Assembly: GCA_037043015.1 (NCBI GenBank)
Contig: CM073321.1
Coordinates: 32,218,101 to 32,282,100 of the forward strand
Source: Bryum argenteum
Taxonomy: Eukaryota > Streptophyta > Bryopsida > Bryales > Bryaceae
DNA length: 64,000 bases
Direction of reading: 5' to 3'
Part shown: in pieces, positions 1 to 64,000 of the stretch
Layout of the letters: each line of letters opens with the position of its first letter
Numbering within the stretch: position 1 is the stretch's first letter
Position numbers and translations under genes: made by a program
Notes under the pieces: generated by a model
Databases searched by the model: none
The model's input: only the letters and a program-made list of their open reading frames with translations
Told to the model about the DNA's origin: nothing

Positions 1-2889
1 TCCATTTCACAAGCAGTTGTACAAGATATTTAGATTATTCCGTCACATGCCATGACATTGAAAATTCAATCTAAATAGTGCTCTAGATGATCCAGAATAG
101 TGGAGAATTGAAAAGGGATGGAGCTAGAAATTTAACTTGGCCATGCATTGCAGAAGATGCAGATAGATAATGGAAGGGTTCAGAAAAGAATTCCAATGAA
201 ATCCTCATAATTTTCAAGAGATATATTTCTTTCAAGGACGATGAATTAACGCGAGGATAATCAACTTTCTTTCTCCGATGCTTAGACAGCCATTGGGATG
301 AAACAAGAAAAGAGTTATTATTCGGGCCTCCTCTCAACGATTTGACGTAGACCAACGAAGAATCACCACTCAACAATGTGGCCGACACCTTGCATGCTAC
401 TCAAAAAGCGCTGCAATGGAACGAATCACAATCAAATGAAACATTCCAATGCAAAGCCGCAGATTTTTTGCTTGAACAGCACAATCTGCAAACGCAACTA
501 ATTCTTAACCAACTCATGCAATTAAATGCCTTGAAAGTCCTATTGGAAGAAAAAGGACCAACAAGGCAAACTTGAGCAGTCTTTCGTAGACTTTGATTAG
601 ATAGTTGTGAGGAGCTATCTCTCATATGAAACATATGAGACATATAAAACACTTTTCTTTTCCAGTCTGTTTGTTTGACCAATTCTACATGAATGCTATA
701 TGGCTCTAGTCAATGAACATGTATTTACACAAGTCTATATGGATGTTCATGGAGCATATTTATGGCTCTAGTCAATGAACATGTATTTACACAAGTCTAT
801 ATGGATGTTCATGGAGCATATATATTTATTAAGCAAACATCAAATATTCAATGTGTCCTTTGTTGTTCCTATATTAGACCTAGGTTGCATTCACACTACG
901 TAGGAAACAAACATGGTAGAACAATAAAAAGTAAAAAAATCATAGGTGCGGATCTATATTTTAGATTAAACTTGCAAATTGATGAAAGCATGAAACTTAA
1001 GAAATAAGGACTTAAATAGATAAAAGGTGGGAGGACATGATTTTAACACTTAGAGTAGATAAGAATGAGCCTAAGTATTAAAAGATGGAATCATTCATCA
1101 AACAGATTTAAACGATATGCCTATGTTATACATAACTTCGACCTTCTAAGTTTTTTATTATTTTAGTGATTGATTTAAGTGATTAGATTTCATTCATCCT
1201 ATTATATTCAATCTTATACACCATTAAATGTGAATTTTATCATTTGAAATTATGTCTTAATCAATATTTACATACCCACACATGTATAACATAAATGAAA
1301 TGTTTTGTTGACAACTTTTAGAGCCTTATATTTACTATCTAAGTTTGTTTGGGAAATTAGAGTTCCAGATAATAAGTCAAATTCATATGTTTGTGGCCGT
1401 CCCGCTAACGTTCGCGTCGTAATTGAGTGCGCCCTCCCGCGTCTACGCCCCTCTCGAGTAGGCACGCCGGTGATCGCACCCTTCCAGCGCCCGCGCCCTA
1501 ACGACCATGGCCAACCTTTGCGATGAGTTTTGCCAAGGCCTTCTTCTTCCCGGTCTACCCATGTTTTTCCCAACCCGTAAACGAATGGTCCCCTTTTATT
1601 AGTTCTGACAATTTTAAATAATCCCCTAAGATTTCTGCCCTAATTAACTTCCATGAATTTGGGAAAGAATGTTTTGTACACGAATGGCTAATGTGGGTGT
1701 GTCAGAGTTTGATACTATTTTAAAACCTTTATAGCTAAGAATGCACGAAACTTAAGTTTCATTTTAAGATGCCTCTCTTCAAGCTATCCCCGTGCGACGG
1801 CACCCCAACGTAAGCGCCCTAGCCTCCTCTTCTTCGCGCCCGTCAACTTTTGGGTCTCAATGCGTGTCAACTTTCAGGTCCCGAAGCCCGCGCTTCCTCC
1901 AACTTCCGAAAGCTAACGCACGTGCCTTGGTGCCATGAGCTTCCTGGTATATAAAACGCGATGGGATGTCTGATTCTCCCTACGTTCTGACCTTAGTCTC
2001 AAGTCGTGGATAAGTTAGATCTCAATTAAGTCTGAGCTCCATGTTACTCTATAAGATTAGCAAGCGGCTCTGGTTTACAAGTACGGTGATGTCGAAATTC
2101 TTTTAAGCAGTATACTAGTGCAAAGTATTGTTTTTGTAATGCAATCATGTACATGAGACCTTGACAATTTGGAAAAAGAAGAAACGATCTCACAATAGTT
2201 TGTTTCTCTTATAGAAACCCAACAAAGGCAAGGTATAGAATAGAAACCATCGTATACTTTCTCCAATGATGAGAAAGACATCCATTGTGTTTTCTACACT
2301 AAAGGTTGTTTTACAAGACACACTTTCTTTGATGTCTGTTTGACATTCCTGTTTGACTTTGAGTTTGACAGGAATGTCTAACCATACTAGAAAATGCAAA
2401 CTAAAAACATGAATAGTTGGCTCTTCGATGTCGTTTGCCTCCTCTCACTATGAATATTTGTCTTAATGTTGTGTGAGTGTGACCTTTGACAGTGTTGCAT
2501 TAGACAATGCTCTTAGGGCAGGGCACTACAAGTGAGATCGTGTTTTTTGACACTCCAGAGACTGCGCCAAGTCAGAGAAGGCTTTTTGTCAATGAATGCC
2601 TTGGCTAGTTCAGCATACATTTGCCAATAGAAGATGCATAGTTTGTTAACGAATGAGTTTAGCGGAGATGTACAAAAGATTTATCTTGCCATGTTGTTCA
2701 GCTAAAGTATCTGCCAATGCAATTTTGAGCCAATATATGTCTCATAGTGGCGTGGGAGGTGCAGATTGAAGTGGGACCCCTGAGTCTACTACATGAGAAG
2801 CAAACATATTCAAAGAAAATGACGGTAGACAATCTCTGTCGAGGAGTCTTGCAACATCAAATTCCGTGAGATTAGGGCATCTACGTCAA
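1..2889. other. AT-rich stretch, no gene recognised
   Basis: I see no open frame with a recognisable domain. Short frames such as the one at 378-575 have no motif and are interrupted on both sides. A slightly GC-richer patch at about 1,400-1,520 and another at 1,790-1,950 have no coding signature. The only clear structure is the tandem duplication at 701-824. Confidence 0.5.
701..824. repeat. 62-bp tandem duplication
   Basis: The segment starting TGGCTCTAGTCAATGAACA at 701 is repeated almost exactly from 763, giving two head-to-tail copies with a 62-bp period. The near identity points to a recent replication-slippage or unequal-crossover event. It has no coding role that I can see. Confidence 0.9.
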
Positions 2890-3560
2890 CCTCAGATGGA
2901 CAATGCTCTCAGCATTGCAAAGAAGAAGGAGCTCAATGAGAAGTTCACAACGTTTTTCTACCAAGGAAATGTGCCATGTAAGGTTGCAAAGAATTGAACA
3001 TTCATTGAGGCGGTTAGAGAAACATCCTGGCAAATTTTGAATACAATCGACCTTCTTACTACTAGTTGAAGAACAATCTTATTGGACCTAAGAGATTGCA
3101 AATTGATTAATGCATACCCTCAAATTTTCATGTAGGAGTATAAGGCACTTGCTTTGAATCTCATATAAAGAGATTGGCCCAAGATCGAAGACTTTAAAGA
3201 CCTACTTGAGAGGGCAAAGATATTCCACCAATACATTAGAAATTATCATGCGACAATGTCAACATTTTGACAATTGAGTCCAAAGTTCCAACTCCTAATA
3301 ACTGGCAAAATACGCTTCACTTGTAATTTTCTCATGCAGGACCAACTTGTGAAACACAACATGTGGGAGTATTGGAGCACTTGAAAAACCATCCATCTAT
3401 TCAAAATTACCTTAGTACACTACTGTAGATGCAAAATGGAGCAAGCAACCATCACTTTGCGTAATGTAGAGAGAACTATTGAAGATTTCCCCTTTTAGGA
3501 ACAATGTACCAGTTACTTGCATATTACAAATTTTCTAATCAACTGAGATAAAGAGACTTT
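2890..3560 (+). pseudogene. decayed DUF659-type hAT transposase relic
   Basis: No intact frame remains, but pieces on the plus strand read like the DUF659 part of plant hAT transposases. From about 2,893 there is a helix-like piece ending in FFYQGNVPCKVAKN, then TFIEAVRE. From about 3,140 come fragments matching the order seen in the better copy at 35.4-36.3 kb: an ALNLI piece, a DLLERAKIFHQYIRN piece equivalent to the ETLEKAKGLVKFIKN region, and GKIRFTCNFLMQDQL equivalent to GKTRFACNFIMIDRL. Stops and frame changes interrupt every section. The match is by eye to the other copy in this window, so the family is likely but the boundaries are not known. Confidence 0.6.
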
Positions 3561-6029
3561 GGTGGTAATTGAATGATGTTCTATACGTCATTCAACATAC
3601 AACTTCAAACATACATATTATTTACAATATTTCTAAGTTTGGTTAAAGAATTTTCAAAAATGCGTACAATATCAATAATATTTTTTTTCACAAATTCTCA
3701 AAGATATGTGTACAATTAACATACTCTCCAAGCAAGTCCACACATTAGTGAATACTCTTAACTTCAAAAATTTTCCAAATCTCATCCATTGAACCAAATA
3801 AAATCTTATATCAACGACAACAATACGCATTAGAATTAAACTAGCTAATTATCGAGTAGGCCACATGTCAATGTAAAAATGTCAATCTGAAAGTGGACAA
3901 TGTCAGAGTTTTAGGAGAAGTTACAAGCAAGGGTTGCAAGACATATTGAAGGGTGCTATAAAGTTAGGTTCACTATTATTTCAAATTTTCGATTCAAAAC
4001 AGTTTATTTGGAAACTTTGAAAAATTTCCTGTAAGCTCGAAATTTATCCGTTTTGAAAACCATAAAGTACATTGGATTCTCATCAAATTACATTCAAATT
4101 TGTTATATTACAGAACAAGTTATCATCATTGTGTACACAATCATCAATTGAGTTCTCACACTTCCTGCTTGAGTAACAACACACATTCTCTTGATAGATC
4201 GGTATATCTCTCTCAAGACCCATGCAATCCCTTCATATAGCAATAAATGTCCTAAGAGGACTGTAAGGACAGTTTGAGGTAAGTAGGGTGTTACATGTGG
4301 GGAGGTTGGTGTCAAACTCAACTGTTTTTAATTAAAAGTCAATTCAAGTAAAGATTCAGTCAGCAATGAGTGTGGAATAAGAGCACATCAAGAAATCACT
4401 CCATACCGAAGGACTTGAGGCACAAGAGTCTCTCATCAAAGAGCATTATTCAAAAAGTGTACGCTCACGTACCCAAATGACAACTTTGGACATTTCTTTC
4501 AAATTCACAAGCAATGGGATTGTAGTGCAATCTAAAGTGAGTCCCACGCACAATACGATATTATAATTAGTGTATTCTTGAGTTCACAGGAAATTTCAAA
4601 GTTTCCAACAAAACTGCCTTCAAAAACAAATTTAAAATGATATTGGACCTGACTGTATATTTACCAGTTGTAGGTACGTAGTCTTCAACTAATCCAGTCC
4701 ATTAAAGTTACAAAATGGAATAAGATGGTTGATTCTCTACAATCAACAAATGTCTATGTAATCCAAGATTTTTCAAATGCCGTGGATTTAGATTACTTTC
4801 TCATCAAGCAAGGTCGCGATTATAGTTTTAACAGATTTGTGCATACGCTTTTACAACTTTTACACTTCTTACAAGATCAAGGTGATCCAACCATCTTATT
4901 CTTTTTTATTCTTTCTTGCACTGTACCCGTAGGAAAGCTACTATATACTAACCGGCCAGCTACCGATACTCACTGCATGAGCGGTTCCAATGTCTATACT
5001 GAAATATATATTTAGTGTTGTCTGTACTCGTTGATACAAGAGCACTATAACTTTTTGTGAAAGAATTAACTAACTCTGCTCATAAGTTTGACCTTCTCTG
5101 AGTACTATATGTAGTTATTTGGTGTGGCTATTTTTATGTTTAACAAACTCTAATTGTTTAGTGTGGCTATTTATGTTTAGTGTAGTAGATACAATAAACA
5201 CTGAGAGTGCATCACTCAAGACTCTCATGCAGCTCAAAAAATTTGTAGTGGACAAAATCAACACTAATAGAGTGTTACTATAGTCTCTCATGTAGCCTAA
5301 ATTTTAGTGGATACAATAAACACAAATATCGGGTTACTCTAGTCTTTAATGTAGCTCAAATTGTAGTGTTCACAGCAGAATCTTACGTTTGTCGTCATAA
5401 AGCTTAAATTGTAACGTTCACAGCTGGGTCTTACATTCGTCGTCCAAATAAATAGAAGAGACTTCTGTTAGCCACTTTCTCACTACTATATCACTGTTTA
5501 CCAAGACGATTGTACCAGCAGAGTAATTCCTGCTCACGATGTTGAAGCTAAAAATGGACACCGAAGAAAAGAAAAATACTTTTTTGCGAAGTTTTCACCT
5601 GTTATCTCCGTTGAATTTGTCACCTCTTCACAGATGCCAAACAACCATAGAAAGAAATGAGAAGACACAAAATTTTTCAAAAAAGTATGACGACAAGCGT
5701 TACATGCAAAAAAACTCGCAAATATATTCATGATACACATGCTCAGGGGAGTGTGATGTAAAACTGCCAAGTCACATTACAAAGAGCTGATCAACAAAAT
5801 CCGTGAAGCAGGAAAGTCCACAGTGCCTACCTGTGTGGTGAACTTTCAACTAGCGGCCACATCATGAACAGAGCTGCCAACAAAACTGCTGTTCCGCCTA
5901 CGACCTGCGTAGTACTAATAAAACTGTTGAGTACGCGTAACGACAGCAGTGCATATTAGGGACCAAGGAAAATATCGTGATAGATGTTGTCACATTAAAA
6001 TGTCAGTGTAATGTTGTCATTATAAATTT
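3561..6029. other. AT-rich stretch, no gene recognised
   Basis: Frames here, such as 4,725-5,015, lack domains and look like chance. The stretch includes the degenerate repeat at about 5,160-5,460. It may hold 3' untranslated sequence of the minus-strand C2 gene near its right edge, but I cannot show this. Confidence 0.4.
5160..5460. repeat. degenerate tandem repeat, about 70-85 bp unit
   Basis: About four diverged copies share a common order: TAGTG(GATA)CAATAAACAC, then an ACTC(AA/TA)G(A/T)CT element, then ATG(C/T)AGCTCAAA and TTGTAGTG. The last two copies share a GTTCACAGC(A/T)G block followed by TCTTAC. The unit is too degenerate for exact borders. Confidence 0.5.
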
Positions 6030-8833
6030 CTAGGTTGGAATGAACAGATGTAATAAACCTGAAGATGAAAGACCAATCAACGAAGTACTGCATACCCTGT
6101 TGAAGACGCTCCCAAAGTTGTCAGAAAGGCTGTGGTGGTCCTGGAAATCTCGAAAGTGACTAAACGATTCATGTGAGTGACCTGCGGCATTGATCATTGC
6201 TAAAATCTTGGCTCTGGCCTTCATAGGATCAGAAGCACGGCCATTCCACTCCTTCTTGATTATTCGCCTCGCCTGCCCGCACAACCACTTTAGCTGTAGA
6301 TGTTACAATACTTCAAGTCGTGAATCAGAAGTGCACATACTTGAAAAGGCAACGAAACGCACAACACGCTGACTCAAGGAGCATCCAGACGTTCAAATGC
6401 CGATATACCTCTTTAGGAGATGTCCATCTAGTCTCTAGGCCCGTTCTGTGCGCCCACTTCATGCCTGGTCCTGAACGTGCTTCCAACTTAAGACCTTGCC
6501 CACAATGACCTATCACTTGCCCATCGACGTTGATACTCAATGGCCGATTTCCAGGGAGTCTGTCGCACCTTTGCAACTGCTCCATGTAAGGTAGGTAGGT
6601 TGAACTTGAACTCGAAAATCTCTTTCCCAATTGTCCTTCAGCAGGAACACACCCTTCAGCGCAGGAAACAGCCAGAGTAGCAGCTGCAGCCTCCAGCGAG
6701 CTCTGACCTCTCCGATTATCATTCCTTGATTTGGGTTTCTGATGACCAATAATTGTTTTTGGAAAATCAAATCGCCCCTACAAAGAGAACACTCGAGGTT
6801 AGAGGTAGTCCTCAAAAAACAATGAAGACTATGGCAATCATATATGTGGCTACCTGAAGAAAAATTCTTATATGATTGCAAACCTGAAAACTGACTGCTA
6901 GGGATACTTCTGAACAATAGCGCCCAGGAACCTCGACTCGAGAATTCGCGAAAACCAGTGTAATTTGTCCTGAACTGAAGCTTTGCAAAACTGGCGATTG
7001 GCTTTCAGAAAATGTACAATAAACCGGTACTTCCACAGATCAAGCAGCTCTCACTATGCTTCTAAGTGACACAACGAAACAGTTAACCAACTGCGTTTCG
7101 ACTGAACAACCTCTCCGGCATACGTCGCGACTACTCGTCCTTCGTACCTCTATGTCCACACCACAATGGTTTGCAAATACTTCATCACTGATCTTCGACT
7201 TCCTCTCTGTCCTTTCAAAGTGTCGACATGATTGCGCACCAACGGCTCTTGCATAATCGAACATCAATATAGGCACCAGGACTTCTGTAGTTGAACCAAC
7301 TCCTAGTGGACCATCCCACCGATCTTTGGAAGCCTTCCTTTCATCAGTCGTGGACTCGTCGATCTCCGTGACGGTCACCTTTGACACAGCTGACTTAATA
7401 ATCTCGTCATCATAAGTTGGTTGAATGGCCTGGAAGACAACGGTCCTCTTCAAACGTTCTTCTTCCTTCCTCTTCAAAGTAGAAAGTCTCTGTAAGACCT
7501 GATATATTAGAGTTGAAACGCAGCTAAATTGAGTCCTACAAAAATAAATATCTCGGAGCTAATATCAACCGGACATATAGCCTCAAATTCATGACAAGCT
7601 GTTCTCACCATTAACTCAATCTTCTTCCGTTCTACATCAGTAAGTACGAAGGTCATCCTCAAGTGTATCCGTCCTCCTCCTTCCAGATTTACGAGTTCAT
7701 CTCGACTCCCTTCCTCAATGATTGAAGGTATTTCAATAGCTACAGTAGCTCCAGAATCGATTATCGATTAGTAGCTACTAATTAATTAGCACACAAGAAA
7801 AAGAAAATTAGGCAGAAGTACAAAGAAGTATACATGATGCACTGTGCACCTAGTCCAGTATCAAATACCCTACCGTGTTGGAAATAAGATGCAGGTGCTC
7901 AGTCAACATGCCTGTCAAGGATCTGGATGCTTACTGTCTACACGAGGACAAGGTAAAGTACATTTAGACGAGCTCCAAACAGCAGATGAATATGTGCGGT
8001 ACGAATAACAGGAGAAAACTCACCAGTTTGAGTCACAAATTGATCCCCATCATTGCAAATGGCAACCACCAGCTTGTCTCGTAAATTCATCACAGGGCTG
8101 CCCAAAATGTTATACCAGTCAACGCTCATACATCAGAAATAAACAATATTCCCGGAGTAATGCAAAAACGTTGCAACTCACCACTGACAGGGCGTATGTC
8201 CAAGAGAATATCCACAACATGCAGAGATAACACATGAATGATTTCTTACAAGCAGAACTCTGAATTCCACGAGACTATTCTGCCCCCATCCGCAATCCCA
8301 GGCTCCGTCTTGTAAAGTCTTGGCCCCAATGTAACTACAACAGCACATGATAAAGAAGGTACTCGTGTTACTGACGAGTTATTTTGAAGGAAAGTTGACA
8401 GGCATTCAGACGAATCAAATGAAACAAATAACCTAATATTACCTTAAAAGTAAAAGACAATCGACTCCAGCACAACGCATAGTTGCAGATTTTATTTCCT
8501 GAGCGAGCTTATTTCAAACAATTTCCTGAATTGAACTCTACTACAAGATCCAGCCTGCATAATATAATTCAGGCATCCAAGAGTTGGGACTTGAAGGGAA
8601 CAAGAAAATGACTGAACCTGCAAGTCTGTAAAAGGGTACCTTTAGCAGTTAAATCATTTCGAGATATTCCATCCACCCAGCCTGAAAGAACGTGAGAAAC
8701 ATGTGATGCACAGAACAGTTCACACACCAGAGCCAGTAAGGGATAAAATCGCGACATGTGTAGCAAGCGGATGCATGAAAGCGGAAGTTGAAAACACCTG
8801 TTAGTTCTTTGGGAAGATCTACGGCCTCCAAAA
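6030..8833 (-). CDS. multi-exon C2-domain protein gene (partial model)
   Basis: Splicing short minus-strand exons in phase gives a C2 domain, a calcium/phospholipid-binding beta sandwich that usually brings proteins to membranes. The pieces, in order, are: about 8,833-8,798 (VLEAVDLPKEL, first strand); 8,336-8,250 (TLGPRLYKTEP, then a DGG turn and SWNSEFCF); 8,097-8,024 (PVMNLRDKLVVAICNDGDQF); 7,748-7,609 (an EIPS strand, then GGGRIHLRMTFVLTD); and from 7,489 an exon opening with a Lys/Arg/Glu-rich helix after the domain. Junctions at 8,250/8,097, 8,024/7,748 and 7,609/7,489 have GT/AG ends and keep phase. Later exons probably lie at about 7,023-6,880, 6,780-6,540 and 6,284-6,180 (an RRIIKKEWNGRA piece). 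I do not recognise the region after the C2 domain. The first exon, the linker near 8.7-8.35 kb and the 3' end are not resolved. This is the only convincing host-like gene in the window. Confidence 0.6.
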
Positions 8834-8839
8834 CTGCAG

Positions 8840-10772
8840 AGTGACATCCGAGAATAATTTGAGTACATGCAAGATATCGAGATTGTTAAATAGAAGAAGT
8901 CAAACGGACAATTCACTCTTCGGGCAAAAATCTTTGCAACATGCATTCTCTGAAAGTTTCACTCTGTCTAATCCCACACTCAGGTATAAGCTATCGCATC
9001 GACGAGTAGGAAGACGAAAATTAGTATGGTGCTCAAATCAGAGGCACTGGTATGACAAGTCGGTGTTCCGAAGACCTGCAACTCGAATTATCCCAGGCAT
9101 TGTCTCCTAGGTTTAACAATTGAGCTGTTAACTCTTCACCTGGTCTTCTGTATCCTGGTACACATGAAAAAGAACCACACTAACAGCATCATAACAAGGA
9201 ATTTGTGTCATACGGCTGCAACTGCTCGTCTACACACTCTAGTCCAACCTCACTAGAATCAGTGTGATTTAGTTTGCCTCCTTACTGCAGTACTTTGTGA
9301 ACAAAGAACACCGTCATGTCCCCGCCTCCGGCTACACAGGAACACCCGCACTAGTTCCTTCAAGATAAGGGATACATAATTAACCCTCGAACGACCTACA
9401 ATTCATACTAACAAGCGTCCTACAATCCGCATTAACAAGCTCACTGCTCAACAACAAACTCCCCTCAAAGTCAGAAAGTACCGCAACTGCAACATCTTCA
9501 AATGCACTCTGAAACGTCGACAAGGTATCGGTAGACACAACGGCCTACGCGTTGTTTGGTTATTTTGTTTCAACATTGGAATCCTTATCAAGAACTTATT
9601 TCTTTAGTTCAATATTTGGAGCGCCCCTAAGAGATTATATTTTGTTCACTAATGTTTCATAAAAATTAGAATATGAGTGTATGAAAATAACTATGATCAC
9701 AAGGTTTGTGGACATAAGTACTATGAGCAATGGTCAAACTTATATTGTAAATAGAAGCCCGACTTTATCACTGATAAATTGATTCTTTTGCACCTCAAGC
9801 AAGTGTAAAGCAATTTTAGATTTTGAATGTAGTGAGGACCTCCAAGAAGTGACTCATGGGTGTTTGTACACCAAACCAGGTACACTTTCGGCAAGGAAAT
9901 ATAGAGTATGTATAGTACAAGAAATACTTGGACTTGCACTTGATTTTCCGCCTAGTTGACTTTGTGTGACCTATCGGCGCCGGACACGTGACCCTCAGTT
10001 GGCTCAATTAATGCATCGAGCAGCGGCTACCTCGGAGTGGTCAGCTTGGCACCCAGGTCTAGCAAAAGCTTCTACTTTCGCGCATAGTGCATGTTTTTTT
10101 CCAAAATTGGCGGAAAAGGTGATGTGCCCCCGATCTTCCTCGCAACGGCTCTCACGCTTTTGTGTTCCTTAGAGCTTCTGCAATTTTTGATTTTGTAAAT
10201 GTTTTCTGGATTGCTCAAGCTGCTGAGCTCCCAAATTTCATGCGTAACTTGTCTCTCTCATGCGGAAACTCTTGAGCTCGGGATGTGTGCAATTTAGAGA
10301 GATGTTGTAAGAAATTAAAGCTCTGAGTTGTCTTACATCGGGCGTTTGGAGCGGAGTTGTGCGGAGCTCCTGGGAAAGTGAAGGTAGGTCTTTGGCTCGA
10401 ATGCTACGTTTGTTTGGAGCGGAGGAGCGGTGTAAGATTCTTAGCATGTACTACGTACTGAAGTGCAAAACTAGAGTCGTACTGTGGTTGTTGTGGGATT
10501 AGTTCTTATTTGTGTCGTCTCTCTTTCATATAATGTGATTAGGGTTCAGATTTGCATTTTTGCAAAGGACTCAATGTGAGCTTCTGTTTATTGAAGGGTT
10601 TGTACCGCTCGTAGAGGCATACGATGGTGGTGTAGAAGCGTTCTCCAATGAGTGTGAAGTTTAGGGTTGCAGAGCTTCGTAGCAGCGGCGGCAGTTTACT
10701 GGCTAGAGATTCAAGCGACGTAAGCTTCAGCTCTTAGTCGAGCACCAAGAATCAACTGCTGAGGCAAGTACC
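8840..10772. other. no gene recognised
   Basis: This stretch lies between the C2 gene and the interrupted ORF. It could contain the 5' end and promoter of the minus-strand C2 gene, but I could not link any upstream exon. Frames present (for example 9,966-10,172 on the plus strand) have no recognisable motif. Confidence 0.4.
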
Positions 10773-10985
10773 TTGCAAAACGTGGTTAGGTTGCAGTGTG
10801 TTTCACCATCGGCAAGCATCAACACTGCGGCTTCAAACAGTGAGGATGAGGTTGAATCTGAGGTGTCTTTAGAGGATAAAGAAGATAGAATTGTTCTTCT
10901 AAGAATGGGTAAGCCCCCTCCGACATACAACAAGGAGGATTTCCGACATAGGTTTGGACTACCAGCCACCGGCTTGAGTCCCCAC
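10773..10985 (+). pseudogene. 5' part of an ORF interrupted by the Ty3 element
   Basis: An open frame of 71 codons begins with ATG at 10,773 and runs straight into the Ty3 LTR. It has an acidic segment (SEDEVESEVSLEDKEDRI) followed by GKPPPTYNKEDFRHRFGL. The frame resumes in register at 20,024 after the element and its duplicated CCCAC site. I do not recognise the family. Whether the ORF was a real gene before the insertion rests on frame continuity across the site (about 259 codons in all). An upstream exon is possible, because the frame may extend through a splice acceptor near 10,770. Confidence 0.5.
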
Positions 10986-11757
10986 TATTAGCCGGGTAAG
11001 TATAGAAGTGCTTTACGAGACTACCTAAGTCGACCAACATTCGTATTTTGAGGCAGGGTAGAGTACTTCTCCATAGTAGAAGGAAGGAAGGAGTACAGAC
11101 GGTGTTAAAAAACACTCAGGGAACATACTGGGCCAACTTCAGACAACATTGACTGCAAGGTTGACTACAGGTAAGCACTGTGTTAACTCAGCGTTGGCTT
11201 AGGGTGTCTTTGTGTAATCTGGAGAAAGGCGTCTTTGGCGTCAGCGTTGTTTCCTAAGGACGAAGATGACAGGAGGGAGTGGAACATTTTAGCCAACAAG
11301 GAAGAGGGAGATAGTGTTGGAGGGAGCAACAGTTAGAAAGCCACGCACGCTACCTTATGTTGCCTTAGCGAACAGGCAGCGAAGGAGGGTCAGGGACGTC
11401 CTTCATAGAACCATCCAAGGCCTGCAACGGCGTGGATGGCAGCGGAGGAACCAAGCAAGAAACAATGTGCAAACGACGTAGGAAGACAAAGGTTAGGAAT
11501 TGGACATTGGTAGTCTAGAGCAAACAGTTTTAGAGAGAAAGGCCGGCCTTTGTCTTGTATTGATAATGGAATAAGAGTACATTCGTTTTAGCTCCTAATC
11601 TCATGTCTCAATGTCTATCATGCAAAAGGTCCCTACTTTGAGTCCTCTACACTCTTAAGTACCGCTGATGTCTCCGAAGTCTTCTGCTACCAATCGGTGG
11701 CCCTATCCTCCCGACTTGGTCGCGCCCCCCCTGTTGGCAACATTGGATACGGTAACA
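10986..11757 (-). repeat. 3' LTR of the Ty3 element
   Basis: This 772-bp LTR begins TATTA, where the other copy has TGTTA, and ends GGTAACA. It aligns without gaps to 19,247-20,018 at a constant offset of 8,261. All differences I found fall between 10,987 and about 11,072. Confidence 0.95.
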
Positions 11758-11772
11758 TTTTGTCTTCTTTCT
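11758..11772 (-). other. polypurine tract of the Ty3 element
   Basis: Read on the minus strand, the bases directly upstream of the 3' LTR are AGAAAGAAGACAAAA. That is the expected plus-strand primer site for an LTR retrotransposon. Confidence 0.8.
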
Positions 11773-11890
11773 GAGAGTGCAATCCGTCCCCGGATTGTTC
11801 AACGGCGGGAAGTTCGTTCTGCAGGTCGTCGGTTGGGTACAGTGACTTCTTGAGGTACCCGATGTCCCCGTTGAGGGGGAACTTCCCCGC

Positions 11891-14019
11891 CTAGATGACT
11901 TTGATGGCCGCAGCAATTCCTCGATGAAGAAGGGGTTTATCTCGGACATTGATGGCGTGGGTGTAGATATCATCGGTGGTCTTACCCAACATTTTGTTAC
12001 ACCGCGAACGATTGACATCGCTGGCTTTTGGGTCAGAGAACTTACGAGCTAAGTCCGGGTTTTTGACGAAGTACTTGCAGACCTCCTCTTGGGCGTCGCT
12101 GATCTCCTCTTCATCTTCGCTAGTGTCTCCAGTCGTTTTACCCCACAATGTGTAGTCTGATAATCCGATCAGATGCTTCCTTTGTTGAGCAAATGACCTA
12201 GGTGTAGTGTTTACCAATGGGCGTTGGGGGCTGGGCGACGTAGGTTTTGGTGAAGGTTGATGGCTAGGTGCGGTCTCGTTTGGTGCTGTTTGTCGTGGAG
12301 ATGGCAACGGCGTCTCGTCGGCATCGGTGAAGTGGTCGGGTATGTGTACTTGCTCTGCATGTTGTTCCACCGGTACCACTTGAAACCTCTCTTCATGGAC
12401 AATCAGGTCAATAGGGGGCGGGTTGGTCATCTGTAGACGGCACCTCGGTGTCTTGTGCGAACGACAGATTGTTGCTTACTTCTTCCGCTAGGTCGACAGT
12501 AGTAGCCGTATTGACGACTTCAAGACTGGTGGCTTTGACGTAGGAGCCATTGTAATCCGGCTTGTCCAGCTCCAACGCTTGTAGGACTTTGTCGACACAC
12601 TATGTCACTAAATCTTCTGGCAACTGTTGGTTGGCGGGGTACTTGTACGTGGTACCAAACATATTGGACGCAATGGCATTGGCAGCATTGTTGACCCATA
12701 GCCTCTTCTTGGCCTCAAAGTTTTCCATGTTGTTCTGCAGCTCCCTCTACTACATGACGTCTACGGGGGCTCCCTGTTGGCAACGTTGGTGCGTATCAGA
12801 GAGAAGTTGGTACTGCTCTCTGAGTGTTGCTTGGTCGGCCTCCAGGGCCGTAGCGTGGCCGTGTGCATAGTCTCGCTCTTGCTGGATTGCATGTATGCGA
12901 TTGTTGGTCGTCTGTAGGTCACGTTCTAGAATGCTCACTCTGATGGTCGATAGCTTCCTGTTTTAGTTGGCTTGTAGGTCACGCTGAACCTACGACAGCT
13001 TCTCCTCCCTCTTGCGTACTTCAGCATTAGGACCTTGCAGCTTTCGAGCATTGTCCACTTCCAATTCTTGAACACGAGTGTGCAAGGCTCCTTTGTCAGC
13101 TTCGGCGGTGTTGAACTGCGCGATTAGTGCTTGTACGCACAAATTTAGGGCGTCAACCTATGCCTGTAGCTGTTCCCTTGGCGACATATGTGTCGCCTCT
13201 CTTGATGTCTGCGCCTCGAATTGGATTCAAGGGCGTTTGTGGGAGGTGGACACTGTGGTGGTCGGCACAACCAATGGTGGTGGTGGTGGATTATTTCGCT
13301 GAATGTCCACGAACGTCATCAATGGTGGCATCGACCGATACTCCTTGTGGTAGGCCAACGTTCGATTGATGAAGGCTGACAGGAAGGGGCCGATAGGGCT
13401 TACATACCCCTACTTGCGCTGGTAGTTTTTCAACTCCAGCCGCAAGTTTTGGTCCACCAACATTTTCCAGTGATTTTAGCGCCGGCCTCTGTCAACAATA
13501 GGAGCTCCATTTTCTACGCTGACGCATTGTTGCAATTGACGCGGAAGAAAATCTGACTAAGTATTCCATGGATCCTTACGTACCAAGGCTCTGGAAGTAG
13601 CATCGTACTAAGTATTCCACCTGCCGCACATTGTATCCCTTGTTTGGCTTGAAGAGAACGTTTGCAAGCCTTGTTTGCAGATCAGGTTTTGGATACCCAC
13701 AGTCCTCCGACCATCTTGTGAGTCATGTTCCATTTCACCCATACTGTTGGAGCAGGTAATAGGGCGAGAACTGCACCTCCACGCCGTCTACGATGCCTGT
13801 TAGAAATGCGATGGCGTCGGCGTGCATCCCCATGCTGTCTATAAACTCACGGCAACGACTGATGTCTAGCTGCTAGTGATGCATGTCGTTTTGGTAGCGG
13901 TGAATGCTTGTCTCTGCTGCCTAGACGTTGTCAATTTGCGAAATCCAATCTCTCAAGTCTTTGAATATGTGAACGGAGCCAACTGTGGAGGTCGTTGTGT
14001 GTCTCTGTCGCTGAGCCAT
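11891..14019 (-). pseudogene. extra ORF downstream of integrase, coiled-coil and Pro-rich, decayed
   Basis: This roughly 2.1-kb sense-strand region lies between integrase and the 3' LTR. It starts with MAQRQRHTTTSTVGSVHIF at 14,019. After stops and frame changes comes a patch (FLTGIVDGVEVQFSPYYLLQQ near 13.75 kb), then a Pro-rich linker (NNPPPPPLV) and a long heptad-rich coiled coil at about 13.15-12.75 kb (ending DTHQRCQQG). The C-terminal part at 12,430-11,891 is Pro/Ser/Thr-rich and contains YTLWGKTTG followed by an acidic run. Several stops are TAG where neighbouring codons suggest CAG. It is not gag, pol or an envelope protein that I can recognise, and no signal peptide or membrane segment is visible. 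Some Ty3 lineages carry additional ORFs at this position, so it may be structural or regulatory; I assign no function. Confidence 0.6.
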
Positions 14020-14678
14020 TGTCACCGTAGGCAAACGAGAAACACGGATTGGCAACGGTGTGAGGAGTGAGAGCAGCGCCGACTGAGCACGGAGGCGAAG
14101 AGAGAGCGTAAGTGAGGGGCGAGAGCAGCGAGAGTGATCAAAAGTTGGCTTGGCGCAAAAAGTGAGGCATTGACTGCCAGCGCTCCCCCTTAAGTAGCAT
14201 CTGGTGCTTAAAACAATGGATGTCATTGGCGGCGGGTAGTTGCCTCATGGAATAGAAAATGAGTGTCTAGGGGTGTGTTTGGCGGCGTGGATAGGCTTTT
14301 GAATGCCTACTATCGTTGGCGGCAGGTTGTCCATCATCGAGTCATCATAATTAGTAATGATGGCCCAATCACCCGGACATCTATGTTGGCTTTGATGGCT
14401 GTATCCCTCATTATATGGGGTATCATGGACAACATGGATGTGGTTGAGGTATGCCACCATGGGTGCATCCCCCCCCCCTCTTTGTTGCCTGAGGTCGGCA
14501 TTGGTGTTTCTTGTAGTTGTTCTTCTGTAGCCAACTGTTGTGCTTTGGTGACTTATGGAGTTGCCTCAGACTTAGCGCTGGCTTTGCCTGGCTATTCTCA
14601 CCATGGTAGTGTTTGAGCTTGGCGGAGTTGACAATGGTTGTCTGGGTATCATAGTTGTCTCCGTGTTATTTGGTAGTG
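14020..14678 (-). other. spacer between integrase and the extra ORF
   Basis: There is no conserved coding signal. It would hold the lost C-terminal end of integrase and the leader of the extra ORF. Frames in both directions here have no motifs. Confidence 0.5.
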
Positions 14679-15332
14679 TTAACTGTACTCAGTATGGTCC
14701 GTGCCACACAGATTCAAACTTTGATTTGCGCAACTTTCGATCTCGTGGACACTAGAGAACTTGATCGCCGTTGTGAAACACGCGAGGAGGTTGGAATCCC
14801 TGAAAGTATTTGGCGCTGAGTGTGTGCTTGTGTAGGATGTTTTTGTCGTGAGTATGTGTTTGTGTAGGATGAATGTCGCCATTACGACATCATTGTTGTT
14901 TCTCAAAGGTTTGGCTTCTACCCATTTTGTTGTATAATTAGTGGCAACCAGTATGAGTTTGTAGCCTTGTTTAGTCATCGGTTGAATGGGGCCAACGAAG
15001 TCCAGACCCCATCTTTGGAACGGTCCTAACAGAGATATGGGCTTCAGGAGCACCTTTCCTTGGTGTTGGAAATTAGTAGCTTTTGTTTCACAAGCATGGC
15101 AATTCTTGATGTAGACGAAGGTGTCATTGTGAAACGTTGGCCACCAGTACTTTGATGCCAATATCTTTTTAATCGTTGTCTCCGGTTCTTCATGCCCTCC
15201 TGCTTGTTGGTCATGTAAGTGGGAATTAATGGTTTGTCGCTGATGAGTTGGCACGCATAGACGGACTTCGTAGTCCAGTCCTTTGCAGTATAATTGTCCT
15301 TGGACGACTGTGTATGGTAATGATGTGCTCAC
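14679..15332 (-). pseudogene. Ty3 integrase, truncated and catalytically altered
   Basis: The N-terminal zinc-binding HHCC module is present: two His six residues apart (HDQQAGGH), then CHAC about 30 residues later. The core starts with the first catalytic Asp in WGLDFVGPI. The second position reads [10 protein letters not shown], where Ty3 integrases normally have TDY, so the second catalytic Asp is Asn. After ILHKHIL the frame is lost, and I find no DDE-type Glu and no C-terminal domain. It should be inactive. It sits directly after the RNase H segment and ends about 660 bp before the extra ORF. Confidence 0.85.
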
Positions 15333-15407
15333 GAACTTGATCTTTTGTGTTCATGTTTCGTCATCGAGAAGTGTTCCATGAGTTGGATATTTCACGATGT
15401 GTTGCCT

Positions 15408-17094
15408 CTAGTCTTTGGCATCTGGTGACTCCGTTGGTTGTATAGACGTTGTTTGTATGTATGGTTGGTTAAATGAGTCCTCAATGCCTTCCTCAGTTGT
15501 GTTGGTGTCTCGCGGTAAGTAATCCGCTACAATGTGCCTTTTGCCTGGGATGTACACTACTTCGAAAGAATCGTACTCCATAAGAATCATAATCCATCTC
15601 GCCACTCTCTTGGTAATCATTGGTTGATTTACGAGATAAGACAAACTATGATGATCCACCATGAACCTAAATTTGTTTCCGAGTAAGTAATGTCGAAATT
15701 TCTTCACAGCATATATCATGGCGAGCGCTTCCCTTTCTATGGTCGAATAATTTCTTTCCGCCTGGTTGAGTAGTCTGCTAGCGTAGGCGACAGGTTGATC
15801 ATGTTTGCCATCCGCATTTTGGGCTAACATGACCCCCACGGCAATCTGAGAGGCATGTGTGTGAACGTGGAATTGTTTTGTCCAATCTAGTGCCAACACT
15901 ATGGGTGCCTTTGAGTAGGCTTGCTTGATCCTTTCTAAGGCAGCTTGGGCTTCTGGTGTCCAGTCACGTGGATAAGCGTTGCCAGCATGGTTCAACTTGG
16001 TTATCGGAGCAGTAATATGGGCCAACTTCTCGATGTACATTCTGTTGAACTGTGATAAACCCAACAATCTCTGGACGCCTTTCTGATCCGTGGCAGTAGT
16101 CATGTCCATAATGTCTTGGATTTTGGCCAGATCTGGGAGTTTGCCATATTTGCACACAATATATCTCAGTATAACACCTGCAAAGAATAAAAACATACAC
16201 TTGTCTGCATTTAGGCTCACTCCGTTGCGTCGACAAGCTTGGAATATTTGCCTTAGGTGATCAACGTGGTCATTCATCCACCCATATACTGTTCCATCAT
16301 CCAAGTAAATGCGAAAAAACCTTTTTAAGCAAGGACAAAATATTAACTCCATGACTCTCTGAATTGTCATCGGTGCATTTTTGGCTCCAAATGGCATCCT
16401 TTTGAATGGCTCCGAATGGCATCCTTTTAATAAGGTCCCCACTCTTTCGAAAAAGCCGTCTTATTTTTATTTTGTTCTGCCATGGTAACGTGATAATATC
16501 CTGAAAAACAATCCAAGAACGACTACATTCCGTGTCCGGCGACCTCATCGATGATTTCCTCCATATGTGGCAACGGGTAGTAATTTTCCTTGTGGCAGCG
16601 TTTAGTTTTCGGAAGTCTACGCAGATACGCAAGGCACCATTCTTTTTAGGTATGATAACCATGGGAGACAACCAGGGGGCGGCGTCAACTGGTGATATGA
16701 ATTTTGTACTGAGTAATTTTTCAAGCACAGTCTTTACTTTGGCAGCGTTGTTTGGATTCATTCGGTACCTTTGCTGTTGCACCGGTTGTGCGTTGGGCTT
16801 CAAATCAATTGTGTGTTCGGCTATGTTCCAAGGTGTGCCCTTGAGTTCTTCATGTGTCCAGACAAATATGTCTCAAAATTCTTTAAATAGTAAAATCGTT
16901 GCCTGCTTGATGGCATCAGGTGCATCAGCGTTGATTCTCACATACCTTGGTTCTTCATCGCTCCCCGGGTTGACTAACTCGATCTTCTCTTTGGCACCGT
17001 TGGTCCACCTAGTGACGACTTGTTCCTTCGGTGCCTTCGTAGCCGGGGTGGCATTCACTGTGATGTCTTCTTGGACTTCTTCTTTAAAATGCAA
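15408..17094 (-). pseudogene. Ty3 reverse transcriptase and RNase H, broken
   Basis: The N-terminal part is readable as PVDAAPWLSPMVIIPKKNG and RICVDFRKLNAATRK (fingers/palm). The frame is then lost, and a short duplication around 16,378-16,435 repeats the MPFGA segment. The frame resumes with MPFGAKNAPMT and the catalytic IYLDDGTVY. RNase H follows, with ERE and the VDHHSL Asp kept, but the first catalytic position reads VHTHAS instead of VxTDAS. A TGA interrupts the KEF(R)DIFVW junction near 16,872, consistent with CGA to TGA. The product would normally copy the element RNA into DNA inside the virus-like particle; this copy cannot. Confidence 0.9.
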
Positions 17095-17099
17095 AGGTA

Positions 17100-17863
17100 T
17101 GTCTAACGTTTCCTTCTAAGGTACAACGCTGGCCTAGATGTATCTCGGCAACAGGGATCAACGAGGGGTATGCTTGGAAGACTAAGGCTTCGTGTTCATG
17201 AGTTAGGCCCTTGGCCCAATCTGTCCCTGCTCTATTGCGAATTTGGTCAACTTTAGCTTTAGTCATACATCTGTCCACGGGAATCACCACTGTTCTGCCA
17301 TGGTGCTGTAACCTAATTTGATTCCGTACCCAATCATGTACTGCATTCATATCCCGCAATCATGGTCTACCTAGTATGATAGGGAAATTGGTAGTATCCG
17401 GCATATCAATGATGACAACGGTTGTCGGTGTAGGTACGCCATGCGTAGTGATGGCTACAATAGCCAAAATTCCCAAGGGCATAATCGGAGCATCGTTGGC
17501 CATCCTTAGTATAAACTGGGCCATCTCTCGTGACGGCAGGCGTAACTGTTGTCGGAGGCCATCACTCATTACGTTGACACCGGAGCCTCCGTCTACTAAG
17601 ACGTTGGACAACTTGTGTGAGCCTTGCCTTAAATGTATTATAGCGGCGTGTGGATCAATTGTGGTAACATTGTTGTTCGCAGTCATCAAAGCTGTTGAAG
17701 TGTCGGGCAAGGTAGTCTGTTGCAGGTATTTTTGCAATTCACGACTAATTTTCAACAAACTAGTTAGTGTGATACTCACTGTCGTGTTGTCGAGTACTTG
17801 CTGTAAGTTGGCACCTGAAGGCAATTCTAAGTCTTGTTGGATTTGCATTTGAATGTTGTGCAA
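17100..17863 (-). pseudogene. Ty3 aspartic protease
   Basis: A retroviral-type aspartic protease has its active-site loop as VLVDGGSGVNVMS, a DGGS variant of the usual D(S/T)G. It is followed by a FILRMANDAPIMPLG flap-like region and the conserved FPIILGRP segment near the C-terminus. The frame then meets a TGA exactly where the family has Trp (LGRP-W-LRDMNAVHDW) and continues to about 17,100. The protease would release the structural and enzymatic parts of the Gag-Pol polyprotein. Confidence 0.85.
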
Positions 17864-19177
17864 TCATTCCCAGTGTTGTTCCGGGAACGGCTTGCGATGT
17901 TCTATCACATGTTCTGGTGCGGCAGCCTTAGACCTCGTGGTGACGTCTGCGATGCTAATGGTGAAGACATTGGTTTCAGTTCCATGAACCTCTGTCAATG
18001 TCACTCCCCCCCACCTATTCGGGCTGGATCTTTGGTTGTCCAAGGGCGTCGTGGTGTTGTGGTTTGTTTCCAATATCGGGCAATTTTGAGACCATTGTTG
18101 CTTAAGAACAGGGCATTGGCTTCGTCTATGATGCGGGGAACCACATTCCCAACAACCGTCACTTCTCCCCGGTTGAAATGCGTCTACATGGACTTCTTCT
18201 GTATACATGGCAATAGAGGTAGGACGTGGTCGCCTTGTGTTGTCATTGCGAGTGTTGCCTGAGGCGAACCAACAACGTCCATTGTGGGCTTTTCCACACG
18301 TCGTGCATAACGTTAACGTTATACGGGCATCATTCTGTTGATTTAGTAAAGGCAGCAGAGGAGCTTGGGTCTTATTGAGTAGTCCTAGCTCTCTACTGAT
18401 ATTGTTGGCGGCTGTTAGTATGTCAGGTAAGGTTTTTATCCCCCTAATCACGATACCTTGCTGAATCCAAGGTAGCAGCCTCTTATTGAACCATTCACAC
18501 AAGTAGTCATCTGTTGGCCTCTGATTCAACTTATCGGCCAACTATTTGAATCGATCGTAGAAGGTGTCCACAATTTCTCCTTTTTCTTGGGTAATATTTC
18601 CCAAGGCGCGGAGAATTTCAGAAGAAGTCTTTAACTTTCAAAACTTCTGCAGGAAACTTCTTTTCATGTCGTCCCAGGTAGGACTGTTATGTTCGGCTTC
18701 AAAGTCGATATACTAGTTGATGTGGTTCCCTTGCAATGTGGTACCAAAGATATTCTGTAAGTCAGTAGTGGTGGAGACTCCATTAGTTCGGGCTATCACT
18801 TTGAAGCTTCGGATATGCCAATCGGGGTCTGCAGTGTTGTCAAACACCAGGTATGGTATCTTTGGTAACTTAATGAGCCTATCTCTTTCTCCTGCATCCA
18901 TTGACGTAGCTACTGTCGGGTTTATAGGACGCACCGATGTTGACGATGATGGCATTGCTGCAATCCCTGGGCTGGGTATGGCAGCCGAAGTAGCTGTGCC
19001 TAGCAAATGCTGGTATTGGTAACTAAGCATTTCCAATTTGGCATTGGTAGCGTCATTTTTGGCAAGAAGGTCTGTCATTTGTTGCTTCATCCATCGTAAG
19101 AATTCTCTTATAGCATCAGGGTCATCAATAGGCGAAACTACTTCTGGTTCTTTGTCTTTCTGCTGTCGACGCGGCAT
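17864..19177 (-). pseudogene. Ty3 gag with zinc knuckles, interrupted
   Basis: The frame opens MPRRQQKDKEPEVVSPIDD, a short helical N-terminus, and continues to a capsid-like section (YLVFDNTADPDWHIRSFKV). It stops at TAG after GNHIN, then continues as YIDFEAEHN in the same frame with further breaks. From 18,541 the C-terminal half is open. It contains CWECGSPHHRRSQC, a CX2CX4HX4C knuckle, and just upstream a shortened Cys/His motif (CTTCGKAHNGRC). Gag packages the element RNA. The mixed pattern of intact stretches and single stops suggests point decay, not large deletion. Confidence 0.85.
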
Positions 19178-19225
19178 TTTGTTTGCGTGGGGCTTCTACT
19201 CACTTCTGAGTATTTCAACACTCCT

Positions 19226-19243
19226 TCCCTAGCATGGTCGCCA
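19226..19243 (-). other. tRNA primer binding site of the Ty3 element
   Basis: On the minus strand, three bases after the 5' LTR, the sequence reads TGGCGACCATGCTAGGGA. It starts with TGG, the complement of a tRNA 3' CCA end, and resembles the TGGCGACNNNGCTGGGGA-type sites of some plant Ty3 elements. The exact tRNA is not assigned. Confidence 0.65.
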
Positions 19244-19246
19244 AAA

Positions 19247-20018
19247 TGTTAGCCGGGTAAGTATGGAAGTGCTTTACGAGACTACCTAAGTCGACCACCA
19301 TTCTTATTTTGAGGCAGCGTAGAGTACTTTTGCATAGTAGAAGGAAGGAAGGAGTACAGACGGTGTTAAAAAACACTCAGGGAACATACTGGGCCAACTT
19401 CAGACAACATTGACTGCAAGGTTGACTACAGGTAAGCACTGTGTTAACTCAGCGTTGGCTTAGGGTGTCTTTGTGTAATCTGGAGAAAGGCGTCTTTGGC
19501 GTCAGCGTTGTTTCCTAAGGACGAAGATGACAGGAGGGAGTGGAACATTTTAGCCAACAAGGAAGAGGGAGATAGTGTTGGAGGGAGCAACAGTTAGAAA
19601 GCCACGCACGCTACCTTATGTTGCCTTAGCGAACAGGCAGCGAAGGAGGGTCAGGGACGTCCTTCATAGAACCATCCAAGGCCTGCAACGGCGTGGATGG
19701 CAGCGGAGGAACCAAGCAAGAAACAATGTGCAAACGACGTAGGAAGACAAAGGTTAGGAATTGGACATTGGTAGTCTAGAGCAAACAGTTTTAGAGAGAA
19801 AGGCCGGCCTTTGTCTTGTATTGATAATGGAATAAGAGTACATTCGTTTTAGCTCCTAATCTCATGTCTCAATGTCTATCATGCAAAAGGTCCCTACTTT
19901 GAGTCCTCTACACTCTTAAGTACCGCTGATGTCTCCGAAGTCTTCTGCTACCAATCGGTGGCCCTATCCTCCCGACTTGGTCGCGCCCCCCCTGTTGGCA
20001 ACATTGGATACGGTAACA
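19247..20018 (-). repeat. 5' LTR of the Ty3 element
   Basis: This 772-bp LTR has intact TGTTA...TAACA ends and would carry the promoter for minus-strand transcription. It is followed by the target duplicate CCCAC at 20,019-20,023. Confidence 0.95.
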
Positions 20019-20023
20019 CCCAC

Positions 20024-20590
20024 CGAAGTAGAGATTGCAAGGCCATCCTCCAGAGTGAACTTGTAGGTGTTTTTGGGCCCCATAGAGGTAAGAGTGGTTT
20101 TTTTTGGAGATTGCAAAGATGTAGAGGTGAAGGCTGCAATTCACAAAAACCACACTCTAGTTTAAGAACATGGGCTTGCTCCAAAAACAAAATGATTGGC
20201 AAAGCATTTACCATTAGAATAATAGCCAACATAGTAAAGAAGTTGCCTGTGAGTGAGGCTGCATTTGCTTGTTCTACCAACCCGAAGCAGCGCAGCGCAT
20301 GGAAGAAGACGATAACGAGTGCCCTACAAGCAAAGACAACAATGACGAACCGCAGTTTTGAAGAGGTTGCCGTCAAGGAAGGTCTAGAGAGTTTGCTACA
20401 AAGGCTCCCAGTTATGAAAACCGAGGGCGGTGGCAGTATGAGAGATCTGGGCGGTAGGGGGGTCGAAGTAAGTGTTGGCTACATTGGCAAAAAGGGATTT
20501 GAGATCTCTAACGTACTGGGTAAGATTGGGTTGAGCTGCAATGCATCAAGAAGGAGGTTGAAAAAGCTCGCAAAGAAAAATAATCTATGA
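20024..20590 (+). pseudogene. 3' part of the ORF interrupted by the Ty3 element
   Basis: The frame that entered the Ty3 element at 10,985 continues here in register, with no stop until 20,588. It gives about 188 codons rich in Lys and Arg (for example a RRRLKKLAKKNNL end). It contains RSRDCKAILQSELVGVFGPHR at the insertion side and a GLESLLQRLPVMK stretch. A possible splice donor (GAGGTAAGAG) lies at about 20,078-20,090, so the true exon may end there and the rest may be intron. I do not recognise the protein. Confidence 0.45.
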
Positions 20591-21251
20591 ATATTGCGGT
20601 TCTAAGTATGAGAATGGCGTTGGAATCAATGGAGGCAACTTGTGAAGAGTTGTAAACATGACTTTTTGTCAACTTGAGTCAATTTCAAATTTTTGATATA
20701 AATAGAGGTGAATAGACATGTGAATGTTGTATGGGTCTTGTGTTTCAGCATTGGAATGGAGAGAGAGGAGTAGAGAGCGAATAGGACTAGATGTGGTGTC
20801 GTAGCGATGCAACAATCGTAACCCGTGTGTGCAATTTGTGATAGGAGTGATCTTACCGCACCACGAATGCACACAAAGGGTAGGTAGCGATAGTGGTGGA
20901 ATGAGGGTTTGAGCAGTTGAAGTTGTTTTTGTAGATCTGATAGAGCCGGCTGGGAAATAGAGCTTAAGGTTGAGGGACCCATTCCCGTGCGGGGACCAAC
21001 AACCGATCTGTAGGTTATATAAATTCTACGAGCCAGGAGACTGATTGTCGTCCTTTCTTTTCTGAGCGGCCAAAATAAGAATTCTTAGGGGGCGGCTGAT
21101 GGTGCATTTAATGAACCAGAGTAGTTAGCGACCTGATATGCCATAAATGACCATGAGGTTGACAACTGGTGCTCTTAACTTTTGGTAATGGAAGTGGGTC
21201 AGTAGTGGAATTAAAAATTTAGAAGAATGATGTATGGTGGAATAGCGGCTG
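20591..21251. other. no gene recognised
   Basis: This is unique-looking sequence between the interrupted ORF and the solo LTR. Frames on the minus strand (20,626-20,982) have no motif. Confidence 0.4.
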
Positions 21252-22773
21252 TGTCACATCCCTTTCCAAAGGATGCCCGAACACCGTGGTGAGCCAAGAG
21301 GACCCCGGGAGTGACGCCCCGGGCTTGGCAAGAGACAAGGTGAGGAGACCAAGGAGAGTCCCGAGCAAACAGCACGCAATAGCGTTGTGTTTGGGACGAA
21401 CTTGGTGGCGTGTCTTATATGGTTGGAAACCTTGTTTGAGCACGCACCCATGGGTCCAAAGAACGCGCGATTTGGAGTTGTGAGTCATGAGATATGACAC
21501 TCCAAAGTCGGAGCGCGTTCCGGGACACTCCGGGACTCGGGAGTGTTGCCTTTCGGGACTCAAAATGTCGTCCTTCATGGATGGCGGCATGTTGCATGCC
21601 TTTGGAAAGCTCTAGACATGAGCTTTCCAAAATGCTAAGGCTCGTGAGGAGCAAAACAATGCTTTGAGAGATATGGCTCTCCAAAGCATCGGGACTTCGG
21701 GACTCCGGGACTGCTGCCTCCCGAGACTCCCGAATGTTCAGAGGAGCATAGCTCCCACATGGAAGCTCCGATTGGGACAAGTGAGGAGTCCATCGACATC
21801 TACTCGAAGAGTATATGTCGAAAATGGGCTCGCACGTCCCATTTGGATAACTGAGCTACAAGTTAGCCCGAGAAGAAGATACGGCCCGTTTTTGAGGCTA
21901 AGGCAAAAACGGGTGGTCTTCCAAAACAAAAGTGTGTCACGGAAGGCCCCTCAACACAAGAGGGGTGGGGGCCTACCAAAGTATCCAGAGACTACTATGA
22001 GGAGGGGTGGTCTCCCTCCTCACTTGCACATGGTGCCATGAGGAGCCGGGGTGGCTCTAAGGAGTGAGGCTTGGGATGGGGCCTCACTCCCGCACCTTGT
22101 GGAAAATGGAGAGTGCTTTGGAGCATCTCTAAACATGGGGTTGGGAAGTGTCCCTCTCCAAGTTAGTCCCCGTGATAAGTAGTGCCGGTTCCCGGGAGTG
22201 ACCGGGAATGGCTCAAGAAGGTGAGGCATGGAAAGGAAGCCTCACTTCTACATCTTGGGCATTGTGGGATGCTCTTGAGCATCCCGCAACATTGGGTTGG
22301 AAAGAGTCCCGCTCCAAACTAGTCCCCGGGAAAACTAGTGCCGGATTCCGGGAGGATTTCCGGCAAAGTCCCGAATGGGGTGAGAAACAAAAGTGGAAGG
22401 GGACTAGTGGGAAGTTGGACAATGGATACGAGCGGTTAGCTCCGGGGGTGATTAGTAGCACCCTTGGGAGCTTGGACATTTGTGGAAGGCCGCCCCGTGC
22501 CACCAAGTGGCACGCCCATGTGTTGGTGGAAGTTTCGGGTTGGCATACCCATGTGTTGGTGGGAGTTCCGGGTAATGAGTACCGGATAATGAGTTATGGA
22601 GTCAAGGTGGGTTGGACACCTTGACTTAGAATGGTGCTAACATTGTGTGTGTGGGGCACATGCAAGTGTTAGCAAAGTCGTGGCTGGTTGCTGCCAACTA
22701 AGTGAGCCGTGATTCCGCTACCAAGTAAGGCTCACTAAGAAAAAGAAGAGTTGGAGTAATTAGGGTCGCGACA
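21252..22773. mobile_element. solo LTR, 1,522 bp
   Basis: The segment begins TGTCACATCC and ends GGGTCGCGACA, a TG...CA structure with short inverted ends (TGTC(A/G)C). It is flanked by an exact 5-bp duplication, GGCTG at 21,247-21,251 and 22,774-22,778. There is no internal coding sequence and no second copy in the window. This is the signature of an LTR retrotransposon reduced to one LTR by recombination between its two LTRs. The family is not identifiable from the LTR alone. The sequence is rich in CCCGGGA motifs and holds an internal degenerate dimer. Confidence 0.85.
22033..22360. repeat. degenerate tandem dimer inside the solo LTR
   Basis: Two units of about 160 bp share the order GGCTC(T)AAG, GTGAGGC, a GCCTCACT block, a TTG(G)GA...GAGCAT section, AACAT(G)GGGTTGG, TCCAA(A/G)(T/C)TAGTCCCCG and AGTGCCGG followed by TTCCGGGAG/TCCCGGGAG. 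The first starts at about 22,037 and the second at about 22,200. Confidence 0.65.
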
Positions 22774-23052
22774 GGCTGCTTGTACAATTGACATGCAAGA
22801 ACATTACATTCTATTGATATCCCTTTCTAGCTGCTTCTTACCGGATTTCTAATATCTTAATTTATCTCAATTGCTAATTATAAGTGATCTTGCTTGGGTT
22901 CACCATACAACACATCTTCATAGTGACACAGGTCCATCTCCATCACAACTTTGCATGTGCACAAGAGTTCAACTTCAGAGCAACAATAGTTTCAGTTTGT
23001 TCATTGATTTTGACCTACGTTCATTTCAGTCACAGTCCTAAGTTAGTGCTTC

Positions 23053-24947
23053 ATGGAGTCTGCAAGAGAAGGTAGAGGCTATGCTAGAAATCTAGCCGCA
23101 ATGGAGGAGCATCTTCAGGGGTGCTACTATGAGAGTGATGAGCATTATGCACATGGCCAGTTGAATGCTCTTGAAAAGGAGCATTCTGAGAGTGAGAGTA
23201 GCGCTAATGAGAGTCCAATTGGTACTCAGTTCAACTATAGTCATGTGGAGGTGATCCATGGACCCCGCGGTATGCAAGGAAGTCAATTCATGGGAAGCTC
23301 TCAACCAGCAAGTTCGTCGAGAGGCCGAGTGTGTGCAGCAGGGAGAAGAACATTTGCAGGAGGACGAAGATACATTGCTGGAGGTGTGAACTTGTTCTTG
23401 AATCCGCTCCCTTTGGGAGTGCCCAATGTGTCCACACACTTCTCAGCTAGGAGGCATTGTGGCATTAACATGCATGCATCACAATCCTCTCAAGCTCAGT
23501 TATGTGAGGGTATAACAACCACGGATCCTCCAATCGACCCCTCTACTGCTTGGACAGTACTAGGTGACATTGGCAACATGCATGACATAGGTCGCAGTCC
23601 AAGCCACCGATTGCCAAGACGAAGCAGACGGCGTGTCGTGCGAAAGACGGGCTTGTGGAGCGACCAACAATTAAAGGAAGGAATGGATGCAATTGACAAC
23701 GGTTTGAGTATGAAGAAGGCTGCAAACAAGTTTCACATACCTTACAGTACTCTCCGTGAATGGTGCTACGACGTGCGTACTTCACGCAAGCGTGGACCGC
23801 CCGCAGTCCTAAGCCTTGCAGAAGAACAACAACTATTTAAGTATTTGATTAACATGTGCAAATTAGGTTTTGGATTGAGCCCAACAGCTTTAAAGATGAA
23901 GGTGTTCGAAATTACCCAAGAGAGATGGACGCCGTTTACAAATGGCATTCCCGGCAAGGGTTGGATGAGGTGGTGGAAACATAGGCATCCCGAGCTTACC
24001 CTACGCGTCTCACAAGCATTGGAGACAGCAAGGGCCAGAGGGTTATGTGAGGAAAACGCAAAGACTTTCTATGACAACTTAGAGGAGTTATATACCTTGC
24101 ATTGTTATTCGGCAGACAGGATATGGAATTGCGATGAGAGCGGTGCGCAAGCGGGGCGGAATGGCGGAGGGCTAGTCATAGCAAAGACAAGTGCACGTCG
24201 AGTTCATTCAATTGTGCCTAACCAACGGGAGTGGTTGTCCGTTTTATCTTGTATCAATGCAGCTAGGTCAGCGATTCCTTCATTTTACATTTTTTTAGAG
24301 GCATGCGCTTTCGCCATAACTACATTCAAAACTGTGAGCCAGGTGCCACTATGGCCATGCAACCCAGAGCCTGGATGACGTCCTACTTATTCTCGGCATG
24401 GCTTTCACATTTCATCAAGAGCGTTTTGAGAGTAGGAGAGATTTCACCTGAGCGACGACATCTGCTCGTGTTGGACAGACATATCAGTCATGTCAGCTTG
24501 GAAGTGGTTCTTGAGGCGAAGAGCGTTGGCCTTGACTTGGTAACACTTCCATCACACACGTCGCATGCTCTCCAGCCGCTGGACGTCTGCATATTCAAAC
24601 CGTTTGAACAATACTTTAGAGAATATCGTGATTACTGGACAAGTAGGAATCTGAATCAAGCTGCATGAAAGGATGTACTCGCTCACTGGATGTCACTTGG
24701 TCTACGAAGGGCTTTATCTGAAAACAACATTAGACAAGGTTTTATGACGACTGAGATCTGGCCACTGAATAAGGAGGGTGTGTTAAGGCACTTAGCGCCC
24801 TCTACTGTATATCAGCATTCTACCGTGACTTTGAACCATCAAGGTTCTGGCCAAGAAGAGGGAGTGTCATCAGGTCAGAGGGGTGGATCTTGTGAGCATA
24901 GAGAGGGGTTTGGGGAGCATGGGGAGGGGTCTGGTGTGAGAGCGTGA
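23053..24947 (+). pseudogene. CENP-B/pogo/Tigger-type DDE transposase, frameshifted
   Basis: After a low-complexity N-terminus, a psq-type helix-turn-helix is seen (GLSMKKAANKFHIPYSTLREW, about residues 215-240). A CENP-B-type DNA-binding helix region follows (GIPGKGWMRWWKHRHPEL). The DDE_1 catalytic core starts with IWNCDESG (first Asp). Near 24,290 a T-run indel shifts the frame. In the next frame are LLVLDRHISHVS (second Asp) and ALQPLDVCIFKPF (third Asp), so the triad residues are all present in the DNA. A TGA at 24,666 replaces a likely Trp, after which the frame continues to 24,947 with WPLNKEGVLRHLAPS. The C-terminal tail appears to resume at 26.6-27.3 kb. Terminal inverted repeats and a TA duplication were not found. 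Confidence 0.85.
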
Positions 24948-25446
24948 GAGCGCTCTCTTGTTTAAATGTTGTTAATAATGACTTTTATTAATGAAGTGTT
25001 TGCAAACCATGACATCTTGAGGTAAATTGATGAATATACAATGATTTAGTTTTGAATACAATTTGTATATTAGGGGTTAGTTGTTGCAAGGCCTTTGATG
25101 GGACGTTTAAGACTAATTTAAGCTTTAGGGTGTGGAAGGACTAGAGGAGGAAAAATTCCCCCTAGTGGATCCAATTGATGATGGAGAAGAACTACAGGAG
25201 GAAAAATTCCCCCTAGTGAATCCTAAATTAGAAATATGATTAGTTGCTTAAATTAGAATTGAGCGTTTTACCATGGGCTTTGTACAACTAGTCTTTGATG
25301 TCCATGTTGTGTTTGAAATTTGATTGTTGTAAGTCTCATCCATCTAACCTTGTGATAGCATGTGAGGCTACATTCATTGATGAAGTGGTTGATGGAATGG
25401 AGGCTTCAAGGACGGAGCGCGTGGCGTGGCGTTTATTCATCCATGG

Positions 25447-25502
25447 AGGCTTTAGTTAGGGCTTAGGCCTTAGTTAGGGCTTAGGCCTTAGTTAGGCTTT
25501 AG
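25447..25502. repeat. short tandem repeat, about 22 bp unit
   Basis: Two and a half head-to-tail copies of TTAGTTAGGGCTTAGGCC and neighbours. Confidence 0.8.
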
Positions 25503-25575
25503 GGGAGCCGCCTCTTTGGCGGCTCTCATTTTGTACTTAACAGCTTGTTTCCAAGCTATCATGACCCACTCAATC

Positions 25576-25870
25576 TAGTTAGAGTAGGAGAAGGAAGGCC
25601 ATGGGCCTCCTTCTCCTCCATCTTGTTTGTCTCATATTTTGTTTGTCTACCTCTTCTTCTGTGTAATGTTTAGTTAGAGTAGGAGTAGGGAGGCAGGTGG
25701 ACCTCCCTCTCAATTTTGTTTGTCTACCTCTTCTTCTTTGTAATGCTTAGTTAGAGTAGGAGTAGGGAGGCACGTGGACCTCCCTCTCAATTTCGTTTTT
25801 TTTTATTCCTTCTTGAATTGCTTAGTTGTTGGTAGAAGAAGAAGGCTGTGGGCCCCTTTCACTCAATTCT
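25576..25870. repeat. degenerate 77-95 bp tandem repeat, about four copies
   Basis: TAGTTAGAGTAGGAG recurs at 25,576, 25,671 and 25,748, with a weaker fourth copy near 25,828. Each unit holds a short inverted repeat (GGAGG...CCTCC) and a TGTCTACCTCTTCTTCT block. The two central copies have a 77-bp period and are nearly identical. Confidence 0.75.
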
Positions 25871-25968
25871 CTCAATCCCCATCAAATGTCTCTTGGTCTT
25901 TCCCTCATCTGTTGCTCAATTCTTCTTCAAATTAATTGAGATTTTTGTGGTATGTAGCTTGTAGGTAG

Positions 25969-26450
25969 AGCTTTCCAACGGTAGTAAGCATGCTCAAATC
26001 CGAGTTGTAGAGAAGGAGAAATTTGCTCCCAAAGTCGGGGTGTCGAAAACGGTTTCCCCCGGCAGTGAACAAATCAGCTGTGTTCAAACAGCAATCAGTC
26101 ACGGAGTTTTTTCTCTATGCTATTGAGATTTCTAGGGTAGATAGAGCTCCAAAAGAGCTTTCCAGGGGTATATGGTATGCCCCGATCCGATCTTTGGACA
26201 GGGAGAAACACCCCTCCAAAGTTGGGGATGTTGAAGGGTTTTCCCGCCGGCGGTTAAAAGAAGTAGGCCCCAGTATTTTGACCATCAGTCCTCGGGTTTT
26301 GATCGTATGCTTCTGAGATTTTGGAGGTGAGTGTGAAATTGACTTACCTTTTCAAGAAGCTATGGCACGCCCAGATTGGAGCTAAGATGAAGCGATGGCG
26401 AGCCAAGAACCGGAAGAGGGTTAAAAGGAGGCCGACGGGGGTTTTCTTCT
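25969..26450. repeat. degenerate tandem repeat, about 190 bp unit
   Basis: Units starting GAGCTTTCCA at 25,969 and 26,156 share a following (A/G)TATGC(T/C)C block, an AGGGAGAAA/AGGAGAAAT block, CCAAAGT(T/C)GGGG and a TTTTCCC(C/G)C segment. A third partial unit from about 26,355 starts with AAGCTATGGCACGCCC. Confidence 0.6.
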
Positions 26451-26498
26451 TCACTTCCCCTTGTTTCTTCTTCATTTCTTCTCGTCTTCTCTTCTCCC

Positions 26499-27260
26499 TT
26501 GTTCCTCTCTTCATGTGTTGTTCTTTTCAATCCCCTTGTGACCAAAGGCCACTCCATGGTGGTTTTTTGGCTCACATCTGGGAAGCAAAGAAAGGACTCT
26601 GAGGGGGGTAGGAATGATGCAGCATGGGAGGGGTGTGGTGATGAAAATGAAACGTTGGACCATGAAGAGGATGAAATCGAGATGGCAGAGGAGGATTCAA
26701 GAATCTTACCTCACTTGGATTTGGAAGACATGGCCGCTGATTTTGCTGAAGAACCAAACTCCAACGTCCAACATTTCTTTGTTGATCCAGACATGAACGA
26801 CCCTGATGTTGCTGCTGAAGTTGGAGGCTTGGATCCCGAAGTTGAGATAGCAGACTCCATTACGCAGTTTTTGACGTTGCCTACAGGCACAACACGAGTT
26901 ACTCAAAGACACAGGGACCCGATCATGGACTTTACAAAGTCCATTATGCTAACTTCAGATGCATACATTAATGCAACAACACAACTAAAGCGACAAAAGG
27001 CAGATGCAGCAAAACAAAAAGAATTAAATCGTATCGAAAAAGAAGAGAAGAGAAAAAAGAAGGCGGAAGACCGTGAGGAGGAGAAGAGACAAAGGGAAGC
27101 ACGGGCAGTAGACTTAGCAGAAGCGCGTGCAAAGAAGATTGCAGATCGGGAGGAAGCCCAACGAGCAAAAGCGGAGAGAGCTGCTGAAATCGCGGAGGCA
27201 CATGCACAAAAAATAGCAGAGAAGTCACGAAAAGCATTAGAGAAACTTGCAACTCTGTAA
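26499..27260 (+). pseudogene. C-terminal tail of the pogo/Tigger-type transposase
   Basis: The open frame runs from 26,499, but the believable coding part starts at about 26,590 with an acidic stretch and LPHLDLEDMAADF. It then has FLTLPTGTTR, DPIMDFTKSIMLTSD and a long charged coiled coil of Lys/Glu/Arg/Ala repeats to LEKLATL. In pogo/Tigger-type proteins that I know, an LTLP...TTR motif, a DP(L/I)xD(Y/F)xKSxxLTSD motif and a charged helix follow the DDE core in this order. I therefore read it as the displaced tail of the transposase at 23.0-24.9 kb, on the same strand. The first ATG is probably inside the intron or insertion. Reading continues past the stop for about 60 codons without another one. 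Confidence 0.65.
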
Positions 27261-27910
27261 CAGAGGGTGGCGAAAGCAACTGGGAGGGGAGAGGCACGAC
27301 CAACATCAAGGCGGCTGCGATCTTCGGAGAAGATTGATGTTGGAGGAGGGACAAGCGACGAGTTCGCCTTCACCCCAGCCCTTAGATGGGCCACTTCGCC
27401 AAGCCCAGATCCCAGGTTTACACCCTTATGGTCGCGGCATCTACATCGGAGCTAACCGGGATCCATTTTGAATGATATCGGTTTCACTTACTAGCCATGG
27501 CAACTTACTGATCAGTTTTGAGCGGTTTTTAGTTCCTTGTTTGTGTTTTTTGTCACACTGTATGTGCACAGTTGTGACTAGAATGATGATTAGAAACCAC
27601 TCTTGCTGTGATCGGTTACTAGAGACTCTACATATTAGTTATGGGTGGTTTTCAACTTTTCACTTAAAAAATTTGTAACTATTTCAATATTGGGAATAAA
27701 ATTCCAATTTTTTTTTGCATTCAACAATAACCTTATGTTTGTACAGGGGAAAAATCCTCTTCAAATTATTAGCCTCAAAAAAATATGCTAAAAACCTTAA
27801 GTGGTCGGTTATAAGTCCTTCTACCTTAGATCCAACATTGAAGGGCTTGAAACTACCAGGAGCTTAGGATTTTGAGTGCTCAAATTGCTGCAGCCAGATC
27901 TAGAACCTAG
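27261..27910. other. no gene recognised
   Basis: AT-rich 3' flank of the transposase tail. It may include its terminator region and the unrecognised transposon terminus. Confidence 0.4.
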
Positions 27911-28303
27911 ATGCATTTTAATCGCAAACCTGATTTCAGAAATTTTGCAGTCGTCGGCGGCAACGTAGCTGATATCGAGGAAACGCTGAAAACATTCTGG
28001 TTGGGATACGTGGCAATGGAGCAACTGGCGCTGAACAAAGGAATCTGCGAAGCAAAAGGAATGAGAAGCAAAAGCATAATAGAGAAAGTGAAACATGGTT
28101 TCTCAAAGGCCGAAGCAGAATTCCACAATACAGTAAGAATGGCGTTTCCGCATGTGCTACAGAAGTTGTACCCGATGGAGAGATTCGACGGCAAAGGTAG
28201 GCAACACTACAATATTACACAACTCCCTATCAAGAGAGAAGTGCATATGTCTAGCGGGCTGTCACTAGACTATCAAGTGGCTGTCTTTTTTGAAAGACCA
28301 TAA
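27911..28303 (+). CDS. unrecognised ORF, 130 residues, probably a decayed fragment
   Basis: An ATG-started frame has mixed helical composition (IEETLKTFWLGYVAMEQLALN, then IIEKVKHGFSKAEAEFHNTV). No domain is recognised. Just after it, in another frame, comes 28,335-28,571. Together with 28,700-28,990 and 29,210-29,521 it looks like consecutive pieces of one decayed gene on the plus strand. No signal peptide or membrane segment is visible. Confidence 0.35.
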   Translation: MHFNRKPDFRNFAVVGGNVADIEETLKTFWLGYVAMEQLALNKGICEAKGMRSKSIIEKVKHGFSKAEAEFHNTVRMAFPHVLQKLYPMERFDGKGRQHYNITQLPIKREVHMSSGLSLDYQVAVFFERP

Positions 28304-28334
28304 CGGACTTCACACATGGAAAAATACTTAGGAG

Positions 28335-28571
28335 ATGCAAGAAAGGTTGAAAAAGATGGAAATTGAAGTCGGGGACAATATGACAGAACCTATCTACATT
28401 CCGTGCAAGGAGAAGGTGAAGAGGATGAAACAGAGGTTTTGGACAGGGACTATCAAACTCCACTTGAAGCACCCAAAGATAGTCGGAATCGCCCTCCTAA
28501 GAGGTAATAGAGCATTCATATTGGAGCTGGACCACGATCTGGCAACCGTTGGGAAGGTATGCAGAAGCTGA
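28335..28571 (+). CDS. unrecognised ORF fragment, 78 residues
   Basis: The frame is open from about 28,285 apart from one TAG just before the ATG. It contains TGTIKLHLKHPKIVGIALL and FILELDHDLATVGKV, an alternating beta-like pattern more protein-like than chance. The family is not recognised. It probably belongs with the preceding fragment through a frameshift near 28,285. Confidence 0.35.
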   Translation: MQERLKKMEIEVGDNMTEPIYIPCKEKVKRMKQRFWTGTIKLHLKHPKIVGIALLRGNRAFILELDHDLATVGKVCRS

Positions 28572-28699
28572 GATTCAATCGCACAGAAGACATTGCTGTC
28601 AGCTAAGATTGAAAGCAGAAAGTTGGAAGGAGTTACCGCTTCAGAACTTCAAAGGGACGTGCTAAGGGAGAGTTTCAGAAGAGGACATGATTACGAGAT

Positions 28700-28990
28700 A
28701 TCGAGCGTATAGAAAAGTGAAGGGGAGACCTAAGGCTCGTCAGTTGCTACAAGCCCAACCGAGGCCGACAAACTTATCCAATACCAGGTACCATACAAAA
28801 ACAAATTACTTCACGTGATTACACCGCAAACTGCAAAAGCGGAACGTGGCGCCAGAGGAGAAGGACTTACGAAGGAGGAGTTGAAGAAAAAGAATGCCAC
28901 GATGCTGTGTTTGTACGGGCTCCACAAAATGAAGAAAGTCGTAGAGACGAAGATGTCAATTGAAGTAGCAAAGCGGAGAAGAACATAATG
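28700..28990 (+). pseudogene. unrecognised decayed coding stretch, Lys/Arg-rich
   Basis: Two readable pieces follow each other: EDMITRYRAYRKVKGRPKAR near 28,704 and, in another frame, GLTKEELKKKNATMLCLYGL from about 28,861. The codon pattern and composition look coding, but stops lie between them. I do not recognise the product. Confidence 0.3.
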
Positions 28991-29209
28991 ACCTTCATCT
29001 TCCTAGGGCAGGTTGGAAACCTGCACAGAAGAGCAGCAAACGTCCAGTGCCTGAATCCCATTGTCTATCGGCAATGGGTAGAGAAGACGTAGGAGATTAT
29101 GAGGAAACATGTAAGTTTTACACCACACCCACGCAGTTTGGAAGGCAGCCTATCACCTAGTAAAGAAGATCAGGAGAGATTTGGTTTTTGAGACATTGCT
29201 ATTGCCATT

Positions 29210-29521
29210 GTGAGTTCAATGGAGGCAGCACAGAACGCACCAAAGGAGAAGCGAGTCAACACCACACACAGAGAAAGTGCTGATTTGGAGGAGAAAGCAG
29301 TTAGCAAGGGGAACGAGAAGCTGAAGCAGGAGAAGCACAAGGAACTAGGAGTATTCAAGGAGGAGATCGTGAAGGAGGCAAATATACATGCTCAAAAGTT
29401 GACAGAAGAGCTACATAGTTCAATGCAAATGCAAATGGAAGAACTGAAGAAACAACTCAGGGCTACTATCCAAGCAGTTGACATTTTTTGTGCCATTCCA
29501 AAACCACAACTGGAGAACTGA
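29210..29521 (+). CDS. unrecognised coiled-coil ORF, 103 residues
   Basis: A Lys/Glu-rich helical protein has heptad-like spacing from about residue 25 to 90 (KLTEELHSSMQMQMEELKKQL). It may be the C-terminal piece of the decayed gene beginning at 27.9 kb. Function unknown. Confidence 0.35.
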   Translation: MSSMEAAQNAPKEKRVNTTHRESADLEEKAVSKGNEKLKQEKHKELGVFKEEIVKEANIHAQKLTEELHSSMQMQMEELKKQLRATIQAVDIFCAIPKPQLEN

Positions 29522-30149
29522 TATAGAAAAAGAACTTGTACCGATGTTGAGGGGATGTTTTGAGTTACGGCAGGGAATGAAGACTAGCAGAGAGAAGAAG
29601 AATTGCGAATAGGGACAATGATAGCAATCAACTACAAAGTATAGACAGAATTAAGAGTCATAGGATAGAGAAGGGTTTCAGCAGATGCAGATTTTGGCTG
29701 AAGAGGAAAATAGCACACAGAATATATAGGAGGAAGATATTATATAGGAAAACAATCAAAAAGATATGCAATAAAAAGGTAACACAGATTACCAAAGATT
29801 TCACACAAAAGATGTTGAAAAAAGACAAAGAAAATGACCAAAAAAGAATGAAGGAGATATACAACATCGTTGATAAAATAAATAAGGAAGCAAGAAATCA
29901 TCACCATAAAAGTAATAATAAGAAGCAAAAGAATACGAAAAATAAAACAACAATGTCAACAAAAATTAAATTAAGAAATGTAAAAATAATAAAGCTATAT
30001 TCGAGAACTACGAATAATAATAATAAGCAAAGAACAATTATTTTGATGCATATGATATCAAATGCATTCAATATTGTGAGAAAGTATTACCAAAGATAGA
30101 ATTACTAAAAATAGAAAGTACCGACATAGTAATTTTAGAAAATACCGAC
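29522..30149. other. very AT-rich stretch, no gene
   Basis: A-rich low-complexity sequence gives Lys/Asn-rich chance frames (29,812-30,099). It ends with a TACCGAC repeat just before the hAT terminus. Confidence 0.5.
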
Positions 30150-30340
30150 CAAGGTTGTCAAAGCAGACAAGCACGCCTCCCGCCCACCCATCGGCCTTGC
30201 CCGCCCGATAGAGCTCTCGCTCGCCCGATATGGTCAAACGACTGTTGACTTTTAGTTGAGGTAAAAAAATGAGAATGTGGCAAGGGTTTAGGTGAAAACG
30301 AAGCTACTTGGCCGCCACGTACGCGCCATGTCAAACCTCA
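30150..30340. mobile_element. terminus of a hAT-family element related to 57,000-59,357
   Basis: CAAGGTTGTCAAAGC at 30,150 is followed by sequence that aligns by eye with the reverse complement of the right end of the 57,000-59,357 element (shared CACGCC, CCGCCC, GCCTTG, GCTCGCCCGATA and TCAAACG blocks). From about 30,238 it matches the reverse complement of 57,153-57,262 (GTTGACTTTTAGTT, GCAAGGGTTTAGGTGAAAAC, TACTTGGCCGCC). It is thus a shortened copy joining the two ends of the family. The opposite terminus was not found, so this copy is truncated or its far end is displaced. Confidence 0.7.
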
Positions 30341-30735
30341 TTTTTTCGTTTTTGCCCCACGTAAGTCCGGATAGCGGTTAGTTATAGCTAATTAGGAGAA
30401 ATAAACGCCCATATCCTGGCCTACCCGGGTAATGACCGGGTAAGGTTAGCTCGGCCAGAACCCGCCCACCCAGAGCATCCTTAGGCTTAGTGGACGGGGT
30501 AGGGTAGCACTACCTTTTGAATTTTCTTTTGCTTTGTATCTCCTGTTCTCGAGCCAGGATCCTCGCCTAGTCGTATCCAAATCGGCCCGCCGCGGACCCG
30601 GATAACGCGTGTAGCGGCTCTTCGCGGTTGACTCCCCCGGGAAAGGGTCGCCAACCGGGTATACCTCAACCGGGAAGGCGGGCCGGTCGGTAGCCACGAA
30701 CGGGTCGGGCGGGGACAACCACGGCGGCGGCGTAT

Positions 30736-31191
30736 ATGAAGAAGGCCGCGAGAGAGGATGGAGGGAGCCCTCCAGAGATGAGGACCCTCATTGGGGAAAT
30801 GGCTAAGGCTTTTCCCGAGAAGCACCCCCACCGGGAGGCGCTTGAAAACCCTCCTACCCGGGGCATCCGAGTCTGTGGAGGCCGTCCGAGCGAGAGGAAG
30901 AGGTCTGCCGACCCGCGCCTATGGAGGAGCCCATTACTCCGCCCGTCCGCGGCCGGAGAAGGTTCGGCCGGGGCAAGCGCACCGCCACTCCTCCCGAGGA
31001 TAATCCCATCCGGCGACCCCCCGGTGATCGAGGATGTCGGGGCCGAGGAGGAGGAGCCCACCGCACCCGCGGTAATGGAGGAACCGGTTCCGCCCACGAG
31101 CCCGAGCCCGGAGAAGACCCCGAGGAGACAGGGACTTCACATCCTCGGCGAAGCGACTTACGGAGAGCACCGAGGTAGAGGCTCCCGGTAG
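30736..31191 (+). CDS. unrecognised Pro/Glu/Arg-rich ORF, 151 residues
   Basis: An ATG-started frame begins MKKAAREDGGSPPEMRTLIG, a plausible helix, then becomes low complexity. In GC-rich DNA a frame of this length can arise by chance, and overlapping frames on the other strand are just as long. Listed with low confidence, as it has the most protein-like start in this segment. Confidence 0.2.
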   Translation: MKKAAREDGGSPPEMRTLIGEMAKAFPEKHPHREALENPPTRGIRVCGGRPSERKRSADPRLWRSPLLRPSAAGEGSAGASAPPLLPRIIPSGDPPVIEDVGAEEEEPTAPAVMEEPVPPTSPSPEKTPRRQGLHILGEATYGEHRGRGSR

Positions 31192-31280
31192 TCGAGGTAG
31201 AGGCTCCCAGTAGTCGAGGCGAGGCTTCCCGGGTAGTCGAGGCAGGCAACCCGGGTAGTCGAGGCGATTCCCGGGCGGGG
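31172..31280. repeat. 22-bp tandem repeat, about five copies
   Basis: GTCGAGG(T/C)(A/G) with GAGGCT(C/T)CC and GGGTAGTCGAGGC recurs about every 22 bp. Copies diverge by a few bases. Confidence 0.75.
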
Positions 31281-32059
31281 AGGAGGTCTCCCGAGCAACA
31301 GAGAGAGGATACTGTGGTAAGAAATCCCTCTCCCATTTCCCGGACCGGACCGTGGACCCCGACAAGCAGAGAGTCCTAACCTGCTGCGGAGGCCACGATC
31401 CAACCAGACCGAAAGGGAAGCCGGCACCCGCAACCCGGATCGGGCATAGAGATGCTGCAGCACCCCCCGCCGGATCCGGTCGTCCCATTGGAGCCATCTC
31501 GATCTCGGGCCCTCCCCGAGAAGGCACCGCCCGCGGAGATCATCCCCTCATCCACGAGGACTTGATCGAGGTCCCGGAGATCGGGGAGGCCCTCCCGGAC
31601 ACCTCAGCCCCGATGCCTTCTGGAGACACTGAGATCCTTGGGAGTGAGGATACTGCTCCAGCGCTCCAGAAGACGGGGAACGAGGAGGAGGAGGTCACTT
31701 CCCAACCCGGGTTGGGAGCACGAGAAGGTCGCGACTACCGAGATCGCCGAGAGCTTCCGAGGCTTCCGAGGTCAAGTAGGATGGGCGGGACAGGGAAGAA
31801 CCAAGGCCGAGTCGATTGAGGCGGATGCACCGGCCGAAGATAGGGTTGGATTTCGGTGCCTTTATGGCAGTAGGAGAATGACGGCGCTAGAGTGTCAGAG
31901 GCTAGATTTAGAAAGATTCCCTGGCACAGGGTTTTGTCCTCTCTGGGATGCCAGGGAGGATCCGCTACTTAGCCGAGGGGAGGATACTCCTCGGGGTCTT
32001 TTTGTGATTCTCGCAATACCCTAATCCAGTGTGCAAGCACGCCTCTTTCTCATCTCCCT

Positions 32060-32094
32060 CGTGTGTGTGCGTGTGTGTGTGTGATTGTGTGTCC
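32060..32094. repeat. GT microsatellite
   Basis: Interrupted (GT)n run of about 35 bp. Confidence 0.8.
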
Positions 32095-32964
32095 TTCTCC
32101 TTTCTCTCTTGTCTTGTCTCTTGGGTGGGGTGTTTGCGAGTCCGAGGACCCCCTGCTATCCGGGCAGAGAGAGAGCGGTTCCGTCCTTGAACGGAGAGTA
32201 GTACGGGAGGTAGAGAAGGCGACGGGGAGGAGTGCGGCTAGCGAACGGCACTTGCCACTTAGGGTTCGGTCCGGTCTGTCCGTGTAAGCCAGGGATTACG
32301 GCGGCCGGAAGGGATTCCGGCCGCTCAACCGACTCCCGAGAACACCATCGGTTGAGTCCCCTAGATCGCTGAAGTCCGGGTAGGCGGGTTTGTCTCAGGT
32401 GATAGCGGTGAACTCCGGGCGATCGCACCATCCCCGATCCGAAACCCGGGATCTACTAACCCGGGTAGTAAGTTGTGATAACCGGACCATAGGAGAACCG
32501 GATACCAACCTTTGTGACATGCGTGTGGATTTAGAGTCCGGGCGTAGAGGGAGGTATAAGGGAAGTTCCTAACAGGTAAGGAGAGAGAGAGTCTCGGTGA
32601 CCTTTCCGGTCACGTTAATCAACGGGAGAAGTGGCCTAATCCCCCACTTATCTAAGTCCGGGAAAATCCCTCGAGGTGAATACGAGGCTAAATTAAACCA
32701 CAAAGACTAAACACCCTCTCTCTCTCCCCGTCCGGCGCTCTTCCAGGAGGACGAGGATATAGGCACGAGAGGGGATAGGATAGAACCCGGATAGCACAAA
32801 TCCGGGTTAGCTAATCAGTGAAATCTGACTGCGTTTGCACTTCACGGATCTCTCGTGGAACGAATACTCGGGTTCTTGTTTAGGAAACCTCTTTTACCGT
32901 GAAAAAGGGTTATCCGGGCACAAATCGGGAAAGCACGTTACGACACGCCACGTGGGGCGATGAC

Positions 32965-34322
32965 ATGACGGAGGAGGGGGGGCGGGTGAGAGAGAGGGGA
33001 GGCGGGTGAGGAAGAGGGGGGGGGCGGGTGAGGAAGAGGGGGGGCGGGTGAGGAAGAGGAGTGGGTGAGGAAGAGGGGGTGGGTAAGAGAGAGGGGGCGA
33101 GATGAGGGAAGGCGGGTGAGGAAGAGGGGGTGGGTGGGTAAGGGAGAGGGGGGCAGATGAGGGGAAGGGGGGGCGAGTGACTCGGGTGGGCAGGCGAATG
33201 ACTCTCTTACCAAATTTTCTTTCCTTTGTTTTCTTATGAGTAGGGCAGGTGCAAAATGGGGTAGGGCGAGTGAGGGGGGAGAGGGGCGAGTGACGGGGGA
33301 GGAGGGGGCGAGTGACTCGGGTGGGGGGGGCGGGTGAAGGAGAGGAGGGGGCGGGTGACTCTCTTACCAATTTTGTTTATTTTATTTTATTTTTCTTTTA
33401 TATGAGTAGGGCGGGTGTTAAATGGGGTAGGGCGGATGAGGGGGGGGGAGGGGGGGTTGACTCTCTTACATTTATTTTTTTTCTCCCTTCGTTTTCTTAT
33501 GAGGAGGGCGGGGGAAGGGGGAGGGGGGGCGGATGACTCGGGCCGGGGGCGGGTACCATTTTTTAATTAGTTTTTGTTTTCTTATGAGTAGGGCAAATGC
33601 AAAATGGAATAGGGCGGGTGAGGGGGAGGGGGATAAGGGAGGGGGGGTAAGTGAGGGAGGAAGGGAGGAGGGAGGGTAAGTGAGCGGGGAGGGTGGGGTA
33701 AGTGAGGGTGGAGGGGGGTAAGTGAGGGGGGAGGGGGGGGAGGGGAGTGCAGAATCTCTCCCTTCTCTTCTTTTTTTCTTCTTCATTAACCTTGATTTTT
33801 CATTAAAATAACAAAGGCTCTTGGATTAGTAAGGCAAATCCAAACATTCTCCCACGATATTTAGGAAGTCAAAATCCCGGAATTCATCGATGAATGTTTG
33901 GATATGCTCACTCCAAAAATACCCTTGCCTTGTTCAAAGAAGGAGAATGGCGAGAGGTATGAGGAAAGCTCTGGCAAACCTCTTGGCAAGGCTCTTGGGA
34001 AGGTAAGGGCGGGTGAGAGGTAGGGGGGGCGGGTAACTCGGGCGAGGGAGCGGATGAGGAGAGAGGGGGCGGGTGACTCTCTTACCAAAAAAAAATTTAT
34101 TTTCTTTTCTTTTCTTCTACTTCTTATGAGTAGGGCGAGTACAAAATGGGGTAGGGCAGGTGACTAGGGTGGGGGCGGGTACCAATTTTTTAATTTATTT
34201 CTTGCTTTTTCTTTCTTTGTTTTCCATTGAGTAGGGCGAATGCAAAAATGAGATAGGGCGGGTGAGGGGAGGGGGGATTAGTGAAGGGGAGGGAGGAGTA
34301 AGTGAGAGGGGAGGGGATAAGT
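32965..34322. repeat. left outer arm of the foldback element
   Basis: Tandem GGGCGGGTGAGGAAGAGG-like units are interspersed with higher-order units of the form GTGACTCTCTTACCAA, a T-rich run, TATGAGTAGGGC and AAAATGGGGTAGGGCG, seen about five times (near 33,190, 33,350, 33,460, 33,560 and 34,070). The block at 33,740-34,010 (AATCTCTCCCTTCTCTTC ... CTTGGCAAGGCTCTTGGG) recurs at 51,836-52,110. The arm ends at the target duplicate GGATAAGT of the giant element. Confidence 0.8.
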
Positions 34323-34345
34323 CGGGGTTGTCGGGACGACCGGAC
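34315..34345. repeat. target duplicate and left terminus of the giant hAT element
   Basis: GGATAAGT (34,315-34,322) precedes the terminus CGGGGTTGTCGGGACGACC. The terminus pairs with the right end, read inverted, at C-GGGTTGTC and at scattered later positions. Nearby GGTCGAC and GGACCATGGTCC-type motifs occur near both ends. Confidence 0.8.
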
Positions 34346-34429
34346 CACGGGCGACCGGTCGACCATGGTCCGTCGTCCTCGCCCCCTAGACTGTTGGTGA
34401 CATAACGGGTTTTTATAATTTACAGGGTA

Positions 34430-34720
34430 AATTACCGTCCGACCGTGGCCGACCGCACCCCGTCCGATCTTTGACCAATGATCGCACCCCCGTCCGACCG
34501 TTTGACCGCCGACCGCACCCCGTCAAGACGCTTCGACCGGCCGACCGGTCACCGGACCGGCGTTTCCCTAAACCGACCGGTGTGCGGACGGACGAGGTCG
34601 GCCGCCCGACCGGTTGATGGACCGGCGAGGTCGGCCGCCGACCGCTGGGCGACCGGCGAGTCGGTCGGCCGACCGACCGTATGGCGACCGGCGAGGTCGG
34701 CCGGCTACGAAAGCCCGACC
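34430..34720 (+). promoter_or_regulatory. CCGACCG-repeat island before the transposase gene
   Basis: A dense run of GACCG/CCGACC motifs (for example CGACCGGCGAGGTCGGCC). It ends about 260 bp upstream of the transposase ATG and is followed by a candidate TATA sequence (GGTATATAAGAG) at about 34,775. It likely combines subterminal transposase-binding repeats and promoter sequence; this role is inferred. Confidence 0.5.
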
Positions 34721-34983
34721 ACTTGTATTTCAACGGTAAAAATTCAAATTTCAACGGTCAAATTCAGGGTTGAAGGTATATAAGAGAAGAGACACAAGGC
34801 CTCATTTCACTTCCGAATTGTGAATGCGACCCAACGTCTCCGAGCTGCATAACTTTATGTTATGTGTCCGTTGCTTGGTACGTATTGAGTTCGGAAGTGC
34901 AGAGTTCGTTTACGAACTCTTGACATTTTTTTCTACATATCTACTACCACGTTTGATCATTTTGAGGTGTCCTACCTATCAAA

Positions 34984-37884
34984 ATGGCCAACAAATCATC
35001 CTCACCTTGGTTCACTGATGTTCATGAAGTACAAGGCCAACCTACCACGACCCCAACGGCCCAATGCAATCTCTGTCATAAGGTTATGAGCAAGAGGCTA
35101 GAACAAACAGATCGATCACCTTGGCTATGAAGGCAAGCGTGGGGTCCGCCTTATCTGATAACGCTTTGTCCAAAATTGAACACCCGAGTGATGGATTTAT
35201 TTCGAAGATGTGACGGGCGGTTCCCTCCACATAATGGAGAAATGAGCGGTGCACATTCAATCCCATCGTCATCAGAAGTTCCGAATGTTGGCACGCCAAG
35301 GTCCACTGGTGGAGACTCTTGCGTGGGATCCTCTCAAGCTACCCCTTCGATTCCATCAACACCTTTAGTTGGATCAATCTCCGCCGTTCCTAACTTCAAG
35401 GACAAGTGAGGTTGGTGGGCATATCAATAGGGCGATGAAACAATCTGTGATTGAAGATGGTTTTGCTGAAGCGGATAGGCGGGAACTAGACATACTTTGG
35501 GCAAAGTTTTTCTATGAAGCAAACGTACCGTTTGTTGTAGCACGGAATCCGAACTTCAAGGAAGCTGCAATGAAAACTGTGTCTTTCCGAAAACCATATG
35601 TCCCTCCTTCTTACCATGACATTCGGACAAAGTTGTTGGGACAAATAAAAAGTGATCTAGAAGGAAAACTAGATAGTAGACTCAAGGAGAGCCTTCGGAA
35701 GTTCGGGGGAACTTTAGCCATGGATGGATGGTCATTTGTGAGTAGTCGCCCTCTTGTGAATGCAATGCTAGTGACTCCTGCTGGAGAGCTTTTTCTTGGC
35801 GCCGTCGATACTACTGGCAAAGAAAAGACAGCAATGTATATGGCCTCTATCATGGTCAAGTTCATCAAACAAGTTGGCCCCGAGAACGTTGTCCAAGTCT
35901 GCACGGACAACGCTTCTGTAATGATTAATGCCTCTCGATTAGTCGTTGAGGATTATATATATATTCATCCAGGGATGCAGCCACGCATGCGATGGATTTG
36001 TTGTTGGAAGATTGGGGAAAGGCGTCATGGGTGAAAGAAACTTTGGAAAAGGCCAAGGGCTTGGTCAAGTTCATTAAAAATCGTCAAATGCCTTTAGCCG
36101 TGTTTCGTAAACACGAGACAAGGTTTAGCCTATTGATGCCTGGGAAAACAAGATTTGCGTGCAATTTTATAATGATAGATCGCTTATTGCAGGTTGGGGA
36201 TTCTTTGGAGCAAACTTTTGTAGATCCCCAGTGGTTGTCATATGCCTCGAAGAAGTCTCTATCAGCTAGAGATAAATTACTGGAGTCCCGCAACGTAAGA
36301 AAAGTGGTTTTGGATGACGGTTTCTGGAAGCGTTGTACAAACTTCCGAGATATGGTGGCCCCAATAGTGTATGCTCTTCGGGAATTCGACGGCAAGGAGC
36401 CTTGTACGGGCAAGGCTTTGCATATCGTTCGTCAGCTCGAGAAGCATGTCTTCGACGCTATCTACGAACCATTTTCTCTCCCGACGGATTTAGCGGACAT
36501 TGCGAAGGAGAACTTTTACGCAAGGAAAAAGATGATGATGACAACAGATCTGCTTTCTGTCTTGGTGCACTTTTGAATCCTTATTTACTACATGACAAAG
36601 AGTTAGCGAGATGATATCGAGGTCTGGCATGGGTGCAGGCGTGTTCTAAAAACTCTATGTGCTCCGGGCACTTATCATGATGTGGCGAATGAATATATGG
36701 CATTTCGAATGAGGAGTGCACCATTTCATGAGATGTTGGATCCTACTGAGTCGAAATGTTCTCCCTTTGTTTGGTGGGAAATTGAAGGGTTTGTTGGAAA
36801 ACTCCTTGCTCCGATTGCAAAGCGAATCCTAGCTCAAACAGTGTCATCGTCGGCGTGCGAACGCAATTGGAGCAGTTACTCTTTCGTTCACGATAGGAAG
36901 CGGAATCGGTTGCTACCGGAAAGGGCTGATGACTTGGTCTTTGTATACACCAACTCAAAGTTACTTGCAAACGCAAAGTTAACAGATGAGAAGAGGTGGT
37001 ACTCGGAGAACTTGGATGTAGAGGATCGTAACGTACGTGACTCCAAGGATGAAGAAACCCCCCATAACTCAATTGGTGAAGGCTTTTCGGATCACGTTTT
37101 AGAGGACCTAGAAGATGACCTCAATAGCATCCCCGCTATGAGCTTGCAAGATGCTTTGAACGTCCCGAACACCACGTATGACTTTGTTGACGATGATGCT
37201 GAGGCGGATGATCCAGATGAATTGTTGCCCCTAGCTCATTTACCACGGTTTCAAAAGGATACCGACAAAGTCACTTGTGATAATACCCCTCGTACCGGAC
37301 TAACTCCAAATACGGACGAGAATGTTGTTCTGAATGTGAAAATCGTGGGGGATGATACTCATGGCCGTATAGTAACGTTTGATCCAATAACGAGAAATAT
37401 GACGTCCGCCACTACGGACGAACCTGCGTTGCCTGCTGTTGCCTCTCGATCTCTATTTCAAAAATGTGATGTAGAGGTCCCTACAGTGATGGAGAAATCT
37501 TCCAAACGTTTGGTGTCACTTTCAAATCAAGTGCGACCCCGAACAGTACGTACCAATATCGGCAAAATCTCTAGTGACTCTGATGTACCGCTTCTTCAAT
37601 TGGGATACATGAACCTTCCAGGAGGTTCAGGGCTACGGAAGAAGCAGCCTCCAAGAGTTATGACGAAACGTAAACCAATGCTTCCGTTTCTTCATGATAA
37701 ACCGAAGAATCCTCTTGATGCCATTGAGAATGCGGGAAAATTCAAGATCATTCATCCGGGAAGTCACAAACGAAGAATCAAACAAGAAGTTAGTAGTGAT
37801 TTCGAAGATGACCCTACGGGATCTAGCGGAGCTGAAGTCAAAGGAGACAGCGATTATGCAATTCCCACCGATGTGGATGAATAG
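34984..37884 (+). pseudogene. hAT transposase (BED zinc finger, DUF659, hATC), frameshifted
   Basis: The start MANKSSSPWFTDVHEVQGQ leads to the first half of a BED zinc finger (CNLCHK); its second half (IDHLGYEGKRGVRL) is in another frame. The DUF659 region (35.4-36.0 kb) has FFYEANVPFVVARN, FGGTLAMDGWSFVSS (Asp-Gly-Trp, likely first catalytic Asp) and VVQVCTDNASVM (second Asp). After a frameshift at about 35,970 it continues with LLEDWGKASWVKE and GKTRFACNFIMIDRLL. Another shift occurs near 36,500. From 36,682 an open 400-codon frame holds the hATC dimerisation motif (SSSACERNWSSYSFVHDRKR) and a long acidic tail ending with DSDYAIPTDVDE. Three or more frame breaks make this copy inactive. 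The gene lies in the left gene pair and converges with the RING gene, with a 338-bp AT-rich gap between stop codons. Confidence 0.9.
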
Positions 37885-38222
37885 AAATTAATTACATGCT
37901 CAGACACGTAGTAGAGGTCTAGCATACTTCGTGTATGTTTCGGGTAGTATAGCTCGTGAAACTTTATTACCAAACAGTTGATGTGTTTGTACTTTATTTT
38001 GTCTGAAAATGTCGGTGAATAGTCAACAAAAGACTATTACATCATAAGAAATAAAAAACTTCATTACAAAAACCATGCATTACAAATCCAAAATGGTATG
38101 CGACTCTATTCCGGGAACTATAACCGTTCTAAACCGTCTACGCTTCTATTGGATTTCTATCACATTGCAACTGAATGCTCTTCTGTATCAATCGTATGTG
38201 CTATACTACGAGTCCGGGGTCT

Positions 38223-40392
38223 TTAGCTTGGTCTAGCAATTCTACCGCCCTCGTCGTATTCTTGATCCACTGCAGCAATTTCTCTGTTGTTGCCCAACAT
38301 CCAACTCTCGTCGCTCTCATTGCCATCATCCCTTTTTCGTTTCTTGGGTGGGTTAGCATTTTTGGAACGGAAGATTTTCATGGCCTCCTCGATTCGTCCC
38401 ACCACATCCTTCACAAAGGAGTCCTCTGCTGTGATAGACACCAATAACTCCGGCTTGGGGTCTTTGATCATTGTCGTCCAATGAGTAATGATGTTCTTAA
38501 TGCGCCACTCAAATTTCTCTACCGCCTCCCAGAAAGTACAGTCTGCGTCTTTGAAAGATTCCTCCTTCGTTGAAATCCGTAAGTGTGCGGCCTCTTCCAA
38601 TTTCGCTAGGACTAAAACCCTTCCAATCGGGCTATCATCGTACTTCTTGTACTCCTCTCCAAACTCAATGTCACTTGTTACCTCATGCCACAAACCATCT
38701 TCTCCCTTCTCTACTCTCTTTGGAGGGGATCGGAAAAACGATTGTGTTCGATCTCAATGTCCTCCAAAGTTGCGGCAAAACATCTCTCGTTGCTCATTGT
38801 CTTCAATATCTCGCGCCCTAATCTCCACCTCGTAGTCACGTGTCATCCAAAGCAATGGATCTGTCTCGCCTACATACTGCTTGAGGAGCTGGTGTTTTGA
38901 TGTTGAACTATCCCATTCAAGTGCTTTCCCCCACTCACGAAAGTTGTGAAGTTTCTTTGGAAGTTGATCCAAAGGGAGATTCCATCGGTTGAACTCGTGC
39001 CCAGTGGCATGACATCGTGCATCCCCATCACTTCGTAGAATCTCGTGCTAATTGGAGAACGACATATAGGACATGATGATTTTCCCGGCAAACTTGCTAT
39101 GCAAGTAACATGAAAGTTATGGCCACATTGGCCCAGTGTGTACGCTCCTTCTGGACCGAAATGATATCGGCACATGCCACATTTTTCCTTCAGTATTGTC
39201 GGGGGGGGGGGTCGCATGTGTAAACTACATTTTGATTTGATTCCACAAAATGCGATGAGAATGAGTTGTATGGCACCCATCCTTCTGCCACTTCCAAACT
39301 TCAATCAGTATCATCATCTTTTCCCATCCGATTGAAATTTGTTCGCTCCATCATCTCCTCCACATCACCCCAAATAGTGACCTTAGTAGGTTCGTGTTCT
39401 CGTAATCTTTCGTATTTTTTAAATTCCTCCAATGATGTATTCACATGTTCACTCGAACCATATGATTTGGCGGCGATCTTCTTCAGATCATGTTGTGCCT
39501 TTGAAACCATGGCCTCCCTATCTTGACGTCGGTGAACCCAAGCCAACCAAGGCAATATGTTCTCTTCGCGTGGTGTATAATCCACATTTCTCAATGCCAT
39601 TCGTATGGATTCTAGTTCAGCTCGTGCCTCATCTCTCTGCTTCATCATTGCCTCCAATTGCATTTCCAATGTTTCTTTAGGACATTGATTATGTAGGCAA
39701 GCTTTTCCCTTCGAATGTGTATCATCCTCTATACGCACGCCTCTCCTTCCATTGTCCTCCGATTCCGTATCATCTTCCAAATTGATGATTTGTTTTCCTT
39801 TATCCTGCGTATTGAACCGTGCTTCCTTCTCATGAATGTCCTCTGCTGCCTCAGTAGGCCCTGGCTCGCATGATGGAGTACCTTTCATCTCCGGGCCATC
39901 ACTCTTATTATTCCCATCATAATTAGATGGGATAAGATCACCTTCCCTTTCGATCCTTTCTTCAATTTTTGAAATTGGAGAAATAGCTTTTGGATTTAGG
40001 GGAAGATCTTCCACATCACCTTCTTCGAGAGGATTCAAAATGTTCATTGCTTCCTCCATGAGTTTGCAGTAGTACGGGGATTTTCTGCGCTCATATCCAT
40101 TAAGTTTGAAATCATAAACCACCTTTTCAATCACGGCAATTGCTACGGAATACTTCGCCTCAAGACTAGAAAGATCCTCCAAATCCTTTATCCTTGATTT
40201 CATATACGGGAGCCATTTCTCTGATATCTTCTCGTAGTCTATAGCTGCTTCTAGCATTCGAGGCATCATTAGGGCAAAAGTTTTAGACATTTCTAAAAAC
40301 TGTGGAGCCATAGCAGCAAGAACTTCAGTCCCGATTTTCATATCGGTCCCAGCTTCCAATATTGAGATTTTTTTGGTGTCTTCCCACTTCAA
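38223..40392 (-). pseudogene. RING-H2 finger protein gene carried by the giant element
   Basis: The first frame (40,392-39,301) encodes a long helical, acidic N-terminal half starting MKWEDTKKISILEAGTDMK. It includes a coiled coil near residue 245 (LEAMMKQRDEARAELESI). After a TGA the same frame reads on for about 35 codons, until a run of about 11 G (plus strand, from 39,201) shifts it. The next frame holds a RING-H2 finger, C-x2-C-x14-C-x-H-x2-H-x2-C-x9-C-x2-C (CGMCRYHF ... SCPICRSPI). Two more frame changes lead to a C-terminal part (38,693-38,223) with VVGRIEEAMKIF and a basic PPKKRKR patch, a possible nuclear signal. RING-H2 proteins usually act as E3 ubiquitin ligases. The full protein would be about 700 residues. 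I do not know a transposon protein of this architecture. Confidence 0.7.
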
Positions 40393-40439
40393 CTTCGTCT
40401 CACCATCTGGAGCCGAACCCTCGTATCCGGACGGCCCTT

Positions 40440-40680
40440 TATAGTGCCCTCATGCCGGACCGGCCGACCGAACCGCCGACCGGGCATGGCCGTCGGAAGC
40501 CCCGGACCTGCCGACCGACCCCCGGACCTGCCGACCGATCCCCCGGACCGGCCGTCGGGCCATTCGGGACCGGCCGACTGATCGCCCGGACCGCCCGGGC
40601 CTGGCCGACCGACCCTGACCGCCGAACCTTCGCACGCCAGGCCTGGCGGACCGGCCGCCGGCCCCCGCTCTAAACCCTAA
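40440..40680 (-). promoter_or_regulatory. CCGACCG-repeat island before the RING gene
   Basis: GC-rich run of CCGACCG/CCGGACC motifs directly upstream of the RING ORF start at 40,392, matching the island before the transposase. It ends with TAAACCCTAACCC, a degenerate plant telomere-like motif. Confidence 0.5.
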
Positions 40681-41794
40681 CCCAAAAATTTCTTGGGCCC
40701 GTTTACACACCCTAGGCATCAACCAATGAGAATCTATCTATCTCTAAAATTTTAAATTTGGGCCCTCGAAGTGGGCATTAGGACTTTATATTGCAAGATC
40801 CACTCTATGACCCACTTTGTAAAGTACAGCTAAAGTTAAGGCCCACTTTAAGTCCAAGTGGGCTCAACTCCAAATGGGCCCAACTTCAAATGGCCTCTAA
40901 TATAAAGTAGCCGTAAAAAGTGCCAAAACCCCTCAAAACCAACTTGTTATGAATTTCACTTCAATCTGAAAATGATGAAATATTTCACTTCAATCTGAAA
41001 ATGATTTTGAATTAGAAATACCAAATTCTATGTTTTGAGTGATCTTGAATTAGAAAAGACAATTACCAACGTTAGAAGCGCATGTAAATAAACGTGAGAT
41101 AGATCTCAAGAAAAAAGATATGTCGATAAAACTTTCTTCCCAAATTGTGTAAACTTTCTCTACCAATTTAAAGTTGTTTTTTTTAGGTTTGTTTTAGGTT
41201 TTTTTTTAAAATTAGACCTAGTTGCTTAAAAGTTCCTACTTAACCGTCTCCCTTGGAACGAATTCCTTATACTAATAGGATAATTATAAACTGGTAATTA
41301 TTGTTTTTCAACAAGATAGATAGATAAGAACTCCAATTTTCATATCGAATATAACAATTGTATATAAATATAACCAAAGAACTCACAACAAAAAATAGTC
41401 TCTACCTTCTTACCGACGAGTTTATATATCCATCTAAAAGTCTTTCTATAGTCTTTTACTTTCCTATTTCTATAAACAAATCTTATCAATAGATCAATTA
41501 GAGAAATCTAACTCTTCATGTATTTAAACTATTTATATTTAAAGTAGGATGTGTATATTTATGTATATACTATGTATTAATAAATTGGAATATGCATATT
41601 TATGTATGTACTTTCTATTTTCAAAGTAAATATGTATATGAAGGTATATATTATATATAATATATATTATAATTGTATTGTATCATGGTTGAATATTTAA
41701 TAAATATAATATTTACTATATACATGTATAGTATGTATATTTATGTATTTACTTTTTGATTTACAGTTCTAGCACACAAAGTAGAATTGATTTG

Positions 41795-42031
41795 CTTTAC
41801 CTCTAAATATGTATTTAAAGAGAACCACTATTTATATAGAACTAGTTTACCTCTAAATAAATTTTTAGCCTTAAATCGCTATTAATGTAGAGTGACTTTA
41901 CCTCTAACTATGTTTTTAGCGAAAACCGCTATTTATGTAGAGTGACTTTACCTCTAAATATGTTTTTAGCAAAAACCGCTATTTATGTAGAGTGACTTTA
42001 CCTCTAAATATGTTTTTAGCAAAAACCGCTC
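41795..42031. repeat. 50-bp tandem repeat, about 4.7 copies
   Basis: AGTGACTTTACCTCTAA recurs at 41,891, 41,941 and 41,991 with an exact 50-bp period. Each unit continues with a GTTTTTAGC block and an AAACCGCTATTTATGTAG block, and two more diverged copies lie upstream. Copies contact each other directly with no spacers. Confidence 0.9.
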
Positions 42032-42419
42032 TATCTTTACCGTATAGTGTATATATATTATTTATTTAATACTTCTCATGTCAGAGGGGACCCAAGTTCA
42101 GAACCAGCATCCGGGATGAGACTATAACATGTCCAATATATAATAAAGGAATTAGCCTACAAAGGTTTGTAAAATAATGTATTGGATATGGAAAAATAAA
42201 AATATTAGCCAGGAAAAATTAATAAATCCTAGACCATAAACCTTAAATCCTATCCACAAGTGATTTTATCCACAATATACTCTAAATGAAAAAGCGATGG
42301 CTATTCATAACATTCTATTCCCTAATCAATCAATTGAAGTTTCTAATATAAGAATAATCAACTTCTTTTAACATAAAATAGAAGTACTATACGTGCACAA
42401 GATCAAATATGATTATAAC

Positions 42420-42735
42420 TTTATAAGTTGATGCCATTATTGCCACATGTTAAAAACTTATAGGGTGCGATATTTTTATACATTTATTTGTAACGCTTTT
42501 TACTTCTCTTAATTTATGATCACAAAATAGAAAACAATAGAACTGTATTTCTATTACCTTTACAAGAGGTAAATAAATAATTACTCAAATAAATACACAA
42601 CGATGGAGTTATTTCTAAATGCACATCAAATAATATAGAGCATAAAATGTGGACAACTAAAGGGCTAAATAGGAAGTTTAAATATTGACTAATACGGTAA
42701 TACCAAAGTTATGAAAACAAAATACTCACACATGC
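42420..42735. repeat. duplicated block, copy 1
   Basis: Runs from a TTGATGCCAT start to CTCACACATGCTC. It recurs in the same orientation at 44,170-44,590 with shared landmarks (GTTAAAAACTTATAG, TTTTTACTTCTCTT, AATAGAAAACAATAGAA, GGTAATACCAAAGTTATGAAA). Diverged by substitutions and indels. Confidence 0.8.
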
Positions 42736-43424
42736 TCACCTACATTTAATATATACTTAGATCTCTCCAATGTTAGACATAAGTATACTCTCATCAAGGA
42801 ATAGCTAAAAAGTCCCGAACGTGATATGAGAGGATTTAGGGCCACCTCAAAGTGCACAATAGGGGCCAAGCCATTAATGGGGCCAATACATGAGAACATC
42901 TCGTTGTGAGAATGGATCAATTTTTGACAAAAGTTGGGACATTCAAGAAATGAATGTCAATTCATGGCCTAAAAGCGTTTTCTTGATTCAAATTAAGAAA
43001 GAATATTTTTAAGAAATAAAATCAATGAGAACAAATCTAAAACATGGACTCTAGCTAATAATAAGAATTGGCCCCATAACCTTCGTTTTCCTTCTAGAAA
43101 TGGGCACCAACTCCCAACACCTTCACAAATGGGGGAATTGGCATGGGAGATATGTTGGCCTTGACTCCTCTTGTAAAGAGTCCCTTATTATAGAATTATT
43201 TAGAGCCTAGAGTATCTTTGTCATAAAACATTCTTGTTTCTGACAAAGAGATCTTCCCGACATTCCCTTGTCAGAACATTCCCTACCCTGATTTAGACGC
43301 CACGTGGACGCGAGACGCTAAATATAGAAATGCAAATATGCAATGCAGGGACGTGAGAGAAGTTGAGGAAACGGGGAGTCTTGGCCTTCTGGGGAGAGGC
43401 AAGAAGAGGAGGGGGAGGGAGGTA

Positions 43425-43620
43425 CGCGGGCCGACCGACGGATAGTCGACCGGTCGGTCGCCAGGCGACCATGAGCGCCGGTCGGTCTCGGACCGTCCCG
43501 GTCGCTTCGGCCCCCCGGTCGCTGGTCGGTCGGTAGGCGGTCATGCGTCCCTCCGATCGGTCGGCAGGCACGAGCGCCCGTTGACCGATCGTACATCGCC
43601 ATCGAGCCGGCCGCTGGGTT
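43425..43620. promoter_or_regulatory. central CCGACCG-repeat island
   Basis: Same motif type as the gene-flanking islands (GACCGGTCGGTCGCC, GGTCGGTCGG), but with no ORF on either side. It lies between the two gene pairs and ends in a T16 run. It may mark a lost gene or an internal junction between two fused elements. Confidence 0.4.
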
Positions 43621-43815
43621 TTTTTTTTTTTTTTTCTTCTTAGTTTCCAATGTGTTACTGAAATTTTTCAAAATTTCATAGGATCCTTTTTATATTTTAA
43701 TCCCTCTCAGATTTCTGTTATTAGATTCTCAGTGATTATTACACAATGAAAAAAGGAATCCTATGTTGATTTGTGAAATGCTATATATTCTTTATTCACG
43801 GATAGGGTTCGGTGG

Positions 43816-43836
43816 TTTAGGGTTTAGGGTTTAGGG
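43816..43836. repeat. short plant-telomere-type repeat (TTTAGGG)3
   Basis: Three exact TTTAGGG units. It is interstitial and far too short for a telomere, but the motif supports a plant source. Confidence 0.8.
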
Positions 43837-43842
43837 TTCTCA

Positions 43843-43928
43843 TTTTAATATAGGACCCTTATTTTGGGAATGCGACATTTGGTAAAAAATGGGCATTAAG
43901 TTTGGGGAGTCTATAATCTTAGATCCTA
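43843..43928. repeat. 86-bp direct repeat, copy 1
   Basis: TTAATATAGGACCCTTATTTTGG ... GGGGAGTCTATAATCTTAGATCCTAT, shown by landmarks only. It recurs at about 44,636-44,725 in the same orientation with few changes. Confidence 0.85.
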
Positions 43929-44169
43929 TGTTGAATGTTGAAAATACTACCAATATATTCCTTGCAATAAACTCGTGATTTATTCCATGTCAATAACATC
44001 TTCAAACAAAAATAAATAAAAACTAGATTATTTTGCAAATAATAACAATGCGATGGAGAAAAGTGGCATTGTAATCGATTAAAAATACAATTCAATACTA
44101 CACCATACATACACGAATCCATTATTTTCATTCCACACACAATTGAGTTTCCAAAGATTTCCAACACCA

Positions 44170-44725
44170 ATCTTTACAAGTTGATGCCATATGTTAAAAA
44201 CTTATAGAGTGGGATATTTTCAAAAATTTATTTGTCTCCCTTTTTACTTCTCTTTATTTGTGATCGCGAAATAGAAAACAATAGAATTGTGTTTCTATTA
44301 CCTTTGTAAGAGGTAGATAAATAATTATTCAAATAAATACAATAATAAAAATGCTACTAATAATTATGTAAAAAGAATATGTGCAAATTAAGTACAATGA
44401 TATGTACTACAATATAAATATACTCCTAGCTTAGTTCAAGGGTGTCAAACAAAAATAGCCAATAATAGAATGAGTTGTTTAAGCACAATGTTTTTTAAGT
44501 TAAGAGTATTCTTATGTCTAAATGTGGTCAATCTAAGGCCTAACACGGTAATACCAAAGTTATGAAACTAAATGGTCACACATGCTCTATAACTCTATTA
44601 CAATATTACATGGTTGAGAATATAAATTGTGCATCTTCATTTTAATATAGGACCCTTATTTTGGAAATGCGTCATTTGGTTAGAAATAGGCACTACGTTT
44701 GGGGAGTATATAATCTTAGATCCTA
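44170..44725. repeat. duplicated blocks, copy 2
   Basis: 44,170-44,590 is the second copy of 42,420-42,735, and 44,636-44,725 is the second copy of 43,843-43,928. The two duplicated blocks keep their order but not their spacing. This suggests a tandem duplication of about 1.75 kb followed by deletion. Confidence 0.75.
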
Positions 44726-46165
44726 TTGCAAAAAAAAAAAAAACTTATTTTGTTCCTATAAGTCATTTTGAAGTATTCTAATTATAATGTGAATAAGAAT
44801 GATATTAGAAAATATGAGTAATTATTATATACGATATAAAGAAAACCACGTCCATTTACATAAAATTCAAGTGGGTTAGACTCAACGAATTTGAAAGAAA
44901 CATATATGATAATAAAATTAAAGAGTATATGATGAAAGTAAATGATGAAATTTTGCTTTTAGAATTAATTTTTTTTTAAAATATAGTATGTAGGTTGTAG
45001 AGTTTAATATTCTCAGTATACATATAATGAACGTTTGACCTCAATACTATTGTAAGAATACGAAATGCTAGAATGAAATCCAATAAGTACATATAATTCA
45101 TACAGGAAGCCAAAAGAATACAAAGCATGAATGTGAGAAAGATTCATTATAATGTAGGAGTTAGGAGTAATGATCAAACGCATTTTATATTATTTATATG
45201 CATTCTCTATGCTTAAACATTACCTCTATATAAGTTAATTTATATCCATAAGAGTCTTATAGAAATATAATATTTTAAACCTACTATTCACATGGAAGAC
45301 ACAAATTAGGATACACTAGATTCTATCATCCCTGGTTCTAAATTTGGGATGCATGTATGTATAATGGAATTTATATGTTATATGTTTTATACCTACACAT
45401 ATTTTCATGAATGCCAATAGCCTTCTATTATAGTTCATGATAAAATATATTTTTCTGCTAATACATGTTCATTGTAAGTTTGTAACCCTTAACCTCAAAT
45501 GCCCAAGGGGGGTGTAGACTCTAGAACCTAGAAACACACGTTTTGCAAAGTGCGAGAGATGAAAATGAAGGTTAGCAATCTAGATCTCAACCATACAACA
45601 TTGTAGAGGACTTGGTTTAGGTCATGTGGAGGAAATTTGGACTCATGAAGCCCCATAGATTGCGAGATCATAACATATTATTACTCAACAAAGATCATAA
45701 AATTTCATCATATTCACCTTGAAGTGAGAATGCAATTATTATAGGTATTGGCGTGGATTGAAAAGTAGGTCCTTTGCTCAAAAGTGAATGGCATATCTTC
45801 GTCGCATCTTTGATGGAAGTAAGGTTTCCGGTAGAAAAACAAGTTCCAAATTCAAATACAACCGAACTAACAAAATTGAAATCCAAATGATGGATGAATG
45901 AGAAACTCATTGAAAAACCATGTATTATTTTAATTTACCCAAGATAGAACATCATTGCAAAATAATCCAAGACCTAAACTATTAAAAAAAAATTCCTTTC
46001 TTCGTGGGCCATGGGAAAGCATGCCCCATGTTTGAAAAAATCAAAAAACAAGACCTGTCTCATCGATCGTTCATTTTCTTTTCTTTTGCAATGGAAATCC
46101 ACCATTTGTCTCAAAAAAAAAAAAAATAAAAAAAAAATAAAAAATAAATAAAACAAACAAACAAG
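44726..46165. other. AT-rich interior of the giant element, no gene
   Basis: No frame with recognisable protein character. It ends with A-rich low complexity at 46,109-46,165, just before the next GC island. Confidence 0.6.
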
Positions 46166-46169
46166 ACTG

Positions 46170-46460
46170 CCGACCAGGGGAGGGGCGGCCGACCGCGATC
46201 GGACGGCCGGCGATCGCCCTCGACGACGTCGTCGGGACGGCCCGCCGTCGATCCGATCCGTCGGCGATGGACCGGCTAGATCCGACGGCCGCGACGGATC
46301 TGTCGGCCCGATCGGGCGGCTGGATCGGTCGCCATTGCGGGCATCGGATTGGCCGACCGATCCAGCCGACCGATGGCGGAATCGATCACGCTAAACCGAG
46401 ATCGGACGGCGGGGCGAACGGACGAATGCCGACCGCCCCGATCGGCATAAATAAATAGCC
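46170..46460 (+). promoter_or_regulatory. CCGACCG/CGATCGG island before the repeat-protein gene
   Basis: GC-rich run with many GGCCGACCG, CGATCGG and CCGATC motifs. It ends just before a candidate transcription start region and a short upstream frame at 46,586. Confidence 0.5.
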
Positions 46461-46585
46461 GGGGCTCATTTCTCTTCACTCGTGTGTGCAACCTGGTCGC
46501 TGTGTTTTCCATGTCGATTGCGCTCCTCGAGTCCCTCTTGATAATCGACGCCTTTTTTGCGCTTTTTTTTTTGTGGCTGAACAAT

Positions 46586-46870
46586 ATGCCGAGGGAACGA
46601 CGTACTAGTGCACCCAAGGGCAAGGCCCCGGAGATGGATCAAGAAGCAATCGATGATCCAAATTGTGTCGCCAAGATGGATGGGAAGATGAACCGGCGAG
46701 AATTTGGAATTGCACCATGTGCAAGCGATTTGTGAAGATGAAACACCTCATGAAGTTATGGCCAAGAAATCAAGCGATTATATCGGGGCCACGACGCCGA
46801 AGGTCTAGCCGCCAGATTCACAAGTCAACATTTCACGCCGATATCATGAAGTGACCATTGCCGTTGGAGT
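46586..46870 (+). pseudogene. N-terminal exon or fragment with a possible zinc finger
   Basis: A start at 46,586 reads MPRERRTSAPKGKAPEMDQE. After a frameshift near 46,685 it reads ARIWNCTMCKRFVK, then HLHEVMAKK. A CxxC pair after Trp, followed by a HL...VMAKK element, recalls the first part of BED fingers at the start of hAT proteins. It probably belongs to the repeat-protein gene that follows. Confidence 0.4.
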
Positions 46871-46946
46871 ACGGAATACTAGGCCGGAAATCATGTTATA
46901 TTCCAACATGGCTATGGTTTGGGCGTAAATCGTTCTACATAAGAAC

Positions 46947-48167
46947 GTGAATTGGAGCACCGTAATGAGTTTGAATGTTGCCGAATTGGATCGGAGCAAT
47001 GATTTCATACCAACTAGTTGGCTTGGACCCAGTGATCGTATGCCCCTTTGGTCGAATCGGACATATACGGAGATGTCGGAAGTTCAAGATGAAGAAAGTA
47101 CACCTCCAAGGAGATATGGAGGTCAAACACGGATTTCTCAAGATACACCTCCAAGGGGATACGAGGGTCAAACACAACATCAACAAGATACACCTCCGAG
47201 GGGATACGAGGGTCAAACTGAACATCAACAACATACACCTCCGAGGGGATATGAGGGTCACACAGCAGATAATTATAATCGCAGCAATAACAGGGGTATG
47301 GCACCAATATCTTTTGGCATAGGAAGTGGTGGGTATTATCCCGGTAGCAATATATACGGTCCAGGAACCACTACTCCTGAGACATATAGGACAGAGCATC
47401 CAAGGGATACGTACCAATCCAGAGGCCAACACGATACAAGTCCGAATGCTGGAGGAAGATATATGCCAACATATCCTCGGGATACATACAAGTCAGGAGG
47501 CCGATACGGTAGAATGAGTGCTCCGGAGAGCTATACGCCAACATATCCTCGGGAATCTAACGATGTTCCCGGCCAATATGGTAGAGGTACCAGTAGTCCA
47601 GAGAACCATATCCCAACACATCCAAGGGACACATACGAGTCTCGAGGCCAGTATGGGAGAGGACCTAACATTCGAGAAAGGTACCCCACAACGTATCCTA
47701 GTGGATCATACGATGCTCACAACCAATACGGTAGAAGACCTGAGGTTCCAGATAGCTTTAGACCAACGTATCCAAGAGATACGCATGATCATCACGGCGA
47801 GTACGGTAGAGCTATTACCAATCCCGAGTACCGTACTCCAAGTCAAGCAAGAGATGAATACAAGCCTAGTTGGAATTACCGGAACAAGGATCGTGAAGAG
47901 CATATCACTCAGTATCCATATCCTGGGTATGGCCAATATGCATATGGGAGTAACAACACTCCCCCGCCACCATTCCGAACTCGTGAAGAAGAAGATGCAG
48001 AGTTTGAAAGACAACTACGAGAGGCAACAATTCAAAGTCAAGCGGAGTACATCCGCAAGCTTGAAAATGATCGTATTTACGACGAGCAGCGCTTGTATGA
48101 TGCTTATTCGCGAGGGCAGTTCTCAGACCAAGCAGGGCCAAGTGGAACACAAGATGATAAGGACTAG
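46947..48167 (+). CDS. Tyr/Gly/Pro-rich repeat protein carried by the giant element, 406 residues
   Basis: An intact frame from ATG to TAG. After about 50 residues come four copies of a 15-residue repeat (TPPRGYEGQTQHQQD type; DNA 47,099-47,265). A linker follows, then about six copies of a 24-25-residue repeat (TYPRDTYxSxGQYGRxxxPE pattern; about 47,390-47,850). A charged helical C-terminus follows (EEEDAEFERQLREATIQSQ). The composition is low-complexity and probably disordered, with Tyr and Arg spaced regularly, as in proteins that self-associate or bind nucleic acid; that role is inference. It is the only gene of the giant element without a disruption over this length. The true start may lie upstream, near 46,586. 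It converges with the kinase gene. No homologue recognised. Confidence 0.6.
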   Translation: MNWSTVMSLNVAELDRSNDFIPTSWLGPSDRMPLWSNRTYTEMSEVQDEESTPPRRYGGQTRISQDTPPRGYEGQTQHQQDTPPRGYEGQTEHQQHTPPRGYEGHTADNYNRSNNRGMAPISFGIGSGGYYPGSNIYGPGTTTPETYRTEHPRDTYQSRGQHDTSPNAGGRYMPTYPRDTYKSGGRYGRMSAPESYTPTYPRESNDVPGQYGRGTSSPENHIPTHPRDTYESRGQYGRGPNIRERYPTTYPSGSYDAHNQYGRRPEVPDSFRPTYPRDTHDHHGEYGRAITNPEYRTPSQARDEYKPSWNYRNKDREEHITQYPYPGYGQYAYGSNNTPPPPFRTREEEDAEFERQLREATIQSQAEYIRKLENDRIYDEQRLYDAYSRGQFSDQAGPSGTQDDKD

Positions 48168-49377
48168 GATGCAAAGTACTTATACATTTACATATAGGCA
48201 TGTTGTAATGTACTGTACGTACATGTAGTATTTGGATGAGAACTCTATTCTCCATATGGTAGAGGTCATTTTTTAAGACCTTCTTAACCATGTTTTGTTG
48301 GTAAACGGACATCATATGAATCATATAAGGAATGTAGAACCATGACCGATATTACACATTTATTTGAGTAAATATGTTATGATTCCATTTATTAACCAGT
48401 AAGAATTTTAGTGTTTTTGGAAGCTTGAAAGTTGAAACCTCCTGCTCATAACTACGATTTCCTACGTGTATGTACTCTCGGAGTATGTACGAATTATTTT
48501 TATCTATTTAATACATTCAACCGTAAGATCGTGAACCGAAGCCTATTTTAAGTTACTATTTTAAAAAGTGACCTTAGGATGTTTATCATTTGCGAGATCC
48601 TAACATCCAAATTTTGTTTAAAACTTTATTTGGGATTTGCTCCGGAGGCAGTGTCTCCACGGTGCAAAGGTGGAGTTGGAGATTGTTACCAACAAAATTT
48701 TGGTCATATTTTTTCCCATGTATGTAATCAAGTGTAGTAAATTCATGCAAAATTTGGGAGCCTCATTCCTCTTGATTGACATTCTTACAAGTTATTTTCT
48801 AAAAGCAGGTCCGAAAACAATACTATAGTAAAACATGCACGTCGTTATGTATATTTCGTATTATATAGAACTTAAAGTGGGTTATGTGAGTGTAGGAGTT
48901 TGTGATTTTTGAGGTAACTTATTTCTAACAGTTTTCCATAATCTAAAATTTTGACAAATTTTGAAATATATAATTCATAATTTACTAATACATTTTGAGC
49001 TTGTGTTGGTAATTTCTGGAGGCTGCCACTGTAAAATTGGTAAATACTATGACTTAAATATTTTTGGAATTTCAGTAGTGATTGGCTTATAAACATATGA
49101 GAAGAAAAATAGAAGATAAATCGCTAATTTTGAATTACCCAACCAACACTTAAAAATTGAATCAATAGGTTTTTTTGGGCTTTACCCTAAAGGCCTCATC
49201 CAAATGGTGCAAAGGGGCAAAATATTATAATAAACATAAGTGTACTTGGTGGGCCAAAATTTGAAAGGCATGCAATGCATTTGAAACAAAGAGTATTGTT
49301 GGAGTGAAAATAGAACATGCATACTAATTCATAAACTATAATAAAACCGATATGAGTAAAACAAATTCTACGTTTTC
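48168..49377. other. AT-rich spacer between convergent genes of the giant element
   Basis: No coding signal. It would hold the 3' untranslated regions of the repeat-protein gene and the kinase gene. Confidence 0.6.
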
Positions 49378-50866
49378 CTATTCGTAATTCGTCCGAAAAT
49401 GCTCATGAGGCGTGGGCCAATGAAACATTTCGCTAAAGCGTGAGATGATATGGGACAACCCTCCAGCGCCGTCACGGCTCTCGTTGCATACTCTATCCAT
49501 GTAAAGATGGAAAGCTTGTGCAAGGTCTTCATTGGAAAATACCGAAGTATTTCGGTTTCCACGTTGCAAGCTCGTCGTCGCCGTAGACATGGTCATCCCA
49601 TTAATTCTTTGTGCTATACGGGCCGTGGCAAACTCCTCCAAAGCAATCGAGTATTTTGGAATAACTCGTAAATCCTCACCCGCTTTGTACAAGAACGCCA
49701 CTCGTGGATCTACCCAATAACGTTTTCGCAGGGTCTCCACCATGTCCTCACGTTTTGTGAATGTATAAAGGGATTGCATTGGTTCCTGAACCGTTGTGGA
49801 AAAGCCCCAATCGCATACTCCGATATACACTCGTGATTCATCAGCAGGGAAGTGGAGAAGGATATTATCTGGAGATATATCGTTATGGAGGTGGTGGCTC
49901 TTGTGGACCTCGTTCATGATATGCAACAACGCCCAAGCAAGCTCTGTCCGTTTTTTACGGAATCGAATCAGTTGATGAGCCCGAATAACCTCGTCATCAG
50001 GGCAATTCCCAAAGTTCAAATGTACAAAGACATCGTCACCATAATCCATATCGCGGTTCAGCATCTCTCGAATAGTCCCGCCATTCCACCAAAACGCATA
50101 GCCTTGATTCTTCACTGGATGAATGGCCACAAAGCGGATCACACCAGGGTGTCTAATCCTTATCGCCATAGACTCATTCATATGCTCCAATTTTGCCAAC
50201 TCCGGTCGTGTCAACAAGTGAATGGAAGTTTTTGCAGCAAATTCCCAAATTGGTTCAATGCCTGCAAAACCTTCAAAGCGAACTTTGATAATAGTACCAT
50301 ACCGTCCCCTTCAACCTCGTCTTTGTCAACTCGTATGATTTGGGTCAGATATCGGAATGGTAACCAAATGAGTCAATCGCATGGTTTGAGTTTGTCGTCC
50401 CTCAAGGGATTGCCACCATGTTCCAAAGCCTCGACGATGTGAATTCTTTGAAAATGCCCTCATTTGGGCAGAAAAACAATCAGCCCTATTCACCACGTCA
50501 ACGAAATCCTCATCACCCTCCCGAAACATCCTTCCATATTTGGCTATTACAACCTTGGGATTCCGTGAGTGCATCCTTCACCCTATTATCCAAAAACCAC
50601 ATGAACCCTCGTTTCTCTGTCTCTGCTACCCACTTCGGATGCTGAAGCACTTCTATCATGAGATCTCTCATTTCAAGCTTGAACTTCTCGATGCCCTCCT
50701 CCTGATATCTCACATATTTGCTTTCCAATGCTCAAAGATCATTGGCCTCATAGAATTTGACGGTAAATTCTATCAAGAATACCTTACAAGCGTCACCCGG
50801 GACCTCATGAGCCTCGAACTTCTCAAACAAGTTCGCACCACCCTTCCTCTTCTTCTCCTTCGGCAT
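49378..50866 (-). pseudogene. atypical protein-kinase gene carried by the giant element
   Basis: It starts MPKEKKRKGGANLFEKFEAH at 50,866, a basic start that could be nuclear. One TGA interrupts the frame at about 50,734, and frame changes occur near 50,515 and 50,215. The final 279-codon frame (50,217-49,378) is a kinase-like domain: IRHPGVIRFVAIHPV (N-lobe strands), FWWNGGTIREML (hinge side), HHLHNDISPDNILLHFP (catalytic loop with HND for HRD, keeping the Asp and Asn) and VYIGVCDWGFS (metal loop with DWG for DFG). After that comes KRYWVDPRVAF in place of the usual APE. Because Asp, Asn and metal Asp survive, the ancestral protein may have been active. No VAIK lysine or glycine loop was identified. 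Its pairing with the repeat protein mirrors the transposase/RING pair. Origin from a host kinase is an inference. Confidence 0.7.
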
Positions 50867-51089
50867 CTTGATCCCAAAAAAGGAAATATGTAAAGAAAGT
50901 GTAGTAAGTTTTTAAAAAAACTTTTCAAAAAAAAACAACAAAAACTCCCCCCGTATAACGAGTAACTTCCTTCCTCCAAAAGACAAGGAGCCAGTGGACA
51001 GGAATTACAAGAATTCCCAGCCAGAGACACTCCGCATCCTCTCTTCATGAGAAATGGAGAAAAGAAGTGGAGGAAAAGGAGGCCGGTCG

Positions 51090-51600
51090 GCCTTTTATAG
51101 CGGCGGACGGCCGGCCCTGGATCCGACGGCCGATCCGTCGCCTGGCCGACCGATCGGACGGCCCGCCCGGATGGCCGACCGATCCGACGGCCCGCAAGGA
51201 TGGCCGACGCGGCCGACCGCCGGCCCGATCGCCCACTACGGCGACCCGACCGCTTACTGGCCGACCGACCGCCCGCTGGCGCCGACCCGCCCGCCTGGCC
51301 GACCGACCGCCCGCTGGCCGACCGACCACCCGCCGCCGACCGAAGCCGCCCGCCGCCGACCGACCGCCGCTTGGCCGACCCGATCCAGCCGTCGGACGGC
51401 CCGACCGCCGCCGACCGACGGCTCGGTCGGCGCGCCGATCCGATGGCCGTCGGGCATGCGGACGGCGGACCGATCCAACGGCCCGCAAGCGTTTACATTT
51501 GATCCGACGGCCAGGATTTGATGCGGTCGGCCGCCGTCCGATCTGACGGAGCGACCGGAGGTTGGTCGGCCGGCCAAGGGATCAAATTTTGACGGTGAGA
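51090..51600 (-). promoter_or_regulatory. CCGACCG-repeat island before the kinase gene, at the right end of the element
   Basis: The longest island: dense GGCCGACCGA, CCGCCGACC and CCGATCC motifs. It lies upstream of the kinase start and inside the right terminus. Long Pro/Arg-rich frames across it on both strands are composition artefacts. Confidence 0.5.
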
Positions 51601-51742
51601 TCTTTGCCAGTGGATGATCCAACGGCCCCTGAAGTTACCAGGGACCGGGGTAACTCCCATTTACCCCCCCGGACCATGGTCCGGACTATAGACCCGGTCG
51701 ACATAGTCCGGACTACGTCCGCGGACTAGGTTTACCCCGAAT

Positions 51743-51772
51743 GTCGACCGATTTGACAACCCTGGGATAAGT
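51743..51772. repeat. right terminus and target duplicate of the giant hAT element
   Basis: GTCGACCGATTTGACAACCCTG ends at 51,764; inverted, it begins CAGGGTTGTCAAATC. The duplicate GGATAAGT follows at 51,765-51,772. Confidence 0.8.
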
Positions 51773-52885
51773 GAGGGGGGGGGAGGGTTAAGTGAAGGAG
51801 GAGGGGGGGAGATGGGTTAAGTGAGAGGGAAGGGAAGTGCACAATCTCTCCCTTCTCTTCTTTTTTTCCTAACTCATAAACTTGAATTTTTCATTATAAT
51901 AGCAAAGGCTCTCAGATTACTAAAGAAAATCGAAACATTCTCCCACGATATTCGGGAAATCAAAATCCCGGAATTCATAAAAGAATGTTTGAATATGCTC
52001 ACTCCAAAAATACCCTTGCCTTGTTCAAGAGAGGAGAATGGTGAGAGATATGAGGAAAGCTTTGGCAAACCTCTTGCTAAGGCCCTTAGGAGGATAACGG
52101 CGGGTGAGGGCCTGAGGGGGAGGGAGGGTGGGTAACTCTCTTACCAATTTTTTGATTTTTTAATCTTTTAATTTTTTTGTTTTCTTCCCTCCTTTCTCTT
52201 AAAACCCTTTCAACTTTCAAATCCCGCACTTTTTCAAATTTGGGTTACCACATCGCAATTCTCCCTCTTTACAAAATTTGAGCTACCACATCCTAATTTT
52301 CCTCTTATACAAAATTAAAGCTACCACATTCTAATTCCTCCTCTTATTCAAAATTTGAGTTACCACATCCTAATTCCACTTTTATTCAAAATTTGAGCTA
52401 CTACATCCTCATTCCCCCTCTTATTCAAAATTTGAGCTACCACATCCTAATTCCCCCTCTTATTCAAAATTTGGGCTTCCACATTCCAATTTCTTTTCTT
52501 ATTCAAAATTTGAGCTACCACACGGCAAACCCACCCCCCCTCCTCTTATTCAAATTTGGAATACAAAAATTTAGAAATGTAGCTCAATAATGATTTAAAA
52601 AGACTTCCATCCCTCTCCTGCTTGTAAAACACTTCACCCTTTCATTGTAATGTAGCCCAATATTTATACTCATTTTGCGGATTATATAATTTTTTTGGAT
52701 AACTTTGAAATCGTAAGGAGAATATAAATGTATCTCAAGTTAAGAAATTTACAGAAGAACTAAAAATAATAAGAACCATTTTGTATTAAGTCAACAATAA
52801 TTTCAAATTTTAACATGTAGCCATGCAAATGATAATATATATTTTTTTTAGTATTTGCTGTCAAAATTTATATTTCATACTACCA
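51773..52885. repeat. left inner arm of the foldback element
   Basis: It continues the left-arm array after the giant insertion (GTGAGGGG-type, then the AATCTCTCCC block). About seven copies of a 43-bp unit follow at 52,240-52,520 (pattern CCACATCCTAATTCC then TTATTCAAAATTTGAGCTA), and then unique sequence that is mirrored in the right arm. Confidence 0.8.
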
Positions 52886-53214
52886 AGTTGATGGCGAGCG
52901 TATAACAAACCATTATACACCTGAATACCATAAACAATAAATATTTGAAAAAGCTTGTTTGTAATAGAAATATCAACGTTATTATATATGTATAAAACAA
53001 AAACATTCTTTGGTCTTTCATCCAAATATTTGAGTTCTTTTAAATACACAAGTATCTAATTTGTCTTAAATACATGTATATGCAGAACATAGAATGATAG
53101 AAATTGCAACAACAAATATTAAATTATAATTATTTTAGTTATTTTGGTTTTCACAAATACTTTATTTGATTTAAATACAAAACTAATTCAATTGTATTAA
53201 ATAAATGCATATTT

Positions 53215-55604
53215 AAAACATGGAACGATATAAATGTTGACAACAAATACTCAAATATAAATATAATACCATTTGCAAGGCTACGTTTGTACTCTTTAAA
53301 TTCATTGTTAATTTTATTCAAAATGGTTCTTATTATTTTTAGTTCTTCCGCAAATTTCTCAACGTGAGATACATTTATATTCTCCTTATGATTTCAAAGT
53401 TATCCAAAAAACATAATATAATCCATGAAATGAGTATAAATATTGGGCTACGTTACAATGGAAGTGTGAAGTGTTTTACAAGCATGGAAGGGATGGAAGT
53501 CTTTAAATCATTATTAAGCTACATTTCTAAATTATTGTACTGCAAATTTGAATAAGAGGGGGGAGGGGTGGATTTGCCGTGTGGTAGCTCAAGTTTTGAA
53601 TAAGAAAAGGAATTGGAATGTGGAAGCCCAAATTTTGAATAAGAGGGGGAATTAGGATGTGGTAGCTCAAATTTTGAATAAGAGGGAGAATTAGGGTGTG
53701 GTAGCTTAAATTTTGAATAAAAAGGGAATTGAGATGTTGTTACTCAAATTTTGAATAAGAGGGGGAATTGGAATGTGGTAACTTAAATTTGAAAAAGTGC
53801 GGAATTTGAAAGTTGAAAAACAATTAAAAAAAAATTAGATTTAAAAAAAAAATTCACGTGCACCGCCCGAATGGCAACCGCCGTGCCCTTGGAAATCCGC
53901 CCTCTACTATGGCACCCGCCCTTATTGTCCCAAGAGCCTTGACAAGAGGTTTGCCAATGCTTTCCTCATCTCTTCCACCCTTCTCCTTCTTTGAACAAGG
54001 CAAGGGTTTTTTTAGAGTGAGCATATCCAAAAATTCTTCCATGAATTCTGTGGTTTTGATTTCCCGAACATCGTGGGAGAATGTTTAGATTTGCACTTGC
54101 TAATCCGAGAGCCTTTGCTATTTTAATGTAAAACCCAAGTTTATGAAGAAAAAAAAAGAAGAGAAAGGAGAGATTCTCCCCTCCTCTCCTCCCCTACCTA
54201 TCGCCAAGACACAAGCCCCTTTGCACCCCCCCACCGCTAAGATACCCCTCTTGCAAAAATAGAACCTACCTTTATATAGATTGGTTTAAAACAAAGAAAA
54301 TTAAAAATTTAAAAAAAAAATTAAAAAAATTGGTACCTGCCTCCCGCACCCGAGTCACCTGCCCCCCCCTCCTCCCCCCGCCCGAGTCACCCCCCCCTAT
54401 GCGAGTCACCCGCCCCCCCTACGCGAGTTACCCGCCCCCTCCTCCCCCCGCCCGAGTCACCCCCCCCCTATGCAAGTCACCCGCCCCCCCTACACGAGTC
54501 ACCCCCCCCCTCACCTGTCACTCGCCCCCTCTCTCCCCTCACCCGCCCTACCCCATTTTGCACCTCCCCCTACTCATAAAAAAACAAAGCGAAAAAAAGG
54601 TAATAGAGTCACCTGCCCTCCCTCTCCATCACCCGCCACAACCGCCCGCCCCGAGTCACCCGCCCCCCTCCCCCCCCTCCCCGCACACCCCCGCTCGAGT
54701 CACCCCGCCCGAGTCACCCGCCCCCTCCTCCCCCTCTCCTCCGCACTCCCCCGCTCGAGTCACCCCGCCCGAGTCACCCGCCCCTCCTCCCCTCCCCCGC
54801 CCGCACCCCGCTCGAGTCACCCCGCCCGAGTCACCCGCCCCCCTCCCCCTCATCCGCCGCCCCTCGCCCGAGTCACCGCCCTCCCCCCCTCACCCACCGC
54901 CTTACCCACCTCCTTCCTCTCTCTCTCGCCTCCACTCCCCCCTCACCTGCCCTACTCCATTTTGAATTCCCCCTACTCATAAAAATACAAAAAAAAATTG
55001 GTACCCACCTCCCCCCCGAGGCACACCGCCTCTCTCCCCCCCGCCCGAGGCACCCGCCCTCCCCTCCCCCTCGCCCGCCCTCCTCACCCACTTCCTTCCT
55101 CTCTCTCTCACCTCCACTCCCCCCTCACCCGCCCTACTCCATTTTGAATTTCCCTTACTCATAAAAATACAAAGAAAAATAAAATAAATAAATTGGTGCC
55201 CACCCCCCGCCCGAGTCACCCGCCCTCCCTCCTCCCCACCCACCCCCTTCCTCTCTCTCTCGCCTCCACTCCCCCCTCACCCGCACTACTCCATTTTGCA
55301 TTCCTCCTACTTATAAAAATACAAAGAAAAAATAAATTAAAAAGATTGGTATCCACCACCCCCTCCCCCCACCCGCCCTCCCTCTCTTCCTCACCGGCTC
55401 ATCCGCCTCCCCGCCCAAGTCACTCGCCTCCCCTCCTCCTCACCCGCCCCCCTGCCCCCTCACTTACTCCCCTTCCTCTCTCACCTACCCTACTCCATTT
55501 TGCACCCGCCTTACTTATAAGAGAAAAAAATAAAAAAAAATAAAAAAAATGTTAAGAGAGTCACCCGCCTCTCCCTCACCCCCCCCCCCTGCACGAGTCA
55601 CCCC
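53215..55604. repeat. right arm of the foldback element
   Basis: Reverse-complement counterpart of the left arm. From the loop outwards: mirrored unique sequence, five to six 43-bp units (53,540-53,810), the mirrored block at 53,860-54,185, then CACCCGCC/GAGTCACC arrays. These include a 60-bp unit repeated at 54,650-54,860 and a unit of about 190 bp containing CTACTCCATTTTG and TACTCATAAAAATACAAA, seen four to five times to 55,550. Confidence 0.8.
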
Positions 55605-55975
55605 CGTTGAAGATTAGATTGCTCGTAGTTACTAAGGGTAACTAGAGTTGATTAGAGTATGTGGAGAGGGTTGGACCAATAGAGTCTTATTGTATATGGA
55701 GAAGGATTGTCCACAAGAGCCTTATTGTGTGTAGAGAAGGATGGACCACTAGAGCCTTATTGTATGTAGAGAGAGAAGGTCCTCTAGTGGTCTCTCCTTT
55801 GTAGAGTCATCTTGATCACTCAGACCTTATCTTTGTTGTAGCACCTAGTGCCTTCACTTGGATATATAAGTAAGTGTTTAGAATGAGTGTGTATCTCATT
55901 TAAGCATTTTTGGCTCTACTACTTGTAAGCTTTGAGTGTGTTGTATTCTCTCTCTCCCTCTATTGAATCTCAATA
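55605..55975 (+). repeat. 5' LTR of the copia element
   Basis: A 371-bp LTR beginning (C)GTTGAAGATTAGATTGC and ending TCTCAATA, where TCAACA would be the exact inverse of TGTTGA. Its first 80 bp match the start of the 3' LTR at 63,920. Confidence 0.85.
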
Positions 55976-55989
55976 GGTTATGGGCCTAC
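55976..55989 (+). other. primer binding site matching the anticodon arm of initiator tRNA-Met
   Basis: GGTTATGGGCCTAC lies directly after the LTR. It is complementary, with one mismatch, to the anticodon stem-loop of plant initiator tRNA-Met (GTGGGCCCATAACC). Use of a half-tRNA from this region as primer is known for Drosophila copia and yeast Ty5. Confidence 0.75.
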
Positions 55990-56776
55990 TAATCATGTAG
56001 TGAGGTTGAGTTTGAGTACTCTTGGAGGCTTGGAGAGGTCAAGGAGGTGTTGCATGCACATGTAGGACTCATTTGCACTACTTGGAGTCTCTTGGAGACT
56101 TGGAGGTGCACTTGGAGTCATTTGGAGATGTTTGCAACCATTTTGAAGGAGGTTTGGAGCATTGGAGGCAATAGAAGCAATTTGGAGGTGTTGGAGGTGA
56201 CTCAAACGATTGTAAGATTGTATGCTTGTTGTTTGAGTCCTCCTTGCACATTGTAGGTGCTTCTTTGCATTAAGGGCTCTCAAATTGATTGTTTAGAGTG
56301 TTTTGAGTTTAAGAGTGTTTGTTGTAATGTTTACTTGAATGCACTTGGAGTTGAGAAGGCCGAATTTAGCATTTGGGGTGCATATGTGCACACATAGGGC
56401 TGATTTTAGCATTTGAGGTGCAACAGTAAGTGTTTTGAGACTCCTAAGCTTAGATTGTCTACAATCATTTGAGTGATTTGGGAATATACAAGCTTTGTTG
56501 ACATAGTTTGAGAGTTGATCTAGTATAGAGTGTGCTTTTGAAGTGCAACGACACATTGTGTGTGTAGAAGAGATCTAGATGTTCTATTTGGAGGTCAAAT
56601 AGTTTGAAGGAGATCCGATTTGAGTAGGAGCAAGTGTATCTTGCTTGTTTGAGTGTTGGAGGGGCATATTGTGCTTTGTTTGGTGCATAAGTGTGTTTAC
56701 ACACTCCTAGAGGGTTGATTTGAGTGCTTAGGAGCTAGATTTGAGTGCTTTGTAAGGGCAATATTGGAACTTAGCC
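55990..56776 (+). other. copia leader with TTGGAG-rich degenerate repeats
   Basis: An untranslated leader of almost 800 bp lies between the primer site and the gag ATG. CTTGGAG/TTTGGAG recurs more than ten times between 56,015 and 56,205. No ORF with a recognisable product. Confidence 0.6.
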
Positions 56777-56999
56777 ATGGCTTCTTTGGAAGGTGAGAGT
56801 GTTAGAGTGCTTGAAAGGTTCAATGGCACCAACTGCAACTTGTGGAAGTTCAAGATGAATTTGCCACTTTCTTCCATGGACTTGTGGGAGATTGTTGAAG
56901 GCACGGAGGAGGCTCCACCATCTGAAGCAAGTGAGAAGGACAAAAATGACTACTAAAGGAGGGTGCGCAAGGCGATGTCGATGATTGAGCTCAACTTGG
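56777..56999 (+). pseudogene. copia gag, N-terminal part
   Basis: It starts MASLEGESVRVLERFNGTNC, with the FNGTN(Y/C)xxW motif typical of copia Gag N-termini (NLWKFKMN). A TAA follows EKDKNDY, and the frame continues RRVRKAMSMIELNL to the insertion site. It resumes in register at 59,366 with VDAQLAHIKSC when the hAT element and one target copy are ignored. Gag forms the virus-like particle. Confidence 0.85.
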
Positions 57000-59357
57000 C
57001 AAGGTTGTCATATCGGGCGTGTTGAGGTAATCGGGCGGGCAAAACGGACGTACGAGTTGTCCCGGACGGACGGGCGTGCCCGCCCACCTTGATTGTAGGG
57101 GGTGTGTAATTTTCGTGGGTAACAAACTTTGCAGTAAAAAGTGTGTGTGGCGTTCTACGCGGCCCGTACGCGGCGGCCAAGTGGCTTAGTTTTCACCTAA
57201 ACCCTTGCCACGTCGCCGTTTTTTTACCTAAACTAAAAGTCAACAACCTGTGAGCCTAAATCCCGGTGACCCGGTTTTTAAGCCACAAGTTTGGCCGTGG
57301 GGGTGGGTGCAAGCAAAACAACCTTCCAAGCAATGGACACTAAACTTCATACATGCATGCAATTTCTAATTTGAATTCAACAAGGAAGCACAACCATTCA
57401 ATCAAGTCTCAATTTAATTCCAAATAAGTAACTCCAGTAGTGAATTGAGTCTCCCAAAGCATACCTAGGAGGTTCAAATAGCCCTTATTTGACCACCAAG
57501 GGCCTAGGGCTCAATTGTGGGCACAAAACGACCAAAATGAACACTTAAGGCCTCCAAAACACATATGGACCAAGAGGTCCAGCACACAAATTAGGGTTGA
57601 AAGAGGTTGCAAATCACATCTAAACACCTTCTACCTCAATCCTAAGCACCCCAATCAACATATGAGTGCTAACAATCAACTAAGCATGCAATTCACCACT
57701 TCTAACACAATTTAGGTTTAATTGGGGAATGTTGGGCAGCGCTTCCGCACGCAATTCCAATTCCCCAAATTTTTTAACCTAATTGTCTCAAATCTAATTC
57801 TAAAACCGGGCAGCGCTTCCGCGCTACCCTTACAACCAGTAAAAATTAACACACAATCACCACAACTAGCATAGGCAAGCAAGACGAGCAAGAAAGTAAA
57901 TACCATGAACCATCCAACACAACCACACACTACAATAAAAAGCAACAAAAGTAACAATCACACATTCAAAAATAAGAAGTTGGTTTTTTGTGGTGATTCC
58001 AATCACTTAATTCAAGAGTTAAGCTATTGTCTAACCTTCAACTTTGAAATGAGATGGGAAGAGAGAAAAGAGCAAAAAAGGAGAAAAAGAAGAGGAGCAA
58101 AAGCTCCCCTGCTCAAGCTACTGCTGCTGGTCGTCACGCTGGAGAGGCGGCGCAACGTGCTGCGCCCTGGCCTCGTGAGGGTGGCGGTGTTGGTCACCTC
58201 GCCAGAGGGAATCGCCGGCCCTCGCCGCTGGTACAGCGGCGCCTCCTCGCCGAGGTGCTGCTGGTGGGATCGATGGGGGAAGAACGGCCCCTGCTGTGCC
58301 GGACCTGGCCGTCGGTGGGTGTGTGGAGCGGGAGTCGTCGCCGCGAGGAGGCCGGCCCTCGCTTGCTCGCCGGCGCCGTCGCCCTACCTGCCGAGTCCGC
58401 CCCTGGCCGAGGTGACGACCTGCCTCGCCGCGCGCCCTCTTTCGCCGCGGTGGCTCCAAGTCGCTGTCGCGCTCCACTCTGGTGCCGCTCGCACCTCCGA
58501 TCCTGGCACCGCCCTTCGTCGTCGTACGCCACTCCGTCGCTGCTGCCTCCAGTCCTGTCTTCCTCTGAAGCGCCTCCTAACTCCTCTCCAGATCGCTCCC
58601 TGGTGGCCGAGCTCGCGCTCTGGTGTCGCTCGTCGACTCCAACATGCCTCTAGATCTCAAAATCGCCACTCTTCTAGCCTCCAATCCTAGATCCAATGCC
58701 ACAAAAACAACAACACACTCAAAAAGCTTGAATCTCTACACAGAACTCACAAACAAACAGGCACACCCCAAAAAACTAGCCTAACGGCTTCTCTCCTGAC
58801 TCTCCTCTTCCCTGGCTGATCCAGGGAGGTTGAAGCAAAAGCTTCATCCGTCCAATTGGGCGGATTTCATCCGTCCAGGTGGGCGGACTTCCATCCATAG
58901 TCCAGGTGGGCGGACTTCCATCTAAACAACTAGTCAAGATACGGGCACCAACTTCATACTAGGGTTTTTGTAGATGGTAAGGGCAAAATGGGGCAAGCCG
59001 ACCCCTACTTAGAAATACAAAATCGCTAAACCGTACTAAAAACTCGCCCTTTAATATATTGGCGTTCATCAAAAATACCAATTTGGTATAAATTAGAGCA
59101 AGAACGGCCGCCTGTGCCAAACCCCCTTTGAGACCACGGGTACTCCGTGAATCCACGAAATGAGCTAAAAAGTCTAATTTAAACCATGGAAGCCTGATAA
59201 TTACGCGCTTAACCTTGCGGGGAATGTATTCCCGCTAGAGTGAACCGTTACGCGGGTTCACACAGCCGTTTGAAGCTATCGGGCGAGCCACAACTGAATC
59301 GGACGGACAAGGCGGGCGGACGGGCGGGTGGCGTGCCCGCCCCGTATGGCAACCTTG
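57000..59357. mobile_element. hAT-family element, 2,358 bp, with captured-looking GC-rich cargo
   Basis: The 8-bp duplicate CAACTTGG lies at 56,992-56,999 and 59,358-59,365. The terminal inverted repeats are CAAGGTTGTCATATCGGGCG on the left and, inverted, CAAGGTTGCCATACGGGGCG on the right. Removing it restores the copia gag frame exactly. There is no transposase, so it depends on another source. The interior at 58,050-58,650 is GC-rich, with long frames on both strands (best minus-strand start near 58,477, MERDSDLEPPRRKRARGEAG) and an intron-like flank. This resembles the start of a host gene picked up by the element. Its termini resemble those of the giant element and the copy at 30,150. Confidence 0.9.
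58054..58690. other. possible captured host-gene fragment inside the 2.36-kb hAT element
   Basis: The sequence switches from AT-rich to strongly GC-rich for about 600 bp. Frames are open on both strands with Arg/Pro/Ala/Ser-rich products, so the coding strand is uncertain. No domain is recognised. The sharp compositional border is what suggests capture. Confidence 0.35.
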
Positions 59358-60365
59358 CAACTTGGTGGATGCGCAACTTGCGCACATCAAGAGTTGCAAG
59401 AGTCCGGCGGAAGCATGGAGCGTGCTTTGTAACATCCACGAGACAAGAAGCTTGTCCTACATACTCTATTTGAGGCGCAAGTTCTTCACAATCAAGATGG
59501 AGGAAGGGGCGGACTTGTTGGAGCACATCAACAACATCAGGACACTTGCGGATCAACTCGCATGCTTGGATGTGCCCATGAGGGAGGATGACATTGTCAT
59601 GACATTGTCATGACATTGCTTGATAGCTTGCCACCTTCATTTGAGAGTTTGATCACCGCATTAGAGACCTTAAAACTTGTTGACCTTAAAATGGAGTTTG
59701 TGGTATTATGGTTGATGCAAGAAGTATCCAAGAGGAAGGAGAAGAGTGCTCAAAGTGGTGAGACAACGTTGGTGGCGGCCCAAAACAAAGGGAGGATGCA
59801 AAATGGCCCAAGAATGTGCTACAATTGTGGCAAACCGGGCCACATTGCTAGGTATTGCTTTCCAAACAACAAGAAAGAGAAAGAGAGTGCCAATGTTGCA
59901 AGCAACAACGATAACGAGGCGGATTATGCGTTTCTAAGCGCCGTTGTTGCAAGCAAAGAGGAGATGGAAGTGGAGCATGCCTTTGCAATCAATGATGGAG
60001 ATGACAAGACCATGGCTAAGTGGATCATGGATTCGGGAGCAACCAAGCACATGTCACCCCATAGGGCATCATTCCAAACAAATGAGATAATATTACCACC
60101 ACGAAATGTGCACTTGGGAGATGATAGCATTGTGCATGCGGTTGGAGTTGGCACTATTGTTGAGGAGGTGATGGTGATGGGAGTGAAGCACAAGATCAAC
60201 ATGAAGGAGGTGCTCCACATCCCCAAGTTCAAGAAGACCTTGATTTCCGTGGTAAAACTTGCTCTAAACGGGTTTAAAGTGGAGTTTGATGATGATGCAT
60301 GCATTGTAAGAGATGTGAATAGAAAGGTGATTGCTAGATTGCCAAAGAGTAGGGAGCTTGTATGA
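59358..60365 (+). pseudogene. copia gag C-terminal part and protease
   Basis: Gag resumes as VDAQLAHIKSCKSPAEAW and continues as a helical UBN2-type Gag region (LRRKFFTIKMEEGADLLEHI). An 11-bp microduplication at 59,588-59,612 (ACATTGTCATG repeated) shifts the frame. The second frame holds LDSLPPSFESLITAL, the zinc knuckle CYNCGKPGHIARYC (CX2CX4HX4C) and the protease active site KWIMDSGATKHMS. It ends at a TGA after KSRELV. Protease processes the polyprotein in the particle. Confidence 0.9.
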
Positions 60366-61343
60366 AATGCCCTTTTCCATGCATAAATGACCGATGTGGC
60401 ACACGAAATGCGACAATTAGCCCCTTTGGAGCTATAGCATAGACGCCTTGGGCATTTGAATCTGAAGAGTATCAAGGCGATTCAAAGCATGGTGAAGGGC
60501 ATGCAAATCAAGGATGGAGCATCGAATTCGGCGGTTTGTGAGGGGTGCTTTGAAGGCAAGCTCTCAAGGACTCCATTTCCAAGTGAGGGAGGTCAACGTG
60601 CAAGCAAGTCTTTGGAGTTAGTCCACTCGGATGTGTGTGGTCCATTTAAGACCATTTCTATGCACGGTTGCTTGTACTTTGTTACTTTTATTGATGACTT
60701 CTCTAGAAATGTGTGGGTGTATGTGTTGAAGTCCAAGGGAGAGGTGTTTGCCAAGTTTGTGGAGTTCACGGCCCTTGTGGAGAAGCAATCGGAGCACAAG
60801 ATCAAGGCATTTCGGTACGACAATGGAGAGGAGTTTACTTCTTGCAAGCACATGGCATTGAGAGGCAACTATCAACACCATACACTACAACAAAATGGAG
60901 TGGCGGAGAGAGCAAATCGCACCATTGTGGAGATGGCAAGGAGCATGCTACACCACCAAAACCTCAACAAGAACCTTTGGGCGGAAGCGGTGGTTACAGC
61001 GGTGTACACACGCAATAGGTGCCCAACTAGTGCACTTGTTGGTAAGACACCCGAAGAGGCATGGAGTGGTAAGAAGCCTTTTGTGACACACATGCGTGTG
61101 TTTTGGTGTGTTGCTTATGCAAAGGTGCCGGATGAAAAGAGGACTAAACTTGATGCAAAGAGTACAAAGTCCGTGTTTCTTGGTTATTGTGGAGGAACCA
61201 AGGCTTATAGGTTGATGTGCTTGGAGACCAAGAAGATCCTCAAGTGTTGTGATGTAGTATTTGCGGAGGATGCTACTTGTGGAGATGCAAATGTGGAGAT
61301 GCATCCAAGTGGGAGTTTGGAGCCACCTATGGTGATTTTGTAG
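60366..61343 (+). pseudogene. copia integrase
   Basis: After two stops the pre-integrase zinc module is read as HRRLGHLNLKSIKAIQ and CEGCFEGK (HHCC). The core carries all three catalytic acids: LVHSDVCGPF (Asp), RYDNGEEF (Asp) and NGVAERANRTIVE (Glu, about 35 residues after the second Asp). The C-terminal part includes the LGYCGGTKAYR motif typical of copia integrases. A TAG ends the frame after EPPMVIL. Integrase joins element DNA to the chromosome. The core is intact, but it could not be expressed without the upstream frame. Confidence 0.9.
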
Positions 61344-62990
61344 GATGCACCTCCAGTTTCAACGCCCGTCGTACAAGAGGCACAAGTTGGAGAGGAGTTT
61401 AAATGTGTGTGCAAAATCCACAAGAGAAAGAAGAGGAGGAGGTAGTGGAAGAAAAGCTAGGTCCACACGAGGAGATTGATGAAGGGCAACGTATCACAAG
61501 GCTCAAGGTATCCAAGAAGGGAGAGGAGGCCGCCGGGTGAGTGGTGGTTGAATCACGTTCTTTCACCCACTAACGACGTAGAACGTGCAAATGTGGCTTC
61601 TTTTGATGATCCTTTGAGTTTGGGTGATGCTTCGCAAAGTGTGGATGCAAGCAAGTGGGAGTTGGCCATGCCAGAGGATTATGCATCTCTAATGGCCAAT
61701 GGCACATGGGAGCTCACTCCATTGCCAAAAGGCCGCAAGAGTGTTGGTTGCAAGTAGGTGTTTAGGACCAAAAGAGATGCACAAGGCAACGTGGTGCGCT
61801 ACAAGGCACGGTTGGTGGCAAGGGGCTTCTCTCAAGTGGAAGGTGTGGATTTCCATGAGACATTTGCACCCGTGGCAAAGTTTACCACCATTCGTTGCAT
61901 GTTGGCGATTGGGGCAGCCATGGACTTGGAGATTCACCAAATGGATGTCAAGACGGCGTTTTTGAATGGTGAGTTGGAGGAGGACATCTACATGGACCAG
62001 CCCCTTGGTTTTGTGGAGGAGGACACTCAACACCTTGTTTGCAAGCTCAAGAAGTCGTTGTATGTGCTCAAGCAATCACCAAGGGCGTGGTACCAAAGGA
62101 TTGACATGTTTTTCACCAAAAAAGGCTTCTTTAGAAGCCATGCGGATCACTCCTTGTATGTGAAGCAAACAAGAGAGTTGTTGTTGATTGTAATCATCTA
62201 TGTGGATGATTTGATTATCTTGGCTAGTGATGATGCGGTTTTGGGGTGGTTGAAGGCCAAGCTTGAGAAGGAGTTTGAGATGAGTGATCTTGGGCCTTTG
62301 GAGTTTTGCCTTGGTGTTGCGTTTGAGAGGAATCGCAACGCACGCATCATCACCATGAGCCAAGGCAAATACATTGAGGAGGTGCTCAAGCGGTTTAGCA
62401 TGGAGGAGTGCAAGCCTATTGGCACGCCGCTTGATGTAAAGGGGTCGTTGTTGAAGCTTTCAAACGAGGAGTTTAAGGAGGTTGAAGAGGAGATGAAGGC
62501 TATTCCATACAAGGCTGCGGTGGGGTCGTTGACGTATGCAATGGTGGCCACAAGGGCTGACCTTGCATTCCCGGTGAGCATGGTGAGCCAATTCATGGCA
62601 AAGGCTCGTCCTCAACATTGGATGGCGGTAAAACGCATCTTGAGGTATTTGAAAGGCATTATTGACTACAAATTGTGCCTTGGTGGTAACAACCTTGATT
62701 TGAAGGGATACTGTGATGCGGATTGGGCGGGTGGTGTGAATGAGCGTCGGTCGACGACATGGTATGTGTTCTTTGCAGGAGATGGTGCAATCTCGTGAAA
62801 TTGCACGAGACAACCCACGATAGCGGTATCTACTACGGTGGCGGAGTACATGACAACTAGCCATTGCTTGAAGGAGGCGTTGTGGCTACGGCAACTATTT
62901 GAGGATGTTTGGTTTGTGCAAGCGGAGGCCACAAGGATCATGTGTGACAACTAAAGGTGCATTGCGCTTGCAAAGCACCCCAAGCACCAT
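61344..62990 (+). pseudogene. copia reverse transcriptase and RNase H
   Basis: Linker sequence (61,344-61,640) is broken by stops. The reverse transcriptase starts near WELAMPEDYASLM. It has a TAG for Trp in KSVGCKxVF at 61,755, then ARGFSQVEGVDFHETFAPV, QMDVKTAFLNG and the catalytic IIYVDDLIILA. It continues open to 62,798 (346 codons). RNase H has LKGYCDADWAGG, and after a TGA for Trp at 62,797 VSTTVAEYM and the CDNxxCIALAKHPKHH motif, where one codon is TAA. The last two stops and the lost tail make it inactive. Confidence 0.92.
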
Positions 62991-63011
62991 TCTCTCCGGA
63001 GAGATCACTTC

Positions 63012-63753
63012 TTGTAATTTAAGGTATACACCTCAGTTAAGAGGGTATTTGATATGGGGCTATTTACATTTGTTTTTATGTTTTAGATGACCGTATATTT
63101 ATATAAAAAGCTACTCAGTGCGTATTCTCGGTATTCTATGGTGTTTTATAAATTAATACATGTGTTGAATTACTTGAGGCTATGTTACATATAAACTATA
63201 TAAGTGCATTTTTTTCTAGCCTTGTACAAAAATTTGCTCTCTTATTTTGATTGTTGCAACATACCAAAACTTAAACATAGCACAAAAGGTCATATTCGTT
63301 AAATCGACACAGAATAAGGTTCTTGGGACTTAAAATGCTATTTAGTGCATATAACGCTTTGTTGTATTTTGCCTTCACTCCATTCATGCTTGCAACAACT
63401 CCAAACTAAAAACTCCAAACTTTAGTCACATTGATAATTACTATCTTTTATGTTTTTCTCCGTGTGTCCAAAGGACACGGGGACATACTAGTCCTACTAT
63501 AAAAAAAAATCAAGGCTCTTATTTGTGAAGGCTAACTTATAAATAAAATGTCATACTACACATTGTGTTTATATAGCCTAATTTATATATAATAGAGTAT
63601 GTAGCATTTTATGGACCCTATAGTAGTTCTACACATTATATAAAAATTCTCTCCTTTGAATTAAATAGACCCTATATTTTAACTCACGTATATTTCTAAA
63701 AAACGATAGTGATCTCCCGGGCCACTCTCGTACGAAGCATATAGTTATGCACC
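63012..63753. mobile_element. 742-bp AT-rich insertion in the copia RNase H tail, class unknown
   Basis: ATCACTTC at 63,004-63,011 is repeated at 63,754-63,761. Bridging it joins RRDHF to I(R)EKLEDGEVSLWYC in frame. The insert starts TTGTAATTTAAGG and ends GTTATGCACC. No inverted termini, poly-A tail or ORF is visible, so it is not a standard hAT despite the 8-bp duplicate. It has a short palindrome near the end (GCATATAGTTATGC). Confidence 0.75.
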
Positions 63754-63909
63754 ATCACTTCATTTGAGAGAAGTTGGAGGATGGAGAGGTGAGCTTGTGG
63801 TATTGCCCAACAAAAAACATGGTGGCGGATGTGTTAACCAAGGCGCTTGCTAAGGTGAGGCACAAGAAGCTTACAAAGGCGATGGGATTGCGAGGTGGTA
63901 ACTACTCGC
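63754..63909 (+). pseudogene. C-terminal tail of copia pol
   Basis: The RNase H tail reads EKLEDGEVSLWYCPTKNMVA, then DVLTKAL, the conserved ADxLTK motif that ends copia Pol. A TGA stands for a likely Arg (CGA) at 63,765. Confidence 0.85.
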
Positions 63910-63919
63910 AAAGTGGGGG
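63910..63919 (+). other. polypurine tract of the copia element
   Basis: AAAGTGGGGG lies directly before the 3' LTR. It is the expected primer for plus-strand synthesis. Confidence 0.7.
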
Positions 63920-64000
63920 TGTTGAATATTAGATTGCTTGTAGTTACTAAGGGTAACTAGAGTTGATTAGAGTATGTAGAGAGGATTGGACCAATAGAGT
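63920..64000 (+). repeat. 3' LTR of the copia element (partial)
   Basis: TGTTGAATATTAGATTGC starts the LTR. Only the first 81 bp are in the window. Confidence 0.9.

Follow-up and report, generated by a model that had tools for sequence, protein, structure and literature searches.

A giant hAT-superfamily transposon with four genes in the moss Bryum argenteum

The element and its insertion site

The window, a stretch of 64,000 bp from Bryum argenteum contig CM073321.1, contains a 17,442-bp element with four genes and several arrays of a short motif, CGACCG. The features are listed below by position in the window; array ratios are CGACCG to CGGTCG.

33573..33831, plus strand, empty paralogous part of the host array, from alignment to the joined flanks
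34315..34322, unstranded, left target-site duplication GGATAAGT, exact 8 bp
34323..51764, plus strand, whole element, 17,442 bp (G000:C1:32252423-32269864)
34323..34332, plus strand, left terminal inverted repeat CGGGGTTGTC; most copies read CAGGGTTGTC
34323..34742, plus strand, CGACCG array at the left end, upstream of gene 1 (15:2)
34984..37884, plus strand, gene 1, hAT transposase (DUF659 and Dimer_Tnp_hAT), frame-broken, start taken from a sibling frame
38150..40426, minus strand, gene 2, RING-H2 protein, limits approximate; relatives have 1,061-1,110 aa
39059..39184, minus strand, RING-H2 domain of gene 2 (Pfam zf-RING_2)
40403..40742, plus strand, CGACCG array upstream of gene 2 (5:0)
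43323..43822, unstranded, central CGACCG cluster, 9 matches with both orientations counted
46163..46442, plus strand, CGACCG array upstream of gene 3 (4:1)
46549..48167, plus strand, gene 3, N-terminal domain common with gene 2, followed by peptide repeats in tandem; approximate start
47099..47264, plus strand, 45-bp tandem repeats coding for the peptide repeats of gene 3
49378..50866, minus strand, gene 4, predicted protein kinase, frame-broken; about 495 aa in intact copies
51043..51622, plus strand, CGACCG array at the right end, upstream of gene 4 (15:3)
51755..51764, minus strand, right terminal inverted repeat GACAACCCTG; reads CAGGGTTGTC on the minus strand
51765..51772, unstranded, right target-site duplication GGATAAGT, exact 8 bp

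The terminal inverted repeats CGGGGTTGTC and GACAACCCTG are 10 bp long with one mismatch. Two random 8-mers would be identical with a probability of 1.7e-4 (two 300-bp flanks) or 1.7e-3 (100-bp flanks), which is too high in GA-rich DNA for the duplication to suffice alone. When the two flanks were joined across the junction, they aligned as one 263-column block to positions 33573-33831 of the same window with 78% identity, and sequence that is not GA-rich also matched on both sides. Since the joined flanks match this paralogous stretch, the ends recur throughout the genome and other copies have duplications of their own, the insertion is real and a chance duplication was ruled out. The region 34323-51764 is thus a hAT-superfamily DNA transposon that moved as one unit and made 8-bp duplications. 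This bears out the original prediction, which had described a single unit of 17,442 bp whose removal restores the host array and had asked that chance agreement be excluded.

All four predicted genes are present in the window copy, but all are damaged and the copy is dead. The transposase is split over three frames. Its C-terminal dimerisation domain (PF05699, cut-off 21.4) scored 36.8 bits in the window copy and 35.7 bits in sibling c1l, and DUF659 (cut-off 34.7) scored 83.4 and 119.3 bits, respectively. By eye the D-D-E positions look canonical. Gene 2 lacks an N-terminal block of about 1.17 kb at 40426/40427, which is present in siblings c1j, c1k and c1l; its predicted structure was too poor to use (mean pLDDT 36). 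Gene 3 matches in two pieces. It had been called a disordered repeat protein; the repeats are there, but they form the tail of a protein that begins with the N-terminal domain of the RING protein. CGACCG or CGGTCG occurs 57 times in the element, against 4 times in the remaining 46 kb of the window.

Copies in the genome and a second family

The 259-Mb genome was searched for other copies. The first look at the ends gave 115 and 112 candidates for the two ends, of which 40 were scored for each, and many colinear copies were found. A kinase match lay 15.5-22.9 kb downstream, in the same orientation, of 21 of the 40 scored transposase matches (chance about 0.002 each). We examined 15 giant copies at both ends, the window copy included. 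Exact 8-bp duplications, with sequences that differ between copies, were found in 8 of them; one other had a 7/8 match, two had reciprocally swapped flanks and four had none. Four sibling giants were 18.3-24.2 kb long.

Shorter copies of 5.9-10.4 kb with the same ends had exact 8-bp duplications in 10 of 10 cases. Nine short copies have none of the four genes, a point that amends the earlier account, and probably moved in trans.

A second family (family B) in the same genome also has these four genes, with order and orientation unchanged, within 17.2-17.4 kb, and its 8-bp duplications are exact in 3 of 4 elements. The 10-bp terminal inverted repeats read CAGGGTTGTC in family A and CAGGGATGTC in family B, and the transposase lies at the same place in both. 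Proteins of the two families are 33-69% identical; as both of these diverged families possess the four-gene set, it is old. Together with this second family, copies that agree in genes and ends but differ in their duplications support the giant multi-gene hAT unit that had been proposed from the window alone.

Constraint on the genes

Constraint between families A and B was measured as NG86 dN/dS, and the ratio was below 1 for all four genes. The dN/dS values were 0.214/1.069 and 0.482/1.311 for the transposase, 0.574/1.408 and 0.217/1.047 for gene 2, 0.343/1.868 and 0.589/1.717 for gene 3, and 0.374/1.373 for the kinase.

Within family A, private and shared variants of the kinase gene were compared in 26 copies. 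Private variants had an omega of about 1.01 and shared variants of about 0.49 (P 0.001), while a +1-frame control gave 1.30 for shared and 0.78 for private variants (P 0.06). This within-family test is noisy, because the signal was weaker for variants found in at least 4 copies (omega 0.66, P 0.21) and because of the private control value of 0.78. For the other genes five family A copies were used. Constraint on shared transposase variants was not significant (P 0.06-0.41 in four partly overlapping segments). Genes 2 and 3 gave mixed results: omega of shared variants was 0.45 (P 0.27) and 0.97 (P 0.60) for gene 2, and 0.27 (P 0.047) and 0.44 (P 0.12) for gene 3, the latter in overlapping segments. 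The genes are therefore constrained between families, the kinase also within family A, and they decay freely after insertion.

Judged from its sequence and a structure model, gene 4 encodes a protein kinase with a kinase fold and the catalytic Lys, HxD...N and DxG motifs. The protein collection contained 53 homologues, including one from the moss Ceratodon purpureus, and K212, H327/D329, N334 and D352/G354 were invariant in the 24 homologues aligned. The kinase has DWG in place of DFG. Pfam Pkinase stayed below its cut-off in the proteins scanned, and PF07714 was just above it for P0002 (23.2 vs 23.1). Foldseek assigned the model (pLDDT 77) to the kinase fold, with the best solved match, a cellular kinase, at E 2.0e-7 and probability 1.00 and the best viral match at E 1.1e-6. 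The TM-score of the best fold match was low (0.27 of the query / 0.43).

Proposed role, alternatives and known systems

The window element is very probably a decayed giant cut-and-paste hAT from a mobile lineage that carries transposase, RING-H2, repeat-protein and kinase genes. Four other explanations were weighed. It is unlikely that the element belongs to a giant non-autonomous family, with kinase, RING and repeat genes on hAT ends and a transposase supplied from elsewhere. No intact transposase was found in the seven giant copies read whole or mostly (five of family A, B1 and B2), and the gene-less short copies suggest movement in trans; against this, the transposase is constrained between families (0.214/1.069) and holds the same place in both, and the copies read are a small sample. 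Host gene fragments are captured by plant DNA transposons (excerpts of PMC6431247), and the genes could be Pack-type passengers, ordinary host genes with no role in the life of the element. This we regard as improbable, since two diverged families agree in the four genes, their order and their orientation, dN/dS is below 1 between them and the shared kinase variants are constrained.

That two smaller adjacent elements move together as a macrotransposon is very improbable, even though the genes form two tail-to-tail pairs, each flanked by CGACCG-rich stretches, and genes 2 and 3 have a common N-terminal domain. The exact terminus pattern did not occur inside any of 14 fetched copies, among which four sibling giants span both places near 40.7 and 46.2 kb and c1d spans the right one. 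When up to 2 mismatches were allowed, the window copy and five siblings had 4 to 11 scattered inner matches each, none of them consistent. In the window copy none lay near 40.4-40.8 or 46.0-46.5 kb, and the single 2-mismatch matches near the corresponding places in c1j, c1k, c6m and B1 were not common to all copies. No copy examined ended near 40.7 or 46.2 kb, and three family B elements of 17.2-17.4 kb have exact duplications. At the two places where inner termini would have divided the unit there are CGACCG-rich stretches instead. The lineage may nevertheless have begun with an old fusion or duplication. Large DNA viruses commonly have kinase and RING genes, and viral as well as cellular kinases match the kinase model, but a remnant of a large virus or of a virus-transposon fusion is extremely improbable: scans of viral contigs with the kinase and gene 2 gave no relative, and no capsid or polymerase was among the Pfam matches of the 9 open frames and 6 proteins scanned. 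A scan of bacterial and archaeal genomes with the kinase also gave no relative.

For the giant cut-and-paste hAT with its own four genes, we infer tentatively that its three accessory proteins act in its favour against the host, and favour a VANC-like counter-silencing through the CGACCG arrays. These same-orientation arrays, found at each end and upstream of all four genes, would be bound by the domain that genes 2 and 3 have in common. Silencing or repair factors at the arrays would then be marked or removed by the RING protein and the kinase. Such a system would resemble VANC of the plant VANDAL elements, extended by an arm for ubiquitin and phosphorylation. Element B1 of family B has a similar CGACCG layout, with counterparts of the stretches at 40.4-40.7 and 46.2-46.4 kb. 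The gene-less short copy c8a has clusters too (47 matches in 7.3 kb), and it may therefore be the transposase, not the products of genes 2 and 3, that recognises the arrays.

Like Ac, Tip100 and Hermes, the element has Dimer_Tnp_hAT, 8-bp duplications, short inverted ends and shorter copies with the same ends, and the 10-bp inverted repeats of both families fall in the 10-25 bp of the hAT superfamily. It differs in its four genes and in a length of 17-19 kb, with up to 24.2 kb among the sibling giants, where 2.5-5 kb is usual (excerpts of PMC3942097), a range that is descriptive and not defining. PMC5735166 describes VANC as a protein with tandem peptide repeats whose binding sites are motifs densely set in one orientation in non-coding DNA. 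VANDAL/VANC systems are marked by a Mutator-like transposase and by an accessory protein which binds the motif arrays and takes away DNA methylation; the moss element has arrays that could serve in this way. Like the VANDAL elements of Arabidopsis, it is a DNA transposon of a plant and has accessory genes, non-coding motifs that are dense and in one orientation, and a tandem-repeat accessory protein. In contrast to them, its transposase is of hAT type, its ends are inverted repeats, it has a kinase, a RING protein and an uncharacterised domain as accessory proteins, and its anti-silencing role is putative. The fungal ToxhAT/ToxTA (14 kb) is also large, has several genes and was once called a hAT, but it has a TA duplication and 74-bp ends and, in excerpts of PMC12506042, its own authors now place it nearer Tc1/mariner. 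Pack-MULEs and other gene-capturing plant transposons likewise enclose genes other than a transposase. Theirs are varying host fragments, whereas the moss elements have one recurring set of whole genes under constraint between families. The listings of a literature search limited to open-licence PMC papers showed no description of a giant multi-gene hAT.

It is quite possible, though short of probable, that a moss giant-hAT lineage has long kept a kit of its own: a transposase, an E3-type RING protein, a partner whose DNA- or chromatin-directed domain is that of the RING protein, and an orphan kinase that is active. If so, it would be, as far as searched, the first plant transposon with its own phosphorylation and ubiquitin-ligase arm managing silencing or repair. 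For an intensively studied transposon superfamily this means a several-fold rise in size and gene content, in a natural high-copy family. The intact kinase copies and the motif arrays offer a ready system for how plant transposons control their hosts and, because of the kinase homologues, including the one in C. purpureus, the question may reach past one genome.

Limits, target site and copies of the element

The window element and its surroundings are listed below; the open frames outside it were judged by eye.

Features of the window
34323-51764, giant hAT-type transposon, 17,442 bp, flanked on both sides by GGATAAGT, with ends CGGGGTTGTC and GACAACCCTG
33573-33831, stretch aligning to the joined flanks
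14679-18541, - strand, frames reading like Ty3/Gypsy-type retrotransposon proteins
23047-24378, + strand, 443-aa frame reading like a pogo/Tigger-type transposase
59592-62798, + strand, frames reading like Copia-type retrotransposon proteins

The duplication alone is insufficient as proof because the target site is GA-rich; the chance of exact 8-mer identity at random places is 1.7e-4 in two 300-bp flanks and 1.7e-3 in 100-bp flanks. The joined flanks aligned to 33573-33831 in a single alignment (263 columns, 78% identity), matching on either side of the junction also beyond the GA-rich part. Judged from this alignment, 33573-33831 is a paralogous empty site. The 17,442-bp unit with an exact 8-bp duplicate, as originally predicted, was thus borne out, and a paralogous empty stretch was found in the host array.

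The genome (259 Mb, 25 contigs; window at C1:32218101-32282100) was searched with the left and right ends, scoring the best 40 of 115 and 112 first-look candidates, respectively. Ends were paired by correct orientation and 14 loci were fetched. Four more giants (c1j, c1k, c1l and c6m; 18.3-24.2 kb) were colinear with the window copy and 90-97% identical to it over blocks of at least 1 kb, and c1d was an 8.5-kb deletion form from which window 34.56-43.5 kb is absent. With ten additional giants, for which the ends alone were examined, 15 giants had an end check. The original prediction of copies with the same ends and different 8-bp duplicates was confirmed: duplications were exact in 8 of the 15 giants (GGATAAGT in the window copy, CTTTTGAC, GTCAAAAG, CTTCGAAC, GTTTGAAT, GTTTTTTG, GTCGTGGT and CTTCTGAT) and in all ten shorter copies (c1d and nine others), two of which have a mutated right terminus. 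One of the 15 giants matched at 7 of 8 bases, two had reciprocally swapped flanks, three (c1k, C6:1.33, C1:42.46) had no duplication, and in one (C1:36.60) the left end was not found. Among the 18 exact duplications, T stood at position 2 in 10 and A at position 7 in 12.

The swapped flanks belong to two same-orientation giants at C1:39.51 Mb and C1:39.93 Mb (ACAATATC/TGTGTACC versus TGTGTACC/ACAATATC). This points to recombination between copies of the element, with the intervening ~400 kb involved, or to an assembly error. In the 24-kb copy at C6:16.67 Mb, ~7.1 kb separates the equivalents of 40426 and 40427; the intervening stretch is ~1.17 kb long in three siblings and absent from the window copy.

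The nine short copies (5.9-10.4 kb) have the same ends as the giants. Eight share one further block with them (173 bp, or ~770 alignment columns) at 66-77% identity; in the ninth, c1n, no common block exceeded the alignment threshold. No match to any of the four genes was found in these nine, which are likely a non-autonomous family with exact 8-bp duplications. Other open frames, 128 and 233 aa long, lie in the 10.4-kb copy.

The single-unit claim was weighed against inner termini near 40.7 and 46.2 kb. The exact terminus pattern did not occur inside any of the 14 fetched loci, of which only the four giants and c1d contain the places in question (near 40.4-40.8 and 46.0-46.5 kb; c1d on the right only). 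When up to two mismatches were allowed, scattered inner matches appeared in every copy examined, with none near either place in the window copy. The genome was also searched with kinase, transposase and RING stretches (best 40 of 304, 329 and 282 first-look candidates scored). Among the 40 listed transposase matches, at least 21 were followed by a same-orientation kinase match at a distance of 15.5-22.9 kb, at least 21 by a RING match at 4.6-5.5 kb, and at least 12 by both.

Four genes in two families

Gene structures were taken from sibling copies.

Genes of the element
Gene 1, + strand, transposase; DUF659 and Dimer_Tnp_hAT exceed Pfam cut-offs
Gene 2, - strand, protein containing a RING-H2 domain
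Gene 3, + strand, protein with the N-terminal domain common to the start of gene 2 and peptide repeats at the C-terminal end
Gene 4, - strand, protein kinase; 498-aa open frame in 5 of 26 copies read

All four predicted genes are present, and all are broken in the window copy, which lacks ~1.17 kb of gene 2. The "disordered repeat protein" of the original prediction was right as to the repeats of gene 3; its N-terminal part matches the domain of gene 2 (33% identity, E 6e-16 in a single comparison; profile probability 98.7). Four of nine gene 2 relatives in public data are 1,061-1,110 aa long with a RING-H2 match. Of 53 kinase homologues, 21 measure 487-502 aa, with most of the remainder shorter; among those with a name, Ceratodon purpureus M758_3G001500 is closest (76%), an indication that the host is a moss. 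Catalytic residues were invariant in all 24 aligned homologues, and the predicted structure (pLDDT 77) matched solved kinases (E 2e-7, probability 1.00) with low TM-scores. One homologue, P0020, comes from a metagenome bin labelled "Bacilli bacterium" and is probably misbinned plant DNA.

A search of the same genome with a distant kinase, P0026, gave at least 86 scored places (the best 86 of 1,078 first-look candidates), 61 of which differ from the 40 listed kinase places of family A (the window element and its colinear relatives). The two of these 61 that were read carry the four genes with order and orientation unchanged. These family B copies are 92-94% identical to each other over blocks >1.5 kb; in their three largest coding matches with the window element, identity is ~70-73%. 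Their ends are CAGGGATGTC. The predicted class of large, multi-gene hAT elements thus gained a second family.

Family B copies
B1, 17,242 bp, exact duplication ATCTCAAA
B2, 17,364 bp, exact duplication TTCATCGC
C9:4.97, 17,263 bp, exact duplication GCAGGGTT, known from ends and kinase match alone
C5:22.15, left end not found

Selection on the genes

Between families A and B, dN/dS was below 1 in every segment of all four genes, with dS close to saturation and each comparison made between single copies.

dN/dS, family A versus family B
Transposase: 0.214/1.069 and 0.482/1.311
Gene 2: 0.574/1.408; RING part 0.217/1.047
Gene 3: 0.343/1.868 and 0.589/1.717
Kinase: 0.374/1.373

Among 26 kinase copies, the 189 private variants were neutral: 50 were S against 50.4 expected, with 126 N and 13 stop. 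The 68 shared variants were constrained (P 0.001), with 29 S against 18.1 expected, 37 N and 2 stop. In the +1-frame control, omega was 1.30 for shared variants and 0.78 (P 0.06) for private ones; the kinase signal at a four-copy threshold was omega 0.66 (P 0.21). A gene that the mobile lineage needs, released after insertion, would show the contrast seen in the kinase between private and shared variants. In five copies, shared omega was 0.24-0.70 for the transposase (P 0.06-0.41 across four segments that partly overlap; 1.64 in the +1 frame), 0.45 (P 0.27) and 0.97 (P 0.60) for gene 2, and 0.27 (P 0.047) and 0.44 (P 0.12) in overlapping segments of gene 3.

CGACCG arrays and place within hAT

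From the ends, duplications and transposase domain it follows that the hAT transposase moves such elements by cut-and-paste. The element contains 57 CGACCG/CGGTCG motifs, against 4 in the window's other 46 kb. They cluster at each end, in the centre and upstream of genes 2 and 3, and are largely one-way (39:6) in four examined stretches. B1 has clusters at corresponding places. According to PMC5735166, the VANC proteins encoded by VANDAL elements counteract DNA methylation and bind dense arrays of motifs that share one orientation in non-coding DNA; the window element likewise has same-orientation motif arrays. From these arrays and the VANC binding of such motifs we propose, as a possibility somewhat short of probable, that the domain shared by genes 2 and 3 would read the CGACCG arrays, where the RING protein and kinase would act on host factors. 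Alternatively, genes 2-4 may help transposition or repair, or the arrays may be sites for the transposase only; the clusters in c8a, a short copy without the four genes (47 matches), would fit this last reading as well.

Term searches of the available text of a review of giant eukaryotic transposons (PMC6431247) gave no "hAT superfamily" or "kinase", and those of a plant gene-capture review from 2026 (PMC13317346) no "hAT", "kinase" or "moss". The 14-kb ToxhAT has been reassigned towards Tc1/mariner (PMC12506042). Searches of open-licence PMC papers listed no description of a giant multi-gene hAT. The window element has all the defining hAT features tested. With 17,442 bp and four genes, compared with the 2.5-5 kb described for hAT elements in PMC3942097, it is novel within hAT by its size and gene kit.
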